From Candidatus Thiodiazotropha sp. (ex Myrtea sp. 'scaly one' KF741663) (lineage in GTDB: Bacteria; Pseudomonadota; Gammaproteobacteria; Chromatiales; Chromatiaceae): a stretch of DNA of 64,000 nucleotides. The position numbers and the translations under genes are program-made. The stretch is taken from positions 372,001 to 436,000 of the forward strand of contig JAHXIQ010000002.1 of assembly GCA_025655555.1 (NCBI GenBank). Direction: 5' to 3'. Positions 1-64,000 of this stretch are shown here, piece by piece; position 1 is the first letter of the stretch; every line of letters starts with the position of its first letter. Below the pieces are notes generated by a model, which saw nothing but the letters and a program-made list of their open reading frames with translations, was not told where the DNA came from and searched no databases.

Positions 1-392
1 TGAAAGGGGTGTCCATCCGATGTGGACTCTCCATTGACTTTGATAGAACTCAGATAGATGAAGCGTTTAACGCCAGATCTGGCGGCATGACGAGCAAGAT
101 GTAATGTGCCGTCATAATTGAGTGCTTTGTATGCAGGATAGGATTCCTCGTGATTATCCTTAAATCTATGCACGCGTGCGGCGAGGTGTATTATGCATTC
201 GAATTCAGATAACTGACCTTTGTAATCAGTCGTGCCATCGATTGTATCGACAATTATTTTCTCTACACCGTGTGCAAGCATTGAGCTGCTCTTGCGTGTC
301 AGTGCTGTTATTTGATGCGAACCATGGGACAAGAGTTTTTTTATGATCGCACGTCCAATAAACCCTGTCGCACCAGTGACTAAAATATTCAC
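1..392 (-). CDS. NAD-dependent epimerase/dehydratase, 3' end cut by window
   Basis: Reading leftward from a GTG at 392, the frame gives an extended short-chain dehydrogenase N-terminus with a glycine-rich NAD loop (GATGFIG, residues about 7-13). A conserved LAARVH segment and a YLSSIKVNGE segment follow, as in GalE/WbpV-type sugar-nucleotide epimerases. About 130 residues are present and the C-terminus lies outside the window. It directly follows the UDP-aminosugar genes, so a role in making or modifying a nucleotide sugar for the same glycan is likely. The ATG overlapping the GTG is out of frame, so GTG is the start. The exact substrate cannot be told. Confidence 0.85.
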   Translation of the reverse strand, partial: MNILVTGATGFIGRAIIKKLLSHGSHQITALTRKSSSMLAHGVEKIIVDTIDGTTDYKGQLSEFECIIHLAARVHRFKDNHEESYPAYKALNYDGTLHLARHAARSGVKRFIYLSSIKVNGESTSDGHPF

Positions 393-428
393 ATTAAGTA
401 ACCCAGGTAACGGCTGTTAGTTTAATAC

Positions 429-1565
429 TCACCCGGATGGCTGCTTGTGCCAGATTGTCCGGTTAATATAATCGGTATAGCTGAGAACGATTCGTGCAAT
501 CTGTTTTGAAACAGATGTTTTCTGATAGTCACTAACGATAGCTATATCCCTTTCAGATGTTTGGTGTTGAGAAGTGACCATTTCGACAGCTTCCATTATT
601 CTTTCTGACTGCAAGCCACTCATGACCAACGTACCTTCATCCATACCTTCCGGGCGTTCATGGGCATTACGGATTGTAATAGCAGGAAGGTTTAACAGAG
701 ATGCTTCTTCCGTGATTGTGCCGCTGTCAGAGAGAATGCAGTAGGCTGACATCTGTAGTCTGATGTAGTCAAGAAATCCAAAAGGCTTCATGAATGATAT
801 CAACGGTGACCTGGTCTTTGAGCCTAGCTCCTCCATCCTTTTTCGCGTTCTGGGATGTGTTGATACAATTATTGGCATGGTATATTTATCCGCCAAATGC
901 TCAATCGCATTGAGTAAGCTCTTGAGGTTTTTTATGTCATCAACATTTTCTTCACGATGAGCACTGACAATGAAATATTTTCCCTCTTCAAGACCTTCCC
1001 GGGATATCACATCCGACGCGAGAACTTTTGGCATATAGAAATCGAGCACTTCCTGCATGTGCGAGCCACTTTTTATGATGGTCTCTGGCGCCAACCCCTC
1101 TGCAATCAAATAGCGTCTAGCGTGTTCAGTGAGAACCAGATTGATATCGCTAAGGTGGTCGAGGACCTTTCGGTTCAGTTCTTCTGGTGCCCGTTGGTCG
1201 AAGCAGCGGTTGCCAGCCTCCATGTGAAAAACGGGTATTTTATGCCGCTTCGCTGAGATAACTGCCATGCAGGTGTTGGTGTCACCATAGAGCAACAATG
1301 CATCAGGTTTGATCAATGTCAGTAGTTCATCAGCTTTTGCGATAACATCGGCAATTGCCTTTGACGGCGTATCTCCCTTTACGTTGAGAAAGTGGTCTGG
1401 TTTACGTATCTCAAGATCCTGGAAGAAGACTTCATTGAGTTCATAGTCGTAGTTCTGACCTGAATGAACCAGGACATGGTCCATCTGTTGGTCAAGTTCT
1501 GCGATAACACGGCTCATTTTAATCAGCTCAGGGCGTGTGCCGACGAGTGTCATGACTTTAAGCAT
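429..1565 (-). CDS. UDP-N-acetylglucosamine 2-epimerase family (WecB/FnlC/WbvD-like)
   Basis: This is a non-hydrolysing UDP-HexNAc 2-epimerase fold. It shows GTRPE at residues 9-13, HSGQNYD near 34, GDTNTC, HMEAGNRCFDQR, SAHREENVD and SDSGTITEEAS. The HMEAGNRCFDQRAPEE form is typical of the FnlC/WbjD/WbvD subgroup, which inverts C-2 of a UDP-2-acetamido-2,6-dideoxy-L-hexose as the last step of L-FucNAc or L-QuiNAc synthesis. I chose the ATG at 1565 (378 aa): it overlaps the previous stop by 8 bases and removes an atypical 19-residue leader. It is the third gene of a translationally coupled trio with the two genes upstream. The reaction type is confident; the sugar is inferred from the neighbours. 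Confidence 0.9.
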   Translation of the reverse strand: MLKVMTLVGTRPELIKMSRVIAELDQQMDHVLVHSGQNYDYELNEVFFQDLEIRKPDHFLNVKGDTPSKAIADVIAKADELLTLIKPDALLLYGDTNTCMAVISAKRHKIPVFHMEAGNRCFDQRAPEELNRKVLDHLSDINLVLTEHARRYLIAEGLAPETIIKSGSHMQEVLDFYMPKVLASDVISREGLEEGKYFIVSAHREENVDDIKNLKSLLNAIEHLADKYTMPIIVSTHPRTRKRMEELGSKTRSPLISFMKPFGFLDYIRLQMSAYCILSDSGTITEEASLLNLPAITIRNAHERPEGMDEGTLVMSGLQSERIMEAVEMVTSQHQTSERDIAIVSDYQKTSVSKQIARIVLSYTDYINRTIWHKQPSG

Positions 1566-2568
1566 TGAGCATTTCCTGCACATAGTCGAGTTTGAGCAAT
1601 AGCTGCTTGACACCTTCGACATCCAACCTGTCTGTGTTGTGGGAGGTATAGTCGGATACTTCAGATATTTTTTGCTCTCCCTCTACAAAATATTTCTTGT
1701 AATTGAGGTCTCTATCATCTGCAGGAATGCGAAAGTAGCGTCCCATGTCTTCGGCCCGGGCCATCTCCTCTCGGGAGACTAGAGATTCATAGAGTTTCTC
1801 ACCATGCCTTGTGCCTATAATTTTAATTGGATTGTCCCTGTTGAAGAGCTCCTTCAATGCCTGCGCCAGGTCGCCTATCGTCGATGCGGGCGCTTTCTGA
1901 ATGAAAATGTCACCCTGACGACCGTACTCATAAGCATGAAGAACAAGATCTACGGAGTCTTCAAGTGACATTAAGAAGCGTGTCATTTCAGGATCAGTAA
2001 TTGTAAGGGGCTCACCTGAAAGCAGTTGGTTTATAAATAGGGGAATGACTGAACCGCGGGAGGCCATGACGTTTCCATAGCGCGTGCAGCAAGTGATAGT
2101 GCCATCTGCCGGGACCATCCTGGATTTGGCAACGACAACTTTTTCTGCCATTGCCTTGGAGAGTCCCATCGCGTTAATCGGGTAAACTGCCTTATCGGTA
2201 CTCAGTACGATCACACGGCCAACTCCTTTGGCTACCGCAGCATTCATGACGTTTTCTGTGCCAATAATGTTAGTGCGTACTGCCTCCATCGGGTAGAACT
2301 CACAGGATGGTACTTGTTTTAATGCCGCAGCATGAAAAACATAGTCAACACCATCCAAAGCGTCATAAAGGCTTGAGTAATCACGGACATCTCCGATGTA
2401 GAATTTGACCTTGTCATTGGCAAGCTCGATTCGCATATCCTCTTGCTTCTTTTCGTCGCGACTGAAAATACGGATTTCCCTCACATCGGTAGAAAGGAAA
2501 CGATTCAGTACTGTTTTGCCAAAAGATCCGGTCCCCCCGGTAATCATGAGCACCTTGTCATCAAACAT
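1558..2568 (-). CDS. UDP-GlcNAc 4,6-dehydratase/5-epimerase (CapE/FnlA/WbjB-like)
   Basis: An extended SDR of 336 aa. The NAD loop GGTGSFG is at residues 11-17, with HAAALKQVP, the STDKAVYP segment, and AMGLSK at the place where most SDRs have YxxxK. The Tyr-to-Met change is a known mark of the CapE/WbjB group, unlike PseB. These enzymes turn UDP-GlcNAc into a UDP-2-acetamido-2,6-dideoxy-L-4-hexulose in the cytosol, the first step toward L-FucNAc, L-PneNAc or L-QuiNAc. Its start overlaps the stop of the RmlD-like gene by 8 bases and its stop overlaps the epimerase start by 8 bases, so the three are probably made in fixed ratio. Confidence 0.92.
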   Translation of the reverse strand: MFDDKVLMITGGTGSFGKTVLNRFLSTDVREIRIFSRDEKKQEDMRIELANDKVKFYIGDVRDYSSLYDALDGVDYVFHAAALKQVPSCEFYPMEAVRTNIIGTENVMNAAVAKGVGRVIVLSTDKAVYPINAMGLSKAMAEKVVVAKSRMVPADGTITCCTRYGNVMASRGSVIPLFINQLLSGEPLTITDPEMTRFLMSLEDSVDLVLHAYEYGRQGDIFIQKAPASTIGDLAQALKELFNRDNPIKIIGTRHGEKLYESLVSREEMARAEDMGRYFRIPADDRDLNYKKYFVEGEQKISEVSDYTSHNTDRLDVEGVKQLLLKLDYVQEMLNA

Positions 2569-3445
2569 CGATAGGGCCTTTTGTCAGTAAATAATCATTA
2601 TGCATGGTTTTTATCAGATCAGGCCATACAGGTGGTTGATAGCCAGTTGCCGATTTAAACAGATCAGAATTGAGAGAGCGGTCAATGATGAGCTCGACAC
2701 TCGGGACAATTTCTATATCCTTCTTGTAGATGGAAGCAATTAGTGTGAGTAAATCATATTTTGTGATTGGGTCTGTAGAGACATGGAACAGGCCATGTAA
2801 ATCAGCTACTGGAAGTACGTGATCATGAATGATACGGGCCAGTTCAATAGTCGGTAAGCCGGAGAAGATGGCCTTCGTGAAGCCTTTGACTTGCTCAGAA
2901 CTGTTTAAAAACCAGTCAACGAGTGCATGATTGGAATGCAGTTCATGGCCAATGATTGATGTTCGTAATGTGATGGCATTCGTCTCATAGTTGACTTCAC
3001 CGATATGTTTCGATTTTCCATAAAGATCATCGGCATCTGATAAGTCTGACTCTAGGTAATTGCCTGATCTGCCAGAAAAAACACAATCTGTGCTGATATG
3101 AATCAATCTGCAGCCGGCCAGTTGGCAGAGTCGTGAAAGTCGATGAGGAAAAAGTGAATTTATTGGAACTGCTACTAAGGGATCTTTGGCTGATGAGAGC
3201 TGTTTGATTAGACCGACACAATTAATGACTACATCGGGGCGGGTCTCTGAAAGGAGGTTTATCACCCCGTCTTGCTGCAGGACATCGACGCCAGTAATTA
3301 TCCTCTCATGCCATGGAGCGGGAAAGTGAGCTAGGTCTCGGTGGCTGCGTAGAGTCCCCACCACATCATGATGATGGACACTAGAAAAATGCCGGAATAC
3401 AGCATTGCCTAGCATACCGCTGATGCCCAGAATCAAAATTCGCAT
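2561..3445 (-). CDS. RmlD-like SDR, probable UDP-4-keto-hexosamine reductase (WbvR type)
   Basis: A 294-aa protein with an N-terminal dinucleotide loop (GISGMLGN, residues 7-14), an HISTDCVFSG segment and YGKSK as the YxxxK pair near 142. It is the length of dTDP-4-dehydrorhamnose reductases. It lacks the C-terminal cupin domain that makes CapF/FnlB/WbjC about 370 aa. In Vibrio cholerae O37 a protein of this build (WbvR) sits between WbvB and WbvD and reduces C-4 on the way to UDP-L-QuiNAc. By position and size this is the likely counterpart. The product (L-QuiNAc rather than L-FucNAc) is an inference. Confidence 0.85.
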   Translation of the reverse strand: MRILILGISGMLGNAVFRHFSSVHHHDVVGTLRSHRDLAHFPAPWHERIITGVDVLQQDGVINLLSETRPDVVINCVGLIKQLSSAKDPLVAVPINSLFPHRLSRLCQLAGCRLIHISTDCVFSGRSGNYLESDLSDADDLYGKSKHIGEVNYETNAITLRTSIIGHELHSNHALVDWFLNSSEQVKGFTKAIFSGLPTIELARIIHDHVLPVADLHGLFHVSTDPITKYDLLTLIASIYKKDIEIVPSVELIIDRSLNSDLFKSATGYQPPVWPDLIKTMHNDYLLTKGPIDV

Positions 3446-3460
3446 ATCTATTCTCTAAAC

Positions 3461-4696
3461 CTATTCTTTTGTGATACGTTGTTGTAGTATCTCAACCAAT
3501 CGGCGGGTCTGGGATTCCAATTCAAAATGTTGCACGAAATATTCGTGACCCCTTCTGCCCATTGCTGCGCGTTCCTCTGGGGTTGAATGGTAGAGTTTTC
3601 TGATGCTGTCCGCCAGCCCTGAGGCATCTTCTGCACGAGAAGTGAGTCCAGCGCCGGCTTCATCGATAATTCTTGCTGTTTCACCATTAATTGAAGCCAG
3701 AATGGGTTTGGCGGCAGCAAGGTAGGCCTGAACTTTGCTAGGTACGGTATAAGAGAAAATCTCTTCATCTTTCAGTAAGACAAGAAGGCCTTCCGCATGT
3801 TGATAGAGTTGGGGCATCATTTCGACGACTAGGCGCCCTGTCAGAATAAGGTTCCTGAGCCGCTTTTCCTGGATTTTCTCTTCAATCCGGTCTGACATGC
3901 TTCCACTGCCGACCAAGAGGATTTTCAGATTGGTTAGATCCTGAAGGTGTTCAGCAGCTTCCAAAAGAGTCTCCAGTGCCTGAGCAGTACCGAGGTTGCC
4001 AGAGAAGACGAGGCAGAAGTTCTCATCCAATGTCTGCAAAATCGCAGGTGGTAGCTGTGCTCCTGCCATTTTTTCCTTTTCGATATTGGCACTCGAAAAG
4101 TTTGGATAGTAGACGATCTTGTCAGCTGCAGCCATTTTTGACACAGGCTGTGAAAACGCCTTTGACTGTATTAACAAGGTATCGGCAAATCGGTAGATCA
4201 AGCGAACAATCTGTTTGATAAAGAGCAGAATTATGGGTTTGGAAACATGGCCTGTAGCTGTGAGGCTTTCAGGCCAGAGATCCTGTATCCAAATGGCCAG
4301 ATGAGACTTCGTAAGATATTTTATAGGGATTGCTGTGATTGCAGATGTCATGGGTGATGGCGCAAAAAATATGATGGCATCATATCTCTGCCCACGGATA
4401 AGTCTGGGGAACCTGATTAAGCCGGAGTAGAGAAATGAGAGGTAATTCAGAGCCAGGTTTTTCGTGCCACCTGCGTACCTAGGACGTAAGGGTACGCGAT
4501 GCACCTGAATGCCGCCAGGTGTCTTTTCACTTTGCAATCCAGATGAGCGGTAGCCTTGGAAAATCTTGCCCTCAGGGTAGTTTGGCTTGCCAGTAAGAAC
4601 GGTAACAGTATGACTAAATTTGGAGAGTTGGCTTGCCAACTCATTGATTATAAAGGTTTCTGGCCAGAAGTATTGTGTGACAATCAGAATGTTCAC
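3461..4696 (-). CDS. Glycosyltransferase family 4, WbuB-like
   Basis: A GT-B fold transferase of 411 aa. The N-terminal half opens with MNILIVTQYFWPE and contains WIQDLWPES. The C-terminal half has a nucleotide-binding domain with VFSGNLGTAQALETLLEA and the region YTVPSKVQAYLAAAKPILA. These features match the WbuB family, which in enteric and Pseudomonas O-antigen clusters is found beside fnlABC/wbjBCD and adds an L-FucNAc-type residue. It lies 15 bases upstream of the RmlD-like gene and overlaps the preceding transferase by ATGA, so it is likely the transferase for the sugar made by the next three genes. Confidence 0.88.
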   Translation of the reverse strand: MNILIVTQYFWPETFIINELASQLSKFSHTVTVLTGKPNYPEGKIFQGYRSSGLQSEKTPGGIQVHRVPLRPRYAGGTKNLALNYLSFLYSGLIRFPRLIRGQRYDAIIFFAPSPMTSAITAIPIKYLTKSHLAIWIQDLWPESLTATGHVSKPIILLFIKQIVRLIYRFADTLLIQSKAFSQPVSKMAAADKIVYYPNFSSANIEKEKMAGAQLPPAILQTLDENFCLVFSGNLGTAQALETLLEAAEHLQDLTNLKILLVGSGSMSDRIEEKIQEKRLRNLILTGRLVVEMMPQLYQHAEGLLVLLKDEEIFSYTVPSKVQAYLAAAKPILASINGETARIIDEAGAGLTSRAEDASGLADSIRKLYHSTPEERAAMGRRGHEYFVQHFELESQTRRLVEILQQRITKE

Positions 4697-5838
4697 TTGT
4701 CTTTCTGCTTCCTAAGGATATGGCCATATAGCTCAAGATATGAATTTACAATGACATCCCATGCATAATATTCAGTAACATAGTCATGCCAGACAGGTGC
4801 AATTCCCTTCAGTACATCCGGGTTGGAAAGTAATTTTGTTAATCCCTCTGCTAAGCCGGTTACGGTAGCTGGCACCTCTAAACGAGGATCCAGTTTAGAT
4901 ACGTCATTGAAACCACATTGATCTGTAAGCAGAACCGGTATGCCACAAATACCCGCTTCTAGTGCAACGATGGACATGGCTTCCTGTCGTGAAGGTACTA
5001 CCAGTAACTTGGCGCTGCGGTAAGTTGCTGATTTGTCTTCTCCGCTTACATAACCTAAAAAGTGAACACGCTCTGATAAACCTTCCTGATCAACGATGTG
5101 ACTCAGCTGAGAATGCATGCCACCATCTGGTCCAGCAAAAACAAGATGAAATTCTGGCAAGCAGGCCTGCACTCTTAAAAAAGCTTGCAGGAGAAGATCA
5201 GGGCCCTTGATTTGATTGAGCCGTCCCATAAAGAGTATCAAAGGAGAAACGGGTAACCCCCTTCGATTCAAGAACTTTTCAGTATCTGTAACCGGAAACT
5301 CTTCTTCATTCACACCATTTGGGATAACAGTAATACGAGAAGATGGGATCCCATAGGCTTCAAAATGAGGAAATTCACCCTGCGTGACAGCAATCCATGC
5401 AGTCGCATTACGAATGATCGAATTTCCTACAAGCATGTTGTAAATACGCTTTAGCCAACCTGATCGGCCAAACAAGAGAAGTGACCCGGCTGGGCAGACG
5501 GCATAGGGTTTACCTGAAAGTCGAACAGCGAGATAAGCGAAAGCATTAAGTATACTCCAATGGCCCATAAGGTGGATGAAATCGGCATCTTGTACTTCAC
5601 GTCGTATAGTTTTCCATTTCAGCCAAGGCACATAAAAGCGAGGCCATATACAAGGTAACACAACAGCTTTTGCCGGAGCTAGGGCCACCACCCTTGAATT
5701 ACTGAGACCAATATCTAGTGTCAATACAGTGCAAGTCGCGCCATGTTTTGCCATGAAGCGACTCATTTGAAAAGTTCTTTCTGCCGTCCCACCGCCAGAT
5801 TTTAGATCAATAGATGAGTTGATATTAAGTATATGCAT
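4693..5838 (-). CDS. Glycosyltransferase family 4 (GT-B)
   Basis: A 381-aa retaining GT-B transferase. The N-terminus has the loop SGGGTAERTF (residues 14-23), where acceptor or phosphate contacts are made in GT4 enzymes. The domain junction is ITVIPNGVNEEEFP and the C-terminal domain starts at LILFMGRLNQIKGPDLLLQAF. The EAMSIVALE stretch is the usual E-x7-E nucleotide-sugar motif. It ends in an ATGA overlap with the WbuB-like gene. No signal peptide or membrane segment is visible, so it probably works at the inner face of the cytoplasmic membrane on a lipid-linked chain. Donor and linkage cannot be told. Confidence 0.88.
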   Translation of the reverse strand: MHILNINSSIDLKSGGGTAERTFQMSRFMAKHGATCTVLTLDIGLSNSRVVALAPAKAVVLPCIWPRFYVPWLKWKTIRREVQDADFIHLMGHWSILNAFAYLAVRLSGKPYAVCPAGSLLLFGRSGWLKRIYNMLVGNSIIRNATAWIAVTQGEFPHFEAYGIPSSRITVIPNGVNEEEFPVTDTEKFLNRRGLPVSPLILFMGRLNQIKGPDLLLQAFLRVQACLPEFHLVFAGPDGGMHSQLSHIVDQEGLSERVHFLGYVSGEDKSATYRSAKLLVVPSRQEAMSIVALEAGICGIPVLLTDQCGFNDVSKLDPRLEVPATVTGLAEGLTKLLSNPDVLKGIAPVWHDYVTEYYAWDVIVNSYLELYGHILRKQKDK

Positions 5839-5855
5839 TAACTAAAGACCTGAAA

Positions 5856-6803
5856 TTATTTGCTGTGGAATTTTTGATACCATCTTGCGTATTGTTTTAA
5901 TCCTAAATCGAAATTCATAGGTCGATGAAATCCCAATCCAAGTAATTTTTCTGGCGCGTAATTGGAGTATGGATTTACGTTATTTCGACCAAGACATATC
6001 AACAGAAACTTTAAAACTATAAGTGGAATAGAAAAATGAAAGCGATAGTTCGGTATATGCAACTCTTGCATTAAACGATGCTCAATATCCATAAAATTAT
6101 TGTTTGGGTTATCATCATCTGAAACGATAAATATTTCACCCAATAAATCTTTGTTATATTCAATCAAAAACAGTATTGCAGCAACAACGTTAGATATATG
6201 TACAAGGTTCATTCGGCGTTTTCCGAAAAGAGAAGACTTTAGATAATTTCTTTTTCGATTTCCTGCCATTAGATCGGAGGCAAGTTTTTTTAATGGCTCT
6301 CCTCCTGGACCAAATACTGCCGTAGGTCTCAAAATCACAACATCAAAGTTTCTGCGAGCCGCGTTGATAACAGCTTCCTCAATTTTTAGTTTGTTGATGC
6401 CATATTCGGTAACTGGATTGGGGATAGTATTTTCAGTTATAAGATTAATTGATACGCGTCCCACTACAGCAGCTGTGCTGCAATGTATGAGTCTCCTGAC
6501 ACGGGCTGCCGTGCATGCGTTTAAAAGATTATGTGTTGCAAATAGATTTCCCGCTTCATCTGTCTTCCAGAGATATACCAAATTAACAACAGTGCAATTT
6601 GCTTCGAAGAAGCCATCAAGTGATGTTGGACTTAACAAGTCTCCTTTGAAAATTACCAACCTGTCTCTTGCGTCAGCACAATCAAAATCAAGGCTCCCCG
6701 TTCTAGAAAGCACTTTTATGCGACATTCCTCGAGATGCAATAATTCGGTGACTAAGTGTCGACCTATGTATCCAGAGGCGCCTAAGATTGCAATTGTTTT
6801 CAT
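5856..6803 (-). CDS. NAD-dependent epimerase/dehydratase family protein
   Basis: An extended SDR of 315 aa with an N-terminal GASGYIG loop (residues 8-14), an HCSTAAVVG segment holding the catalytic Ser/Thr, YGINK as the YxxxK pair (about 133-137) and an ILRPTAVFGPGG segment. The family modifies nucleotide-activated or lipid-linked sugars. It is placed between two transferases and probably belongs to the same operon (17-base gap to the downstream gene). A second protein of this broad type lies at the far end of the other arm. Substrate unknown. Confidence 0.82.
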   Translation of the reverse strand: MKTIAILGASGYIGRHLVTELLHLEECRIKVLSRTGSLDFDCADARDRLVIFKGDLLSPTSLDGFFEANCTVVNLVYLWKTDEAGNLFATHNLLNACTAARVRRLIHCSTAAVVGRVSINLITENTIPNPVTEYGINKLKIEEAVINAARRNFDVVILRPTAVFGPGGEPLKKLASDLMAGNRKRNYLKSSLFGKRRMNLVHISNVVAAILFLIEYNKDLLGEIFIVSDDDNPNNNFMDIEHRLMQELHIPNYRFHFSIPLIVLKFLLICLGRNNVNPYSNYAPEKLLGLGFHRPMNFDLGLKQYARWYQKFHSK

Positions 6804-6897
6804 CTAATTATGTGAAAAACATGATTGTTACAGATAAATGCGCCTATTACCTAAATTCATATTATACAATCTAAGCATGAACCTTTAAGTTGTTTTG

Positions 6898-7920
6898 CTA
6901 AACAAAAAGTTTTACTCGCATATGTGACAATACATACACAAAAAGCTTTTTCAAAATTATTACTCTAGATTGTTTTATGCTTAGCAGCGCTTGTGTGCGA
7001 GCTTCCCCGAACCTCGAATCAGCCAAGAGGTATCTTGCATAACTATATCTTACCTTACTTTCGATTAAGCTAAATGATGATGTGTGTTGATTTTCTAGAT
7101 AATCATCAAGGAACTCCAAGTGGATGATCATATCGGTAAAGAATTTATCATATATGGGTTTTAATTTTTTGCTCCAGCTTCCAGTAGAGTTTACGCGGTA
7201 TACAGATAAAGGCTTATTAATGAATAAAGCTCTACCACCTGCCGAAGCCGCTAACACCTGAAGAAAGAAATCTCCAACAGGCGCGCTTTGAAACCAGTGT
7301 GGTAATCCCTCAAATACAGATCTGTGTAGTAAAAGAGATGCAGTTGGAGTAGCTTCTCCACCAGCCTCTATAAAATCAGCTATCAACCAGACTTTTTTGG
7401 ATGTTCTGGTTTTGTAATGTCGATACTCACCAGATTGATCTAAGCATAAAGCACTGTGGCATATTAGGTGACAGTCCAAATATTGAGATGCTAACTCAAC
7501 TTGCATCTCAAGTTTATTAGATGAAATCCAAAAGTCATCACCTTCACATAGAGCAATATAGTCTCCTGATGCATGGGGAAAGCTGACTAGAGATGGTTTC
7601 TTGCCTTGAGAGTATTGATTATTGGTCTGAATTATGGGTTTAATTATTCCTGGATATCTAGATGAGTATTCTTGAACAATTTCTTTAGTGCCATCAGTTG
7701 ATGCATCATCATGCAAGATCACTTCAAAGGGAAAGGTGGTTTTTTGTATCAGAAAGCCGCGAAGTGCATCTTGAAGGTATGTTATTTGGTTAAATGTAAG
7801 ACAAAGAATGCTCACAACAGGCTTTTTGTAGCCCGTCTCCCAACTAGCTACTATCTCTTCCTCTGTTGGCAACGACATAGCGCGGAAAGCTGTTATGTCA
7901 AATTCTACTTTTTTTACCAA
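6898..7920 (-). CDS. Glycosyltransferase family 2
   Basis: A 340-aa GT-A transferase. The nucleotide-binding start is VSILCLTFNQITYLQDAL (residues about 35-52), then the first acidic motif HDDASTDGT. The metal-binding region is ALCEGDDFW, a DxD-type site, near 125-133. The C-terminal 100 residues carry no recognisable catalytic motif. It resembles transferases of the GT2 group common in O-antigen and capsule loci. The 94-base gap downstream and 205-base gap upstream are AT-rich and show no gene or terminator. Confidence 0.87.
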   Translation of the reverse strand: MVKKVEFDITAFRAMSLPTEEEIVASWETGYKKPVVSILCLTFNQITYLQDALRGFLIQKTTFPFEVILHDDASTDGTKEIVQEYSSRYPGIIKPIIQTNNQYSQGKKPSLVSFPHASGDYIALCEGDDFWISSNKLEMQVELASQYLDCHLICHSALCLDQSGEYRHYKTRTSKKVWLIADFIEAGGEATPTASLLLHRSVFEGLPHWFQSAPVGDFFLQVLAASAGGRALFINKPLSVYRVNSTGSWSKKLKPIYDKFFTDMIIHLEFLDDYLENQHTSSFSLIESKVRYSYARYLLADSRFGEARTQALLSIKQSRVIILKKLFVYVLSHMRVKLFV

Positions 7921-8125
7921 AGAGTTGTCTCCTAAAAGGGGCTGATTACTGGCGTGACAGAGATAAATGAAGGTTAGTTGTTCGTTGCGTTGTTTACTGA
8001 TCCAAAGCTTTACATATTATTGCGCTATTTTGGTATTTTGAAACATAAAGTTCGTTAAAGGATTTGTATGAGAAACGTGAAGTATCTCATTAAGGTGGAT
8101 GTACTATTGAATAATTGCATGTCAG

Positions 8126-9655
8126 TTATGGCATCATACTACGTATCTTATTGAAAGAGGAAAGTAGAAGTCTCCGGCTTGCATTAGAAACCAACATGTT
8201 TACCATCAACATCATCAGGCCGGTACAACCCAAGGTAAGGAATACCCCAAATCTATCTAGACCGGCAAAGTCTATATTCAAACCATCAACCAACAAAAGT
8301 AATACTGTTGTACAAATAAGAATTGGAGCAATATCCTTTAAAAACCACGGCCTATGTATGCCTGGAGCAAATTTATTATGCACAATAGGTGTCCAGATAA
8401 TGAAGGTAAGTAATCTAAGTGCAAACCATGTTACGGCTACACCTAAAGCACCATGTTTAAATGCGACATAAATAATTAGAGGGATTTGGATACTTGCAGT
8501 AATCGAATTGTAGATCACGTGCATTTTCAACTTACCGTAAGCAAACTGTAAATAGTATTGGAAGGCACTTATAGCAAAAATCCCATTACCTAAAGCAAAC
8601 CAAAAAAGTATTGGTCCAGCCCATTCTGCTGCTCTTCTATCTCCTGACCAGGCGAATAATAGTTCTGTAGAAAACAGAGCAATAATTCCTGTTAGGGGCA
8701 GCATGATTACAGCCATGATCTGAGTCGAATTCCTATACAGCGCGAGCATATCCTGCTCTCTGCCCTGAGACAGGAGGTGTGTCATACGTGGTAGTATTGC
8801 TTGGCTGATTGGGCCAGTAACACTTAAAATGCCCGCTGAAATAATTGCTACCAATGTGAAATAGCCATATTCCGATAATGGTAAAATACTCGAGAGTATT
8901 ATTTTATCCAGTTGGGTTAGTAACACCCATATGCCAGCTGTATAGGCTATCCCTGCTGCAAAAGGAATCAATGGCTTTAGTGTATTCCAAAAAAAGTTAA
9001 GGCCAACTCGTTCAGATGACGGCATTAAAGAATAAAACATAGCGGCCATGCAGATTAACTCAATAACACCAATGATTAGCTGATAAATAAAGAAATATAC
9101 AAAATCATTTGTAATAAATTGTAAGAGTAATAATGCACCAATAAACTTTAAGCTGACTAATATTACATTGGCAACGTTCAATCGTACTTGATTTTCCAGG
9201 CCCTGGATGCCACTTCTATAGAGTGTTGAGAAAAAGCGTAATCCGATAATCGCACCCATTAGCATGATGCAAATGGATACGTCATGCCTGGGAAGTGATG
9301 TAATATTTAGCCAATGATTTGTAATCCAATCGCTGATTGCGGAAATGCTCAGAAAAATGACCAGGGCGAGAGTGAAAACTATAAATTCTAAGCTTCTTAG
9401 CAGCTTTTTTATTTCAAAAAAGTCAACTTTATGCCCTCTTGAATATGCTGCTTGGCGGGAAAGTAGTGGTGACATCCCCATATCCAGCAATTGCATCCAT
9501 GCCTGTAAGATTGTGAAAAACCCAACCAACCCAAAGGCCTCCGGGCCAAGGTACTGTAGATACAAAGGGAAGATCACAATGCCAGTAACAGTTGTGTAGC
9601 CAATCCCAAAGAAATTTGCAATTGTGTTCCACTTTAATGACCGGCTACTTTTCAT
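8126..9655 (-). CDS. Wzx-type lipid-linked oligosaccharide flippase
   Basis: A 509-aa very hydrophobic protein with about 12-14 predicted membrane helices. The N-terminal pattern NFFGIGYTTVTGIVIFPLYL is typical of the polysaccharide-transporter (MOP/MATE) superfamily, and the central ILSSILPLSEYGYF with LSVTGPISQAILPRMT also fits it. Such proteins flip undecaprenyl-diphosphate-linked repeat units across the inner membrane. The other arm encodes an ABC exporter, so the locus holds two distinct export routes. No Wzy polymerase was recognised in the window; it may lie beyond the left edge. Confidence 0.88.
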   Translation of the reverse strand: MKSSRSLKWNTIANFFGIGYTTVTGIVIFPLYLQYLGPEAFGLVGFFTILQAWMQLLDMGMSPLLSRQAAYSRGHKVDFFEIKKLLRSLEFIVFTLALVIFLSISAISDWITNHWLNITSLPRHDVSICIMLMGAIIGLRFFSTLYRSGIQGLENQVRLNVANVILVSLKFIGALLLLQFITNDFVYFFIYQLIIGVIELICMAAMFYSLMPSSERVGLNFFWNTLKPLIPFAAGIAYTAGIWVLLTQLDKIILSSILPLSEYGYFTLVAIISAGILSVTGPISQAILPRMTHLLSQGREQDMLALYRNSTQIMAVIMLPLTGIIALFSTELLFAWSGDRRAAEWAGPILFWFALGNGIFAISAFQYYLQFAYGKLKMHVIYNSITASIQIPLIIYVAFKHGALGVAVTWFALRLLTFIIWTPIVHNKFAPGIHRPWFLKDIAPILICTTVLLLLVDGLNIDFAGLDRFGVFLTLGCTGLMMLMVNMLVSNASRRLLLSSFNKIRSMMP

Positions 9656-9731
9656 CTTTCAATTATCATGAATAAGACAAGATGGAATAATTTTCATATC
9701 TGAAGTAATCGTAAGATATTTATCATTAAAT

Positions 9732-10751
9732 CTATTGATACTGGGAAATGGCCTTTTCAATAATTTGCCTATTTGGCACATCATTCTCCCTGGATTTTTT
9801 AAAGCACTCTTCCCCACTATAAATGTAGTTGTTTCGATCAAGCTCAAGCTTCATGACTAAATCATCGAAAAACTGTCGTGGTTTAAGGCAAAAATCCTCA
9901 TACTGAACTACCATCTTCCTCTTATCATCCACCTTTTCTAGACCTTTTTTTACCGCCTCATTAATATAATATATTTGCCCTGCTGTTTGCGTTATCGGAT
10001 CAAGTCTTTTTAAAAATGAATACTCCGGAATCTTAAAAGAATACCAGTTGCTTTCACTACCAAACTGACGTTTTCTCGTATCTAATACTGATGAAATATT
10101 GGTCAGTATATCGCGCTTTATTTGTATAAAAAGAATCTTGTCGAATATAGAATCTAAGAACGGTATGTTGTAGTTAAACAGCATGCCTTTAGCTGCAAAT
10201 GGATTTTGAAACACGTCCATTATTCCGATGATTTCTGCTTTCATAGTTTTTATATCCATGGTCAGACGCAATTCTTCATTTGTCCAGACGTCGCGCGATG
10301 GTTCAGCGAGGAAGCGGCGCCAGAAATACCAGAACTCATTAGGCGCAAGCACACCCCTGGTTTTCCCATTCTCAGACCTATATTCAGATTGTTGAATAAA
10401 CTCCCCTAATTCATTACGAAAACTAAACCTAGAATCTGTTAATAATTGCTGAATTTTTGAGCCTATAATTGGTGCTTGGTAAAACCGTGATAATAAATTA
10501 GTTGGATAAGAAACGAGCCCCGTATTAGCAAGCCATTGCATAAACAAAGTTGTTCCGCTTCGCATAGGCCCCATTATAAAAATTAATGGCATTTTCATGC
10601 TTCCTGAATAACCTGAAAGGAGACGTTCCTCTGAATCCCAAAGGTTATCATTCACATCTTTCAGCAGCCTTTCAAGCAATTCATTTCTTGAAAATTCCTT
10701 TGTTCTACCATCAGTATTCGTATCTATATTTTTGGAACTCATCATGTACAC
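9732..10751 (-). CDS. Sulfotransferase family protein
   Basis: A 339-aa protein. The segment IFIMGPMRSGTTLFMQWL (residues 55-72) is the 5'-phosphosulfate-binding loop of PAPS-dependent sulfotransferases. IQIKRDILTNISSVLDTRK around 210-228 corresponds to the 3'-phosphate site with its Arg and Ser. Such enzymes in glycan loci move sulfate from PAPS to a sugar hydroxyl. It overlaps the PLP-enzyme gene upstream by 10 bases and is followed by the flippase, which suggests sulfation of the repeat unit before export. The acceptor is unknown. Confidence 0.85.
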   Translation of the reverse strand: MYMMSSKNIDTNTDGRTKEFSRNELLERLLKDVNDNLWDSEERLLSGYSGSMKMPLIFIMGPMRSGTTLFMQWLANTGLVSYPTNLLSRFYQAPIIGSKIQQLLTDSRFSFRNELGEFIQQSEYRSENGKTRGVLAPNEFWYFWRRFLAEPSRDVWTNEELRLTMDIKTMKAEIIGIMDVFQNPFAAKGMLFNYNIPFLDSIFDKILFIQIKRDILTNISSVLDTRKRQFGSESNWYSFKIPEYSFLKRLDPITQTAGQIYYINEAVKKGLEKVDDKRKMVVQYEDFCLKPRQFFDDLVMKLELDRNNYIYSGEECFKKSRENDVPNRQIIEKAISQYQ

Positions 10752-11725
10752 TCAAAAATCAATCTCACAATATGCTCCATTTCAAACTTACCATAACGAT
10801 GATCGATAGGAATTGGCAACAGTCTTTCTACCATCATATTGCCCCAGTTTGGATCAAGGCGTTCGATGGCATCACTCCAATAAATAGGTAAAAATATCCT
10901 TTTGCTTATTAAGTGCTCTCTAAGTTTTGTATTGTTAGTTAAATAGGGATAACACAATGGTGATTGATGTTTGAAATTGTCCAAACTAAACAAATTAGTA
11001 TCTTTCAAATGTTCATGTAAAAAAAGAAAATTATTATTTCGTTTTTTCCTATTACGATCATAATCTATTGTCCTAAGCAGTCTTTCAGTTAGCTTAGACA
11101 TTTTCAGTGGAGAACAAATCTCTAGCGACGTCTCAGACGTCTGATAGTCACTGTAACCAACTTCAGGCTCCTCACTCAGGCGTTTAAGTAAGTGTAACAT
11201 TCGTCCTATGGAATTCTCGTCATGTTCATCAGGAAGAGTAATAGAAGAGCCTGTAAATAGGAGTCCACCATCAGGTACCCCAAAGAATTTCCTTGGAGAA
11301 TAAATCGTAGCTAATGCTTCTTTAATTGGAGGAGAAAAGTAGGCCTGAGAATAATCTAATATAACCTGACAAGCTGGGAATATTGTGAGAATTCGCTTGA
11401 CATTTCTCTCACAGATACCAAAGTAATTCACGTAAAGAATCCATTCATTTTCTTTAGGATTGAGGTTACTTTCTATATTTAAACCTTCGTCCAGGTCATA
11501 CCATCCATACTCGATACCCTCTTGCTTTAAAGGCAGCAACATTGCGTTGCAAATATACTTAGGTACCCATACTTTTTTTGGTCTTTGTGATCTTAGAATA
11601 GCGCAAAAAGCAGCTCTGGCGGATTGATATCGATATGCAGTCCTATGATAAGTAACATCAAAATAAGGAAGATCAAGCTCAAAGTAACCGCCTATTGGGA
11701 TGAGCGAAGAATCAGAATTAATCAA
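10742..11725 (-). CDS. Divergent DegT/DnrJ-type PLP-dependent enzyme
   Basis: A 327-aa protein with a weak but readable PLP-aminotransferase pattern. RYQSARAAFCAIL corresponds to the cofactor phosphate-binding segment. VILDYSQAYF carries the Asp that contacts the pyridine nitrogen. YSPRKFFGVPDGGLLF stands where DegT/AHBA-synthase enzymes have SFHxxKxxxxGEGG, and its Lys (near 143) is the likely Schiff-base residue. It is shorter than the usual 360-390 aa. It overlaps the WbqC gene by 8 bases and the sulfotransferase by 10. It could be an aminotransferase for an unusual keto-sugar or other small molecule; the substrate is not known. Confidence 0.7.
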   Translation of the reverse strand: MINSDSSLIPIGGYFELDLPYFDVTYHRTAYRYQSARAAFCAILRSQRPKKVWVPKYICNAMLLPLKQEGIEYGWYDLDEGLNIESNLNPKENEWILYVNYFGICERNVKRILTIFPACQVILDYSQAYFSPPIKEALATIYSPRKFFGVPDGGLLFTGSSITLPDEHDENSIGRMLHLLKRLSEEPEVGYSDYQTSETSLEICSPLKMSKLTERLLRTIDYDRNRKKRNNNFLFLHEHLKDTNLFSLDNFKHQSPLCYPYLTNNTKLREHLISKRIFLPIYWSDAIERLDPNWGNMMVERLLPIPIDHRYGKFEMEHIVRLIFECT

Positions 11726-12407
11726 GATCGAAACTCTTCAGCAATCTCGAACATTGCTCTTGATCGTTGAACATCAGAACATCAATGATGGAAAGGTTGG
11801 GCTCAAATAGGCCACCAAATTGTGGGTACTCAATGTCCTTTGAAGCAATAAAAGAAAGCTGGACACCCTGATTAGAAAAAGCCAATTTATCATAAAGGCT
11901 TCGTCCTCCTGAGGCATTGATGTAGTGGCTTCCACCTAATTCTGTGCATATAGACAGAACCTTATTTTGGCCATAGAGTTTTGAATCCTTCTTAAGGTCA
12001 GAAGATATATACCACTTGGGTGATAAACCTAAATAATTGCATATCCTTCTGAGGCCGAAATCAATAAATTTTGATAAATTATCTTCCTCATAAAGCAGGA
12101 TTTCTTCAATTATTGGGTACACATAAGAAAAAAAAGTTGCTTTGGAATAGCTCTGTTGGATAGTCTTTAATAATTTAATTCTATTAGAACCAAGCTTAAT
12201 CTGATTAATCAATAAATTTGGACTGGCACCCTGTAGTTGAAGTGTAATTCGACTTCTTTTTCCCTGAGAAAGAATAAAGTTTCGATTAATCCAACCACCT
12301 TTTATGAAATTCACATCGTCGTATACAACAAAAGTATCCACAGCTTGAATCACTTGAAAATATCCAATATAAGGGAAAAAATACGGCTGCATTATTGCAA
12401 GCTTCAT
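11718..12407 (-). CDS. WbqC family protein
   Basis: A 229-aa protein beginning MKLAIMQPYFFPYIGYFQ, with YDDVNFIKGGWINRN and YINASGGRSLYD, the conserved blocks of the WbqC-like family. The family is found in O-antigen loci next to DesI/VioA-type aminotransferases and is thought to act on the amino group of the resulting sugar; its chemistry is not settled. It overlaps the aminotransferase gene by 4 bases (ATGA) and the next PLP-like gene by 8, so the three were probably inherited as a unit that makes an N-modified 4-amino-4,6-dideoxyhexose. Confidence 0.88.
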   Translation of the reverse strand: MKLAIMQPYFFPYIGYFQVIQAVDTFVVYDDVNFIKGGWINRNFILSQGKRSRITLQLQGASPNLLINQIKLGSNRIKLLKTIQQSYSKATFFSYVYPIIEEILLYEEDNLSKFIDFGLRRICNYLGLSPKWYISSDLKKDSKLYGQNKVLSICTELGGSHYINASGGRSLYDKLAFSNQGVQLSFIASKDIEYPQFGGLFEPNLSIIDVLMFNDQEQCSRLLKSFDLD

Positions 12408-13579
12408 TGCTTTATTACCAATAGCGCTCGAATTACCTGTGTAATTGTTCTAACTGCCTCCACATCTATCGTCGTCCCTGTCGGCAGCACAATAACTCGA
12501 TCTGCCACTTTCATGGTATTTAACAACATCAGGTCAGCTTGGGGATATAGTTCGCTATATGGTTTCATGTTATGGCAACCTGGCCAGAAGTATTTTCTCG
12601 CTAAAATATTTTCAGCATGTAGTGCTTTAATTATCAGATCCCGGGATACCGGGGATCCATCGCTGACCTCCATCACCACATATTGATAATTGTTACTTTC
12701 GGCTTCCTGATAGTTCAGCAGACTGATACCAGGCAGGCCAGATAACATTTCGTGATAGACCTGATAATTGCGCTGGTTAACTTCAACTACATTATCGATG
12801 GCATCCAAGTTAACCATGCCCATTGCTGCAGCAATTTCTGACATCTTGCCATTAGTGCCCGGGTGAATCACTTTATCCATTCCCGAGAACCCAAAGTTAC
12901 GCATCAAGCGCATAGTTTCAGCAAGCTCGTCATTGTTGGTAAGGATTGCACCCCCCTCGAAGGTATTGAAGAATTTGGTGGCATGAAAACTAAGTACCTC
13001 ACAGGCCCCAAAGCCCCCGATCATCCGGCCCTTATATGAACAACCAAAAGCATGGGCAGCATCAAACATCAGCTTGAGATCATGCTCGTCGGCAATAGTC
13101 TGTAGTGCTTTAATCGGCGCTGGGCGTCCCCAGAGATGGACGCCGATAATGCCGGTGGTATTTGGTGTGATCATGGAGCGCACGGCTTCGGGGTCGAGGC
13201 TATGGGTGGCAGGATTGATATCAGCAAAAACCGGCGTAATGGCCTGCCAATGAAGAGCATGTGCGGTGGCTATAAAGGTATATGAAGGGATGATCACCTC
13301 TCCCTCAAGCCCCAATGATCGAATAGCTATCTCCAATGCTATTGTCCCGTTACACATGGCTATACAGTGCTTGACGTCATGGTGATCGGCTATCCTGCGC
13401 TCGAAAGCTTGCACCACCGGACCATTATTGCTTAGCCAGCGACGATCAAAGATTTCCTCGGTGTATTTGAAAAATAAATCCCGGCTGCCGATGTTTGGGC
13501 GGCCAACATGCAATGGCTCTTCAAATGCCGGAGTTGCTCCGTTAATGGCGAGATCTTGCGGTGTTCGGATAGATTTCAT
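12404..13579 (-). CDS. dTDP-4-keto-6-deoxyglucose 4-aminotransferase (DesI/VioA-type)
   Basis: A DegT/DnrJ/EryC1/StrS aminotransferase of 391 aa. It shows RWLSNNGPVVQAFE, CIAMCNGTIALEIAIR (phosphate cup), VHLWGRP, MFDAAHAFG with the ring-nitrogen Asp, and SFHATKFFNTFEGGAI with the Schiff-base Lys near 199. The opening LHVGRPNIG and the HLWGRP block are those of the DesI/VioA branch, which aminates C-4 of dTDP-4-keto-6-deoxy-D-glucose using glutamate. The substrate would come from RmlA/RmlB on the opposite strand. It is the first gene of the minus-strand arm. Confidence 0.88.
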   Translation of the reverse strand: MKSIRTPQDLAINGATPAFEEPLHVGRPNIGSRDLFFKYTEEIFDRRWLSNNGPVVQAFERRIADHHDVKHCIAMCNGTIALEIAIRSLGLEGEVIIPSYTFIATAHALHWQAITPVFADINPATHSLDPEAVRSMITPNTTGIIGVHLWGRPAPIKALQTIADEHDLKLMFDAAHAFGCSYKGRMIGGFGACEVLSFHATKFFNTFEGGAILTNNDELAETMRLMRNFGFSGMDKVIHPGTNGKMSEIAAAMGMVNLDAIDNVVEVNQRNYQVYHEMLSGLPGISLLNYQEAESNNYQYVVMEVSDGSPVSRDLIIKALHAENILARKYFWPGCHNMKPYSELYPQADLMLLNTMKVADRVIVLPTGTTIDVEAVRTITQVIRALLVIKQ

Positions 13580-14328
13580 AGAGCAGATTCAACTCGTGAG
13601 CTGAGATGGTGAATTTATCCCGAAAAATACCTGATCCGCCATTTTAAATCCAAGATATTTGCAGGACTGATTAACAAGTGAGCTCATGATGTCCCGGAAT
13701 TTATTCGGTAGACATGTCTGTGCGTCGGTTAATTTCGGAAGATATTATCGAATGAAGGCGTTGCCTTGCCCAGAAGAATTACCTAGTGGGGCACTCGGGA
13801 ATATGACTCGTTTCCTCTTTCGGGGCGTAATTAAGAGCCAAAAGCTGGATATCGGGATAATCCCACTTAAGGATATTGTCGACCGAAGTAGAGAAATATA
13901 TCGACCCGTTAAATGCTGGAATGATGATCCAGACCGGTGGATTATCATTCAGAGGTTGATTCATGGACAAATGATAATCAGGTTCATCAATTATGCTCCT
14001 GATGGAGATGGCCTGTTGATTGGCCAAGGATGTCCCGTGAGACTAACAGTTTTTTTTCGAAATGACTCCACCACGCTCGAAATGTCTCGGATAGCATGGA
14101 AACTGCAGAAGAATTCAAGGGTATTGTGTGTGAAAAAGTTGCTTGATCTAGGTAAGTTTTGTTGGCCCTGCAAGGAATTTCGAACAGAAAATTGCAAAAT
14201 TCTGTGTAGGGGTCATAAAAATGAGTTTTGAGCTACATGATGCATGGCCTAGGGCCAGTGATTCATTGTAGAATTCGCTTTCCTATCAGCAGTATCGAAT
14301 TTCACTAAAGCGAATGGGGTAAAAGGCA
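13580..14328. other. Divergent intergenic region between the two polysaccharide arms
   Basis: About 750 bases separate the minus-strand aminotransferase from rmlB. Apart from the GT2 relic at 13745-14027 I see no gene. The promoters of both arms should lie here, but no convincing -35/-10 pair was found. A TAGAAT near 14270 has no good -35 partner. I found no JUMPstart/ops element. A 181-codon frame on the plus strand (13686-14231) runs antisense to the relic and has no recognisable content. Confidence 0.5.
13745..14027 (-). pseudogene. Relic of a family 2 glycosyltransferase N-terminus
   Basis: On the minus strand, PPVWIIIPAFNGSIYFSTSV followed by DNILKWDYPDIQLLAL reads as the opening of a GT2 enzyme (usual pattern PxVSIIIPxYN, then Q-x-Y-P-x-I-E-L). 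The frame stops at 13779. The expected next block, NSSGQGNAFIR (compare NGGQGxARN), continues in a different frame ending at 13745. At least one frameshift and two stops therefore interrupt it, and no DxD region or C-terminus follows before the aminotransferase gene. It is a decayed remnant at the divergence point of the two arms, not a working gene. Confidence 0.65.
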
Positions 14329-15411
14329 TTGAAGCCGCTCAATATTTTAGTTACCGGAGGAGCCGGTTTTATCGGTTCCGCTGTAATTAGGCACCTAATT
14401 TTAGAGACAAATCATAGGGTTGCGAATGTAGACAAGCTGACCTATGCGGGTAATCTCGAGTCACTCAATGGTGTTTCTGGGAATGAGCGCTATACATTTT
14501 GCCAAACTGACATAATCGATCAGGCGGCCATTGAATCAATTTTTCGCCAGTTCAGGCCGGATATCGTGATGCATCTGGCGGCAGAATCCCATGTGGATCG
14601 CTCTATCACAGGCCCTGCTGACTTCATCCAGACGAACATTGTGGGCACCTATGTTCTACTGGAGACGGCCAGAAAGTATTGGCTGGGCCTGGATGAACAG
14701 AGAAAGGGCGCCTTCAGGTTCCACCATATCTCAACGGACGAGGTCTATGGCAGTCTGGGTCCGGAGGGATTATTTACTGAAGAATCCAACTACGACCCCA
14801 GCTCTCCGTACTCATCCAGCAAGGCATCATCGGACCACCTTGTCCGGGCATGGCACAGGACATACGGACTGCCGATAATTGTGACCAACTGCTCGAACAA
14901 CTACGGGCCCTACCAGTTTCCGGAAAAATTGATCCCCCTCATTATCTTAAATGCCCTCGAAGGCAAGCCGCTGCCGCTTTACGGCAAAGGTGACCAGATT
15001 CGTGACTGGCTTCATGTCGAGGACCATGCCCGCGCACTCTATAAGGTGGTGACCGAAGGGGCACCAGGTGAAACCTACAATATTGGTGGCCATAACGAGA
15101 AGACGAATATGCAGGTTGTGTTGACCCTGTGTGGCATTCTCGATGAACTGCGTCCAGACCATCCGAAAGGAATAAACCGATATGACCAGTTGATTACCTA
15201 TGTTGCAGATAGACCTGGCCATGATCAGCGGTATGCCATCGATTCCAGTAAGATCAAGTGGGATCTGGACTGGGTGCCGGAGGAAACCTTTGTGTCTGGC
15301 ATCAGGAAAACCGTCGATTGGTACCTGTCTAACGGCGAATGGTGCAGAAATGTGCTGGATGGTAGTTACCAGCGTGAGCGATTGGGTCTGGTCACGGAGG
15401 CTGCACCATGA
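14329..15411 (+). CDS. rmlB: dTDP-glucose 4,6-dehydratase
   Basis: A 360-aa extended SDR with the NAD loop [10 protein letters not shown] (residues 10-19), [22 protein letters not shown] and the YSSSK YxxxK pair near 164. The dehydratase signature around [15 protein letters not shown] is intact. It converts dTDP-glucose to dTDP-4-keto-6-deoxyglucose, the branch point for L-rhamnose and for the 3- and 4-amino sugars inferred elsewhere in the locus. The start is TTG at 14329 with an AAAAGG ribosome site just upstream. It overlaps rmlA by 4 bases and leads the plus-strand arm. Confidence 0.96.
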
Positions 15412-16283
15412 AAGGGATAATACTCGCAGGAGGTAGTGGTACCAGGCTTTATCCCATTACACAGTCCATCTCGAAGCAGCTGCTGCCAGTATACGACAAG
15501 CCCATGATCTACTATCCTTTGTCAACGCTCATGCTGGCGGGCATAAGAGATATCTTAGTTATTTCGACACCACAGGACACGCCAAGATTTGAGCAGCTAT
15601 TCGGGACAGGAGAGCAGTGGGGTTTGAACCTTTCTTATGCAGTTCAGCCATCACCCGATGGGCTAGCACAGGCTTTTATAATCGGAAAACAGTTCATTGC
15701 CAATGATCCATGTGCCCTGATTTTAGGCGATAACATCTTCTATGGGCATAGCTTTGAAGAGATGGTTTGTAAGGCGGCATCAAAATCTGTTGGTGGAACA
15801 GTGTTTGCGTACCGTGTTCAGGATCCCGAGCGATATGGAGTTGTTGAATTCGATGCTGAAGGAAAGGCCATTAGCGTAGAAGAGAAACCGGAAGCGCCTA
15901 AATCTAATTTTGCCGTTACGGGTTTGTATTTCTACGACAATGATGTGGTGAGTGTTACTGAATCCATTAAGCCGTCTGCGAGAGGGGAGTTAGAAATAAC
16001 GACAGTAAATCAAACCTATCTTGATGCTGGGAAGCTAAATGTCAACGTGATGGGACGTGGTTTTGCTTGGTTAGATACAGGAACTCACGATTCACTTCTG
16101 CAGGCGGCGCATTTTGTAGAGGTTCTTGAGCGACGTCAGGGGTTGAAAATGAGTTGTCCGGAAGAGATCGCATGGAGAAAAGGCTATATTGATGACGTTC
16201 AATTGGAAACCTTAGCATTGCCGTTGATAAAGAATGGTTATGGTAAATATCTAATGAATATTCTGAAGAGTGGGTATGCTTGA
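15408..16283 (+). CDS. rmlA: Glucose-1-phosphate thymidylyltransferase
   Basis: A 291-aa nucleotidyltransferase. The signature [11 protein letters not shown] is at residues 8-18 and [16 protein letters not shown] follows. LGDNIFYGH carries the metal-binding Asp, and [20 protein letters not shown] is also conserved. It makes dTDP-glucose from glucose-1-phosphate and dTTP and is normally feedback-inhibited by dTDP-rhamnose. The ATGA overlap with rmlB shows translational coupling. The length is standard for the long RmlA form. Confidence 0.96.
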
Positions 16284-16828
16284 TGAATGTTGTAGGGTCA
16301 CCAATATCCGATGTTTTGTTATTGGAGCCGGAGGTTTTTGGAGATGATCGTGGTTTTTTCATGGAGAGCTTCAATCAACTTAAATTTAATAAAGCAGTGG
16401 GAAGGCAGGTTAGTTTTGTTCAGGATAATCATTCTCGATCATCAAATAACGTATTGAGAGGTCTTCATTATCAAATAAAACAAACTCAAGGAAAGCTTAT
16501 AAGAGTATTAAGAGGTTCGATATTTGACGTAGTCGTTGATCTAAGAAAAAGTTCCAGTTCATTTGGACAGTGGTTTGGAACGGAGTTAAGTGAAGATAAC
16601 AAGAGAGAAATCTGGGTTCCAGAAGGCTTTGCTCATGGCTTCCTAGCGCTTTCTGATTTCGCAGACATTTTGTATAAAACAACTGATTATTATTCGCCAA
16701 AGCATGAAAGATGTATACGTTGGGACGATTTAAATATCGGTATCGATTGGCCCATTGAGGACAAGCCATTGTTGTCGGAAGTCGATAAAAACGGTTTATC
16801 ATGGGAAGATGCTGAGATGTTTTCGTGA
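16283..16828 (+). CDS. rmlC: dTDP-4-dehydrorhamnose 3,5-epimerase
   Basis: A cupin-fold enzyme of 181 aa with the expected blocks: EPEVFGDDRGFFMES, VQDNHSRSSNNVLRGLHYQ (with the catalytic His), GSIFDVVVDLRKSS and WVPEGFAHGFLALSD. It inverts C-3 and C-5 of dTDP-4-keto-6-deoxyglucose. I use the ATG at 16283, which shares a base with the rmlA stop (TGATG); a TTG one codon earlier is possible. The four rml genes are contiguous in the order B-A-C-D. Confidence 0.95.
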   Translation: MNVVGSPISDVLLLEPEVFGDDRGFFMESFNQLKFNKAVGRQVSFVQDNHSRSSNNVLRGLHYQIKQTQGKLIRVLRGSIFDVVVDLRKSSSSFGQWFGTELSEDNKREIWVPEGFAHGFLALSDFADILYKTTDYYSPKHERCIRWDDLNIGIDWPIEDKPLLSEVDKNGLSWEDAEMFS

Positions 16829-17727
16829 AGATATTATTGTTTGGCTCTAATGGTCAATTGGGGTGGGAGCTTGCTAGGAGTCTGCAAGCTCTGGGTAAAG
16901 TATTTTCTTTAAACAGACAAAGTTGTGATCTTTCAAAACCTGAATTAATTCCTGGAATAATCGATTCTGTCAAGCCAGATGCCATTATTAATGCGGGAGC
17001 GTATACGGCAGTCGACAAGGCCGAAGATGAGGAGGAGCTGGCAACGACAATCAATGGGATTTCTGTTGGAGTGATGGCAGAAGAGGCAAAAAAAAATAAT
17101 ATATTTTTACTTCATTATTCCACGGATTATGTTTTTGATGGGAAGAAGGCAGAACCATACACCGAGGAAGACATTCCAAATCCCATCAATGCATATGGCA
17201 GAAGTAAGCTTGCGGGTGAATTGGCCATCAAACAAGTAGAATGTGATTACCATATTTTACGCACTACTTGGGTTTATTCGTGCCGGGGCAACAATTTTTT
17301 AAAAACCATTTTACGTCTGTCAAAAGAAGGAGATGAGGTCGATATAGTCAATGATGCATATGGAGCTCCTACATTTGCTAGAAATCTGGCCGAAGTATCA
17401 ACACTAATGCTTGCGAAGCGTATTTGGCAGCATTCAGAGGGAATACTGGAGGCACCTTCAGGAGTGTACAACGCAACCGATACCGGGGAAACAACGTGGT
17501 TTGGATTTGCAGAAAGTATACTTACGGCAGCAAAAGAAAAAGAAATTCTTAAACTAAAGTCTGCATTTTCAATTAAGCCCATTTTGTCTCAAGAGTGCAC
17601 GCTCGCTGCCAAGCGGCCCAAAAACTCACTCCTGAATGGAGATAAGCTTCTACGTGATTATGGAATTAGATTGCCTGTTTGGCAAAATAGTCTGGGTCTT
17701 TGTTTAGATGAATTGTGTTTGTACTAA
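16825..17727 (+). CDS. rmlD: dTDP-4-dehydrorhamnose reductase
   Basis: A 300-aa reductase SDR with the N-terminal loop GSNGQLG, NAGAYTAVDKAEDE, the HYSTDYVFDG segment and YGRSK as YxxxK near 128. It completes dTDP-L-rhamnose with NAD(P)H. The start is GTG at 16825, overlapping the rmlC stop by 4 bases (GTGA). From here on the base composition becomes clearly more AT-rich than in rmlB. Confidence 0.95.
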   Translation: MKILLFGSNGQLGWELARSLQALGKVFSLNRQSCDLSKPELIPGIIDSVKPDAIINAGAYTAVDKAEDEEELATTINGISVGVMAEEAKKNNIFLLHYSTDYVFDGKKAEPYTEEDIPNPINAYGRSKLAGELAIKQVECDYHILRTTWVYSCRGNNFLKTILRLSKEGDEVDIVNDAYGAPTFARNLAEVSTLMLAKRIWQHSEGILEAPSGVYNATDTGETTWFGFAESILTAAKEKEILKLKSAFSIKPILSQECTLAAKRPKNSLLNGDKLLRDYGIRLPVWQNSLGLCLDELCLY

Positions 17728-18248
17728 ATGGGGTCATTGTAAGTAGATATAGAATTAAGATGCACTAGCCTGTAACCATTTCTGGTTTCCAGATCTATGA
17801 CGGCAGGAACATATTGTAGGCTTTATGATTGTATAACAATAACCCTCTTGGAGGGTGAATATAAACCTCAATTTCAATTTCCCTTTAAAGTTCACGTAGC
17901 GCATAGTTTTTTATTATTAGAGCACTGTAGAACAAAGTATTTAGTGTATGTAATATGGATTCTTATAAAATAAGCAAGGAGTGGTTTTGATGCAATGTAA
18001 TTACATTTTTGGTGGTGTGCGGCTTCAATTCAGAAAGAAGAGTGCAGTCAAATTTCATTATTTAACTAATGTTGAGGTGTTTGCTTATCTAGCTGAAGTT
18101 TGTTTAATACTGAGTAATTTAATGGCAATCTCTTTTTTCTATATTCTTTTAGCTAAATCGAACAATCGACAGGCCGTTAATGCAGACATGATTTCAATCA
18201 TATTATGATTCAGAATATTCTGATGTTCAGAAGAGCAGGGGTTTTCCA
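17728..18248 (+). other. Intergenic region rmlD-wzm with a possible small ORF
   Basis: About 520 AT-rich bases. A six-base dyad (17842-17847 with 17851-17856, ACCCTC/GAGGGT) has no U-run after it, so it is not a clear terminator. The one candidate gene is 17990-18208, 72 aa, ATG preceded at nine bases by AGGAG. Its middle, FAYLAEVCLILSNLMAISFF, could be one membrane helix. I recognise no family, and it may be chance. A separate promoter for the ABC-exporter genes would be expected here but is not obvious. Confidence 0.35.
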
Positions 18249-19025
18249 GTGAATGCCTATAATTCTTTTATATCTGCGTTAGCATCATACGAGATTTGGT
18301 TATATCTTGCTTGGCAGGATATAAGGCTAAGGTATCGCCTTTCTAAAATAGGCCCATTTTGGATAACTCTGAGCATGGCGGTATTCTGCCTGTCACTAGG
18401 CGTTATTTATAGCGAGATATTTAATGCAAAAACTGAGGAATATCTCCCATATGTCTCAATTGGAATTGTACTGTGGAACTTTATTTCAGGATCACTTAAT
18501 GAATTTCCCAATGCATATGTTGATAATTCAGTATATTTGAAGGAGATAAAAATCAATCCATTGATAATTCTGTTAAGAGTGCTTGCAAGACACGCAATAA
18601 TATTTTTCCATAATTTTTTGATTGTTTTTGTTATATACGCGTATTTTGGTATCAATCCAGGCTTGGTTGTATTATTGGCGTTACCCGCTTTGATACTGGT
18701 TGTCATCAATCTTTTTTTTATTGGGGTTGTTTTGAGTATTTTAGGTGCGAGGTTCAGAGATATTAGCCAGATGTCACAGAGTGTAGTCCAGCTATTTTTC
18801 TTTGTTACACCCATAATATGGCATCAAAGATTGGTTTCTGAAGATAGCTTGATATTAGTTTTAAATCCGTTTTCTTATTTTATAGATATATTGAGATCAC
18901 CGTTATTAGGGGAGTTGCCGAAAATTGAGTCCTGGTTGGTAGTTATAACATTGCTTTTGTTTAATGCTATATTTGCAAAATTGGTATTTCAATCGAGGGC
19001 CGGCAGGATTACTTTTTGGGTTTGA
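18249..19025 (+). CDS. wzm: ABC-2 type polysaccharide exporter, permease
   Basis: A 258-aa integral membrane protein with about six helices. The N-terminal YEIWLYLAWQDIRLRYRLSKIGPFWITL is the hallmark opening of Wzm/KpsM/TagG permeases, and a conserved RFRDISQMSQ segment lies before the last helices. It forms the inner-membrane channel for a finished, lipid-linked glycan and pairs with the ATPase encoded two bases downstream. The GTG start follows directly after CCA without a strong ribosome site. Confidence 0.92.
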   Translation: MNAYNSFISALASYEIWLYLAWQDIRLRYRLSKIGPFWITLSMAVFCLSLGVIYSEIFNAKTEEYLPYVSIGIVLWNFISGSLNEFPNAYVDNSVYLKEIKINPLIILLRVLARHAIIFFHNFLIVFVIYAYFGINPGLVVLLALPALILVVINLFFIGVVLSILGARFRDISQMSQSVVQLFFFVTPIIWHQRLVSEDSLILVLNPFSYFIDILRSPLLGELPKIESWLVVITLLLFNAIFAKLVFQSRAGRITFWV

Positions 19026-19027
19026 TT

Positions 19028-19768
19028 ATGAAGCGAGTTGACCTTAATAACATATGTTTAAATTATCCCCTGGTCGGTATGGCTGGTAGGTCACTGAAAA
19101 ATAGGGTATTGAGTGCGGCAACAGGAGGGTTTATCACTCCTGGTGATATGCCAGAAGTTTGTGCTTTACAAAATATAAGTTTTTCGTTGAATGATGGAGA
19201 TAGGTTGGGTTTAGTAGGACATAATGGTGCAGGAAAATCTACCCTACTTAAGATTTTGGCAGGAATATATCAGCCCACTTCGGGTAATATTGTAATTAGT
19301 AACAATGTAGTATCGACGTTGAATCTATCCATAGGTATTGAGCCAGAAGCAACAGGTGTTGAGAACATTATTAGCAGAGGTCTCTTGTTGGGCATGAAGA
19401 GAGACGAAATAAATAAAAAAATGCCGGAAATAATTGACTTTACCGAACTAGGCAAATTTATTGATATGCCGGTAAGGATATATTCGTCTGGTATGATGAC
19501 AAGACTCATTTTTGCAACAGTTAGTTCGATGGATGCAGATATTTTGCTTATGGATGAAGTGATTGGAACAGGTGATGCGTCTTTTCTGGCAAAAGCTAGT
19601 AAGCGTCTCAATGAGTTTATAGAGAGGAGTAAAATTCTCGTCTTGGCATCTCACAATGAGGAAACAATTAGGAATTTTTGCAATAAGGCATTGTTATTGG
19701 ACCGTGGTAATTTGAAATACTTTGGCGATGTCAATGAAGTATTCACTATTTATAAAGATTTTAAATGA
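19028..19768 (+). CDS. wzt: ABC-2 type polysaccharide exporter, ATPase (short form)
   Basis: An ABC ATPase of 246 aa with Walker A GHNGAGKST, signature YSSGMMTRL (the SSGM variant usual in this family) and Walker B ILLMDEVIGTGD. It starts at the ATG two bases after the wzm stop; a TTG start 12 bases earlier is less likely. It ends right after the nucleotide-binding domain. The C-terminal carbohydrate-recognition domain found in the roughly 430-aa Wzt proteins is missing, so export should not depend on recognition of a capped non-reducing end. It overlaps the ATP-grasp gene by 4 bases. Confidence 0.92.
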   Translation: MKRVDLNNICLNYPLVGMAGRSLKNRVLSAATGGFITPGDMPEVCALQNISFSLNDGDRLGLVGHNGAGKSTLLKILAGIYQPTSGNIVISNNVVSTLNLSIGIEPEATGVENIISRGLLLGMKRDEINKKMPEIIDFTELGKFIDMPVRIYSSGMMTRLIFATVSSMDADILLMDEVIGTGDASFLAKASKRLNEFIERSKILVLASHNEETIRNFCNKALLLDRGNLKYFGDVNEVFTIYKDFK

Positions 19769-20946
19769 AGAATGTACTGCTTGTTGGTAGTAGCTTTAGT
19801 GCTGCGCCGCTTTTTTTTAATTTAAAAAAAAGGGGGTTTAAGGTAAGTGTTGTTGGTAATAGCAAAAGTGATCCGTGCCATCAATATTCAGATGAGTCAT
19901 GTTATTTTGATTACTCTAAAGAGAGTAATTTACTCGATTTAGTAAGAGACAAAAAATTCGATTTCATTGTTCCTGCGTGTAATGACTACTCATATATGTC
20001 ATGTGTAAGTGTAGCAGAGGAGTTAGGATATCCTGGATTTGACAATATAGACACTGCTGTAAAGCTTCATGTTAAAGATAGCTTCAGGAGATTATCTGAA
20101 GATGGTTTGTTTAATGCGCCTAAACAAATCAATTTTGAAAAAGACATAAAATACACAGTTCAAAATTGTAAGTTTCCATTGCTTGTCAAACCGGTTGACA
20201 GCTTTAGTGGTATTGGTGTTGTTAAGGTTTACCAGTCAGAGAAGCTCCAAGCTGCAATTGACCAAGCGCGTTTGGCTTCTAGAATAGGAGAAGTTGTTAT
20301 AGAGGAGTTTATTGATGGCAGCCTGCACAGCTATTCAGTTTTTATTCGTGGAAATAAAATAGTAAGTGAATTCGTTGTAGATGAATACTGTACTGTATAT
20401 CCTTATCAAGTGAACTGTTCAAATTGCCCTTCTATCTTACAAAAAAGCATTATTGAAAAAGTAAGAATCAAGATTTCAAGCTTAATCGAAAGCCTTGAGT
20501 TGGTTGATGGGTTGCTTCACACTCAGTTTATGACAGATGGTAAGGATGTCTGGATTGTTGAATGTATGAGGCGATGCCCAGGGGATTTATATGGAGAGTT
20601 AATAAATAGAGCTACAGGATACAATTATACGGATATGTACTTACGCCCATTTATAAATTTGCCTATAGAAAGTTATAAGGCGGACAAAGAAGTTAATTAT
20701 TCTGGTAGGCACACGATATCACTTTTAGAAGAGACAAAGTATTTTTCCATTAAATACAAGGTTCCATCAAAACGAATAGACTTCATGCCATTGAAGAATA
20801 GTGGTGAGTATGTTGGAAAAGCACCTTTTGACAAAATCGGCATACTATTTATCGATTATGAGAATCAGGAATCAATGAAGGCTATTACTCCTAACCTTGC
20901 TGAATGCGTGACTACTAAATCTTATGAGGTTCAAGAGTGTGAATAG
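19765..20946 (+). CDS. ATP-grasp domain ligase
   Basis: A 393-aa protein. Residues 1-100 form a pre-ATP-grasp domain (LLVGSSFSAAPLFFNLKKRG). Residues about 105-300 are an ATP-grasp fold with PLLVKPVDSFSGIGVVKV (ATP-binding Lys and flexible loop), VVIEEFIDG and VWIVECMRRCPGD with the metal-binding Glu. Such ligases join a carboxylate to an amine or thiol through an acyl-phosphate. It is coupled by 4-base overlap to wzt and is followed by an oxidoreductase and a methyltransferase, so it likely modifies the glycan or builds a decorating acid. The substrate is unknown. Confidence 0.85.
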   Translation: MKNVLLVGSSFSAAPLFFNLKKRGFKVSVVGNSKSDPCHQYSDESCYFDYSKESNLLDLVRDKKFDFIVPACNDYSYMSCVSVAEELGYPGFDNIDTAVKLHVKDSFRRLSEDGLFNAPKQINFEKDIKYTVQNCKFPLLVKPVDSFSGIGVVKVYQSEKLQAAIDQARLASRIGEVVIEEFIDGSLHSYSVFIRGNKIVSEFVVDEYCTVYPYQVNCSNCPSILQKSIIEKVRIKISSLIESLELVDGLLHTQFMTDGKDVWIVECMRRCPGDLYGELINRATGYNYTDMYLRPFINLPIESYKADKEVNYSGRHTISLLEETKYFSIKYKVPSKRIDFMPLKNSGEYVGKAPFDKIGILFIDYENQESMKAITPNLAECVTTKSYEVQECE

Positions 20947-22093
20947 TAATAGTTATTTAAGAACTGAGAAATTATTTAAAGTCGGGTTTTTAGGGGGTGG
21001 TTATGACTCTGCGGTTGGGAGAGCGCACAAAATTGCTGTTGAAATGGATGATTTGTTCGAGGTCGTTACAGGTTGTTTTAGCCTAAATAATGAAAGCAAT
21101 ATAAAAACAGCAACTCATTATCACATTGAGAGTGAAAGAACATATTTAAACATCGATAATTTAATTAAGTCAGAAAATAGTAAAATAGATGCTTTAGTTA
21201 TTTTAACACCAACTGATCAGCATAAAGATCAAGTTATTAGAGCAGTGTCAGCAGGAATACCAGTGATATGTGAGAAAGCTCTTGTGGCATCTAGTGAAGA
21301 TGCACTTGCTGTTAAAAACCAATTAGATAAATGTTCTGGTTTTTTGGCGGTAACGTATAATTATACAGGTTATCCTATGTTGAGAGAGCTGAAGTATATT
21401 ATCGAAACAGGTCGTCTTGGTGATGTTCAGCAAATTAATATTGAAATGCCACAAGAGGGTTTTTCTAGGTTGGACAAAACAGGTAAGCCAATTGTCCCAC
21501 AAAATTGGCGTTTAAAAGATGAATACGTGCCTACTGTTTCGCTTGACCTAGGTATTCACATTCATAATGTTGTTTCTTTTTTAGTCAGGAAACGACCATT
21601 GAGAGTAGCATCGTTAAGTGGATCGTATGGAAACTATAACCAGATTACTGACAGTATTAATTGCATCGCTGAATATGAAGATGGCATCAGTGCTAACATT
21701 TGGTATGGAAAGACTGCAATTGGCTATAGAAATGGTTTAAGAGTTAGAGTGTTCGGAAGTAAGGGAGGCGCTGAATGGTTACAGACAGACCCTGAGATTC
21801 TTTATTTTTCAGATTGTTTTGGCAATAGATATACAGTTGACCGTGCAAGCCCGGATATAGAAATTGCCAATATGGAAAGATATACACGTTTTAAAGCTGG
21901 GCACCCCGCAGGTTTTGTAGAAGCGTTTGCTAATTACTATGTTGATATTGCCGATCAGCTAAGTAATTATTTGAGTGGGAAAAAACCAAGTAACTCGTAT
22001 GTTTTTGGTATAGATGAGGCATTGAATGGAATAGTGTTTCTTGAGGCTATTTCAGATTCGGTTAAAACAATGGATTGGGTCGAAGTTCAATGA
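20924..22093 (+). CDS. Gfo/Idh/MocA family oxidoreductase
   Basis: A 389-aa protein with an N-terminal NAD(P) fold (FKVGFLGGGYDSAVGRAH), ILTPTDQHKDQV, and VICEKALVAS at the site of the usual EKP motif, where Pro is replaced by Ala. A C-terminal catalytic half with SLDLGIHIHN supplies the His normally used in catalysis. Members oxidise or reduce sugar hydroxyls, for example to 3-keto-sugars. The ATG at 20924 overlaps the ATP-grasp gene by 23 bases. A GTG at 20939 inside the overlap would give a shorter protein and is an alternative start. It overlaps the FkbM gene by 4 bases. Confidence 0.87.
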   Translation: MRFKSVNSNSYLRTEKLFKVGFLGGGYDSAVGRAHKIAVEMDDLFEVVTGCFSLNNESNIKTATHYHIESERTYLNIDNLIKSENSKIDALVILTPTDQHKDQVIRAVSAGIPVICEKALVASSEDALAVKNQLDKCSGFLAVTYNYTGYPMLRELKYIIETGRLGDVQQINIEMPQEGFSRLDKTGKPIVPQNWRLKDEYVPTVSLDLGIHIHNVVSFLVRKRPLRVASLSGSYGNYNQITDSINCIAEYEDGISANIWYGKTAIGYRNGLRVRVFGSKGGAEWLQTDPEILYFSDCFGNRYTVDRASPDIEIANMERYTRFKAGHPAGFVEAFANYYVDIADQLSNYLSGKKPSNSYVFGIDEALNGIVFLEAISDSVKTMDWVEVQ

Positions 22094-23184
22094 GTTCATT
22101 ATTATTAAAAAATGGAAACCCAGAAGAAAAGAAGAATAAGGCCCTAGACTTTTGTAGAAAATTTCTAGAAAGAAATAGATACAAAAAATATGTAATGGGG
22201 AGAAACGTATATTCTGAGAACGTTATTTCTAAACTAAACATTGATGGGGTTATAGATGACTTCACGACAGAGAAGCTTTTTCAAGGGTGCCCTATACTAA
22301 AGACAAAGGATTTATCTAAAAATGCATTGGTTATAAATGCTGTTGGGGGAAAGACGCTTACAGCGTCTTCTGCTTTAAATAAATTAGACATTCAAAATCT
22401 AGATTATTTTTCCTTCAGAAAATATTCAGGCATTGATCTTCCTTCAGTAATATTTAACAAGGGTTTTTGTAAAGAATTTAAAAAACATGAAAGAGAATAC
22501 CATTGGATCTATGAGAAACTCGAAGATGATGAGTCAAAAATAATATTTAAAAAGTTAGTTAGTTTTAGATATGACAACGATATAGAGCATTTGAAGGGTT
22601 TTGAGAGCAGAGAGAAAGAGCAGTATTTTGAAGAATTATTAAAGTTGAATAAAGCGAATGAAACCTACATTGATGTTGGGGGGTATGACGGATTTAATGT
22701 CAAACAATTTGTTGATAGGTGTCCTGATTATCAAGGCATATATGTATTAGAACCAGATAGAGATAATTATAAGGTTTGTTGTCAGAATTTAAAATATTTC
22801 AGAGATGTATCTATATTAAATAAAGGTCTGTCTGACGAAAAGGCTAAATTAAGATTTACCCAACAAGGTTCTGGATCAGCCGTTTCCTCTAGTGGAGAGA
22901 TCGTGATAGAAGTCGATAGGTTGGATGATATTTTAGATGGTAGTGTAAAACCTACGTTTATCAAGATGGATATCGAGGGCGCTGAAATGGCAGCTATAGA
23001 GGGTTCAAAAAGGATTATTTTTGAATGTCATCCTCGGTTAGCGATCTGTGTCTATCATAAACCAGGGGATTTTTGGCGTTTGCCAGAAGCAATCTTAAAA
23101 ATCAGAAGTGACTATAGAATATACCTAAGGCATTATACTGAAACAATTTATGAAACAGTTATGTTCTTTATGCCTTCGAGTTAG
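22090..23184 (+). CDS. FkbM family methyltransferase with N-terminal Rossmann-like domain
   Basis: A 364-aa protein from the ATG at 22090 (ATGA overlap with the previous stop). The first 150 residues resemble the small Rossmann domain found with sugar methyltransferases (VMGRNVYSENVISKL, GVIDDFTTEKLFQGCPIL). The C-terminal part is an S-adenosylmethionine fold: TYIDVGGYDGFNVKQF (motif I, near 190), VLEPDRDNY and IKMDIEGAEMAAIEG, the FkbM hallmark. It probably O-methylates a sugar or the compound made by the ATP-grasp and Gfo/Idh partners. It may also act as a chain-ending methylase, but the short Wzt argues against a cap-dependent export step. Confidence 0.88.
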   Translation: MSSLLLKNGNPEEKKNKALDFCRKFLERNRYKKYVMGRNVYSENVISKLNIDGVIDDFTTEKLFQGCPILKTKDLSKNALVINAVGGKTLTASSALNKLDIQNLDYFSFRKYSGIDLPSVIFNKGFCKEFKKHEREYHWIYEKLEDDESKIIFKKLVSFRYDNDIEHLKGFESREKEQYFEELLKLNKANETYIDVGGYDGFNVKQFVDRCPDYQGIYVLEPDRDNYKVCCQNLKYFRDVSILNKGLSDEKAKLRFTQQGSGSAVSSSGEIVIEVDRLDDILDGSVKPTFIKMDIEGAEMAAIEGSKRIIFECHPRLAICVYHKPGDFWRLPEAILKIRSDYRIYLRHYTETIYETVMFFMPSS

Positions 23185-23230
23185 CTAGAGTTGAGCAAAA
23201 TTGATTAACTACTCAAGTGAATAATGAGAC

Positions 23231-23647
23231 ATGACAATATCAGATGTAAAATATATAGAATTGCCAAGAATTAATGATAACAGAGGTAATTTATCATTTA
23301 TAGAATCTTCGCGCCATATTCCGTTTGAAATAAAGAGAGTCTACTACCTATACGATGTACCTGGTGGAGCTTCTCGTGCAGGACACGGACATAAACGATT
23401 GCATCAGTTGATGATTGCAATGTCAGGAAGTTTTGATGTGACTTTAGACGATGGAATTCGAAAAAATAAATACCATCTAAATAGATCTTATAATGGGTTA
23501 TATATACCTCCCAAGATGTGGAGAGATTTGAATAATTTTTCATCTGGTGCAGTATGTCTCGTGTTAGTATCAGAGTTTTATGACGAAGACGATTATATAA
23601 GAGATTATCCAACATTTTTAAATTATGTCCGTGGTACTTCTTCATGA
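23231..23647 (+). CDS. dTDP-4-keto-6-deoxyglucose 3,4-ketoisomerase (FdtA/QdtA-like)
   Basis: A small cupin of 138 aa. It opens [15 protein letters not shown], has [11 protein letters not shown] with the active-site histidines, and [23 protein letters not shown] near the end. This pattern is that of FdtA/QdtA/WxcM-type ketoisomerases, which shift the keto group from C-4 to C-3 of dTDP-4-keto-6-deoxyglucose. Whether the product has galacto (FdtA) or gluco (QdtA) configuration cannot be read from the sequence by eye. It overlaps the aminotransferase gene by 4 bases, forming a clear two-step unit. Confidence 0.9.
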
Positions 23648-24738
23648 AAATACCATTCCTAGATTTGGCGTCACAAACCGAAATTGTAAAAGAGGAATTA
23701 ATAGAAGCGTGTACACGAGTAATAAAGTCAGGCTGGTTTATCTTGGGCCAAGAATTAGAAGCCTTTGAGGCAGAATTTTCAGAGTTCAATAGTGTTAAGT
23801 ACTGTATTGGCGTAGGTAACGGCCTAGATGCGATAAAATTACTGTTGGCAGCCTATGGTGTCGGTCCAGGTGATGAAGTAATAGTTCCTTCAAACACCTT
23901 TATTGCCACGTGGTTTGCAGTCTCTCATGTGGGCGCTATTCCTGTTCCTGTAGATCCAGATCGCAGAACATACAATATAGACAGTTCTAAAATTGAAGAG
24001 CGTATTACATGTAAAACGAAAGCGATTATTGCTGTACATTTATATGGCCAGCCATCTGATATGGACAGGATCAATGCATTAGCTAAAAAATACAATTTAA
24101 TAGTTATAGAAGATGCTGCTCAGGCTCAGGGTGCAAGATATAAGAATAAAATGATTTGTGGAATTTCAGATGCCGCTGCGACAAGTTTTTATCCAGGAAA
24201 AAACCTTGGTGGCCTTGGTGATGGTGGGGCGATTCTTACAAATCAAAAAGATATTGCTGAAAAAGTTCGCAAATTAAGAAACTACGGTTCTACTGAGAAG
24301 TATAGTCATGAATTGATTGGTTACAATTCACGACTAGATGAAATTCAGGCAGCATTTCTACGTATAAAGCTGAGCTATCTTACTGAATGGAATGAAGAAA
24401 GGAAGAATATCGCTTCGTTATATTCAAATAACATTAAACAACAATCGATACAGTTACCATATGTACCAGACTGGGCCGATCCAGTCTGGCATTTGTATGT
24501 CATACGAACAACAAAAAGAGATGACTTAGTAAACTATTTGCGAAAAAACGGAATTGAAACAATGATTCATTATCCTGTCCCGCCTCATAAACAAGACACA
24601 TACACAGGGCAGTATGAATGCGAACTAAACTTAACAGAAAATTTAGCAAATGAGATATTAAGTTTGCCGATTGGTCCAAATATTGATTCACAAAAGATAG
24701 GTTTAGTTATTGACACAATCAATAGGTATGTAGCGTAG
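23644..24738 (+). CDS. dTDP-3-amino-3,6-dideoxyhexose transaminase (FdtB/QdtB-like)
   Basis: A 364-aa DegT/DnrJ-type aminotransferase. [17 protein letters not shown] and [17 protein letters not shown] open it. [17 protein letters not shown] binds the PLP phosphate, [10 protein letters not shown] carries the ring-nitrogen Asp, and [17 protein letters not shown] has the Schiff-base Lys near 181. The pattern is that of FdtB/QdtB, which aminates C-3 to give dTDP-Fuc3N or dTDP-Qui3N. The N-acetyltransferase (FdtC/QdtC) that usually completes the trio is not present in this window. Confidence 0.9.
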
Positions 24739-24801
24739 CTTTGTAAGCTTATGTTTATGATTATAAAAATATATTTATATATCAAAGAATAAAAATAGTT
24801 T

Positions 24802-25796
24802 GAATTACAACCTGTAAGTGCAATCACTGAATCAGAATGGAGGGCAAGCTACGATACTATCATAACCTACCTTTCCGGCAGGAAGATATTGCACTTTGAG
24901 TGCGCACGCAAAGCTTACACAAGAGAAGCGACAACAGTTAAGCTCTGTCGAAGCCGGTCATGACCAGACAAAGACGGCCGAAATAGTGGGAGTCAATAAA
25001 TCCACGATTGGCCGGGAGCTAAGCCGCAATTGCACCCTGAAAGGCTACCACCCCAAGCAGGACCAGTTGGCGATTACTCTACGTCAGGAAAAGGTCAAAC
25101 TAATAATCGAGCTAGAGGGCAGGTATCTGGTTGTGCGCCTCCTGCGTGAGGAGTATAGCCCCGAGCAAATAGGCCTCTGGTTGAAAAAGACGGGGCGACT
25201 CTCGATCTGTAATGAATGGATCTACCTGTACATCCACCAGGACAATCGTCGTGGTGGCCATTACACTGACATCTACGCTGTCAGAAGCAACGAAAGAGGC
25301 GCTACGCCAGCTATGAGAGCAGTGAGCAGATACAGAACAGACGCCCTATCGATGAATGCCCCGTAGTTGTAGAGCGTCGTCAGCGCATCGGGGATTGGGA
25401 ACTAGACACCATCATTGCCAAAGTAGAGACCAAGGGGCCGATGTAGTCAAAAGATGCCATTATCGTATTGCTCAAGCCACTGGCGAGTATATCCATAACG
25501 CCACTTCTGATAACGGTAAGAAGTTTACCAGACATGAAGAAATCGCTGAGGCGTTTAGTACTGAATTCAATTTCGTGTATCACTACTTTTCATAGAAGCG
25601 CGGCGTTAGTGAGAATACCAATGGCTTCATCAGGCAGCACTTTCCGAAAGGGCATGACTTCGCTACGAATACAGAGGATGACATTCAAATGGTGATGGAC
25701 AAGCTAAATAATCGTCCGAGAAAATGTTTTGGAAAGAAGACATTGAATCGGGTGTTTTTCGGTAAAAACCAGCCGGTTGCATTGGCGAGTTGAATC
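24802..25796 (+). mobile_element. Decayed IS30-family insertion sequence
   Basis: About 1 kb, the usual size for the family. It carries a broken transposase (24896-25793). Degenerate terminal repeats can be proposed. The left end at 24802-24825 reads GAATTACAAC then AGTGCAATC. The right end, 25775-25796 on the reverse strand, reads GATTCAAC then AATGCAACC. They match apart from two single-base gaps and a variable five-base middle. No clear target duplication was found. The element sits exactly between the 3-amino-sugar genes and the AT-rich sulfotransferase/GT61 segment, so it may mark an old recombination point. Confidence 0.7.
24896..25793 (+). pseudogene. IS30-family transposase, frameshifted
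   Basis: The first frame (24896-25366, TTG start) has the IS30 helix-turn-helix: KLTQEKRQQLSSVEAGHDQT then VNKSTIGRELSRN. It continues with YSPEQIGLWLKKTG and WIYLYIHQDNRRGG. The DDE core resumes in another frame with QRIGDWELDTIIA (near 25380), is cut by a stop at about 25444, and changes frame again. The C-terminus NNRPRKCFGKKTLNRVFF is recognisable at 25710-25760. At least two frameshifts and an in-frame stop make it inactive. Confidence 0.85.
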
Positions 25797-25999
25797 AGCG
25801 TAGTATTATTTTATTCCACTTAAGGACATCTAATAAGCTTAGCCACTTTTTCAAACATTAATCTACTTTAGCTGCTGTTAAGTTATAAACGAAGAATTAA
25901 GCTATTTGAGATTATTTAAGTATTTGAATTATGTGGTAAAAACAGTAAAGTCATGTTTGATGGCTTATTATATTTTGGAATACTATATTCATCAGTCAA

Positions 26000-26965
26000 A
26001 TGAACATTATAGTTGGCCACAGGATGAAGAACTTATACATACATATTGGCGCACCAAAAACGGGCTCAAGTTCTATTCAGTTATTTATGAGTAAAAATTA
26101 TGAGTTTTTAAAAAAGAAATATGGTTTGTTATATCCAAGCATTGATAATATTCCGAATAGAAAAGAAGTAAATGGAAAGATATTTAATGATCTAGCACTT
26201 GTAAAGGAGTTTATAGAGTTATCATATAAAAGCGAATGTAATGATATTGTACTTTCCGAAGAGATTTTGTTTTTTGAAGGAGGGTATGATTTTTTTGAGT
26301 ATCTATCAAAAAACAATTATATTATCAAAATAGTAGTATATATTAGAAATTCCGCTGAGTATTTATCCTCTCTTTGGGCTGAGCATTTCAAGTTATATAA
26401 TCTAAAAATTAATATTAAGCCAATTGAGGCCTTTCTCCAAAATAATCGCTATGAACTGAATCTTAGCCGCTTATTTGACTATGCTTCTCTCTTTGGAGAC
26501 GAAAGCATTATTATACGGCCATATGAGGGAATAGAAGGATTTGATGTAGTCAAAGATTTTTTATCAATATTTAATATCAGTAAGTCTGATGAATTTATTG
26601 AAGTTAATAAAGAAGAAAGAAATATTTCAGTAACGAGAAAATACTGTGATATTGTGAATTATCTAAAAGTAACCAGTAGAAGTAACAACTATAGCTCAGA
26701 GGAAATTGATTGGTTGATGTCATTTATTTGCGGTGATGACCGCTGGGTAATAGAGACTTTAAGCGATAAGTTAATATGTAATATTTGTGATCGATACGCA
26801 CCTATTGAAAAAAAACTATCTTCAAGATTCTTACAGAGTAATACATTATTTAAAAGTAGATATCCATATATTTACGGGGTTGAAAGACATCCGTATATAC
26901 CACTGACCAATGATGATAGATATAAGATAACAAACTTTCTCATATCAAGAATTTCATCTTGTTGA
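26000..26965 (+). CDS. Sulfotransferase family protein
   Basis: A 321-aa protein. YIHIGAPKTGSSSIQLFMS (residues about 13-31) is the 5'-phosphosulfate loop of PAPS-dependent sulfotransferases, and IVVYIRNSAEYLSSLWAEHFK near 110-130 is the 3'-phosphate region with Arg and Ser. It is unlike the sulfotransferase of the other arm outside these motifs. The ATG at 26024 would give a start closer to the fold (MKNLYIHIG), but neither start has a strong ribosome site. It is very AT-rich and stands alone, about 170 bases ahead of the GT61 pair. Its likely role is sulfation of a surface glycan. Confidence 0.8.
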   Translation: MNIIVGHRMKNLYIHIGAPKTGSSSIQLFMSKNYEFLKKKYGLLYPSIDNIPNRKEVNGKIFNDLALVKEFIELSYKSECNDIVLSEEILFFEGGYDFFEYLSKNNYIIKIVVYIRNSAEYLSSLWAEHFKLYNLKINIKPIEAFLQNNRYELNLSRLFDYASLFGDESIIIRPYEGIEGFDVVKDFLSIFNISKSDEFIEVNKEERNISVTRKYCDIVNYLKVTSRSNNYSSEEIDWLMSFICGDDRWVIETLSDKLICNICDRYAPIEKKLSSRFLQSNTLFKSRYPYIYGVERHPYIPLTNDDRYKITNFLISRISSC

Positions 26966-27138
26966 CATAAATACTAGGTGAAATAAGGAAAAGAAGATTA
27001 TAACCCAAAGTAGTACATGTTTGAATATTGTCTACTATTTCTTGTTTTTGGTTGGGGCCTATGTGGTATTTTAAATGGTGTATCATACGTGAAAAGTGAA
27101 CGAGTATTTACCTTCCATATATTCTCAAATCTCGAAAA

Positions 27139-28482
27139 ATGTTTAAAGAAATAGCAGAGAACAAGAATAATCCTTTAAGGATTATCTATAAAAAATATGC
27201 AAAAAGATTAGTAAAGAAAGCTAATCTTGAGCATAGAGTTGTACGCATTCTTTTTAAACTGATAAAAATCGAATCTAATTTAAAAAAGAAAAAAAAATAT
27301 GGGTTAATATCCTTGACTGATTACTGTGCTGGTAATAGCTGTAAATCCAAGAGAATATTTGAGGGAGAGAGAATACATATTCCAGAGTTGGTTTTCTATA
27401 AAGATAAGGCATATAAGCCTGATAGAACACCTTATTTTATTGTAACACCTGAAGTTTGTATTTATATAATTGATAATATCAATGTTTTGGCAAGAACAGA
27501 TTTTCTATTCAGTGATAATTATTTAATCCATCCAAATAATTTTGATCCACATATTGAGTTGTGTACACTTGAGCAGTTCGGACGAATAAAATACGACTAT
27601 TCATACAAGTATGCTTATGTTTTAGAGTCTATTCCATGCATAGAAATACCTAAGGCTGTGTCATTATTAGGTGGTGGCTCAGGTAATTATGCACACTTTA
27701 TTACTGAAGTTCTACCGAGGCTGATAATAATAGACTCACACGAGGAATATTCGGAGTTGCCAATAATTATTGACGGTTGGATAGGTGAGCCCATACAGAA
27801 TATTCTTAGGTTGTTTAACGTTAACAATAGAAAGATTATATATCTTGATGTTTGGAAAAAAGCGTATGTCGAAAATTTGATTTTAGTTTCTCTGCCAAGC
27901 ACCTCCCCGCAAGAATTTCGTGTTAATTATGACAATAAAAGTGACGTAAGCATATCGAAAGATGTGTATACGTTTAATAAAAATGCACTTAAAGCTGTGT
28001 CATTTTACTCCCAGAAATTATTTGGAAATATAAATACTCCATACAGTGGTGTAAAAAAAGTATATTTGACTCGTAAAGCAGTATTTAAGGAATCAATTCA
28101 GTATAATTTAAGGCACATTATCAATGAAGATGAAGTTATTGAAGTATTTAAGCGTTTCGATTTTGAAATAATTGATATAACTACATTATCCTTTCCTGAA
28201 CAATTTTCTCTTTTTAAAAATATTAAATTCGTAGCTGCACCTCTTGGTGCTGCTATTGCAAACATTATATTTTCTAAGGGCGAGATAAATATACTTGGAC
28301 TGGCAGCATATTATGATGGTGCAAACTATTCATATTTTACAAATATGGCTGAGAGTATGGGGCACAACATAAGATATGTTCTTGGATCCCAAGATACAAA
28401 GTCACACGAGAACCCGATGCATAGAAATTATAATATCAATACTACTTATCTTGAGTCTGCCTTGAATGAGTTATGTAATTAG
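27139..28482 (+). CDS. Glycosyltransferase family 61 protein, copy 1
   Basis: A 447-aa protein with the GT61 (DUF563) core: GGGSGNYAHFITEVLPRL near 175-192, KVYLTRKAVF, the EVIEVFKRFDFEIID segment and the nucleotide-site block VAAPLGAAIANIIFSKGE near 370. The family transfers xylose, GlcNAc or other sugars in both eukaryotic glycans and bacterial capsules. It is followed after 14 bases by a second GT61 gene, so the two are probably one transcriptional unit. The lysine-rich, AT-rich N-terminal 60 residues have no known domain. Confidence 0.82.
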   Translation: MFKEIAENKNNPLRIIYKKYAKRLVKKANLEHRVVRILFKLIKIESNLKKKKKYGLISLTDYCAGNSCKSKRIFEGERIHIPELVFYKDKAYKPDRTPYFIVTPEVCIYIIDNINVLARTDFLFSDNYLIHPNNFDPHIELCTLEQFGRIKYDYSYKYAYVLESIPCIEIPKAVSLLGGGSGNYAHFITEVLPRLIIIDSHEEYSELPIIIDGWIGEPIQNILRLFNVNNRKIIYLDVWKKAYVENLILVSLPSTSPQEFRVNYDNKSDVSISKDVYTFNKNALKAVSFYSQKLFGNINTPYSGVKKVYLTRKAVFKESIQYNLRHIINEDEVIEVFKRFDFEIIDITTLSFPEQFSLFKNIKFVAAPLGAAIANIIFSKGEINILGLAAYYDGANYSYFTNMAESMGHNIRYVLGSQDTKSHENPMHRNYNINTTYLESALNELCN

Positions 28483-28496
28483 ATTTCAGTGAAAAA

Positions 28497-29804
28497 ATGG
28501 CTGGTATCATTTTACATATATATAGGGGTTTTCTATCACGTTTTGTTGTATTTCGTGTAGCTAGGTATGCTTTTGTACTGCTAATGAGGTTATTGCGTCA
28601 CATTAAAAGCACATCAAATATATTTAACTCAGATTACAAAAGATACCAATTAGTCAAGTTTAAATCATTGTCTCTTGAGGAGTGTCTATTTAGTAAGGTT
28701 ATTTTGCGTTCAAGAGATTATAAAACTGACAGTCCTAAATTTACCAACAAAGTTAATTATAATCTAGATAATACAGATTCATCTTTTGATGTTTCAGCAG
28801 CTGAGATTTCCGTCAAGCTATTAAATAATGTGTCGATTTTAGGTGGTTCTTTCTTTGTGTTTCTTGATAAAAAAGTTGTGCTGCCAGAACAATGTGATTT
28901 CGATAAGGATACATATTCTGCGGAGTATCTTGGTCTTGTTACAATAAATCGAAAAAAAGGAGAAATGAAGTCAACTGCTGTTGAAAAATTAGATGAGTAC
29001 GACCTAGGAGTGTCTATGGTTGGTCAAAATGCATTTAACTACGCACATTGGATGACTGAGATTTTACCAAAGCTCTATATTCTAAATAAATACACAGCCT
29101 TTGACGATTATCCAGTATTTGTAGATGCTGATCTTCCAGATAATATGTATGAATCAATACATGTTCTGAATAAAACAAATAGGGATATTATAGCAGTTAA
29201 AAAATGGGAAAAGGTTAGAATCAGAAATGCTGTCATTATATCTCAACCTAGTTATGAGCCGTATATTCCTGATGGCATCATAATACGTAGAACCTCTGAT
29301 ACGGTGAACTCATTTTCTAAAGAAGTATTCAGGGAGTTTTCATCGCACATTCAAGAAGTATTTAGTTTAAATAATCGTAGCGAAGGCAAAGTGTATCTAA
29401 CCAGGAATAGCGGCAATAATAACCTCAGGCGCGTTGAGAATGAATCTGAGATTATTAATTATTTGCAATCGATAAACTTCATGATAATTAATGGGTCATC
29501 CCTTTCATTTAGTGAACAGGTAGAAGTTTGCGGGTCTGCTAGTATAATTGTCGCGCCTATTGGCGCGGCACTTGCCAATATGATCCTAGCAAAAAAAGAG
29601 TGTTTAGTTATTGCACTTGCACCATTTTATCAAGATGCTAAATATCATTATTATTCGAATTTAGCGCAAATTCTTGGACATAAATTATTCTATGTGTTAG
29701 GTCGTCAGGAGATTTCAGGTTACCATCTCATGCATCGAAGTTATAGTATAGACATGAAGGATCTAAAGAAAGTCATTAAGATGGCTATTGATTGTGAGTT
29801 GTGA
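28497..29804 (+). CDS. Glycosyltransferase family 61 protein, copy 2
   Basis: A 435-aa GT61 protein sharing the layout of its upstream neighbour. It has NYAHWMTEILPKLYIL near 180, KVYLTRNSGNNNLRRVENE, SLSFSEQVEVCGSASIIVAPIGAALANMILA near 340-370, and a C-terminal YYSNLAQILGHKLFYVLG echoed in copy 1 as YFTNMAESMGHNIRYVLG. The two are clearly homologous but well diverged, so they probably add different residues or act at successive positions. An amphipathic N-terminal stretch could attach to the membrane. Confidence 0.82.
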   Translation: MAGIILHIYRGFLSRFVVFRVARYAFVLLMRLLRHIKSTSNIFNSDYKRYQLVKFKSLSLEECLFSKVILRSRDYKTDSPKFTNKVNYNLDNTDSSFDVSAAEISVKLLNNVSILGGSFFVFLDKKVVLPEQCDFDKDTYSAEYLGLVTINRKKGEMKSTAVEKLDEYDLGVSMVGQNAFNYAHWMTEILPKLYILNKYTAFDDYPVFVDADLPDNMYESIHVLNKTNRDIIAVKKWEKVRIRNAVIISQPSYEPYIPDGIIIRRTSDTVNSFSKEVFREFSSHIQEVFSLNNRSEGKVYLTRNSGNNNLRRVENESEIINYLQSINFMIINGSSLSFSEQVEVCGSASIIVAPIGAALANMILAKKECLVIALAPFYQDAKYHYYSNLAQILGHKLFYVLGRQEISGYHLMHRSYSIDMKDLKKVIKMAIDCEL

Positions 29805-29828
29805 AATTTATCTTTTAACGAAAATATC

Positions 29829-30743
29829 TTGTCTAATATAAAAGAAAATGACGTTGATGTGGTTATTGTTAATTACAATGCCGGTGATATCCTTTTAGAG
29901 TGCGTAAAAAAAATAATTAAAAATATTCCGAATCTGATTATTATTGTAGATAACAACTCCAGTGACTCAAGTCTTGGCCTTTGTGAGCAACAATTATCTG
30001 GAATACAAAACATACGCATCATTAAAAATTCAAAAAATATTGGTTTTGCTGCAGCATGTAATGTTGGTATGCTAGAAACAAAAGGAGATGCAGTTCTTTT
30101 CTTAAACCCTGACTGCCTTATTGAGCCTAATGTTATAGAGCTTTTGTATCAAGTGCTAACGTCTGATAAATCAGTTGGCATGGTCGGCGGGATGTTGCTG
30201 AATGTAGATGGGTCTGAACAAGCTGGTGGTAGACGAGCTGTTCCTACACCGTGGCGTTCATTTGTAAGAGCTTTTGGTTTAGCAAGATTCTCACAAAGAT
30301 GGCCAAGACTTTTTTGCGATTTTAATCTATGTAAGCAACCGCTACCAAAACAACAAATCGAAGTAGAGGCCCTATCAGGTGCATGCATTATGGTGAAACG
30401 TAAAGCTGTCGAAGAAATAGGCCTTTGGGATGAAGGATACTTTCTTCATTGTGAAGACATTGATTGGTGCATGAGATTCAGGAAGAAACAGTGGAAAGTA
30501 ATGTTTGTACCAAGCGCAAAAATTATACATATACACGGTGCGTGCAGTAAAAATAATAAGATTTTTGTGGAGTGGCACAAGCACAAAGGAATGATGCGGT
30601 TTTACCGAAAGTTTTTCCGCCATCAGTATCCTGGTGCTCTGATGTGGCTTGTGGCTGTTGGCGTATGGTTGAGATTTGGTGTGGTGAGTTCAGCTATTTA
30701 CGCAAAACAGATTTTAAAAAGGATTGGTTTCTCACGTGATTGA
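29829..30743 (+). CDS. Glycosyltransferase family 2, rhamnosyltransferase-like
   Basis: A 304-aa GT-A transferase with DVVIVNYNAGDILLECV at the N-terminus, IVDNNSSDSS as the first acidic site, GFAAACNVGM, FLNPDCLIE as the DxD-type metal site (near 96) and CEDIDWCMRFRKKQWKV with the catalytic-base region. The pattern is that of the WbbL/RfbF rhamnosyltransferase branch. That fits with rmlBACD in the same arm, but the donor is not proven. The start is TTG at 29829. The frame overlaps the next gene by 8 or 20 bases, depending on that gene's start. Confidence 0.87.
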   Translation: MSNIKENDVDVVIVNYNAGDILLECVKKIIKNIPNLIIIVDNNSSDSSLGLCEQQLSGIQNIRIIKNSKNIGFAAACNVGMLETKGDAVLFLNPDCLIEPNVIELLYQVLTSDKSVGMVGGMLLNVDGSEQAGGRRAVPTPWRSFVRAFGLARFSQRWPRLFCDFNLCKQPLPKQQIEVEALSGACIMVKRKAVEEIGLWDEGYFLHCEDIDWCMRFRKKQWKVMFVPSAKIIHIHGACSKNNKIFVEWHKHKGMMRFYRKFFRHQYPGALMWLVAVGVWLRFGVVSSAIYAKQILKRIGFSRD

Positions 30744-31602
30744 GCGACGTGTGGGAGTCCTTGGTGCTAGAAGCCTGGTTGGTAAATATCTGTTATCTCG
30801 ACTGATTGAAAAAGATTGGCAGGTAAATGCCTATTCTAGAAACCCCACCAAAGAAGCTAAGGATGGTGTCATCTGGCGTCGTATCGGCTGGTACAGATCT
30901 CCCGAAAGTATGCCTTTTTGGATCAGCCTTGCTCCGATATGGGTTTTGCCGGATCTATTTCCCACGCTAGAAGCAAGTGGTGTTAAGCGGTTTGTCGTTC
31001 TATCCTCAACCAGCCGGTTTACCAAAGAGGCCTCTTCAGATGTAGGTGAGCAGTTGCTTTCGAAGCGTCTTGCGGATGCAGAGAAACTAGTGATCTCGTG
31101 GGCGGAAGAACGTGGAATTGAGTGGATTATCCTACGCCCTACGCTGATCTATGGCTTGGGAAGGGATGGCAATATTTCCGAAATTGCACATTTTATCAAG
31201 CGGTATCATTTTTTCCCCTTACTGGGCCGTGCGGATGGGTTAAGGCAGCCTGTGTATGCTAATGACGTTGCCCAAGCCTGTGTGGCGGTGATGGAAAATG
31301 GGGAAGTGTCACAGCGCAGCTACAATCTTTCTGGCGGTGAGACGCTTACCTACCGAGCGATGGTGGGCCGCGTGTTTCATGCATTGAGACTAAAGCCACG
31401 CTGGTTGCATCTCCCGCTTCCTCTGTTTCGTATGGCAATATTGATAATCCGCCAGATACCCCGATATCGGAACTGGACTCCGGCTATGGCTGAGCGCATG
31501 AATCGAGATTTGGTTTTTGATCATAGTGAGGCGGAAAGCGACTTCGAATTCCGGCCCAGGGCATTTGTCTTGACATCCGAAGATCTGCCCAGGACTGACT
31601 GA
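30724..31602 (+). CDS. NAD(P)-dependent epimerase/reductase (SDR), last gene of the arm
   Basis: A 292-aa atypical SDR: VGVLGARSLVGKYLLSRL (NAD(P) loop), FVVLSSTSRF, ILRPTLIYGLGRDGNIS, YNLSGGETLTYRAMVGRV. In place of YxxxK it has the weaker QLLSKRLADAEK region, as in atypical SDRs. Such proteins often stand beside a WecA-like initiating transferase or act on lipid-linked sugars. The listed start is TTG at 30724; the GTG at 30736, overlapping the preceding stop, is an equally good choice. A perfect seven-base dyad (31594-31610) spans its stop codon but has no U-tract. GC content rises here toward the housekeeping region. Confidence 0.8.
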   Translation: MVSHVIERRVGVLGARSLVGKYLLSRLIEKDWQVNAYSRNPTKEAKDGVIWRRIGWYRSPESMPFWISLAPIWVLPDLFPTLEASGVKRFVVLSSTSRFTKEASSDVGEQLLSKRLADAEKLVISWAEERGIEWIILRPTLIYGLGRDGNISEIAHFIKRYHFFPLLGRADGLRQPVYANDVAQACVAVMENGEVSQRSYNLSGGETLTYRAMVGRVFHALRLKPRWLHLPLPLFRMAILIIRQIPRYRNWTPAMAERMNRDLVFDHSEAESDFEFRPRAFVLTSEDLPRTD

Positions 31603-31743
31603 TAGTCAGTAAGGTATTAGGAAATACGCAGTTGATCTCGTCATCTTACTTATCTCGTTGAGGGAGACCGGACGATAAGGCCCTGGATAGTTAGACGTGC
31701 GAACCAAGCAAGCAAAGGATCATCAAACTGACTTTATTTCTGA

Positions 31744-33408
31744 CTAGAACTTGCGCTCGGAGTCCCACCAACCTTTGATCAGCACCAGACCACCTCCAAT
31801 TCCCAAGCTGCCACCTATTAAGCTGGCGGCTGCAGCCGGAATCAGTGCGGTGGATCCAAAAACCAACAATAGTGTTCCGCTCAATAACATGGTGCTGCCA
31901 CTTATGATGGTTAGGGTACTGCGATGGTTACTTTTAATCTCTTTTCGTAATCTAACTAATTCATCGGATTTCCATTGAATGGCAAGCCGCCCGGTCGCAG
32001 CTTCATCGATGATTTTATTGAGTTTATTTGGCAAATCTGGCAGATGTTCGGTCAATGCTGGTATGTTCTTCTTGAGCTTGTTGATAAAGGCCCGGCGCCC
32101 GATCTGCTCACTCATCCAGTGCTCGAGGAAGGGCTTGGCTGTAGTCCAGAGGTCGAGTTGGGGGTAGAGTTGGCGCCCCAGTCCCTCGATGTTGAGCAGG
32201 GTTTTCTGCAGCAGGACCAACTGGGGTTGCACTTCCATGTCGAAACGGCGGGCAGTCTGGAACAGCCGCAACAGGAAGTGGCCGAAGGAGATCTCGCTCA
32301 GGGGCTTTTCGAAGATCGGCTCGCTGACGGTGCGGATGGCCGATTCGAACTCCTCGACTCGGGTATGGCTGGGTACCCAGCCGGATTCCACATGGAGCTG
32401 GGCGACCCGCTTGTAGTCGCGGTTGAAGAAAGCGAGCAGGTTTTCCGCTAAATAACGCTTGTCCGCCTCGGTAAGTGTGCCCATGATGCCGAAGTCCACG
32501 GCGATATAGCGGCCGTTAGGCTCTACGAAGATGTTGCCCGGATGCATATCGGCATGGAAGAAATTGTACTTGAAGACCTGAGTGAAGAAGATCTCCACTC
32601 CACGCTCCCCCAGCAGTTTCATGCTGATCCCCTGCTTATGCAGATCGTCGGTGTTTCCAACCGGTGTACCGCTGATGCGTTCCATCACCAGTACATTCTG
32701 TCGGGTCAGGTCCCAGTAAATCTCTGGTATATAGAGGATTTCGCTGTTGAGAAAATTTCTCCGTAGCTGGGAGGCATTGGCCGCTTCCCGCATCAGATCG
32801 AGTTCGTCGAAGATGGTTTTCTCGTACTCTTCTACCACCTCGACGGGCCTCAGGCGGCGTCCCTCTTTCCAATATTTCTCAGCCAGTCGCGCGATGGTGA
32901 AGAGCAGGTCAACATCACGCCGGATTGTCTTCTCTATACCGGGTCGCAGGACCTTTACCACCACTTTTTTTCCATCTTTCAGCAGTGCGGTATGAACCTG
33001 CGCGATGGAGGCGGAGGCTAACGGTGTTTCATCGAACGCCTCCAGTAGTTCGCCGACGGGCTTGCCATAGGCCTTTTCAATGATTGCCCGTGCCTTGTCG
33101 CCGGGGAAGGGAGGCACCCGGTCCTGCAATTTGGCCAGTTCTTTGGCCAGATCATCAGGCAATAAATCTCGACGGGTGGAGAGAATCTGGCCAAATTTGA
33201 CGAATATCGGACCCAGATCCTCCAGGGTGCGTCGGATGCGCACAGGATAGGGTGAGCGGTCTTTGCGGAACCAATACCAGGGCGAGAGGTAGATCAGAAA
33301 CCGGATAGGACGAAATAAGTGGGTGGCCAGGATGACCTCATCCAGCCCGTGGCGCAGCAGTACCAGATTGATATGAACCAGGCGCAGTGCCTGCGAAGGG
33401 TGTATCAC
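31744..33408 (-). CDS. ubiB: Ubiquinone biosynthesis regulatory kinase-like protein UbiB
   Basis: A 554-aa ADCK/ABC1-family protein with the invariant KxGQ motif in [16 protein letters not shown] (near 68-84), the Ala-rich loop [22 protein letters not shown] with the catalytic loop and [10 protein letters not shown] with the DFG motif. Two C-terminal membrane helices (about 500-545) anchor it. It supports the aerobic ubiquinone complex by ATPase activity. The GTG start overlaps the ubiJ stop by 4 bases. The order ubiE-ubiJ-ubiB is the standard gammaproteobacterial one. Confidence 0.95.
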
Positions 33409-34115
33409 GATGCTTTGTCCTTCATATCCAGTCTCCCCTTCAGTCTGGTGATGCGGGCCTCGAGCCGTTCGGTATCATCCCTCAGCTGATCGACGCCGTT
33501 TAGGTAGGGTTCCATCTCCAGGCGCCCCGGTAGAAGCTGCAGCTCTTCCTGTAGATATTCTTGAAGATTTTGCTCCATGATCTGAGATTGTTTCGTACCC
33601 CAGTTAAAAAAGCCGCGGGCCAGGTTGCCTACCTCATGGGCGATCACGTCACCGGTCAGGCGGGAGAGCTGTTCCTCCCAGTCGATATCCAAGCTGGAGA
33701 GAAAATCACCAAAATGCTGCGCAAGCCGGGTGTCTCCCTCGATCACCACCGAACCGCTGAAAAGCTGGTCTGCACTTTTGTGGCTGCCGCGCATTCGGGC
33801 CAGGTCGAGTGGTGTGCCGCGTAGGGTGCAATCGGGCTCGCCTTCGAAGGCACTCAATAATTGCATGCCGTTGGGCTCGGGAATCATAAAAAGAGAGAGT
33901 CCCAGGCCAACCAGCGCGATTTCAATCACCTGGCCATGCATCGGGGCAAGGCGGGCTGGGCTCTCCGGATCGAGCCGGATGGCCTGGTTGAGCAGTTGCT
34001 CAAGGGTGGCGAAGGCAGCAGCACTAACGGTCATAGGTGGTTTTGGATCTGTCCGTTTCAGGTCGTTGATATGCCAAATATCCGCAGGTTGGCGGAGAAA
34101 GGCGATATCATACAT
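33405..34115 (-). CDS. ubiJ: Ubiquinone biosynthesis accessory factor UbiJ (SCP2 domain)
   Basis: An SCP2-type lipid-binding domain occupies roughly residues 35-150 ([53 protein letters not shown]). A C-terminal coiled coil ([18 protein letters not shown]) follows, matching the UbiJ layout. It binds the quinone side chain in the Ubi complex. The ATG at 34115 has a good GGGAGAGG ribosome site but adds 27 residues. The family N-terminus matches an internal ATG at 34034 (MTVSAAAF), which lacks a ribosome site. I keep the longer form with that caveat. Confidence 0.88.
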
Positions 34116-34238
34116 CAGGTCGCCTCTCCCATATAAATTCCCTTAACAGTCAAGGATCATCCAGTGTGGCTGATACGCACGATTCGGGATAAGAAAGTGT
34201 TTAAGGTGGGGCTGCTGGGCTATTAACCTATTGTCGGT

Positions 34239-34988
34239 TTAGAGCTTATAACCTCGGTGTATGGCGACAACGCCACCGGTCAGGTTGAAGTAATCGCAAC
34301 GCTCGAAGCCGGCCTGTTCCATCATGCCCTTGAGGGTCTCCTGATCTGGGTGCATCCGGATCGACTCAGCCAGATAGCGGTAGCTGTCTTCATCGTCGGT
34401 GACCAATTTACCGATCTTCGGTAGCAGACTGAATGAATAGAGATCATAGGCCTTTTCCAGCGGCTTGTTGGTTGGCTTGGAAAACTCCAATACCAGCAAG
34501 CGGCCTCCCGGTCTCAGTACACGGAAGATGGCATCCAGCGCCCGCTGTTTATCGGTGACGTTGCGTAGGCCAAAGCCGATGGTGACACAGTCAAATTGGT
34601 CATCGGGAAAGGGCAGATACTGGGCATCGGTCTGGACATACTCAAGGTTACCGATGCGGCCTTCATCGGCCATGCGATCACGGCCCTGGTTCAACATGGC
34701 TGCATTGATATCGGAAAAAACCACCAGTCCGTCACTGCCTACCAGCCCACTGAAACGGGCTGATAAGTCGCCGGTGCCGGCAGCTAAATCAAGCACCCGC
34801 TGGCCTTTGCGTACACCCGAAAGCTCAATGGTCTGGCGCTTCCAGAGCCGATGAACGCCGAACGACATCAGGTCATTCATCAGATCGTATTTATTGGCGA
34901 CCGAGTCAAAGACCTCACGAACCCGGCTCGCCTTCTCGCTGGTCGGAACACTCTCATATCCGAAGTGGGTGGTCTTATCGTCTGACAT
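34239..34988 (-). CDS. ubiE: Demethylmenaquinone/2-methoxy-6-polyprenylbenzoquinol C-methyltransferase
   Basis: A 249-aa class I SAM methyltransferase. [10 protein letters not shown] opens it, [21 protein letters not shown]-like sequence follows (here [17 protein letters not shown]), [12 protein letters not shown] is motif I, and [14 protein letters not shown] and [16 protein letters not shown] are the UbiE signatures. It C-methylates the ring in both ubiquinone and, where present, menaquinone synthesis. It is first in the ubiEJB group. The gap of 123 bases to ubiJ holds no recognisable element. Confidence 0.96.
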
Positions 34989-35078
34989 GATCGGGTTTCC
35001 TGTCTATAAATCGAGGCAAATCAGATGAATTTGCTCAAGGGGAGGTAGATCCGCGCCCTGTTGCACATTGTACGTAGA

Positions 35079-35101
35079 TTGGGCTTAAGAACGAAGCCCA
35101 A
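35079..35101. repeat. REP-like palindrome (TTGGGCTT/AAGCCCAA)
   Basis: A perfect eight-base stem, TTGGGCTT at 35079-35086 and AAGCCCAA at 35094-35101, with a seven-base loop. It lies between ubiE and the DUF971 gene, both on the minus strand. A second, less perfect copy sharing AGCCCAACC lies at 50225-50250. Sequences of this kind are scattered as REP-like elements in many gammaproteobacteria. There is no U-run, so simple termination is unlikely. Confidence 0.6.
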
Positions 35102-35119
35102 CCGATATAATGTCGGAGT

Positions 35120-35488
35120 CTAGGCTGAAGGTGTTTTACGTTCGTAGCCTGCCGCTTTAAGTCGATTCAGATAATCCTGCCAGTTGTGCTCAAAATGTTG
35201 TCCCAACTGAAAAAGCGTATCCCAGGAGTAGATCCCGGTATTGTGCTCGTCATCAAAATGGAGACAGATAGCATAATTACCCACGGGATCGATATGGGCG
35301 ATGTTCACCTCTTCCTTGCCGACCTGCAGTACCTCCTGCCCCGGGCCATGTCCCTGTACCTCGGCGGACGGTGAGAAGACGCGCAAATACTCGGCTGGGT
35401 AGCTGAATTTGCTGCCATCATCGAAGCTGATCTCCAGTACGCGGGACTGCTTATGTAGATGGATTTCGGTTGGATTGGGATGTGACAT
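35120..35488 (-). CDS. DUF971 domain protein (gamma-butyrobetaine hydroxylase-like N-terminal domain)
   Basis: A 122-aa single-domain protein. The pattern PTEIHLHKQSRVLEISFDDGS, YPAEYLRVFSPSAEVQGHG and GNYAICLHFDDEHNTGIYSWDTL is that of the DUF971 fold, also found as the N-terminal domain of gamma-butyrobetaine hydroxylase. In some relatives it is linked to Fe-S protein handling. It stands between hslU and ubiE, a neighbourhood seen in other gammaproteobacteria. The function is not established. Confidence 0.88.
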   Translation of the reverse strand: MSHPNPTEIHLHKQSRVLEISFDDGSKFSYPAEYLRVFSPSAEVQGHGPGQEVLQVGKEEVNIAHIDPVGNYAICLHFDDEHNTGIYSWDTLFQLGQHFEHNWQDYLNRLKAAGYERKTPSA

Positions 35489-35563
35489 ACGTGTTTTCTC
35501 GCTAAATTAGGTTGACTGCCAAGTCCACATTTTACCTTTGCAGTCGGGTAAGAAACCCGGTGG

Positions 35564-36907
35564 TTAGAGTATGTATTGGCTCAGATCCTCATCCGCTGCG
35601 AGCTTCGACAAGTGTTGGTCCACATAGGTATCGTCGATGGTGATGCGCTCTCCCCCATGCTCGGAGGCCTCGAAGGAGATGGTTTCCAGCAGTCGTTCCA
35701 TGACGGTATGCAAGCGGCGGGCACCAATGTTCTCTGTTGTCTCGTTGACATGCCAGGCAGTCTCGGCGATGCGGCGGATGCCGGCCTCGGTGAACTCGAG
35801 CTTCACATTCTCGGTACCCATCAGTGCCTCGTACTGCTCAGTCAGTGAGGCGTCCGGTTCCGTGAGGATACGAGTGAAATCTTCTACGGTGAGGGCGGTC
35901 AGTTCTACGCGAATCGGCAGGCGGCCCTGAAGTTCGGGGATCAAGTCTGACGGTTTAGCCAGGTGGAAGGCACCGGAGGCGATGAAGAGGATATGATCCG
36001 TCTTCACCATGCCGTGTTTGGTGGAGATGGTGCAGCCCTCTACCAGCGGTAGCAGGTCACGCTGTACACCCTCGCGGGAGACATCGGCGCCACTGCTCTC
36101 GGCCCGGCTGGTTACCTTGTCGATCTCGTCGATGAAGACGATGCCGTGCTGCTCGACCATCTCAAGCGCACGCAGCTTAAGGTCCTCTTCGTTGATCCGT
36201 TTGGCTGCCTCTTCATCACGTAGGACCTTGTAGGCATCCTTGAGCCTTAGTTTACGCCGGCGTGTGCGGCCCGTGCCCAGGTTTTGAAACATCCCCTGAA
36301 GCTGGTTGGTCATCTCCTCCATACCCGGGGGCGCCATGATCTCAACACCCACGGGGGTGGAGCTGACCTCGACTTCGATCTCCTTCTCGTCGATCTCGCC
36401 GTTGCGCACCTTGTCGCGGAACTTATCCCGGGTACTGCTGGAGACGCTAGGCGTGCTGCTGGGCTCGTCTTCCCAGCCGGAGGCGGGTTTGGGTGCCGGT
36501 AGCAGGGTATCTAGGATGCGCTCCTCGGCCGCATGGCTGGCCTCCTCGGCGACCTTTTCCATCTCCTCTTCCCGCACCAGTTTTACCGCTGAATCGGCCA
36601 GTTCCCGGATGATCGAGTCGACCTCCCTGCCCACATAGCCCACCTCGGTAAATTTGGTCGCCTCGACCTTGAGAAAGGGGGCGTTGGCCAGTCTGGCCAG
36701 GCGTCGGGCGATTTCGGTCTTACCCACGCCGGTGGGGCCGATCATCAGAATATTTTTGGGCGTGATCTCATTGCGCAATGCCTCGGGCACCTGAGATCGG
36801 CGCCAACGGTTACGCAGGGCGATGGCCACGGCGCGCTTGGCGTCCGTCTGACCGATAATGTGTTTGTTCAGTTCGGCAACGATCTGTTGCGGGGTGATTT
36901 GCGACAT
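35564..36907 (-). CDS. hslU: ATP-dependent protease ATPase subunit HslU
   Basis: A 447-aa AAA+ unfoldase. Walker A is GPTGVGKTE near 54-62, the pore region [18 protein letters not shown] has the GYVG pore loop, the inserted I-domain spans about 110-245, Walker B is [11 protein letters not shown], and the C-terminus ends in the SQYIL tail that docks into HslV. It unfolds substrates for HslV in the cytoplasm. It follows hslV by 15 bases. A five-base dyad after the stop (35545-35559) has no U-tract. Confidence 0.97.
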
Positions 36908-36922
36908 GGTTGTAAACAGACC

Positions 36923-37468
<546 letters not shown>

Positions 37469-37526
37469 GCAGTTTCCGTCTGATTAAGCAAAGAGGCCGA
37501 TTGTACCTGACCCGGAGGTAGCTGAG

Positions 37527-37554
37527 AAATGGTGATGACATGGCGATATTTCAA
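37527..37554 (-). promoter_or_regulatory. Sigma-32 (heat-shock) type promoter for hslVU
   Basis: Reading the minus strand, TTGAAA (37554-37549) is followed after exactly 14 bases by CACCATTT (37534-37527). The RpoH consensus is CTTGAAA and CCCCATNT with a spacer of about 13-15. Both boxes match well, and the site is correctly placed upstream of hslV, a heat-shock operon in other gammaproteobacteria. Confidence 0.65.
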
Positions 37555-37591
37555 TACTGAGGGATGGTTTTTTGCTTTATCAGCGGTATCT

Positions 37592-37609
37592 GGTGCGGCA
37601 GGCCGCACC
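37592..37609. repeat. REP-like palindrome GGTGCGGC/GCCGCACC
   Basis: A perfect eight-base inverted repeat with a two-base loop, followed by CTAC. It lies in the gap between the divergent hslV and lipoprotein-sorting genes, upstream of the heat-shock promoter. The motif resembles the GTAGGGTGCGGC-type interspersed palindromes known from gammaproteobacterial genomes. A transcriptional role is not evident. Confidence 0.55.
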
Positions 37610-37718
37610 CTACACTTGATTCAGAGTCGTGGGTTCTACCTCGCCATCTCTGCCTACTTGGTCACTTAGGGTTTTCACTTCCTTGTCTGTTCTCGATAAC
37701 CGTGGCAGAGTCCATGGA

Positions 37719-38690
37719 ATGTCATTAACCCATAATATCAATAAGATTCTTGCTTTTTTTCTCTTGCTTAGTCTCTCCATAGTTGGAGTTAGGGCGCAAC
37801 AAGCCGGGCATGCTCCACTCTCAGCGGAACAGATCGCCCAAGAGGTCTTCACTGCTGCCCACGGAGGATTGGTGGATAACGCCATCAGCCGTCGCGTGCG
37901 CAACGAAGTCGCCCTGGTGGTTAATCGCGCGCCCCGGGAGATGCGGGACCAGAGCCGGAGGCCGACCGTCCAGACTTTCGATACCTACGTCAACAACAAG
38001 CCCGAAGATCCGGCGGTTGAATCGATGCAGATGGCCATTCTCACCTCGGGCAAGACGCGAGACACCGGCGTTCTCTTCACCAGTTATTACGACAATGATC
38101 GACGATCGGTCATCTCCATGTGGCTCCCGGCCCTGCGTAAAATCCGGCGTATCAACGAGCCGGCCCATGAGGATGTCTGGTTCGGCACCAACCTGACCTA
38201 TGGCGAGTTGGTGTTGCGCCGTCCCGATGATGAGAGGCATGAACTGCTAGGTGAGGGCACCATGGAGGATTGTCTGGCGGTAATGACGCTGCAGCCCTGG
38301 GAGATAAGCCGCTATACCCGGGATCTGCCATCCTCTCAGTGTGGCCACAAGGGGAAGCCCGTCTACCGCCTCAAGAGCACCACGAAATTTCACAACTGGT
38401 GGTACGACTACCATGTCAGTGATATCGACAAGGAGACCTACGCCCTCTATAGAACCGTGTACTATAAGGGGGAAGAGAAGGTGAAGACGGTCTATATCGA
38501 CTGGCAGTCGCTGGAGCAACCGGATCCGCGTATCACTTATCCGCGTTATATCTATGCAATCACTCACGCAGACGGCAAGGATAGCCTGGTCTATGTACCC
38601 CGCAATACAATTTCGCTCAACGTGGACCTGCCGGACAGCTTCTGGTCTGAGGAGACGCTGCAGAACTATAAACGCATCAGGAAGCCATAG
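37719..38690 (+). CDS. Outer membrane lipoprotein-sorting protein-like (LolA-type fold)
   Basis: From the ATG at 37719, 323 aa. Residues 5-27 are a signal peptide (INKILAFFLLLSLSIVGVRA then QQ). The rest matches periplasmic proteins annotated as outer-membrane lipoprotein-sorting (LolA/LolB-like fold): FTSYYDNDRRSVISMWLPALRKIRRI, DVWFGTNLTYGELVLRRPDD and PVYRLKSTTKFHNWWYDYHV. The longer frame back to 37629 has no signal peptide at its start and is not favoured. It lies 18 bases before a large RND/MMPL exporter, so it probably accepts a lipid from that protein and carries it through the periplasm. The cargo is unknown. Confidence 0.82.
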   Translation: MSLTHNINKILAFFLLLSLSIVGVRAQQAGHAPLSAEQIAQEVFTAAHGGLVDNAISRRVRNEVALVVNRAPREMRDQSRRPTVQTFDTYVNNKPEDPAVESMQMAILTSGKTRDTGVLFTSYYDNDRRSVISMWLPALRKIRRINEPAHEDVWFGTNLTYGELVLRRPDDERHELLGEGTMEDCLAVMTLQPWEISRYTRDLPSSQCGHKGKPVYRLKSTTKFHNWWYDYHVSDIDKETYALYRTVYYKGEEKVKTVYIDWQSLEQPDPRITYPRYIYAITHADGKDSLVYVPRNTISLNVDLPDSFWSEETLQNYKRIRKP

Positions 38691-38708
38691 CGGCTCTTTT
38701 TAAAGTAG

Positions 38709-41582
38709 ATGGCTAAACGAGACTACGCGGATCTGTATGCCCGCTTCGTGATGAGACACCGCTGGACGGTGATCATCCTCTGTTTTGTCTCGACCATTTT
38801 GGCCGCATTTTACGTTGATAAAGTTAATTTGCGTAACGACCCGGATTCCCTGCTGCCCCTCTCCAACCGCTACATCGCAACCAATCTCTACAGTGAGATA
38901 ACCTACGGTATGGGCAACCTGATGGTCTGGGGTATGAAGGTAAAGCAGGGGGACGTCTACCAGCCTTGGTTTATCAACATGGTGCATCAGTTCTATCGGG
39001 ACGTCAGCGCTCTGGACTATGCCAACAGTAGCAATTTCGTCGGTCTGCCTTCACCTATGCTGCGCAACATAGGCGTTGATCGCGGCGGTAGTCTTGATTT
39101 CAGTCGTCTGCTGCCAGCCAACGGCCTCTCTCAAAACCCCATGGAGCAGCACCGTCAGCTTGCGTATCTGCGTGAAGGATTAGAGAAGCATCTGGTGCTG
39201 CAGGCCTTGCTGCTCTACTACGAGGATGCCACCGGCAGCAAGTGTGAGATGGTGGGTCCGGACGGGCAGATCAGTAACGCTTCCATGGCTCGTCTGCACC
39301 GTCAGTGCAGGCCGATGGGTACCTTCATCATCGGTGACTTCAGCAACGAGCTGAAACAGAACCACCTGGCATGGATCGCCGACATGAAGGCGCTGATGGC
39401 TGACTACGAGGCTCGCTATGGGGACCGGGTTGAATTCACCATATCCGGAGAGCCCTACTTCCTCGCCTCTATGGTTCAGGAGCTTGAGGACAAGGCCTGG
39501 TTGTTCGGGATCTCATTGCTGATTATTTTGTTGATTCTCTGGTATGAGTTTCGGCATTGGAGCTGTGCTGTATTGCCGCTTATGGGTGTCGGCATGACCA
39601 TTGTGCTGACGCTGGGGCTGATGGGTTTCACCCAATTCAAATTGACCACCATGATGGCCCTGACGCCGATGCTGCTGTTGGCCATCGGCATCGGCCACTC
39701 CATGCAGATTACCCGTCGCTTCATGCAGGAGCTGGGCAGCAGCGGTGATGCAGAGCAGGCGGCATATCAGTCGATACGCCATACTATTGTGCCGGCGGCG
39801 CTCTCCATCGGCACCGACCTGCATGGCTTTTTCGCCATCTCCTTTGTCGATATCTCCTTCTACAAGGCCTACGCTTATTTTGGCATCTTCGGTATGTCGA
39901 CCCTGATACTGACCACCACAACATTGATTCCGCTGTTGTTGGCGGCTTTTCCACCAAAAATCAAACAGCGCGAATACGAGCGCCAGTGGGAGAGCCGCGT
40001 GGCCTCCGGTATCACCAATCTGATTACCGGCCCGTTCAAATGGGTACCGGTTGTTACCGTGATTCTTGTCTGGACGGCTTCGGCATACTACGCAGAAGTG
40101 GGCCAGGGGTTTTCCGCGCTGATGGCCGGCGAGGCAGGCAGGGATGACCCCGAAGTGGCCCGCATTCAGGACGAATTCGACATCATGCCGGGGGTAGAGA
40201 AGGGTATCCACTATCCCCGTGCAGCCTTTAAAGATTACTACATCCTGGGAGAAATCCTGGGGCGTGGCGGTGAAGTCCGACCGATCGCCGATCTGGAGAC
40301 CCTCTCGCGATTGATGCCCGGCGTTATCACAGCCAATCTGCTGATTCGTTCCAAAGCCGGGACTCTGCCACCCTGTGGATTGGATGCCTGGGATCGTGTG
40401 GGTAATCGGTTGCTCGGTCCTGACCAATGCTACGACGAGCAGGACGACCCACCCCAGGGCATCTATAACAATGCGAAAGTGTTGAGCGCCTTGTCCACAT
40501 TTGAAGACTGGCTACGCGCCCACCCAAATATCGGATACACCATCTCCTACGTACAGTTCGTCAAGACCTTGAACATGATTCTCAACGCGCCGCCCATGGA
40601 GAGTCCGCTGGCGCATATGAATCTCTATGCCATCCCGACCCTGGATCATATGCAACGACACCCCTATGCCTACCGTCCCGCAGCGAACTACGGTTATCTA
40701 CCTGATCCGGATGAGACGGTGCAGCTCTATAACGGCATGCTGGCGACCGGTGCGGGTGCGGGAGAGCTCGACAGCTTCGTCAATACCCGGAATTGGGACG
40801 AAGGGATCATCGTCGGTTTCGTTAACACAATGGATCCAGTGGAGACCCACCGAACTGTCGTCGATATCCAAAACTATATTAAGGCGCACCAGAATGACCC
40901 CGGAATGGATCAGGTACGGATCGGTGTGGCAGGGGGTGAGACCATTCAGCTTCCCGGGGATGAGGGGCGCGCCATCACTACGGGTGACAGTATCCCTGGT
41001 AAGGCGGCGATTGGTGGCTTTCTCGGCGTCACCGAAGCGACCCGTGATGTCGCCTTCAAGGAGTGGCTCAATGCCCCGGTGGCCACCTCGGTGACCGTCT
41101 TCATCATGACCCTGCTGATGTTCCGCTCATGGATGATCGCTTTTATCCTGATTAACCTCTGTTTCATCACACTGATGACCCAGTACGGCCTTGGCGCCTA
41201 CATGTCATCCATTGGCGAATGGTCGGCTAACCTGGCTTTTCACGTACAGGTGGCTCTGAGTATTGCCATGGGGTTGGGCGTCGACTACGGCGTCTATATG
41301 GTCTCAAGACTGCGGGAGGAGTATGCGGCAAACGGCGGTGTCTGGAAGCCTGCCCTGCGAACGACGCTGGCCACCACCGGTTCGGCAATTATCATTTCCA
41401 TGGTGGTCTTGTTGAGTAGCTTCATCCCCCTCATGAATACCGAGCTGGCCAACCTTTGGTCAGTCAGTCTCTACATTTCAGAAGCACTGATTATGGATGT
41501 CTTTATTGCTTTGATGGTGTTACCGCTGATGGTCTACTGGTTACGGCCCAGGTTTGTTTTTCCTGGGCAGCGGGGTGGTTAA
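38709..41582 (+). CDS. RND superfamily (MMPL domain) exporter
   Basis: A 957-aa membrane protein built as two MMPL repeats. Helix 1 is at residues 18-37, then comes a periplasmic loop to about 235 with FTISGEPYFLASMVQEL before the helix bundle at 235-420 (LLAIGIGHSMQITRRFMQE). A second large loop spans about 440-760. A second bundle at 770-945 contains VALSIAMGLGVDYGVYMVSRLREEY, the sterol-sensing-type signature. No adaptor or outer-membrane channel gene is adjacent. With the LolA-like partner it is likely a lipid or lipoprotein transporter to the outer membrane. Confidence 0.87.
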   Translation: MAKRDYADLYARFVMRHRWTVIILCFVSTILAAFYVDKVNLRNDPDSLLPLSNRYIATNLYSEITYGMGNLMVWGMKVKQGDVYQPWFINMVHQFYRDVSALDYANSSNFVGLPSPMLRNIGVDRGGSLDFSRLLPANGLSQNPMEQHRQLAYLREGLEKHLVLQALLLYYEDATGSKCEMVGPDGQISNASMARLHRQCRPMGTFIIGDFSNELKQNHLAWIADMKALMADYEARYGDRVEFTISGEPYFLASMVQELEDKAWLFGISLLIILLILWYEFRHWSCAVLPLMGVGMTIVLTLGLMGFTQFKLTTMMALTPMLLLAIGIGHSMQITRRFMQELGSSGDAEQAAYQSIRHTIVPAALSIGTDLHGFFAISFVDISFYKAYAYFGIFGMSTLILTTTTLIPLLLAAFPPKIKQREYERQWESRVASGITNLITGPFKWVPVVTVILVWTASAYYAEVGQGFSALMAGEAGRDDPEVARIQDEFDIMPGVEKGIHYPRAAFKDYYILGEILGRGGEVRPIADLETLSRLMPGVITANLLIRSKAGTLPPCGLDAWDRVGNRLLGPDQCYDEQDDPPQGIYNNAKVLSALSTFEDWLRAHPNIGYTISYVQFVKTLNMILNAPPMESPLAHMNLYAIPTLDHMQRHPYAYRPAANYGYLPDPDETVQLYNGMLATGAGAGELDSFVNTRNWDEGIIVGFVNTMDPVETHRTVVDIQNYIKAHQNDPGMDQVRIGVAGGETIQLPGDEGRAITTGDSIPGKAAIGGFLGVTEATRDVAFKEWLNAPVATSVTVFIMTLLMFRSWMIAFILINLCFITLMTQYGLGAYMSSIGEWSANLAFHVQVALSIAMGLGVDYGVYMVSRLREEYAANGGVWKPALRTTLATTGSAIIISMVVLLSSFIPLMNTELANLWSVSLYISEALIMDVFIALMVLPLMVYWLRPRFVFPGQRGG

Positions 41583-41905
41583 AAAGATAAGCAAGGAATG
41601 AGTGGCTCATCAATCAGGTATACACCATCATCATTAGGCATCACTGCTTTGAGTTGCTCTTTTGAAAAACAGGTGGTTTCCAAAAAAGAATCAAAAAAAT
41701 CTCGAATGGTTATCTTATAGCGCTGCCGCGCACAGCGTGCTTAATACCGGTGCAGGGCTACTCATAGAGTCTAGAATAGGCAACTTACTGCTCCAGTTTT
41801 TCTGTGAAAGTTATATTCGTGCCGAAAGGAGAGATTTAATGGAATTAATAGGAAATCGATATGGGTAGGACTATGATTTAACCAATACTTAAGATAATAA
41901 CGACT
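41583..41905 (+). other. Intergenic region, possible small ORF
   Basis: 323 bases between the RND gene and the diguanylate cyclase gene. The only frame of note is 41662-41868 (68 aa, TTG start, no good ribosome site). It is basic and resembles nothing I know, and I do not count it as a gene. No terminator with a U-tract was found. A promoter for the cyclase gene should lie here but is not clear. Confidence 0.4.
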
Positions 41906-43405
41906 ATGATCTTCCGATCACGCTACCGCTATCTCATCATTTTCCTGATTTTTACGATCTTAACCCCGTTATTGTTTTGGAGTAGTGCCCATTTCACCCG
42001 CCAGCAAGGACTGACTGAGCTGGCCGCCGACACCGAAAACGATCTGATGCTGTTTGCTCGACAATTGGAGCAGCGGCTCATTGGTTATGATCATCTCTCA
42101 GGATCGATCTCCACCAGCCGCCAGATCCTAGCCGCACTGCGAAATCCCCATGACAAGGTGTTGGTCAGTACGGTGAATCAGTACCTCGAAGCACTGAACG
42201 AAGAAGTGCATGCCAACGCTATCTATGTGATGGACTTGGAAGGGAATACGCTGGCCGCGAGTAATTGGCAGTTGAAGAAGTCATTCGTCGGTAAGAACTA
42301 CAGTTTTCGTCCCTATTTCCAACTTGCGATAGAGGGCTTGCCGGGGCGGGATGTGGCAGTGGGTGCTACGTCCGGTGTGCTGGGGTACTACGTGGCCCGG
42401 CCGGTACTCGATGATGATCAGATCGTAGGTGTGGTTGTGGTCAAGGTGACATTGGAAGAGATGCGGCTATTGTTCGCAGATCTGGATCTGCGCCTGCTGG
42501 TGGCGGATCGGGATGGAGTGATCTTTCTCGCGAGTCATGACAGTTGGCGATTTAAGACCCTGCGGCCGGTGACGTCGTCAAAGCATGAAGCGATTCGGCA
42601 GGTCAGGCGCTATGCCGATGAGCCATTGCTACTCTGGCCCATAGAGGAAGTGGAAGACTGGAATGGGGTGTCGAAGCTGGTCATCCTGGATGATGGGGAG
42701 GAATACCTAAGCCAGGCTACCCTGCTTTTGTCCCGCGGGTGGGAGATGCACGTCTTTAAACCCACGTATGAGGTAGATGAGCATGTCTACTTCGCCATGG
42801 TTGTGAGCGGTCTGGTGAGCGCGCTTGCGCTGTTGCTGGTACTGTTCCTGATGCAGCGGTACGACTATTTGCAGGATCTCAGAGAGGCGGCGATTCATGA
42901 TTACCTCACCGGACTCTATACCCGGCGCTATATGCAAGATGCGGCTCGGGCACAGATCAGTCGAATAAACCGGGGTCAGATCAATAATTTCTCTGCGGCG
43001 ATGATCGATATCGACCATTTCAAGCAAGTCAATGATCAGTATGGGCATCGTGCCGGTGATCAAGTGCTACGTGCGGTTGGCAAGGCAATCTCCTCAGAGA
43101 TCCGGCGTGGCGATATCCCGGTGCGATATGGAGGCGAAGAGTTCCTCGTCATCATCAATACTCACAGCGACTGCGACGCGAGTCAAACGGTACGCCGAAT
43201 CCTGGGTCGTATCAAAACCATGCATTTTCGAGGGGCCATCAGGAAACTCAATATCACCGCCAGTGCAGGAATCGCCCATTATCGACAGGATGAGACCTTG
43301 GAGGATCTACTGCATCGGGCCGATGAGTTGCTCTATCGTGCAAAGCAGGATGGACGCGACCGCTTTTACGATGACGAGTGCGATATGCCGAAAGAATCAC
43401 AATGA
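41906..43405 (+). CDS. Membrane Cache-domain diguanylate cyclase
   Basis: A 499-aa protein. A membrane helix (residues 9-29) is followed by a periplasmic double-Cache-like sensor (about 35-285, with NAIYVMDLEGNTLAASNW and YYVARPVLDDDQIVGVVVVKV). A second helix is near 292-312 (VVSGLVSALALLLVLFLM), and a GGDEF domain spans about 335-495. The active site reads GGEEF (in VRYGGEEFLVII) and the DIDHFKQVNDQYGH block is intact. An RRGD five residues before it is the product-inhibition I-site, so the enzyme should make c-di-GMP and be feedback controlled. It overlaps the binding-protein gene by 4 bases. Confidence 0.92.
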   Translation: MIFRSRYRYLIIFLIFTILTPLLFWSSAHFTRQQGLTELAADTENDLMLFARQLEQRLIGYDHLSGSISTSRQILAALRNPHDKVLVSTVNQYLEALNEEVHANAIYVMDLEGNTLAASNWQLKKSFVGKNYSFRPYFQLAIEGLPGRDVAVGATSGVLGYYVARPVLDDDQIVGVVVVKVTLEEMRLLFADLDLRLLVADRDGVIFLASHDSWRFKTLRPVTSSKHEAIRQVRRYADEPLLLWPIEEVEDWNGVSKLVILDDGEEYLSQATLLLSRGWEMHVFKPTYEVDEHVYFAMVVSGLVSALALLLVLFLMQRYDYLQDLREAAIHDYLTGLYTRRYMQDAARAQISRINRGQINNFSAAMIDIDHFKQVNDQYGHRAGDQVLRAVGKAISSEIRRGDIPVRYGGEEFLVIINTHSDCDASQTVRRILGRIKTMHFRGAIRKLNITASAGIAHYRQDETLEDLLHRADELLYRAKQDGRDRFYDDECDMPKESQ

Positions 43406-44403
43406 AACCAATTTTTCCTCTTTTCATTCTGATGCTCTGGGTACCGGCATTGCTGGCAGGCGAGCCGTTGGTGATCTATGGCTCACGTCAACAATCTCTC
43501 ATGGAACCGTTGCTGCTGGCCTATCGTGAAGCGCAAGGTGTGGAGGTGCGTTATGTACAGGAGAAATCCGTTCCGCTCTTAAAACGTTTAGCCGATGAAG
43601 GAGAGAATTCACCTGCTGACCTATTGCTGACGGCCGATATCGGTGTACTGGAAGCAGCACGCGAAAAGGGTCTTTTACAAGCCAGGCAATCGGCCTTGCT
43701 GAGCAGCTTGATACCGGCCAAGTATCGAGACTCTCAAGGATACTGGTTTGGTCTGTCTTTGCGTGCGCGAATGATCGTTTATGCGCCAGGCCGGATGGCG
43801 CATGACTCCCTGCGAGGCTATAGAGACCTGGCAGCACCGGTACTGCGGGGCAGAGTCTGTATACGTTCATTGTCCCATGTCTACAACCAGTCATTTATTG
43901 CCGGGCTGCTAGCCCGATGGGGGGAAGCACGCACCCGTGAATGGTTGCACAGATTGGCAGATAATCTCGCCAAGCCATCGCAGGGCGGCGATCGGGATCA
44001 GATTCGTGCTGTAGCAGAGGGAGAGTGCGATGTGGCTGTGGTTAACAGCTACTACTACGCCATGATGCTAAACGGTGAAGATGAGAAGGATCGAAAAATT
44101 GCAGAGCGGGTAGCATTGCTGTGGCCCGATGAGGGCGTGCATGTCAATATCAGTGGCGGTGGAGTCACCCGTTTCTCACATCACCCCCAGCTGGCCGTAG
44201 ATTTTCTGGAGTTTCTGACCAGCTTCGACAGTCAGCGGCTTTTCGCAGAATTAAATCAGGAGTATCCGGTTGTGTCCGGCGTGCCGGTATCGCATGCTTT
44301 AATGCGGCTCGGGGCATTCGAGGCCGATTATCGTCCGTTGACCCTGATTGCCCGTCAGCGACAGATGGCATCCGATTTGATACAAGAGCTAGTGGTACCG
44401 TAG
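43402..44403 (+). CDS. Extracellular iron(III)-type solute-binding protein
   Basis: A 333-aa periplasmic protein. The ATG at 43402 overlaps the cyclase stop (ATGA) and opens a signal peptide, KPIFPLFILMLWVPALLAG. It then reads LVIYGSRQQSLMEPLLLAYRE, ADLLLTADIGVLEAA, VCIRSLSHVYNQSF and CDVAVVNSYYYAMML. The last of these holds the paired tyrosines that bind Fe(III) in the FbpA/FutA family. No permease or ATPase follows, so it is an orphan. It may feed a distant iron transporter or act as a ligand-bound partner for the Cache-GGDEF protein. Confidence 0.85.
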   Translation: MKPIFPLFILMLWVPALLAGEPLVIYGSRQQSLMEPLLLAYREAQGVEVRYVQEKSVPLLKRLADEGENSPADLLLTADIGVLEAAREKGLLQARQSALLSSLIPAKYRDSQGYWFGLSLRARMIVYAPGRMAHDSLRGYRDLAAPVLRGRVCIRSLSHVYNQSFIAGLLARWGEARTREWLHRLADNLAKPSQGGDRDQIRAVAEGECDVAVVNSYYYAMMLNGEDEKDRKIAERVALLWPDEGVHVNISGGGVTRFSHHPQLAVDFLEFLTSFDSQRLFAELNQEYPVVSGVPVSHALMRLGAFEADYRPLTLIARQRQMASDLIQELVVP

Positions 44404-44543
44404 CTACGCAGGATTACGGGTCGATGATTTTTGTGCACCCTCAGGCTGAAAAAGATGATTGGCCACAGTTAGCTGAGCGATTTTTAACAGGTCATCCGGG
44501 ATGTCATTGCCGGTAAAAAAGCCTTCCCTGGCAACATGACGAA

Positions 44544-46166
44544 TCAGATATTCTCCGGCTCCATTTTAATTGCGCCGCAGGGGCATTCAGCAGCGCACAT
44601 GCCGCAACCCTTACAGTAGTCGTACTTGACCTCGAAACGATTCCCGGGACCCAGTTTCGTGATCGCGTTATCAGGACAGACACCGTAGCAGTTGTCGCAC
44701 TCGAAGCAATTGCCACAAGACATACAGCGGCGCGCCTCGTAGGCGGCATTCACCTCATCCAGGTCGCCCACCACTTCGGCGAAACCACTCTGTCGTCGTA
44801 CAATATCGAGCATCGGTCTGACGGTGCGGGGGGCATCGGAGTAGTACCAAGTGTTCATCTTGCCGATATCCACAATTTCGTGCTTCTCGGGCTTTTCATA
44901 TGTCTCTTTCTTGAGCCAGGCGTCAATACTACGGGCGGCATGCTTGCCATGACCGATAGCGGTGGTCACCGTCCGGGCGGAGGGCACCATGTCGCCACCG
45001 GCAAAAATGCCTTCGGCGCCGGTCTGCATCTGGCGGTTGACCTGTATTGCATCTGCCTCAACTGTGACACCTGCCAATGATTCCACCAGAGCAGTCTCCA
45101 CGTTTTGGCCCAAGGCTTGAACCACCACATCAGCATCGAAGGGTTCGAACTGGCCCGATGGTTGAGGCCACTGCTCCTCACCATCGATCATCTGCTCTAG
45201 CTTCAGGCTGCCATCCTGGATCTCCCGGATCGCCTTAAGAGGTAGGATCTCCACACCCTCTTCCAATGCTTCCAGGATCTCCATCTCATGGGCCGGCATT
45301 TTCTCCCTTGCCTCGTAGACGATCAGGGTGACCTGGGTTGCACCCATGCGGATGGCAGTACGGGCCACGTCGACGGCGGTATTGCCACCACCGTAGATCG
45401 CTACGCGTCCTCGTAGCTCCACGTGCTCTTCTTCCTCGACCGCACGCAGCAAACTGACCGCGTCGAGTACCGGTACGCTGTCGTCCGAGGGGATCTCGAC
45501 CCGTTTGGCATACTGAGCACCGATCGCGAGAAAGACCGCGTCGAAATCATGGGTCTCTTTAAAGCCCTGGATGTCGTCAATACGGGTATTGAGTACGATC
45601 TCAACCCCCATGGCTTCAATACGCTGGATTTCCGCCTTCAACTTCTCTCTGGGCATTCGATATTTTGGGATACCGTAACGCACCATGCCGCCGGCTTGGG
45701 CAGAGGCCTCATAAACGGTGACCTGGTGGCCGAAACGGCGCAGGTGGTAGGCGCAGGTGAGGCCGGCAGGTCCGGCTCCGACGATCATTACCCGCTTACC
45801 GGTATTCTGGCCAGGTTCGACTTTCCAACCCTGGCGCAGAGCCTGGTCACCCAGGAACCGCTCTACGGAGTTGATGCCTACTGCATCGTCTACGTGTACC
45901 CGGTTACAGGCTTTCTCACAAGGGTGGTAACAGACCCGTCCCATAACGGCGGGAAAAGGATTGTTGAGCATGATCTCCCGCCAAGCCTTCTCGTAGTGGC
46001 CCTCCTCACTGTGGTAGAGCCAATCCTGGATATTCTCACCTGCCGGGCAGGCGTTGTTACAGGGTGGCAGCCGGTCCAGGTAGACCGGTCGCTCGGTACG
46101 CCAGGAACCGGTTTTGTTGAGCAGGCTGCTGCCCACATCGAGGGTTATCGCAAAGGGTTTTTTCAT
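44544..46166 (-). CDS. NAD(P)-binding Fe-S oxidoreductase subunit (GltD-like, fused to 2x[4Fe-4S] domain)
   Basis: A 540-aa protein. The N-terminal Fe-S domain has CNNACPAG (near 36-43) and CYHPCEKAC. An FAD loop, GAGPAGLTCAYHL, lies near 130. An NAD(P) loop, YGGGNTAVDVARTAI, lies near 258. The C-terminal ferredoxin part carries CMSCGNCFECDNCYGVCP and CKGCGMCAAECPCG. This is the beta-subunit-like fold of NADPH glutamate synthase with an added PorD-like tail. As last gene of the porGAB cluster (2-base gap) it should link the oxidoreductase to NAD(P)H or bring ferredoxin-level electrons. Confidence 0.9.
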   Translation of the reverse strand: MKKPFAITLDVGSSLLNKTGSWRTERPVYLDRLPPCNNACPAGENIQDWLYHSEEGHYEKAWREIMLNNPFPAVMGRVCYHPCEKACNRVHVDDAVGINSVERFLGDQALRQGWKVEPGQNTGKRVMIVGAGPAGLTCAYHLRRFGHQVTVYEASAQAGGMVRYGIPKYRMPREKLKAEIQRIEAMGVEIVLNTRIDDIQGFKETHDFDAVFLAIGAQYAKRVEIPSDDSVPVLDAVSLLRAVEEEEHVELRGRVAIYGGGNTAVDVARTAIRMGATQVTLIVYEAREKMPAHEMEILEALEEGVEILPLKAIREIQDGSLKLEQMIDGEEQWPQPSGQFEPFDADVVVQALGQNVETALVESLAGVTVEADAIQVNRQMQTGAEGIFAGGDMVPSARTVTTAIGHGKHAARSIDAWLKKETYEKPEKHEIVDIGKMNTWYYSDAPRTVRPMLDIVRRQSGFAEVVGDLDEVNAAYEARRCMSCGNCFECDNCYGVCPDNAITKLGPGNRFEVKYDYCKGCGMCAAECPCGAIKMEPENI

Positions 46167-46168
46167 GC

Positions 46169-47161
46169 TTAGTCTCCCTGCTCGTCAATGAGGCTGAAGC
46201 GACGGATATTCCGATCCGCCACCGCCTGGAGTTGGGCGAGCTGTGTCTCGTTCTTCAGGGTGTGGGCGAAGCGGCGCTGCAGCCTGAGGTAGTCGGAAAC
46301 CGGCACCTTGCGGCGGATCTTGGTAGAGGTGGTGATCTCACCATACTCCGCCTCGAACAGCGGATAGAGTCCGCTCTCCACTGCCAGCCGGGCGATCCTC
46401 ACCGTATCTGCGGGCTTGGAGCCCCAGCCCAGGGGGCAGGGCACGAACACCTGGATGTAGCGAGCGCCTCGCAAGGACATTGCTTTCTCCACCTTGGCCT
46501 CCAGATCATGTAGCCGGTCCACGCTGGCGGTGGCCACATAGGGGATGCCGTGGGCCATGGCGATCAGGGGTACGTTCTTGCCCTTGTCGAAATCGGCGCC
46601 GGGTTCCGGCCCCACCGGCATGGTGGTGGCGGTGCGTGCCGAGCCGGGTGTGGCGGAGGAGCGCTGTACCCCGGTGTTCATATAAGCTTGGTTGTCGTAA
46701 CAGATATAGAGCACGTCGTCGTTACGCTCGAACATGCCGGAGAGGGCGCCGAAACCGATGTCGGTGGTGCCCCCGTCGCCGCCCTGGGCGATGACCCGCA
46801 CATGATCCCGTCCCTTGACCCGCATGGCCGCAGCGATGCCGGTGGCGACGGAGGGGGCGTTACCGAACAGGGAGTGCATCCAGGGGATACGCCAGGCCGA
46901 TTCCGGGTAGGGGGTGGTGAAGACCTCCAGACAGCCGGTGGCGTTTGCGGCGATCAGCTGATTATTGGTTGCGCGCATGGCAGCATCTATCGCGTATCTC
47001 GCGCCCAGGGCTTCGCCACATCCCTGACAGGCACGGTGGCCGGAGTCGAGGGAGTTGGAGCGGTCCATGGTGGCTTGTACCGTACGATGAGTCTCGTCAA
47101 GCAGGCGGTTGCCCACTGTGAGGGTACCGGTCTGATAAAATTTCACTTGTTGATGTGGCAT
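46169..47161 (-). CDS. porB: Pyruvate:ferredoxin oxidoreductase, beta subunit (TPP-binding)
   Basis: A 330-aa thiamine diphosphate subunit. RACQGCGEALGARYAID near 42-58 has the CxxC cluster ligands. AQGGDGGTTDIGFGALSG with CYDNQAYMNTGVQRS near 160-185 is the TPP/Mg site (GDGx...NxxYMNTG). ATPGSARTATTMP follows, as in pyruvate rather than 2-oxoglutarate enzymes. It is the catalytic half that decarboxylates the 2-oxoacid. It sits between the alpha-subunit gene and the NAD(P) subunit gene. Confidence 0.92.
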   Translation of the reverse strand: MPHQQVKFYQTGTLTVGNRLLDETHRTVQATMDRSNSLDSGHRACQGCGEALGARYAIDAAMRATNNQLIAANATGCLEVFTTPYPESAWRIPWMHSLFGNAPSVATGIAAAMRVKGRDHVRVIAQGGDGGTTDIGFGALSGMFERNDDVLYICYDNQAYMNTGVQRSSATPGSARTATTMPVGPEPGADFDKGKNVPLIAMAHGIPYVATASVDRLHDLEAKVEKAMSLRGARYIQVFVPCPLGWGSKPADTVRIARLAVESGLYPLFEAEYGEITTSTKIRRKVPVSDYLRLQRRFAHTLKNETQLAQLQAVADRNIRRFSLIDEQGD

Positions 47162-47172
47162 GACGTTCCTCC

Positions 47173-48429
47173 TCAGGCGGTTTTGGCGGCGTCGACGACG
47201 CCGACCTCACGCAGGATGTTTTCCGCTGCCGAGCCGGAGCGGGTATGGTCCTGCTCCCGTGCCAGCTCCCGTTCCACGATGTCGCATTTGAGATCGAGAA
47301 AGGTGGTCTCTTCCAGATCGTCCAGCATGGCCTTTTCGAACAGTCTGTTGAGAGACTGGCGGGTGATGGGACGTCCACCGAGACCGCCGATCACGGTATA
47401 GACCGGGGTAGTCAATCCACGGGTCGACATACGCACGTTGCTGGCGACGATGCCCCCCATGCCGACTGCCAGACACTTCTCGAACACCACGACCCGCTGG
47501 CAATCTTTCAATGCCTCTCGCAGGACCTCCTTGGGAAAGGGCCGGTAGCAACGGAGGGATATGGCGCCGATCTTGTGTCCTGCATCACGCAGGGTGTCGA
47601 TCACGTCGGCGATGGTGCCGATCACCGAACCGAGGGTGACGATGAGGGTCTCCGCATCCTCTGTTCGGTAGTTGGAGATGAGCCCGCCGGAGTCACGGCC
47701 GAAGATGGTCTTGAACTCCTCAGCGATTTCCGGGATCAGTTCCAGGGCCTGCATCTGCTTGTGATGGGCCAGATAGCGGACCTCGGTGAAGGCCTCTGGC
47801 CCAACCATCGCGCCGAGGGAGATGGGATCAGCCGGATCGAGTACCTGCCGTGGCTCGAAAGGCGGCAGAAAACGATCGACCTCTGCCTGCTCCGGGATAT
47901 CCAACCGCTCAAAGGCGTGAGTGAGAATAAAGCCGTCGACACAGACCATCACAGGGATACTTAGGGTCTCGGCGATGCGGAAGGCCTGGATGTGAAGGTC
48001 CAGAGCCTCCTGGTTGGTCTCGGCAAAAAGCTGGATCCAGCCGGCATCCCGCATGGACATGGAGTCCGACTGATCGTTCCAGATGTTGATCGGTGCGCCG
48101 ATGGCCCGGTTGCCGACGGTCATCACAATGGGCAGTCCCAGACCTGAGGCGTTATAGACCGCCTCAGCCATATAGAGCAGCCCTTGACTGGCGGTGGCGG
48201 TGTAGGAGCGGGCGCCGGCAGCAGAGGAGCCTATAGCCACCGAAAGGGCGGCAAACTCCGATTCCACGTTGATGAATTCGCATTTTTCCAGGTTGCCGCT
48301 TTTCACCATGGCCCCCAGATCTTCCACGATGTGGGTCTGGGGTGTGATGGGATAGGCGCAGATGATTTCAGGGCGGCAGAGGGCCACCGCTTCCGCGATA
48401 CCGTGTGAGCCTTCTATCTGCTTAAGCAT
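47173..48429 (-). CDS. porA: Pyruvate:ferredoxin oxidoreductase, alpha subunit
   Basis: A 418-aa subunit. IICAYPITPQTHIVEDL near 22-38 is the PorA signature (2-oxoglutarate enzymes usually read YPITPST). INVESEFAALSVAIGSSAAGARSYTATASQGLLYM and RAIGAPINIWNDQSDSMSMRD match the substrate and TPP contact region, and FEKCLAVGMGG lies in the C-terminal domain. With PorB and PorG it oxidises pyruvate with CoA to acetyl-CoA, or in reverse fixes CO2 if reduced ferredoxin is available. It overlaps the gamma-subunit gene by 8 bases. Confidence 0.92.
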   Translation of the reverse strand: MLKQIEGSHGIAEAVALCRPEIICAYPITPQTHIVEDLGAMVKSGNLEKCEFINVESEFAALSVAIGSSAAGARSYTATASQGLLYMAEAVYNASGLGLPIVMTVGNRAIGAPINIWNDQSDSMSMRDAGWIQLFAETNQEALDLHIQAFRIAETLSIPVMVCVDGFILTHAFERLDIPEQAEVDRFLPPFEPRQVLDPADPISLGAMVGPEAFTEVRYLAHHKQMQALELIPEIAEEFKTIFGRDSGGLISNYRTEDAETLIVTLGSVIGTIADVIDTLRDAGHKIGAISLRCYRPFPKEVLREALKDCQRVVVFEKCLAVGMGGIVASNVRMSTRGLTTPVYTVIGGLGGRPITRQSLNRLFEKAMLDDLEETTFLDLKCDIVERELAREQDHTRSGSAAENILREVGVVDAAKTA

Positions 48430-49006
48430 GAGCGGCCTCCTTCAGCGTGGGTGTTTGCGCCATTTCGTAGGCCACTTTTGCCGCAGTAATGTTGGCCTGG
48501 CCGACCTTGCCGGGGAATTTGGTTTCGATTGCCTTGATCACTGAGTCGATTTTGATTACGTCAGTGACTGCCGAGAGGGCGCCGAGTAGAACCGCGTTGG
48601 GGACTGGCCGCTTGACATGAGTCAGAGCGATCTCGGTGGCCGGTACGGTGCAGACGTGGCCCTTGGGCAGATGCTCGATGGCATTTTCGATGCCGAGTGC
48701 TTCGATGCTCTTACTGGTGTTGATGAGCAGATAGCCAGTATCAGTAAGGCCGTTGAAGACGTCGATGGCATTGAACAGGGTTGGGTCCTGGATGATCAGG
48801 ATGTCTGGTTCCAGCACCGGTTCGCGCAATCGGATTGTCTGGTTATCGATACGACAGAAGGCCACCACTGGGGCGCCCATTCGTTCGGAGCCGAAACTCG
48901 GCACTGCTTGGGCATGTTTGCCTTCGAGGAAGGCGGCGACGGACAACATTTCGGCGGCTGAGACTACGCCCTGGCCACCGCGTCCGTGGATGCGGATCTG
49001 AAACAT
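48422..49006 (-). CDS. porG: Pyruvate:ferredoxin oxidoreductase, gamma subunit
   Basis: A 194-aa subunit that opens FQIRIHGRGGQGVVSAAEML, the gamma-domain signature of 2-oxoacid:acceptor oxidoreductases. QAVPSFGSERMGAPVVAFCRI and GALSAVTDVIKIDSV complete it. It is the first gene of porG-A-B-(GltD-like), facing the LysR-type regulator across a 279-base region that carries two palindromes. Regulation by that neighbour is likely. Confidence 0.92.
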   Translation of the reverse strand: MFQIRIHGRGGQGVVSAAEMLSVAAFLEGKHAQAVPSFGSERMGAPVVAFCRIDNQTIRLREPVLEPDILIIQDPTLFNAIDVFNGLTDTGYLLINTSKSIEALGIENAIEHLPKGHVCTVPATEIALTHVKRPVPNAVLLGALSAVTDVIKIDSVIKAIETKFPGKVGQANITAAKVAYEMAQTPTLKEAAHA

Positions 49007-49186
49007 GGGTCATTTCTCCTTTCTGTATTAAAAGCCCTTGGCCTTGTGAGCCAATGGGAGATCGTCACGGACGGGTAAGTCCGCTTGAACAAAAGGTATT
49101 GCGTGCTTGTTCTTGTCACCGGAAGGGCCGGCGATACTATTTATGCTGCATCCCATGAGCCTTCTCTGTTTTTTGGGCTCTGCGGG

Positions 49187-49213
49187 GTGAAAGTGGCTTG
49201 TAGAGACTTTCAC
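49187..49213. promoter_or_regulatory. Perfect 8-bp palindrome, candidate LysR operator near porG
   Basis: GTGAAAGT at 49187-49194 and ACTTTCAC at 49206-49213 form an exact inverted repeat with an 11-base centre, the spacing usual for LysR-type sites. It lies in the divergent region between porG and the CysB-like regulator gene. Confidence 0.5.
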
Positions 49214-49249
49214 GAGGGTGAAGTATGGGAACTGCCATTAATCATGTAA

Positions 49250-49279
49250 AATAATTAATATTGTTTATTTATAATTATT
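49250..49279. promoter_or_regulatory. AT-rich 8-bp palindrome next to the regulator start
   Basis: AATAATTA at 49250-49257 and TAATTATT at 49272-49279 are an exact inverted repeat with a 14-base centre, ending seven bases before the regulator ATG at 49286. It could be an autoregulatory LysR site or simply part of an AT-rich promoter; being AT-only makes chance more likely than for the 49187 palindrome. Confidence 0.35.
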
Positions 49280-49285
49280 CATTAT

Positions 49286-50197
49286 ATGGAACTCAGGCAA
49301 CTCAACTCCCTCATCGCGCTGGCGGAAAATGGCTTTAGTGTCAGCCGGGCGGCACAAAAGCTCCATCTGGTGCAGCCAGCGGTTTCTCAACATCTCAAAC
49401 AGCTGGAGCAGGAGTTGGGTACCCGGCTTTTCCGACGCAATGGCAAACGTCTCACCGGACTGACAGAATCCGGTGAGCGGGTGTTGCACTACGCGCGCAA
49501 TATCATTACCGACACCTCGAACATTCTGGCGGTCGGTCAGGAGCATGTCTCCGAGGAGAAGGGGGTTCTGCGTATCGGTACCACACACACCCAAGCTCGC
49601 TATGTGTTGCCACCGATCGTGCGACACTTCAGTGAGGCCTATCCCGCAGTTGAGTTGCAAATGCTCGAGGGTACCCCCAGGGAACTGGTCGATATGGCGA
49701 AGGAGAACAAGGTCGATTTCGCAATCTGTACAGAGGCTTTGGGTGAGCACCCGGCACTACTGGCGATCCCCTGTAACCGTTGGAACCGTTGCCTGATCGC
49801 ACCGAAGGCACATCCCGTGTTGGCACAGAAGCGGGTAACGCTGAAAGCTTTGTGCCGTTATCCGATCATCACCTATGTGGCCGGTTTCACCGGGCGTGAC
49901 CATCTCACCGAAACCTTCGGTAAGGAGGATCTCAATCCCCATGTAGTATTGAGTGCTACCGACACAGATGTCATCAAGACCTATGTGCGAGAAGGCATGG
50001 GTATCGGCATCATCGCTGACCTGGCCTACGAGCGGGAGAAGGATACCGATTTGGCAATGCGGGATCTGAGTCATCTCTTCCCTTGGGAGGTGACCAAGAT
50101 CGGCTATCGTCGGGACAAGTACCTACGTACCTATCAACAAAGGTTTATCGATTTTTTTCAAGAGATCTCGGGGCGTATGGGGCAAGCAGCGGGGTGA
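49286..50197 (+). CDS. LysR-family regulator, CysB/Cbl-like
   Basis: A 303-aa LTTR. The helix-turn-helix is at residues 1-60 (MELRQLNSLIALAENGFSVS, QKLHLVQPAVSQHLKQLEQELG). The effector domain carries LRIGTTHTQARYVLPPIVRHF, TYVAGFTGRDHL and ATDTDVIKTYVREGMGIGIIADLAYE, which are CysB-group signatures. CysB proteins sense sulfur compounds such as O-acetylserine or thiosulfate. Placed divergent from por genes, this one may tie pyruvate oxidoreductase to sulfur status, which is an inference from position only. Confidence 0.9.
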   Translation: MELRQLNSLIALAENGFSVSRAAQKLHLVQPAVSQHLKQLEQELGTRLFRRNGKRLTGLTESGERVLHYARNIITDTSNILAVGQEHVSEEKGVLRIGTTHTQARYVLPPIVRHFSEAYPAVELQMLEGTPRELVDMAKENKVDFAICTEALGEHPALLAIPCNRWNRCLIAPKAHPVLAQKRVTLKALCRYPIITYVAGFTGRDHLTETFGKEDLNPHVVLSATDTDVIKTYVREGMGIGIIADLAYEREKDTDLAMRDLSHLFPWEVTKIGYRRDKYLRTYQQRFIDFFQEISGRMGQAAG

Positions 50198-50224
50198 TTT
50201 TTTACTGTGTGTGAATATGAAGTT

Positions 50225-50250
50225 GGTTGGCCCTTTTCGTCAGCCCAACC
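50225..50250. repeat. REP-like imperfect palindrome
   Basis: GGTTGG at 50225-50230 pairs with CCAACC at 50245-50250 around an imperfect centre. The right half, AGCCCAACC, equals that of the element at 35079-35101. It lies between the convergent ends of the LysR gene and xerC, where such elements often sit. Confidence 0.5.
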
Positions 50251-50276
50251 TCGGCTACAGGTAAGATAAAGACAGC

Positions 50277-51194
50277 TTAGTCACTCTTCTTCTTAGCTCT
50301 GGGATGCGCCTTGTCGTAGACCTCAGCCAGATGCTGAAAATCGAGGTGTGTATAGATCTGCGTGGTACTGATATTGGCATGTCCCAACAGTTCCTGTACT
50401 GCACGCAGGTCGCCGGAAGACTCCAGCAGATGGCTGGCAAAGGAGTGGCGTAACAAATGTGGATGGACGTTGCGGGGAGCGCCTTGTTCGATCGAGCGTT
50501 GATGTAGCTGTTTTTGCACCATGCTTCTGCTGATACGCTTACCGCGTACGCCGACAAAGAGAGCTGTTTCGTTAGATGACGCCATCGTTTCCCGTACGGC
50601 AAGCCAATTCTCAATGGCCTGTTTGGCCTGTCTGCCGACAGGAATACGGCGTGTCTTAGCGCCCTTGCCGGTGACTTCCACCATCTGTTCTTGCAGATCG
50701 ACCTCACCGAGATTGAGGCTTACCAGTTCGGCCAGGCGGAGACCGGATGAGTAGAAGAGTTCCATGATCGCTTTGTCTCTTAACCCTACTGGGGAGTCGT
50801 CATGGAAGTCCAGAATCTTACTGAGCTGGTCTGCATCCAGGGTAGTCGGCAGTGTCCGTCTCACCTTGGGCGCACGCACGCCCAGTGCAGGATTGGCGTC
50901 TGCTTCGCCTTCGCGCAACAGATAACGATAGAGACTGCGTAGACTCGATAATTCACGGTGCAGGCTTTTCGCTGAGCGACCCTGCCGGTGCCTCTCTGCC
51001 AGGTAGTGTCGTACCTGGTGTTGTGTCAGCTGTCGCCAGTCACGGATCTCCATGGTCTCGAGCCATTGCAGGAGGGCCTTGAGATCACGGCCGTAACTCT
51101 CAAGGGTATGCGGGGAGAGGCGTCTCTCATTCCGCAGGTGAGCAAGAAAGCATGCCACCCATTCTTGCAGTGATTCGGCTTGCTTGGGGGGCAT
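50277..51194 (-). CDS. xerC: Tyrosine recombinase XerC
   Basis: A 305-aa tyrosine recombinase. The SAM-like core-binding domain spans residues 5-95 (FLAHLRNERRLSPHTLESYGRDL). The catalytic domain has SSGLRLAELVSL (Arg), GKGAKTRRIPVG (Lys), HPHLLRHSFASHLL (His-x-x-Arg), LLGHANISTTQIYTH (His and nucleophilic Tyr). It resolves chromosome dimers at dif with XerD. It is last in the lptM-dapF-DUF484-xerC group, a conserved gammaproteobacterial order, which is why XerC rather than a phage integrase is called. Confidence 0.95.
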   Translation of the reverse strand: MPPKQAESLQEWVACFLAHLRNERRLSPHTLESYGRDLKALLQWLETMEIRDWRQLTQHQVRHYLAERHRQGRSAKSLHRELSSLRSLYRYLLREGEADANPALGVRAPKVRRTLPTTLDADQLSKILDFHDDSPVGLRDKAIMELFYSSGLRLAELVSLNLGEVDLQEQMVEVTGKGAKTRRIPVGRQAKQAIENWLAVRETMASSNETALFVGVRGKRISRSMVQKQLHQRSIEQGAPRNVHPHLLRHSFASHLLESSGDLRAVQELLGHANISTTQIYTHLDFQHLAEVYDKAHPRAKKKSD

Positions 51195-51212
51195 ATGGGA
51201 TACCCGTGTGGC

Positions 51213-51908
51213 TCAGATCCCCGGCAGGGAGACCGCCTGCAGGGTTCGACTGATGATCTCTCCCAGTCGGGTGAGAAACTCGGTGCCATGATGAGGTGCA
51301 AAACGTTTGGGGTCTGCACTGCCGATGGCGAGCATACCCAATACGCCTTCGCTTTTCAGAGGAATCAGGGCGGTGGAGTTGATGAGGTCGCTCTCAGCAC
51401 CGAAGATATAGTTGAGTTGCTCAGGATCGAGCTGACCGCAGATTGGTGTGTTTTGGCTGAAGAATTGCTGGAAGGTGTCAGCCTGATCATTCAGGGCCTC
51501 TTCCAGATGTTCATCAATATGGCTGGATGAGAACAGCCGCAGTTCCATGGCATCGGCCTTGAAATCATCATGCAGTTCATCCTCAAGGGCATTCAACACC
51601 TCGTCGAAAGTGGCGGCATCGATCAGTTCCAGCGTCAGGTGATGCATACGCTCCTGCAGGGAGTGATTGTGGCGGGCCACCTCCGTTACCTCATCAAGTT
51701 GATGACGGGTCTCTTTCAATTGTTTGCGCAGAGACTCCACCTGGCGTTCGATCAGTGAAACAGCTGTACCGCTCTCATGCGGGATTTCAATCTCTCCGAG
51801 AATTTGCGGATGGCGTATGAAAAAATCGGGGTGTTCCGTCAGAAAGTCAGACACCTGGCTCTCAAAATCGTCGGATGGGCTGTTTTCACTTGGGGCTTTC
51901 TGGGTCAT
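51213..51908 (-). CDS. DUF484 family protein (GAF-like)
   Basis: A 231-aa protein from the ATG at 51908, which overlaps the dapF stop by 4 bases; the longer frame is unlike the family. [16 protein letters not shown] is the N-terminal signature. A coiled coil ([20 protein letters not shown]) leads into a GAF-type domain with [14 protein letters not shown] near the C-terminus. Its partner dapF/xerC order is conserved, but its own function is unknown. Confidence 0.92.
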
Positions 51909-52735
51909 AGCTCGATGATTCCCTCGTACACGGTGTCTGCCGCACCTCTCATCAGTACAGAATGATCTTCTGAAGGCCACTCTATCACAAGATCGCCGCC
52001 GGGTAGGTGTACCTGCACTACGGAATTGAGCTGACCGAGCAGAACGCCGGCGACCACTGCAGCGCAAGCGCCGGTGCCGCAGGCGAGAGTTTCGCCCGTG
52101 CCGCGTTCGAAAACCCGCAGGTGTATCTCACTGGGGTTGTCGATCTGCATGAACCCTGCGTTTACGTGCTGAGGGAAACGCTCATGCCGTTCGATTATCG
52201 GGCCCAGTTGCTCGACGGGCGCATCAGTTACATCCGGTACCCGCAAGACCGCATGAGGATTCCCCATGGAGACTGCGCTGATTTCGTGGGTCACGCCGTC
52301 AATCTCGAGGGGGTAGGTGAGAGATCTTTCTGGGGCAATAAAGGGTATTTGTTCAGGTTCCAGTACCGGCACGCCCATATCAACTTCTACCAAGCCATCC
52401 ATCAGGTGTTTGAGGGTGATGGGTCCGGCAAGGGTACCGACGGAGATCGTCGCCTCGTTTGACAGGCCCTTCTCTCGCACAAATCGGGCAAAACAGCGGG
52501 CGCCATTCCCGCAGGCCTCCACCTCGGATCCATCGGCATTGATAATGCGGTAGTGAAAATCGGTGTCCGGCAGTTTGGGGGATTCCACCAGCAGGATCTG
52601 ATCGCAACCGACACCGAAACGCCGGTCTGCTATGTGGCGATATTGATTATGTGTCAGGACGATGTTCTGGTGGATGGCATCAATGACGACAAAGTCGTTA
52701 CCGAGACCGTGCATTTTGGTGAAACTGAGTTTCAT
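51905..52735 (-). CDS. dapF: Diaminopimelate epimerase
   Basis: A 276-aa enzyme with two catalytic cysteines: [15 protein letters not shown] near 73 and [16 protein letters not shown] near 217. It opens with [18 protein letters not shown]. It converts LL- to meso-diaminopimelate for lysine and peptidoglycan. The start overlaps the lptM stop (ATGA) and the end overlaps the DUF484 start (ATGA), so the genes are tightly coupled. Confidence 0.97.
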
Positions 52736-52875
52736 TTGTCTTGCTGTTCGGTTTGTTCTGTCTCATCAGCGGGTGGTAGGAACAGTGGGCCTTTCTGGCC
52801 GCAGGCGCTGAGTAGATTGAGTATGCCGAGTCCGGCGATGAGGAGCCAGAGCAGGGTGCGAGGCCAGCAATACAT
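52732..52875 (-). CDS. lptM: LPS translocon maturation lipoprotein LptM (YifL family)
   Basis: A 47-aa lipoprotein that is easy to miss. The minus strand from the ATG at 52875 gives a hydrophobic leader ([16 protein letters not shown]), a lipobox LSAC with Cys at 25, the conserved [10 protein letters not shown] block and a short acidic tail. The family assists oxidation and maturation of LptD at the outer membrane. Its TGA overlaps the dapF ATG by 4 bases, and cyaA lies just upstream, the classical gene order. Confidence 0.92.
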
Positions 52876-52906
52876 GTGCGAATCCCTAGATGATGACTAG
52901 GTTCGC

Positions 52907-52935
52907 AGTATAACGGTAGATCGTGAGTGGGTCAG
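52907..52935 (-). promoter_or_regulatory. Sigma-70 type promoter for lptM-dapF-DUF484-xerC
   Basis: On the minus strand, CTGACC (52935-52930) and TATACT (52912-52907) are separated by 17 bases, close to TTGACA/TATAAT. Transcription would start near 52900, about 25 bases before the lptM ATG. An imperfect hairpin (52877-52889 with 52897-52907, arms TGCGAATCCCTAG and CTAGGTTCGCA) spans the expected start point and could be an operator. Confidence 0.5.
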
Positions 52936-52959
52936 CCGGCAGAATCTATCAAAAAAATG

Positions 52960-55776
52960 TTATGAGAATGCGTTCAGCCTTTCTTCCACACGGCGTTTGA
53001 GTTCCAGCAATTCCACTGTGGTCGGCGGTTCAATCGGTTGGAAACTGCTAAGCCGTAGGGAGGTGAGATAGATTGGGTAACGCTCATCCCCATGGCGCAA
53101 AGAGTGGATGTAATCGGCGGTGGCGCTATACAGTTCGTCGCCATACTCCAGGTGAGTGAACTCCCGGTCGCCGCAAATGAGAGAGACCGGCCGGCCATTG
53201 GCCAGCGCGGTATCGCTGACCAGGGTCAGCTCCATGTAGTCGTCAGCACGCACCAAAGGCACACGGCGCCTTTCACAACGGTACTCTCCACTACGCAGCT
53301 TAATCAACTCATAGAACTCGGGTTCTGCCAGGAGATTACCGGTATCCCCCGGCAAGAGATTATGCAGTTGTTGCAGACTGTTGAGGAAACGGCGCTGCTG
53401 CAGCATCAGAAAACGTGGGCTGTCAGCGGCCAGCGTCTGACTGAAGAGTGCACCCTGTTCGTCAAGAATATATATCTCGGCCTGTTGTGCGCCGGTCTTG
53501 AAGAAGAGCTGGATGACACTGGGTTTACTGCCCCTGAAGATGACGGGATAGGGACTCTTCGCCATGATCTCCGGGTCAAATTCCAGTGCACGATAGACCC
53601 GCTGCGGCTGTTGTAACTCTTCCAGCAAGCTCTCGAAAGATTCCAGGCTGCGCCATGAGTAGCGGCTCTTCTCCTCTTGCTGTACGACAAAAAACTCCGT
53701 ACCCATGCGGAAGGCGTAGCGACCGTGATTCAGTTCGCCACTGTGAAAACGTTGAATAATATGTCCAAAAAGATCGGTAATCCGATTTGCAATCTGTCCG
53801 CCGCGAACGCTTGAGAAGCTGTAGGCTCGCAAGCGGGTATCAGTCTGATCGGCAGCGGGTTGTAAATTGAGCAGATTGCAGAGAGAGTCGAGCAGGCCCT
53901 CTGGCCCCTCATGGCGATTAATCAACAACTCGCCCCAGCTGGTCTGCAATACCACCTCGTGATGAATGGCGAGATTGGCACGGGTGGAGGCAAAGCTGAG
54001 CGGATCGTGCCGCTCGCTGGTGAGCTGTTTACCCTCTTTGGTCAGGTGCTCCAAGGGATCTGTGCCGATATTGATGAACATGGCCATCAAGGTGGCAGAA
54101 GCGGGTTTGGCCAGTGTTTGCATGCCGGCAGAAGCTGGCATCCGGTGAGGAAACAGCTGCCCGATGCTGTTGTGCAGTGAGAGCAACTCGTTGTGGGTCA
54201 GTTCAGTTTCACCCGGATAGAGTGTGATCAGACTGTCACCACCCCAGACCTGATTCACATGGCTCCAGACAACAATCTCCATCAGGTTGGTGGAGATCTT
54301 GATCGGACGCTGATCGATCAACGCCTCCTCATCGAGTTTGCCGCGATAGAGCATCCAGGCAAGACTGCCGTCTCGGGTTGGCCGATAGTGTAGCGAGAGC
54401 TGGGGCTCCGAGAGGTTGCGTGAAATCCCTGGGTTGATGTGATCGATCTTGCCCGGGCGATGATCGAGCGCAGTATAAAGTTTGCGCCCCAGCAGGTTGA
54501 GTTCCAGAGGGTCGATGTGGCTTGTCTGGGCATACTTGCGGGCAAAGTCGGTCAGCAACCGGTAACTGCGGGTCAGTACGCCGACCAAGGCATTGCGTTC
54601 ACGGATAACCCGGTCGATTTTCCACTCTGAGCGGGTATCCATCATCTGCAGCTGGGTCTGTCCCCAGCCCCATTGACGCGTCAGGTCGAGCATAGCCTGG
54701 ATGCGCCAGTTGTCATGTTGCCGAGCATGGCTGAGGTGCTCGCCCACTTTGAAATAGAGGCAGCGGCGGGCGAGTTCCAGACGGTCTTTGTCGTGACTCT
54801 GCTTAAGATACTCTTCAACCCGCTGATAGAGCAGGATATAGGCGTCGAGCTTATCGATGTCCTTTTCACCGCCAAAAATCGCCTCTTTCGCCTGCTGGGC
54901 CAGCCAGCGGGGTGAGGGATAGTCCCGGCTGTAGGCCTCCATGAGGAAGATCTTGAGGATTGATTTATAGGGTGAGTCGATGCCCTTGTAGAGTTGCCAA
55001 AGTGCGGCGCCGAAAAATTCGTGAGCCGGCACATTGTCGAGCCCACCCAGATCGATAACGTCCCTGGCCTTGACGAAGCGGTGAAACAGCAGGCTGTCGG
55101 CGTATTCCTGATAGACCTCCTCATGGTCTGGTGGTACCAGCCACCATAGGGGGTAACGACCGGCGAGAAGTACGGCACTGCGATAGAACTCTTCAAGCAA
55201 CAGACTGTGCTGTGTGCTGCCGCTGCTTTCTCGTGACAATTTTGACTTTTTCCCCTGGCGGAAGCGCACGGGATCGATGAGGAAAATGTGTAGTTCAAGC
55301 TCGAGCTCAGCAGCACTCTTTTCAATCAGTATGATCTTTTTTTGCAGATGCTCCCGTTGACTATCGGAGAGTGAGGGATCGTGACAGAGCCAAAGATCGA
55401 AATCGCTGCCGGATGACTGGCCGATGGTGCCGGTACTGCCCATCAGATAGACCCCGTGGATGTGGTATAGGCGTTGCGCGCGCTTTTTATAGGCGAAACT
55501 GCGGCTCAGTTTCTTTGCTACATCCAAAGCCTGCCGGCTGGGACTGTAGTCGGGGATACCAATGGGGGTGTCGCTACTGACAAATCCGGGCAGCATCGGG
55601 TGGTTGATGTGAAACAGCAGCGGCAGCAGGTCAATGAACTCCTGCTGACTGGGGCGCAACTCATCTCTGATCCGCCTCAATCGCTCCCGATGCAGGCGCT
55701 GGAAACGTTGACGGATGGTATTCAGGTCCTTGCGGCTGATGCCTTCGTCAAAACTGATGCGTTTTGTGGCAGGCAT
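52960..55776 (-). CDS. cyaA: Class I adenylate cyclase
   Basis: A 938-aa protein, longer than the roughly 850-aa enterobacterial enzymes. The catalytic N-terminal domain holds LMGSTGTIGQSSGSDFDLWLCHDP near 111-134, the GSxG...SDxD nucleotidyltransferase motif of class I cyclases. ARWLAQQAKEAIFGGEKDIDKLD-type sequence follows (here beginning SPRWLAQQAK). The C-terminal half (about 540-930) is the regulatory region. It makes cAMP in the cytoplasm. The gene lies upstream of lptM-dapF and downstream of a GGDEF-type gene. Confidence 0.94.
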   Translation of the reverse strand: MPATKRISFDEGISRKDLNTIRQRFQRLHRERLRRIRDELRPSQQEFIDLLPLLFHINHPMLPGFVSSDTPIGIPDYSPSRQALDVAKKLSRSFAYKKRAQRLYHIHGVYLMGSTGTIGQSSGSDFDLWLCHDPSLSDSQREHLQKKIILIEKSAAELELELHIFLIDPVRFRQGKKSKLSRESSGSTQHSLLLEEFYRSAVLLAGRYPLWWLVPPDHEEVYQEYADSLLFHRFVKARDVIDLGGLDNVPAHEFFGAALWQLYKGIDSPYKSILKIFLMEAYSRDYPSPRWLAQQAKEAIFGGEKDIDKLDAYILLYQRVEEYLKQSHDKDRLELARRCLYFKVGEHLSHARQHDNWRIQAMLDLTRQWGWGQTQLQMMDTRSEWKIDRVIRERNALVGVLTRSYRLLTDFARKYAQTSHIDPLELNLLGRKLYTALDHRPGKIDHINPGISRNLSEPQLSLHYRPTRDGSLAWMLYRGKLDEEALIDQRPIKISTNLMEIVVWSHVNQVWGGDSLITLYPGETELTHNELLSLHNSIGQLFPHRMPASAGMQTLAKPASATLMAMFINIGTDPLEHLTKEGKQLTSERHDPLSFASTRANLAIHHEVVLQTSWGELLINRHEGPEGLLDSLCNLLNLQPAADQTDTRLRAYSFSSVRGGQIANRITDLFGHIIQRFHSGELNHGRYAFRMGTEFFVVQQEEKSRYSWRSLESFESLLEELQQPQRVYRALEFDPEIMAKSPYPVIFRGSKPSVIQLFFKTGAQQAEIYILDEQGALFSQTLAADSPRFLMLQQRRFLNSLQQLHNLLPGDTGNLLAEPEFYELIKLRSGEYRCERRRVPLVRADDYMELTLVSDTALANGRPVSLICGDREFTHLEYGDELYSATADYIHSLRHGDERYPIYLTSLRLSSFQPIEPPTTVELLELKRRVEERLNAFS

Positions 55777-55791
55777 CGCCTTTGGCCCGTC

Positions 55792-56589
55792 TTACAGGTC
55801 TTCGAGGGTGCGCTGTATCAATCGTTGAGGATCATCACCCTTCTCCCAGGTGGCAACACCGATGGCCAACTCGGGGACTGGGTTTCCATCCAATTCAGAC
55901 AATGCGCCTTCCTGACACTCCTGAATGATCTGCTGCAAAAGGTTTTCCGCATCTTCACGATCGGTTTCAGGCATAAGCAACAGAAACAGCTCGCTTTCGT
56001 ATCGTCCGATGATATCGGCCCAGCGTAATCGCTCACGTAAGTAGTGGGCGAGGGATAGAACCGAGACATCCGGCAGAGGGGTGTCGGGCATATCCGGGTG
56101 ATTCAGGCGCATGGCGCCGAGGGTCAGCGGATTGCCGTAACGACGGGTGCGTGTCACCTGCGCGGCGATGGCCTGCAGTGTGGCTTTGCGATTTGCCATG
56201 CCGGTAAGTGGGTCGGTGATGGTCAAGTCATCGACCTTTTTGCGTAATTGGTCGTTCTCCTTCTCGGCAAGTACCTGCGGACTGATGTCTTGGTAGAAAT
56301 GGAGCCGTAAAGGCATATCTGTGCCGTCCGTAACCTCCTTGACCTCACGATAGAGCCAGCGTTCGCCTTCGTCGTTGAGTGAAAGGTGGAGGATGTCGGT
56401 TTCGTCAAACAGGGCGTGCAGGCTCTCGGGCAGAGTTGTTTTGTCTTTTCCGATCAACTCGTTACCTTGCAGGTTGAGCATCGTCTCAAGGGCGGGGTTG
56501 ATCCAGCGGATACAGATATCATTGTCGATGGCTAGCATGCCGGTAGGGCAGGCTTCGTAGAGGGCTTGATTGAAATGGATATCAACCAT
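55792..56589 (-). CDS. PAS protein with degenerate GGDEF domain
   Basis: A 265-aa cytosolic protein. A PAS domain occupies residues 5-115 (CPTGMLAIDNDICIRWINPAL), followed by a short coiled coil and a GGDEF-type domain from about 130 (DPLTGMANRKATL). The active site reads RYESELF where GGDEF is expected, and the metal-binding DxDxFK block is replaced by MRLNHPD. It should not make c-di-GMP and may be a binding or adaptor protein. It is 15 bases upstream of cyaA, so it may be co-transcribed with it. Confidence 0.85.
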   Translation of the reverse strand: MVDIHFNQALYEACPTGMLAIDNDICIRWINPALETMLNLQGNELIGKDKTTLPESLHALFDETDILHLSLNDEGERWLYREVKEVTDGTDMPLRLHFYQDISPQVLAEKENDQLRKKVDDLTITDPLTGMANRKATLQAIAAQVTRTRRYGNPLTLGAMRLNHPDMPDTPLPDVSVLSLAHYLRERLRWADIIGRYESELFLLLMPETDREDAENLLQQIIQECQEGALSELDGNPVPELAIGVATWEKGDDPQRLIQRTLEDL

Positions 56590-56756
56590 GGTTCGATTCT
56601 CTCCGTAACAGCAATGTGGCTGCCGATAGCCACGCTTTGTTTATGCATACCTAGCAGACTGGTTAACAGTCGTACTTCAACAGATCAGAGCGGCAGGTGA
56701 GGGAAAATCTTTAGTGTTTGATCCCGGCAACAAGCCGACTTGTATAGTGACTGATT

Positions 56757-57227
56757 TCAGTTGTAAACGGCAGTGATACGCCACTGGGTGCCCTGCAGTT
56801 TGAGATGTGCATGTACAGGGTTTTCGTCCAGTTCACCGATACGCAGCAGCATCCGGTCTGGGCCGTCGAAAAAGGCGTAGGTCAATTGATCAACAAAACC
56901 GCCATCGTTCGGGTTTCGGTTGTGGGAACGAAGCTGTGACGCAACCCAGTTGGTATTGACCATCTCATCAATGGCATTGGCGCCGAGTTGCTGGATCCCG
57001 CCCTGCAGCCAATCGATGAAACTGTTGGAGACGTCGCCAATCGAGCTCTCAAGGTTTTTATTGAGCTTGCGTTTTATTTGGTCGCGCACCGACTGGATGT
57101 CAACCATCTCGTCGAGTGCCTGGCGGTGATGTTTCTCCAGCGCCTTATCCAGCCGGTAGACTGCGGTATAGGGCCAGATGAGAAAAGCGGCTACAAGAAT
57201 GAGCAGCAGTGAAGCAAGTGCTTTCAT
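56757..57227 (-). CDS. DUF2939 family protein
   Basis: A 156-aa protein opening with a hydrophobic segment (LASLLLILVAAFLIWPYTAVYRLDKAL), either a signal anchor or a signal peptide. The pattern LDKALEKHHRQALDEMVDIQSVRDQIKRKL is the DUF2939 signature, and the rest ends in a beta-rich part (HLKLQGTQWRITAVY). Probably membrane-tethered facing the periplasm. Function unknown. It is isolated from both neighbours by gaps of 100 and 165 bases. Confidence 0.8.
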   Translation of the reverse strand: MKALASLLLILVAAFLIWPYTAVYRLDKALEKHHRQALDEMVDIQSVRDQIKRKLNKNLESSIGDVSNSFIDWLQGGIQQLGANAIDEMVNTNWVASQLRSHNRNPNDGGFVDQLTYAFFDGPDRMLLRIGELDENPVHAHLKLQGTQWRITAVYN

Positions 57228-57276
57228 ATTTCAGCGTCAAACCATCATCGCGGGCTTCAGTGCAATCAGCGTCTAC

Positions 57277-57318
57277 ACAATCACGCCGAGAGAGGCTCTC
57301 TCTCGTTGGCGTGATTGT
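57277..57318. repeat. 42-base extended palindrome between RRM and DUF2939 genes
   Basis: An 11-base perfect outer stem (57277-57287 with 57308-57318, ACAATCACGCC/GGCGTGATTGT) encloses a seven-base inner stem (GAGAGAG/CTCTCTC) with a three-base loop and a three-base bulge. It lies 12 bases after the stop of the minus-strand RNA-binding gene. No U-run follows on either strand, so it may be a 3' stabilising structure or attenuator rather than a classic terminator. Confidence 0.7.
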
Positions 57319-57329
57319 ATCTGCAAATG

Positions 57330-57602
57330 TCAGTGTCTGCGATTAGGGCGGTCTTCGCGGGGCTTGGCCTCGTTAACCCGTAAGTTACGGCCGTCCACCT
57401 CTTTTTCGTTCAAGGCCTTGATGGCCGCATCGGCTTCATCGTTATTGGCCATCTCCACGAAGCCGAAGCCTTTGGAACGCCCGGAGAACTTGTCCATGAT
57501 GACATTGGCGCTGGAGACCTCGCCGAATGCCGCGAACAGGTCTCGCAGCTCGTTATCGTTAATACTCCAGGGCAGGTTTCCTACATAGATATTCATCGTC
57601 AA
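57330..57602 (-). CDS. RRM-domain RNA-binding protein
   Basis: A 90-aa protein consisting of one RNA-recognition motif: IYVGNLPWSI (RNP2, residues 5-14) and SKGFGFVEMAN (RNP1, near 43-53), with a basic tail. These small RRM proteins are widespread in cyanobacteria and proteobacteria and are often cold-regulated. The target RNA is unknown. The 150-base leader upstream may hold control elements, but none was recognised. Confidence 0.93.
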   Translation of the reverse strand: MTMNIYVGNLPWSINDNELRDLFAAFGEVSSANVIMDKFSGRSKGFGFVEMANNDEADAAIKALNEKEVDGRNLRVNEAKPREDRPNRRH

Positions 57603-57755
57603 CTCTCAACGTCTGCATTGAAAAAACTGTGCTATCCAAAAACCCAATGCACTAAAGTTTATGGAAGCGCTTCTCCAGGCCGCGGGCCAAAATCGCACGC
57701 GAAGGAGCCTTAAATACAGGATCGGAGGATTGCCCCTGCTCCTGAGAGGTCAACT

Positions 57756-59663
57756 TTAGTACGTTTCCTCCGATTGTGCAGCCTCTATTTGTTCACTGAT
57801 TGCGAGCCACTTCTCTTCTGCATCAGCCAGCGATCCGTCCAAGGTCGCTTTATCCGATAGATGTTGTCTGAGATCTTCTTTCCGTGATTCCTCATAGAGT
57901 TGGGTATCTGAGAGCTGTGTTTCGAGGGTCTGCTGTTGTTGCTGTAGTTTGGATATCTGTTGTTCCAGCTTGTGTAGTTCTCTGGTCAGCGGCTGGAGTC
58001 TGCGGCGCTGTTCTGCCGCTTCACGTTTACGTTGCTTGCGCGAAGCAGCAGTGTGCTCACCTTGGCTGGCGGACGTTTTCTGCTGGGCACTGCTTCTCTG
58101 ATTGGATAACCAGGCTGGGTAGTCATCCAAGTCGCCGTCAAAATCAGTGACCTTGCCTCCGTGTACCAACCAGAGCTCATCGGTGGTGATGCGTAGCAGG
58201 TGACGGTCATGGGAGACGATGACCATGGCGCCACTGAAGGCTTGTAAAGCTTGGCCGACGGAGTGACGCATCTCCAGGTCCAGGTGGTTGGTAGGCTCAT
58301 CAAGGAGTAACAGATTGGGTCGCTGGTAGACCAGCAGGGCAAGTACCAGACGAGCCTTTTCGCCTCCGGAGAATGGCGCCACTGGTTCCAGCACCCGATC
58401 ACCCTGGAAGCCGAACCCGCCAAGGAAGTTGCGCAGGGATTGCTCACTCGCTTTTGGGTCTAGACGTTGCAGATGCAGCAGGCAATTGGCCTGCGGATCA
58501 AGTTGCTCCAGCTGGTGTTGTGCAAAATAACCGATCCGCAGATCTTGTGCGGGTTCGCGATCGCCACCGAGGGGATGCAGTTCACCGGCGAGTAGCTTTA
58601 TCAGTGTGGACTTGCCAGCCCCGTTCGGCCCCAGCAGGCCGATACGATCACCCGGTTCAATGTTGAAGTTGATATGTTCGATGACGGGCTGGTTGGCGTA
58701 GCCGGCACTGGCCTGTTGTAGCTTTAACAAGGGGTGTGGATTTTTCGCTGGTTCCAGAAATTCGAAATGGAAAGGGGAGTCCACATGCGCCGGGCCAATC
58801 AGTTCCATCCGCTCCAGTGCCTTCAGCCGGCTCTGGGCTTGTCGAGCCTTGGTTGCTTTGGCGCGAAAGCGATCGACATAACTGCGGATGTGTGCGACTT
58901 CCCGTTGTTGCTTTTCGTATTCCACCTGTTGATTGGCCAGTCGTGCCGCGCGGATCTGCTCGAAGCCGGCATAGTTGCCGGTATAGAGGGTGGCAAGCTG
59001 CTGCTCAAGGTGGACGATGTGATCCGTAATACGGTCGAGAAAATCCCGATCATGGGAGATCAACAGCAGCGTACCTGGATAGTTGCGCAGCCAGTCCTCC
59101 AGCCAAATCACGGCATCGAGATCGAGATGATTGGTGGGCTCGTCGAGCAGTAACAGGTCGGAGCGGCACATCAATGCCTGGGCCAGATTGAGGCGCATGC
59201 GCCAGCCGCCTGAGAAGTGGTTCACCGGACGATCTTCGTCCCTATTGAGAAAGCCAAGACCGTGCATGAGTTCTCCGGCACGGGCCTTAGCGGTATAGCC
59301 ATTGGCATGATGCAGCGCCTCGTGTAATTGTGCCTGGCGGGTGCCGTCGTCATCGGCTTGCGCCGTTGCCAAGTCTGCCTCGATGCGTCGTAATGCCTGG
59401 TCTCCATCGATCACGAATTCGATGGCAGGGCGCTCCAGTGCCGCTGTTTCCTGGGCCACGTGAGCGATCTCCAGCCTAGGAGGTAGGAATAGATTGCCCT
59501 CATCGGTCTGGAGATTACCCAGGATCAGGCTGAAGAGACTCGACTTGCCGGTGCCGTTACCACCCGTGATGCCGACCTTCCAGCCGGTATGCAGAGTGAA
59601 ATCGGCCTGGCTGAAGAGCTGGCGGTTACCGCGTCTCAGGGCAAGGTGGTCAAATCGCAACAT
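57756..59663 (-). CDS. ABC-F family ATPase (YheS/Uup-like)
   Basis: A 635-aa soluble protein from the ATG at 59663 (MLRFDHLALRRGN); the longer frame adds 87 residues unlike the family. Two ABC domains are present. The first has GGNGTGKSSL, FSGGWRMRLNLAQAL and LLLDEPTNHLD. The second has GPNGAGKSTL, FSGGEKARLVLALLV and LLLDEPTNHLDLEMR. The interdomain linker and a C-terminal coiled coil (about 545-630) fit the YheS type. ABC-F proteins act on stalled ribosomes; no membrane part exists. Resistance function is not implied. Confidence 0.92.
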   Translation of the reverse strand: MLRFDHLALRRGNRQLFSQADFTLHTGWKVGITGGNGTGKSSLFSLILGNLQTDEGNLFLPPRLEIAHVAQETAALERPAIEFVIDGDQALRRIEADLATAQADDDGTRQAQLHEALHHANGYTAKARAGELMHGLGFLNRDEDRPVNHFSGGWRMRLNLAQALMCRSDLLLLDEPTNHLDLDAVIWLEDWLRNYPGTLLLISHDRDFLDRITDHIVHLEQQLATLYTGNYAGFEQIRAARLANQQVEYEKQQREVAHIRSYVDRFRAKATKARQAQSRLKALERMELIGPAHVDSPFHFEFLEPAKNPHPLLKLQQASAGYANQPVIEHINFNIEPGDRIGLLGPNGAGKSTLIKLLAGELHPLGGDREPAQDLRIGYFAQHQLEQLDPQANCLLHLQRLDPKASEQSLRNFLGGFGFQGDRVLEPVAPFSGGEKARLVLALLVYQRPNLLLLDEPTNHLDLEMRHSVGQALQAFSGAMVIVSHDRHLLRITTDELWLVHGGKVTDFDGDLDDYPAWLSNQRSSAQQKTSASQGEHTAASRKQRKREAAEQRRRLQPLTRELHKLEQQISKLQQQQQTLETQLSDTQLYEESRKEDLRQHLSDKATLDGSLADAEEKWLAISEQIEAAQSEETY

Positions 59664-59715
59664 GGGGCGGGAGTTTAACAGGCCCTCGTGCAGTGTCCCA
59701 TAAAGATTGACTATC

Positions 59716-61221
59716 TCAGCGTCGATCCAGTCGACGGTAGCCGATAGCCTCACTGATGTGCTTTGCCGTGATTCCTCTGCTGTCCTCGAGGTCGGCGATA
59801 GTGCGTGAGACCTTGATAATCCGATGATAGGCCCGCATGGAGAGGCCCAGCCGCTCGGTGGCCTGACGTAGCAGATTACGACTGGGTTGATCCGCTTGTG
59901 CATGGCGTTCCAGCTCCTTAACATCGAGCGATTGGTTGCGTTTGTGCTGGCGGGTGTGTTGTCGTTCTATGGCAAGCGCGACGCGTTGACTGACCGACTG
60001 GCTGGACTCGGCCTCAGCAGATGCGGCGCTTTCATTAAAGTCGATGGGTTGCCGGGGTACCTCGACATGCATGTCGATGCGGTCGAGCAGCGGGCCGGAA
60101 ATACGGTTGCGATAGCGTTTGATCTGTTCTATCGAACAACGGCAACGCTCTGAGCCGTCGCCGAGATAGCCACAGGGGCAAGGGTTCATCGCAGCGATGA
60201 GCTGAAACCGGGCTGGGTATTCTGCTTGCTGGGTGGCGCGGGAGATGGTGATCCAGCCATTTTCCATGGGTTCGCGCAGGACTTCCAATACGTGGCGCTC
60301 GAACTCAGGCAATTCGTCTAAGAACAACACGCCATTGTGTGCCAGAGAGATCTCCCCGGGCCTGGGTTTACTGCCGCCTCCCACCAGCGCCACAGCCGAA
60401 GCGGTGTGATGAGGTGATCTGAAAGGGCGTTGCAACCATCGTTCCGGGTGAAAGGGGCGATTGGTTATCGAGGCGATTGCGGCACTTTCCAGTGCCTCAT
60501 CTTCGCTCATTTCAGGCAGGATGCCAGGCAATCGTGTGGCGAGCATCGACTTACCAGTGCCTGGCGGTCCAATAAAGAGCAACGCATGACCGCCGGCAGC
60601 AGCGATTTCCAATGCCCGCTTGGCCTGGTGTTGGCCTTTAACCTCAGCCAGATCAGGTTGACGGCCTGACACAGTAGGCCTGTGGTTTTTCTTTACTGTC
60701 GGCAGCAGGGAGGTGCCGTTCAAATGGGCACAGACCTCCAGCAGGTGATCGGCACAGTGGAGGCTCAGGTCAGCCACCAGCGCCGCTTCGTCGGCATTTT
60801 GCCGGGGTACTATCAGTGTGCGTCCCGCCTCTCTGGCGGCGAGCGCTGCGGGTAGGATCCCGGTTACTGGCCGCAACTCGCCGGATAGGGCCAGTTCTCC
60901 AGCAAATTCGTAGGTCTCCAGAGTTGCCTTGGGTAACTGACCGGAGGCGGCGAGTATTCCCAGACCGATAGGCAGATCGAATCGCCCCCCCTCTTTTGGC
61001 AGGTCGGCGGGTGCGAGGTTGATGGTGATGCGGCGGGCAGGAAACTCAAACTGGCTGTTGGTCAGTGCGCCTCTTACCCGGTCTTTACTCTCACGTACGG
61101 CCATTTCAGGCAGACCGACGATGGAAAGTGCAGGCAGGCCATTGGCCAGGTGGATCTCAACTGTGACGAGGGGTGCCTGGATACCTTCCTGGGCGCGGCT
61201 ATATAGAATGGCCAGTGACAT
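59716..61221 (-). CDS. comM: YifB/ComM family AAA+ ATPase (Mg-chelatase-like)
   Basis: A 501-aa protein from the ATG at 61221, which has a good AAAGGA ribosome site. The N-terminal Lon-like domain holds VTVEIHLANGLPALSIVGLPE. Walker A is GPPGTGKSML, Walker B LFLDELPEF. A C4-type zinc-like cluster CPCGYLGDGSERCRC lies near 345-359, and the C-terminal domain has LGLSMRAYHRIIKVSRTIADLE. ComM is a hexameric branch-migration helicase promoting integration of incoming DNA in transformation. The symbol is by family only; natural competence of this organism is not shown. Confidence 0.9.
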   Translation of the reverse strand: MSLAILYSRAQEGIQAPLVTVEIHLANGLPALSIVGLPEMAVRESKDRVRGALTNSQFEFPARRITINLAPADLPKEGGRFDLPIGLGILAASGQLPKATLETYEFAGELALSGELRPVTGILPAALAAREAGRTLIVPRQNADEAALVADLSLHCADHLLEVCAHLNGTSLLPTVKKNHRPTVSGRQPDLAEVKGQHQAKRALEIAAAGGHALLFIGPPGTGKSMLATRLPGILPEMSEDEALESAAIASITNRPFHPERWLQRPFRSPHHTASAVALVGGGSKPRPGEISLAHNGVLFLDELPEFERHVLEVLREPMENGWITISRATQQAEYPARFQLIAAMNPCPCGYLGDGSERCRCSIEQIKRYRNRISGPLLDRIDMHVEVPRQPIDFNESAASAEAESSQSVSQRVALAIERQHTRQHKRNQSLDVKELERHAQADQPSRNLLRQATERLGLSMRAYHRIIKVSRTIADLEDSRGITAKHISEAIGYRRLDRR

Positions 61222-61356
61222 GGATTCCTTTCCTGAAATGGCAGTGAGCTGCAGCGGCATTCCAGCCGGTGTCTTCGAAAGATCAGAGTGTAGAGCCGGA
61301 GTGGGTGTGTATCAACCGATAAGGTAGCAATAAGGCGACAAAGCGACTCAGAACGG

Positions 61357-61614
61357 TCAATCCGTATCTTTTTTGAACTGTGCTTCCAGTGCTTGAAGCT
61401 GCCGTTCGAGCTGTGTGAGTTTCTCTCGGGTGCGAGCTAACACGGCACTCTGTACCTCGAACTCCTCCCGGGTGACCAGGTCGAGCTTGACGAGTCCGGC
61501 TTCCAGGCTGGCGCGGAAGTTTTTGGAAAAATCCTCCTGCAAGGTGCGAAAGCCCGTGGGCATGCTGGCGGAGAGGTGTGCGGAGAGTTCGTCTATCAGC
61601 TTGGGATCAATCAT
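61357..61614 (-). CDS. ubiK: Ubiquinone biosynthesis accessory factor UbiK (BMFP)
   Basis: An 85-aa protein from the ATG at 61614 (MIDPKLIDELSAHL); seven more residues are possible upstream. A helical N-terminal part with FSKNFRASLEAGLVKLDLVTREEFEVQ is followed by a C-terminal coiled coil (LTQLERQLQALEAQF), the membrane-fusogenic BMFP build. UbiK partners UbiJ in the Ubi complex. It is divergent from the porin-glnK-amtB cluster. Confidence 0.9.
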   Translation of the reverse strand: MIDPKLIDELSAHLSASMPTGFRTLQEDFSKNFRASLEAGLVKLDLVTREEFEVQSAVLARTREKLTQLERQLQALEAQFKKDTD

Positions 61615-61635
61615 GCGGGTGACAATAGCCAGCAT

Positions 61636-61963
61636 CCGAGGGCTTGTCCAGCCCGGTAGTAGACCGATCTTTAGTTATATTCCTGTCGTTCGATTGAATT
61701 ACGTTTCACAAAAAAGCATTTGCGCACCAAAAAAGTGCGCTTAGTGAGTGCGTGGTGCATCCCGGTGAACCTAAAGCATGCACAATTATTCTGACAGACT
61801 TGCTTTTTTTATTGGGATTGATCGTAACCTAATGATTCTTCTTCAAAAAATAATATTGGCACGAAGTCTGATAACAAAAAAGGCACTTGTGGCTCAATCC
61901 ATCGAGTGTGCCGAAGAAAATTTTTATCCTAATTTTTTAATGAAGTGTAGAGGACTTTCAACC
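61636..61963 (+). promoter_or_regulatory. Upstream region of the porin-glnK-amtB cluster: NtrC-like dyad and -24-like element
   Basis: In this 328-base leader, GCGCAC (61722-61727) and GTGCGC (61735-61740) form a dyad whose core reads GCACC-AAAAA-AGTGC. That matches the NtrC enhancer consensus (GCACC, five bases, GGTGC) at 9 of 10 positions. About 120 bases downstream, TGGCACG at 61857-61863 is a perfect sigma-54 -24 box, but the -12 site reads CTGAT instead of TTGCA, so the promoter is uncertain. The start of the porin at 61964 is about 100 bases further. Confidence 0.45.
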
Positions 61964-62668
61964 ATGAAAATGAACAAACTTGCCCTGGCTTGCGGTGTTG
62001 CGATGCTTGGTCTCTCATCCGTTGCAGTTGCCGAGGTCAGTATGAATATTGGCGCTACCAGCAACTATATATTCCGTGGCGTGACGCTTTCTGGCGATTC
62101 GGCAGCGATTTCGGGCGGTGTGGACTGGAGCGCTGAAAGTGGTCTCTACGCTGGTGCCTGGGCTTCCAATCTGGCTGGTGCCGGCGACTATGAGCTTGAT
62201 CTCTATGGTGGCTACAGTGGAGAAGCTGTAGGCTTCGGATATGACGTCGGGCTGATTTATTACACCTATCCTTCTGATCTCGATGCGGACTATGCAGAAC
62301 TGTATGGTAATGGCAGTTGGAATTTCCTGACCTTTGGTCTGGCATATACCGTCAGCAGTGATGTGGATGACACGCCTGCTGCCGAGGCCTTCATCGACGG
62401 GGATCTCTACTACTATGTCGGCGCCAGTTTCGACCTGGAACAGGATTACTCTATCGCCCTGACGCTGGGTCGCCAGACCTTCGAGGATGACGGTGTTGGT
62501 GGCGCAGAGCTCGATTACACCCACTACCAGATTGATCTGACTAAGAGTGCCGGTGATTTTGGTGATGTCACATTGAGCCTTTCGGATACCGACCTGACCG
62601 ATACGGACCCGAATGCAGGCGGCGACAGCGATCCACGCTTCTTCGTCTCCTGGTCCAAAGGCTTCTAA
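61964..62668 (+). CDS. TorF family putative outer-membrane porin
   Basis: A 234-aa protein from the ATG at 61964 with an AGAGGA ribosome site. Residues 1-23 are a signal peptide (KLALACGVAMLGLSSVAVA then E). The mature part has alternating beta-strand character (NIGATSNYIFRGVTLSGDSAA, YDVGLIYYTYPS) and ends in Phe, the outer-membrane insertion signal. The pattern is that of the TorF (Gcw_chp) putative porins. The longer frame from 61778 is not favoured. It precedes glnK-amtB and may help ammonium or other small solutes cross the outer membrane. Confidence 0.88.
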   Translation: MKMNKLALACGVAMLGLSSVAVAEVSMNIGATSNYIFRGVTLSGDSAAISGGVDWSAESGLYAGAWASNLAGAGDYELDLYGGYSGEAVGFGYDVGLIYYTYPSDLDADYAELYGNGSWNFLTFGLAYTVSSDVDDTPAAEAFIDGDLYYYVGASFDLEQDYSIALTLGRQTFEDDGVGGAELDYTHYQIDLTKSAGDFGDVTLSLSDTDLTDTDPNAGGDSDPRFFVSWSKGF

Positions 62669-62689
62669 GTTAACCCTTTCCAAATTTAA

Positions 62690-63079
<390 letters not shown>

Positions 63080-63107
63080 CCCACAGCTATAGAAATGGGA
63101 GATTATC

Positions 63108-64000
63108 GTGGAAGCGATTACACAACTTAGCTACGCACTGGATACCTTTTACTTTCTGGTATCCGGCGCGCTTGTCATGTGGATGGCGGCTGGCTTTGCC
63201 ATGCTCGAGGCCGGTCTGGTCCGGGCCAAGAATACAGCCGAAATCCTGACAAAAAACGTCGCCCTGTTTGCCATCGCCTGTATTATGTACATGCTGATGG
63301 GCTACAACATCATGTATCCCGCGGATGGCAACGGCATCATTCCGGCCCTGGACCTGAGCTTCATGTTCGGCGGCGACCATAGTGTCGAGGATGTACTGGC
63401 CAGTAATGGTGAGACTTACTACTCCGGCATGTCCGACTTCTTTTTCCAGGTTGTCTTCGTCGCCACCGCCATGTCCATCGTCTCTGGTGCCGTGGCGGAG
63501 CGTATGAAGCTCTGGTCGTTCCTGATCTTTGCGGTGGTCATGACTGGTGTCATCTACCCGCTACAGGGCTATTGGAAATGGGGTGGTGGCTTCCTGGATG
63601 CAGCAGGTTTCAGCGACTTCGCCGGTTCCGGTGTGGTTCATCTGTGTGGTGCTTCGGCAGCACTGGCTGGTGTTATTCTGCTTGGTGCACGTAAGGGCAA
63701 ATATACTGCCGATGGCCGAGCCAACGCTATTCCTGGTGCCAACATGCCGCTGGCCACCTTGGGTACGTTTATTCTGTGGTTGGGTTGGTTCGGCTTCAAC
63801 GGTGGTTCAGAATTGAAGCTCTCCGACGTCGGTGAAGCCAACGCGGTTGCGGCTGTCTTCGTCAACACCAATGCCGCAGCAGCGGGTGGTGTAGTCGCCG
63901 CTCTGCTGACTGCCCGCGCCCTGTTCGGCAAGGCCGATCTGACCATGGCTCTCAACGGCGCCCTGGCAGGTCTGGTGGCGATCACCGCTGAGCCTTTGGC
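63108..64000 (+). CDS. amtB: Ammonium transporter, 3' end cut by window
   Basis: The GTG start at 63108 has a GGGAG ribosome site seven bases upstream. The 297 residues present cover about two thirds of an Amt protein: FLVSGALVMWMAAGFAMLE at helix 1, AKNTAEILTKNV, QVVFVATAMSIVSGAVAERMK, and GSGVVHLCGASAAL with the first of the two pore histidines. The FGFNGGSE helix and NTNAAAAGG follow. No stop occurs before the window end. It carries ammonium across the inner membrane and pairs with GlnK. Confidence 0.94.
   Translation, partial: MEAITQLSYALDTFYFLVSGALVMWMAAGFAMLEAGLVRAKNTAEILTKNVALFAIACIMYMLMGYNIMYPADGNGIIPALDLSFMFGGDHSVEDVLASNGETYYSGMSDFFFQVVFVATAMSIVSGAVAERMKLWSFLIFAVVMTGVIYPLQGYWKWGGGFLDAAGFSDFAGSGVVHLCGASAALAGVILLGARKGKYTADGRANAIPGANMPLATLGTFILWLGWFGFNGGSELKLSDVGEANAVAAVFVNTNAAAAGGVVAALLTARALFGKADLTMALNGALAGLVAITAEPL

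Follow-up and report, generated by a model that had tools for sequence, protein, structure and literature searches.

Three overlapping genes for an ATP-grasp ligase, a Gfo/Idh dehydrogenase and an FkbM-family methyltransferase most likely make an unusual acid and attach it to a rare surface sugar at its amino group. In the window, that is, the whole stretch of 64,000 nucleotides that was analysed, the trio is flanked by wzt and fdtA/fdtB, and the same gene set recurs in distant bacteria beside amino-sugar genes, often near flagellum genes. The trio is probably an N-acylation module, in which a dTDP-amino-dideoxyhexose would be acylated by a free acid in an ATP-dependent reaction. The features of the window on which this reading draws are the following.

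11718..12407, minus strand: WbqC-like protein, directly downstream of the DesI-type gene (Pfam WbqC, 4.4e-67)
12404..13579, minus strand: DesI-type 4-aminotransferase apart from the trio, in a divergent operon, a rival partner for the ligase (TIGR04427, 482.8 bits against a cutoff of 650; DesI 2po3, 378.8 bits)
14329..17727, plus strand: rmlB, rmlA, rmlC and rmlD, supply of dTDP-4-keto-6-deoxyglucose (and rhamnose)
18249..19025, plus strand: wzm, permease of an ABC-2 polysaccharide exporter (Pfam ABC2_membrane, 6.2e-14; NCBIfam NF050109, 221.5 bits, under the cutoff of 380)
19016..19768, plus strand: wzt, exporter ATPase of 250 aa (Pfam ABC_tran, 5.8e-22, residues 51-182; NF050108, 269.7 bits, under the cutoff of 400)
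19765..20946, plus strand: ATP-grasp ligase, proposed amino-sugar N-acyl ligase (Pfam, solved relatives and invariant residues)
20924..22093, plus strand: Gfo/Idh/MocA dehydrogenase, proposed to prepare the acid (Pfam GFO_IDH_MocA_C3, 9.4e-16; GFO_IDH_MocA, 8.3e-14)
22075..23184, plus strand: methyltransferase of the FkbM family, with an additional N-terminal part and proposed to be an O-methyltransferase (Pfam Methyltransf_21, 4.2e-12, residues 200-341)
23231..23647, plus strand: fdtA, dTDP-4-keto-6-deoxyglucose 3,4-ketoisomerase (Pfam FdtA, 5.4e-56; 5tpu, 4.6e-37; 2pa7, 2e-33; QdtA, 7.2e-29)
23644..24738, plus strand: fdtB, C-3 aminotransferase (QdtB 3frk, 418 bits; DegT, 2.2e-116)
27139..29804, plus strand: two GT61 glycosyltransferases of the same locus (Pfam Glyco_transf_61, 7.6e-20 and 2.6e-21)

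The three reading frames, confirmed at these coordinates, encode 393 (ATP-grasp), 389 (Gfo/Idh) and 369 aa (FkbM). The ligase gene overlaps wzt by 4 bases and the Gfo/Idh gene by 23, and the latter overlaps the FkbM frame, with its start as called, by 19 bases, which may shrink to 4 if an internal ATG is the FkbM start. A gap of 46 bases leads to fdtA, which in turn overlaps fdtB by 4 bases. The frames, overlaps and Pfam names thus agree with the preliminary description, which had the trio following wzt, preceding 3-amino-sugar genes and overlapping by 4 to 23 bases. Since the link between ATP-grasp and Gfo/Idh genes recurs in distant genera, this arrangement is more than chance. PADLOC, run on six proteins, found nothing and gave no sign of a defence system.

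Of the dTDP-3-amino-3,6-dideoxyhexose pathway, RmlA/B, FdtA and a C-3 aminotransferase were found. Here rmlB falls in the GDP_Man_Dehyd/Epimerase families, rmlA in NTP_transferase and rmlC in dTDP_sugar_isom, with rmlD scoring 295.3 bits, over its cutoff. Amination at C-3 is expected because the best solved relative of FdtB is QdtB (418 bits). Judged from sequence, the 3-amino sugar could be Qui3N or Fuc3N, and FdtA offers no choice between the two because solved relatives of either name, FdtA or QdtA, match it. This set resembles the Fdt/Qdt pathway to dTDP-Fuc3NAc or dTDP-Qui3NAc in its RmlA, RmlB, FdtA and QdtB-like FdtB, but the ATP-grasp gene stands where FdtC/QdtC would be, and the window genes that were run gave no match to a hexapeptide acetyltransferase. 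With Pfam and NCBIfam, no FdtC/QdtC match occurred among 17 predicted genes from rmlB to 31602 or 12 at 429-13579, a set of 29 in which two (10742, 26000) match no family and to which the ORF 13686-14231 does not belong. Each compared with Pfam or NCBIfam, the 17 genes starting with rmlB matched no acyltransferase family either.

In the ligase itself, Pfam recognises an ATP-grasp domain, through Dala_Dala_lig_C (1.4e-9, 38.2 bits, cutoff 24) and ATP-grasp_4 (7.8e-7, 29.3 bits, cutoff 27). Its closest solved relatives are 4dim (1.2e-29), carbamoyl phosphate synthetase (CPSase) and the L-amino acid ligase BL00235 (5.9e-18). Residues K142, E180, Q254, E266 and R270, which we take to be the ATP/metal site and the catalytic arginine, are invariant in all 19 rows of the ligase's own clade (clade A, below), and the last three align with Q829, E841 and R845 of CPSase. 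Superfamily, metal site and the position of the catalytic arginine are shared with BL00235 and other carboxylate-amine ligases, from which the window's enzyme differs by its distinct clade, its RHT and RRxPGD motifs and its amino-sugar neighbours, features common to the clade A ligases. Named ATP-grasp equivalogs (D-Ala-D-Ala ligase, PurT, PylC, LdmS and others) all stay under their NCBIfam cutoffs among the 25 of 34 matches listed, of which the best is PRK09288 with 54.9 bits against a cutoff of 339. The enzyme is plausibly a carboxylate-amine ligase. An AlphaFold model from five sequences had a pLDDT of 45.7 and was unusable, and blastn of the ligase gene of locus L036 against E. coli genomes returned no match.

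The wider distribution was followed in a ligase tree of 24 kept relatives, 19 in clade A and five in clade B, whose rows are not independent, three being Rhizobium kin and six congeners of the window's organism. Near copies (L008, L009/L032 and L012) of the kept Rhizobium loci L007, L010 and L011 were left out of tree and counts, together with the weak match L002 (E 2.1e-6). Neighbouring genes were named mostly by similarity to a reference set or by eye, part of them being checked with Pfam/NCBIfam, and an FkbM or Gfo protein entered the counts only if it exceeded 120 bits to that set and 250 aa. A transaminase gene for dTDP-amino-dideoxyhexoses lies within the fetched stretch in 23 of the 24 loci, including all 19 of clade A, which supports the earlier proposal of a ligase joining a carboxylate to an amino sugar; nor was the trio found to be widespread without amino-sugar genes in the sampled loci. 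A special tie to 3-amino sugars did not hold. In clade A the partner is a DesI-type (4-amino) enzyme in 17 loci, one of which (L040) has a fragment at the contig end, and FdtB (3-amino) in three, with both in one. In 13 of the 17, the DesI-type gene overlaps that of the ligase or is separated from it by no more than 100 bases; overlaps of 85 and 121 bases (L043, L051) depend on the start codon taken. The nearest ATP-grasp to that of the window, from Rhizobium (44%), is paired with DesI. Among 17 clade A genomes tested, representing 11 genera, RmlB homologues are universal and FdtA occurs in four, within 4 kb of the ligase in three of these. The window's version, with the trio beside fdtA/fdtB, recurs in genome G411, which has no DesI-type gene (best match 36%, 153.8 bits). 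In four of the five clade B loci, WecE exceeds its curated cutoff. Altogether, the ligase family appears to swap acceptors, mostly a DesI 4-amino sugar, an FdtB 3-amino sugar in the window and G411, and a WecE Fuc4N in clade B. GT61 genes are also present in L013 and in L058 of G411.

The two companions of the ligase are frequent in clade A. A Gfo/Idh gene lies at most one gene away in 18 of the 19 loci, and an FkbM gene is near in 13; neither is essential to the ligase, since L033 has no Gfo/Idh gene in its fetched stretch and six loci lack an FkbM above 120 bits (L033 has two weaker ones). The window's Gfo/Idh protein carries the N- and C-terminal domains and the EK and DxxxH catalytic residues of its family and matches the solved 3v5n at 7.8e-73 (profile A2). 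E117, K118, D208 and H212 are invariant in 17 of 17 rows, two of which have a residue other than alanine after EK. Likewise, the FkbM protein exceeds the cutoffs of Methyltransf_21 (46.9 bits, cutoff 22.7) and TIGR01444 (61.9, cutoff 37.7), matches the solved 2py6 (1.3e-23) and keeps D200, G202, E226 and D299 in all 13 rows. In the FkbM tree, and not in that of the ligase, the window and L034 form a supported clade (99/98).

The proposed route would start with RmlA and RmlB producing dTDP-4-keto-6-deoxyglucose, after which FdtA would shift the keto group to C-3 and FdtB aminate that carbon, as in known pathways. The ATP-grasp enzyme would convert a free carboxylic acid to an acyl phosphate and then to an amide on the 3-amino group of the sugar, replacing the CoA- or ACP-dependent acyltransferase of the known Qui3N, Fuc3N and viosamine pathways. 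Tentatively, the Gfo/Idh enzyme might prepare the acid, which could arise from oxidation of a small sugar or hydroxy compound or, as an amino acid, from reduction of an imine; an equally tentative role for FkbM is O-methylation of the acid or the sugar. The acylated sugar would become part of a surface polysaccharide, with Wzm/Wzt as the exporter. Candidates for the acid include di-O-methylglyceric acid, which occurs on a Campylobacter flagellin sugar according to the available part of PMC3958885, and an N-alkylated amino acid as in Clostridium difficile; the genes favour none.

The literature offers an analogue in the type B flagellin locus of C. difficile, CDR20291_0244-0247 with rmlABCD, where flagellin is without its terminal amide-substituted amino sugar in mutants of the ATP-grasp or the ornithine cyclodeaminase gene (available part of PMC5207246). 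That sugar is Fuc3N with its amino group acylated by taurinyl-Ala-Gly, and in the accessible text the authors' candidate for the acylation step is a FemAB-like gene, while they place the ATP-grasp in the synthesis of the peptide (PMC5207245). Its gene content is like the window's in that an FdtB homologue is accompanied by an ATP-grasp gene and by a dehydrogenase-type one, the ornithine cyclodeaminase. It differs in its FemAB-like acyltransferase and in that the accessible accounts describe no Gfo/Idh, FkbM or, in the locus, FdtA; in the window genes run, ornithine cyclodeaminase and FemAB-like genes had no match, and Gfo/Idh and FkbM stand there instead. In the viosamine island of Pseudomonas syringae (vioA, vioM, vioT, vioS, vioB, vioR and acp), a dTDP-4-amino sugar is made, N-acylated and methylated for the flagellin glycan, as the available text has it (PMC3927599). 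The module's DesI-type enzyme would correspond to VioA, but the island builds its acyl chain through ketoacyl synthase, reductase, ACP and VioB, where the module has ATP-grasp and Gfo/Idh; ACP, ketoacyl synthase and VioB-like acyltransferase were not matched among the window genes run, a result for the locus and not the genome. The flagellin-modification operon sfmABCDE of Shewanella oneidensis, with a putative nonulosonic acid as glycan, is similar in gene content by an ATP-grasp_4 gene (sfmE) and a methyltransferase gene; its other genes are of NeuB-type synthase, TPP enzyme and acyl-ACP-reductase type, and the accessible part of the source lists no aminotransferase or Gfo/Idh gene (PMC3765264). 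What is available of two further sources, on an ATP-grasp gene in a Pantoea cluster called HiVir (PMC9933511) and on one entry of a gene table (PMC2964297), has no bearing on the trio. The earlier claim that no pathway with exactly this set is described thus stands in so far as no account of the exact trio was recognised, in a search whose coverage left out most subscription journals, and has to be qualified by the C. difficile analogue.

Rather unlikely, among other readings, is that the ligase alone serves the amine, with Gfo/Idh oxidising or epimerising the ring of the dTDP-sugar and FkbM methylating the sugar, for instance at 2-O as in the 2-O-methyl viosamine of P. syringae flagellin. Oxidation of sugar hydroxyls is common among Gfo/Idh enzymes, which would suit such a role, but one Gfo/Idh subfamily is found with 3-amino as well as 4-amino pathways, making a single ring position less likely. 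Moreover, the place of Gfo/Idh beside the ligase is taken in L015 and L052 of clade B by a gene of aldehyde dehydrogenase type and, as far as described, in the C. difficile locus by ornithine cyclodeaminase. Methylation of the sugar has a precedent in the VioM-dependent methyl group of the modified viosamine (PMC3927599, available part).

The acceptor of the window's ligase is less certain because of the DesI-type gene that lies on the opposite strand at a distance of 6.2 kb. The trio could acylate the 4-amino sugar of this enzyme while fdtA/fdtB contribute a different sugar to that polymer, an unlikely course that gains from the DesI partnership in 17 of 19 clade A loci and from L013, where DesI and fdtA/fdtB occur together and the trio stands next to DesI, with the ligase abutting it and a hexapeptide transferase near FdtB. 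However, the window's DesI-type enzyme is 33-39% identical to the module-linked ones, its gene is distant, of opposite orientation and directly followed by the WbqC-like gene, and G411 has the trio and fdtA/fdtB without a DesI-type gene. Methylation can cap the chain of ABC-exporter O-antigens, and the ATP-grasp matches are broad, but it is quite improbable that the ligase has another substrate (such as an amino acid amide of a polymer uronic acid), FkbM caps the chain for Wzt and fdtA/fdtB are incidental, given the transaminase linkage in 23 of 24 loci, the FkbM genes found in flagellar loci too and a Wzt of 250 aa for which Pfam gives ABC_tran and a weak AAA_21 only, with no C-terminal carbohydrate-binding domain and hence no reader of a cap. 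A cap read by Wzt was accordingly given low odds.

Flagellar genes are present in nine clade A loci. It is possible, if tentative, that the ligases of both clades form a new ATP-grasp family joining free acids to dTDP-amino-dideoxyhexoses, at C-4 (DesI, WecE) or C-3 (FdtB), with a polyhydroxy or methoxy acid made by Gfo/Idh and O-methylated by FkbM, on flagellins and exported polysaccharides.

Many amide-linked acids are found on bacterial amino sugars, and often no enzyme that would attach them is known. If the proposal is true, a family of free-acid ligases beside three kinds of transaminase would account for one group of these amides, and would have a bearing on the ATP-grasp gene of C. difficile type B flagellin, whose role is unexplained. 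It would also provide an enzyme for making N-acylated sugar nucleotides, and flagellin and polysaccharide structures would become predictable from genomes.

The open reading frames of the ATP-grasp, Gfo/Idh and FkbM genes were found as the preliminary description had placed them, overlapping directly after wzt and before the 3-amino-sugar genes, with all families confirmed by Pfam:

18249-19025, + strand, wzm, ABC exporter permease (Pfam)
19016-19768, + strand, wzt, exporter ATPase (Pfam)
19765-20946, + strand, ATP-grasp (Pfam)
20924-22093, + strand, Gfo/Idh (Pfam)
22075-23184, + strand, FkbM (Pfam)
23231-23647, + strand, fdtA (Pfam)
23644-24738, + strand, fdtB (Pfam)

Overlaps amount to 4 bases for wzt/ATP-grasp, 23 for ATP-grasp/Gfo and 19 for Gfo/FkbM, followed by a gap of 46 bases before fdtA, which overlaps fdtB by 4. 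The GC content of the trio (35-36%, versus about 55% in the window from 32 kb onward) fits horizontal acquisition. Its ATP-grasp protein, the ligase, is single-copy in the window genome, where the sole further match is an 18%-identical stretch within a 1,069-aa frame. Right 3′ of fdtB lies an IS30-family transposase fragment (24896-25366; 44.3 bits against a cutoff of 80), a sign of locus rearrangement, and positions 26000-26965 encode a 321-aa protein with no match in Pfam, whose N-terminal start resembles a sulfotransferase P-loop.

The ligase family is sparse, reaching about 1-3% of genomes in broad samples. As a single-protein query, the ligase matched 5 of 274 genomes of the class (E≤1e-25, own genome counted), and a six-sequence profile matched 7 of 398 genomes of the phylum (E≤1e-45, own counted). 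With the ligase profile, matches were obtained in 8 of 56 relatives (own counted), in 2 of 289 genomes of the class of G308 (E≤1e-60, G308 counted), in 4 of 149 of the family of G559 (G559 counted), and only in G049 and G411 themselves among 17 genomes of the genus of the former and 150 of the family of the latter; these sets partly overlap, and their matches include clade B, the smaller group of the ligase tree. Within the window's genus the ligase is found in 7 of 22 genomes (own counted), whilst a genome-contig scan recovered four Rhizobium loci at 44% identity and a plasmid scan two further ones. The 24 ligases kept for the tree form clade A (n=19) and clade B (n=5), both with 100/100 support. 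Clade A comprises 16 genomes and three Rhizobium records, which are not independent because six genomes are congeners of the window organism; the 17 clade A genomes tested genome-wide span 11 genera. Congeneric ligases group with that of locus L014, apart from the window's, which groups weakly with Rhizobium and G411 (88/95). In the FkbM tree the G411 protein is sister to the window's (99/98) and those of L036 and L051 form a separate branch; the Gfo tree was set aside for its long branches.

The preliminary description named wide occurrence of the trio without amino-sugar genes as speaking against its proposal; in this sample, a transaminase gene for such a sugar accompanies the ligase within the fetched stretch in 23 of the 24 loci. 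The type differs by clade, so that the partner changes with the ligase branch yet is nearly always present. In clade A, a DesI-type (4-amino) gene is near the ligase in 17 of 19 loci (16 full genes and a contig-end fragment in L040), overlapping it or at most 100 bases off in 13, and separated from it by 1.3-1.5 kb in L050 and each of the Rhizobium loci (three). Seven module DesI proteins scored against the DesI model reached 252-328 bits (cutoff 650); their best match makes them DesI-like, but they do not qualify as members. This gene is missing near the ligase in the window and in L034 of G411, both of which have fdtA and fdtB, and the search proposed for the trio beside these genes in other genomes thus finds it repeated in L034; L013 carries both DesI-type and fdtA/fdtB genes. 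A same-subfamily Gfo/Idh adjoins the ligase in 16 clade A loci and is one gene off in L014; a different one overlaps it by 4 bases in L035, and none was found within the fetched stretch of L033. FkbM exceeds the threshold used in 13 of 19. In clade B, a WecE-type dTDP-Fuc4N transaminase passes curated cutoffs in four of five loci (L015, L016, L037, L044), with none within 12 kb in L052, and the FkbM of L044 shares 42% identity with the window's. Next to the ligase gene in L015 and L052 is an aldehyde dehydrogenase-type gene (names below equivalog cutoffs), which overlaps it in the former and lies 26 bases off in the latter; together with radical SAM genes, and WecE in L015, these neighbours (L015 9594-13473; L052 411-4269) may form a second set of acid-making genes tied to this ligase family. 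After the G411 trio (L034 13123-16554) come genes for an iron-containing alcohol dehydrogenase and a radical SAM protein and one whose product has no Pfam match, all possible further acid-tailoring enzymes. Rhizobium plasmid loci (L011 10055-18770) and congeners of the window organism (L039 5327-7023) have two more genes beside the module, one fatty-acid-desaturase-like and one for a methyltransferase, assigned to Methyltransf_24 in L039 and annotated as class I SAM in L011.

Besides gene order, families and linkage, the active sites of the trio are intact: the metal-site and catalytic residues K142, E180, Q254, E266 and R270 of the ligase are invariant (19/19), as are the EK and DxxxH residues of Gfo/Idh (17/17) and D200, G202, E226 and D299 of FkbM (13/13). 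Among solved structures the ligase comes closest to a phosphoribosylglycinamide synthetase-like protein, to CPSase and to the BL00235 amino acid ligase, from which we take the residue roles to carry over. The type of chemistry is predictable. RmlA/B, FdtA and FdtB would, following known pathways, supply a dTDP-3-amino-3,6-dideoxyhexose, to whose amine the ligase would join a free acid made ready by Gfo/Idh; FkbM would methylate acid or sugar, and the acylated sugar would enter the exported polymer. Of the 17 module genomes, 14 have module-type DesI (at least 43% identity to L036 as query, E≤1e-90), always at the ligase; a contig end cuts off the G679 copy. RmlB occurs in all 17. FdtA is present in four: it lies 2.3 kb from the ligase in the window, 2.9 kb in G411 and 3.5 kb in G049, and is on another contig in G614. 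The best DesI match anywhere in G411 reaches only 36% (153.8 bits), and the window has a copy of 38% identity in another operon. The sugar of this DesI as acceptor is the strongest alternative to the FdtB product, rated lower because the enzyme is of another kind (33-39% identity to module DesI) and its gene lies in divergent orientation, with a WbqC-like gene directly after it. This second, divergent glycan cluster on the minus strand (429-13579) encodes WecB, FnlA and RmlD-like enzymes together with an SDR, three glycosyltransferases and a flippase-like protein. It also includes genes for a Sulfotransfer_3 protein (9732-10751), for a product that matches no family (10742-11725), and for WbqC and a DesI-type 4-aminotransferase, a pair that suggests another acylated 4-amino sugar.

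The module occurs in two settings. Flagellar genes, at least one per locus confirmed by Pfam or NCBIfam, are found in nine clade A loci (L033, L036, L039, L040, L042, L043, L049, L050, L051), four of them from congeners; fliA adjoins the module in L036, L049, L050 and L051, with fliC also in L036 and L049. Flagellin glycosylation islands of enterobacteria share this fliA/fliC setting, and the available sections describing them list DegT, FdtB and FkbM genes and neither ATP-grasp nor Gfo/Idh (PMC4875605). A TPR/GT41 protein beside the module in L038, L039, L041 and L043 (Pfam in L039, by eye in the others) is likely a flagellin glycosyltransferase of these congeners. Unlike the flagellin regions of congeners, the window genome's fliS-fliD-flaG-fliC region (L056 2279-6280) has no glycosylation module. 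The second setting is a surface polysaccharide locus, seen in the window, in G411, whose genes for Wzm, Wzt and GT61 follow the trio at a distance of 12-15 kb, and in G049, which has rml genes and GT61.

In the accessible parts of the literature, the closest published case is type B flagellin of C. difficile, where rmlABCD, an FdtB homologue, ATP-grasp, ornithine cyclodeaminase and FemAB-like genes lie by fliC. ATP-grasp and cyclodeaminase mutants keep only the core trisaccharide (PMC5207246), the part lost being Fuc3N N-3 acylated by taurinyl-Ala-Gly (PMC5207245). The case supports a link between ATP-grasp, FdtB and a sugar amide and lowers the novelty of the trio, although the accessory enzymes differ; by analogy, such a ligase may act on the sugar or, as its authors prefer, may only build the acyl part. 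Other reports describe acylation of P. syringae viosamine via VioS, VioR, ACP and VioB with methylation by VioM (PMC3927599), acetyl-alanyl, hydroxybutyryl and oxopyrrolidine-carboxylic groups on Qui3N and Qui4N of marine bacteria (PMC3210612), and, at the end of the sfm operon in S. oneidensis, an ATP-grasp_4 gene without which the mass of flagellin is shifted (PMC3765264). ATP-grasp, Gfo/Idh and FkbM joined in this way were found in no paper of the open-licence literature; the claim that the set has no described pathway stands there for the exact combination, but a functional analogue is published in C. difficile. The trio is a real, recurrent module, unnamed as far as could be searched, and as a system it is not of a new kind but a variation on the N-acylation of nucleotide amino sugars.
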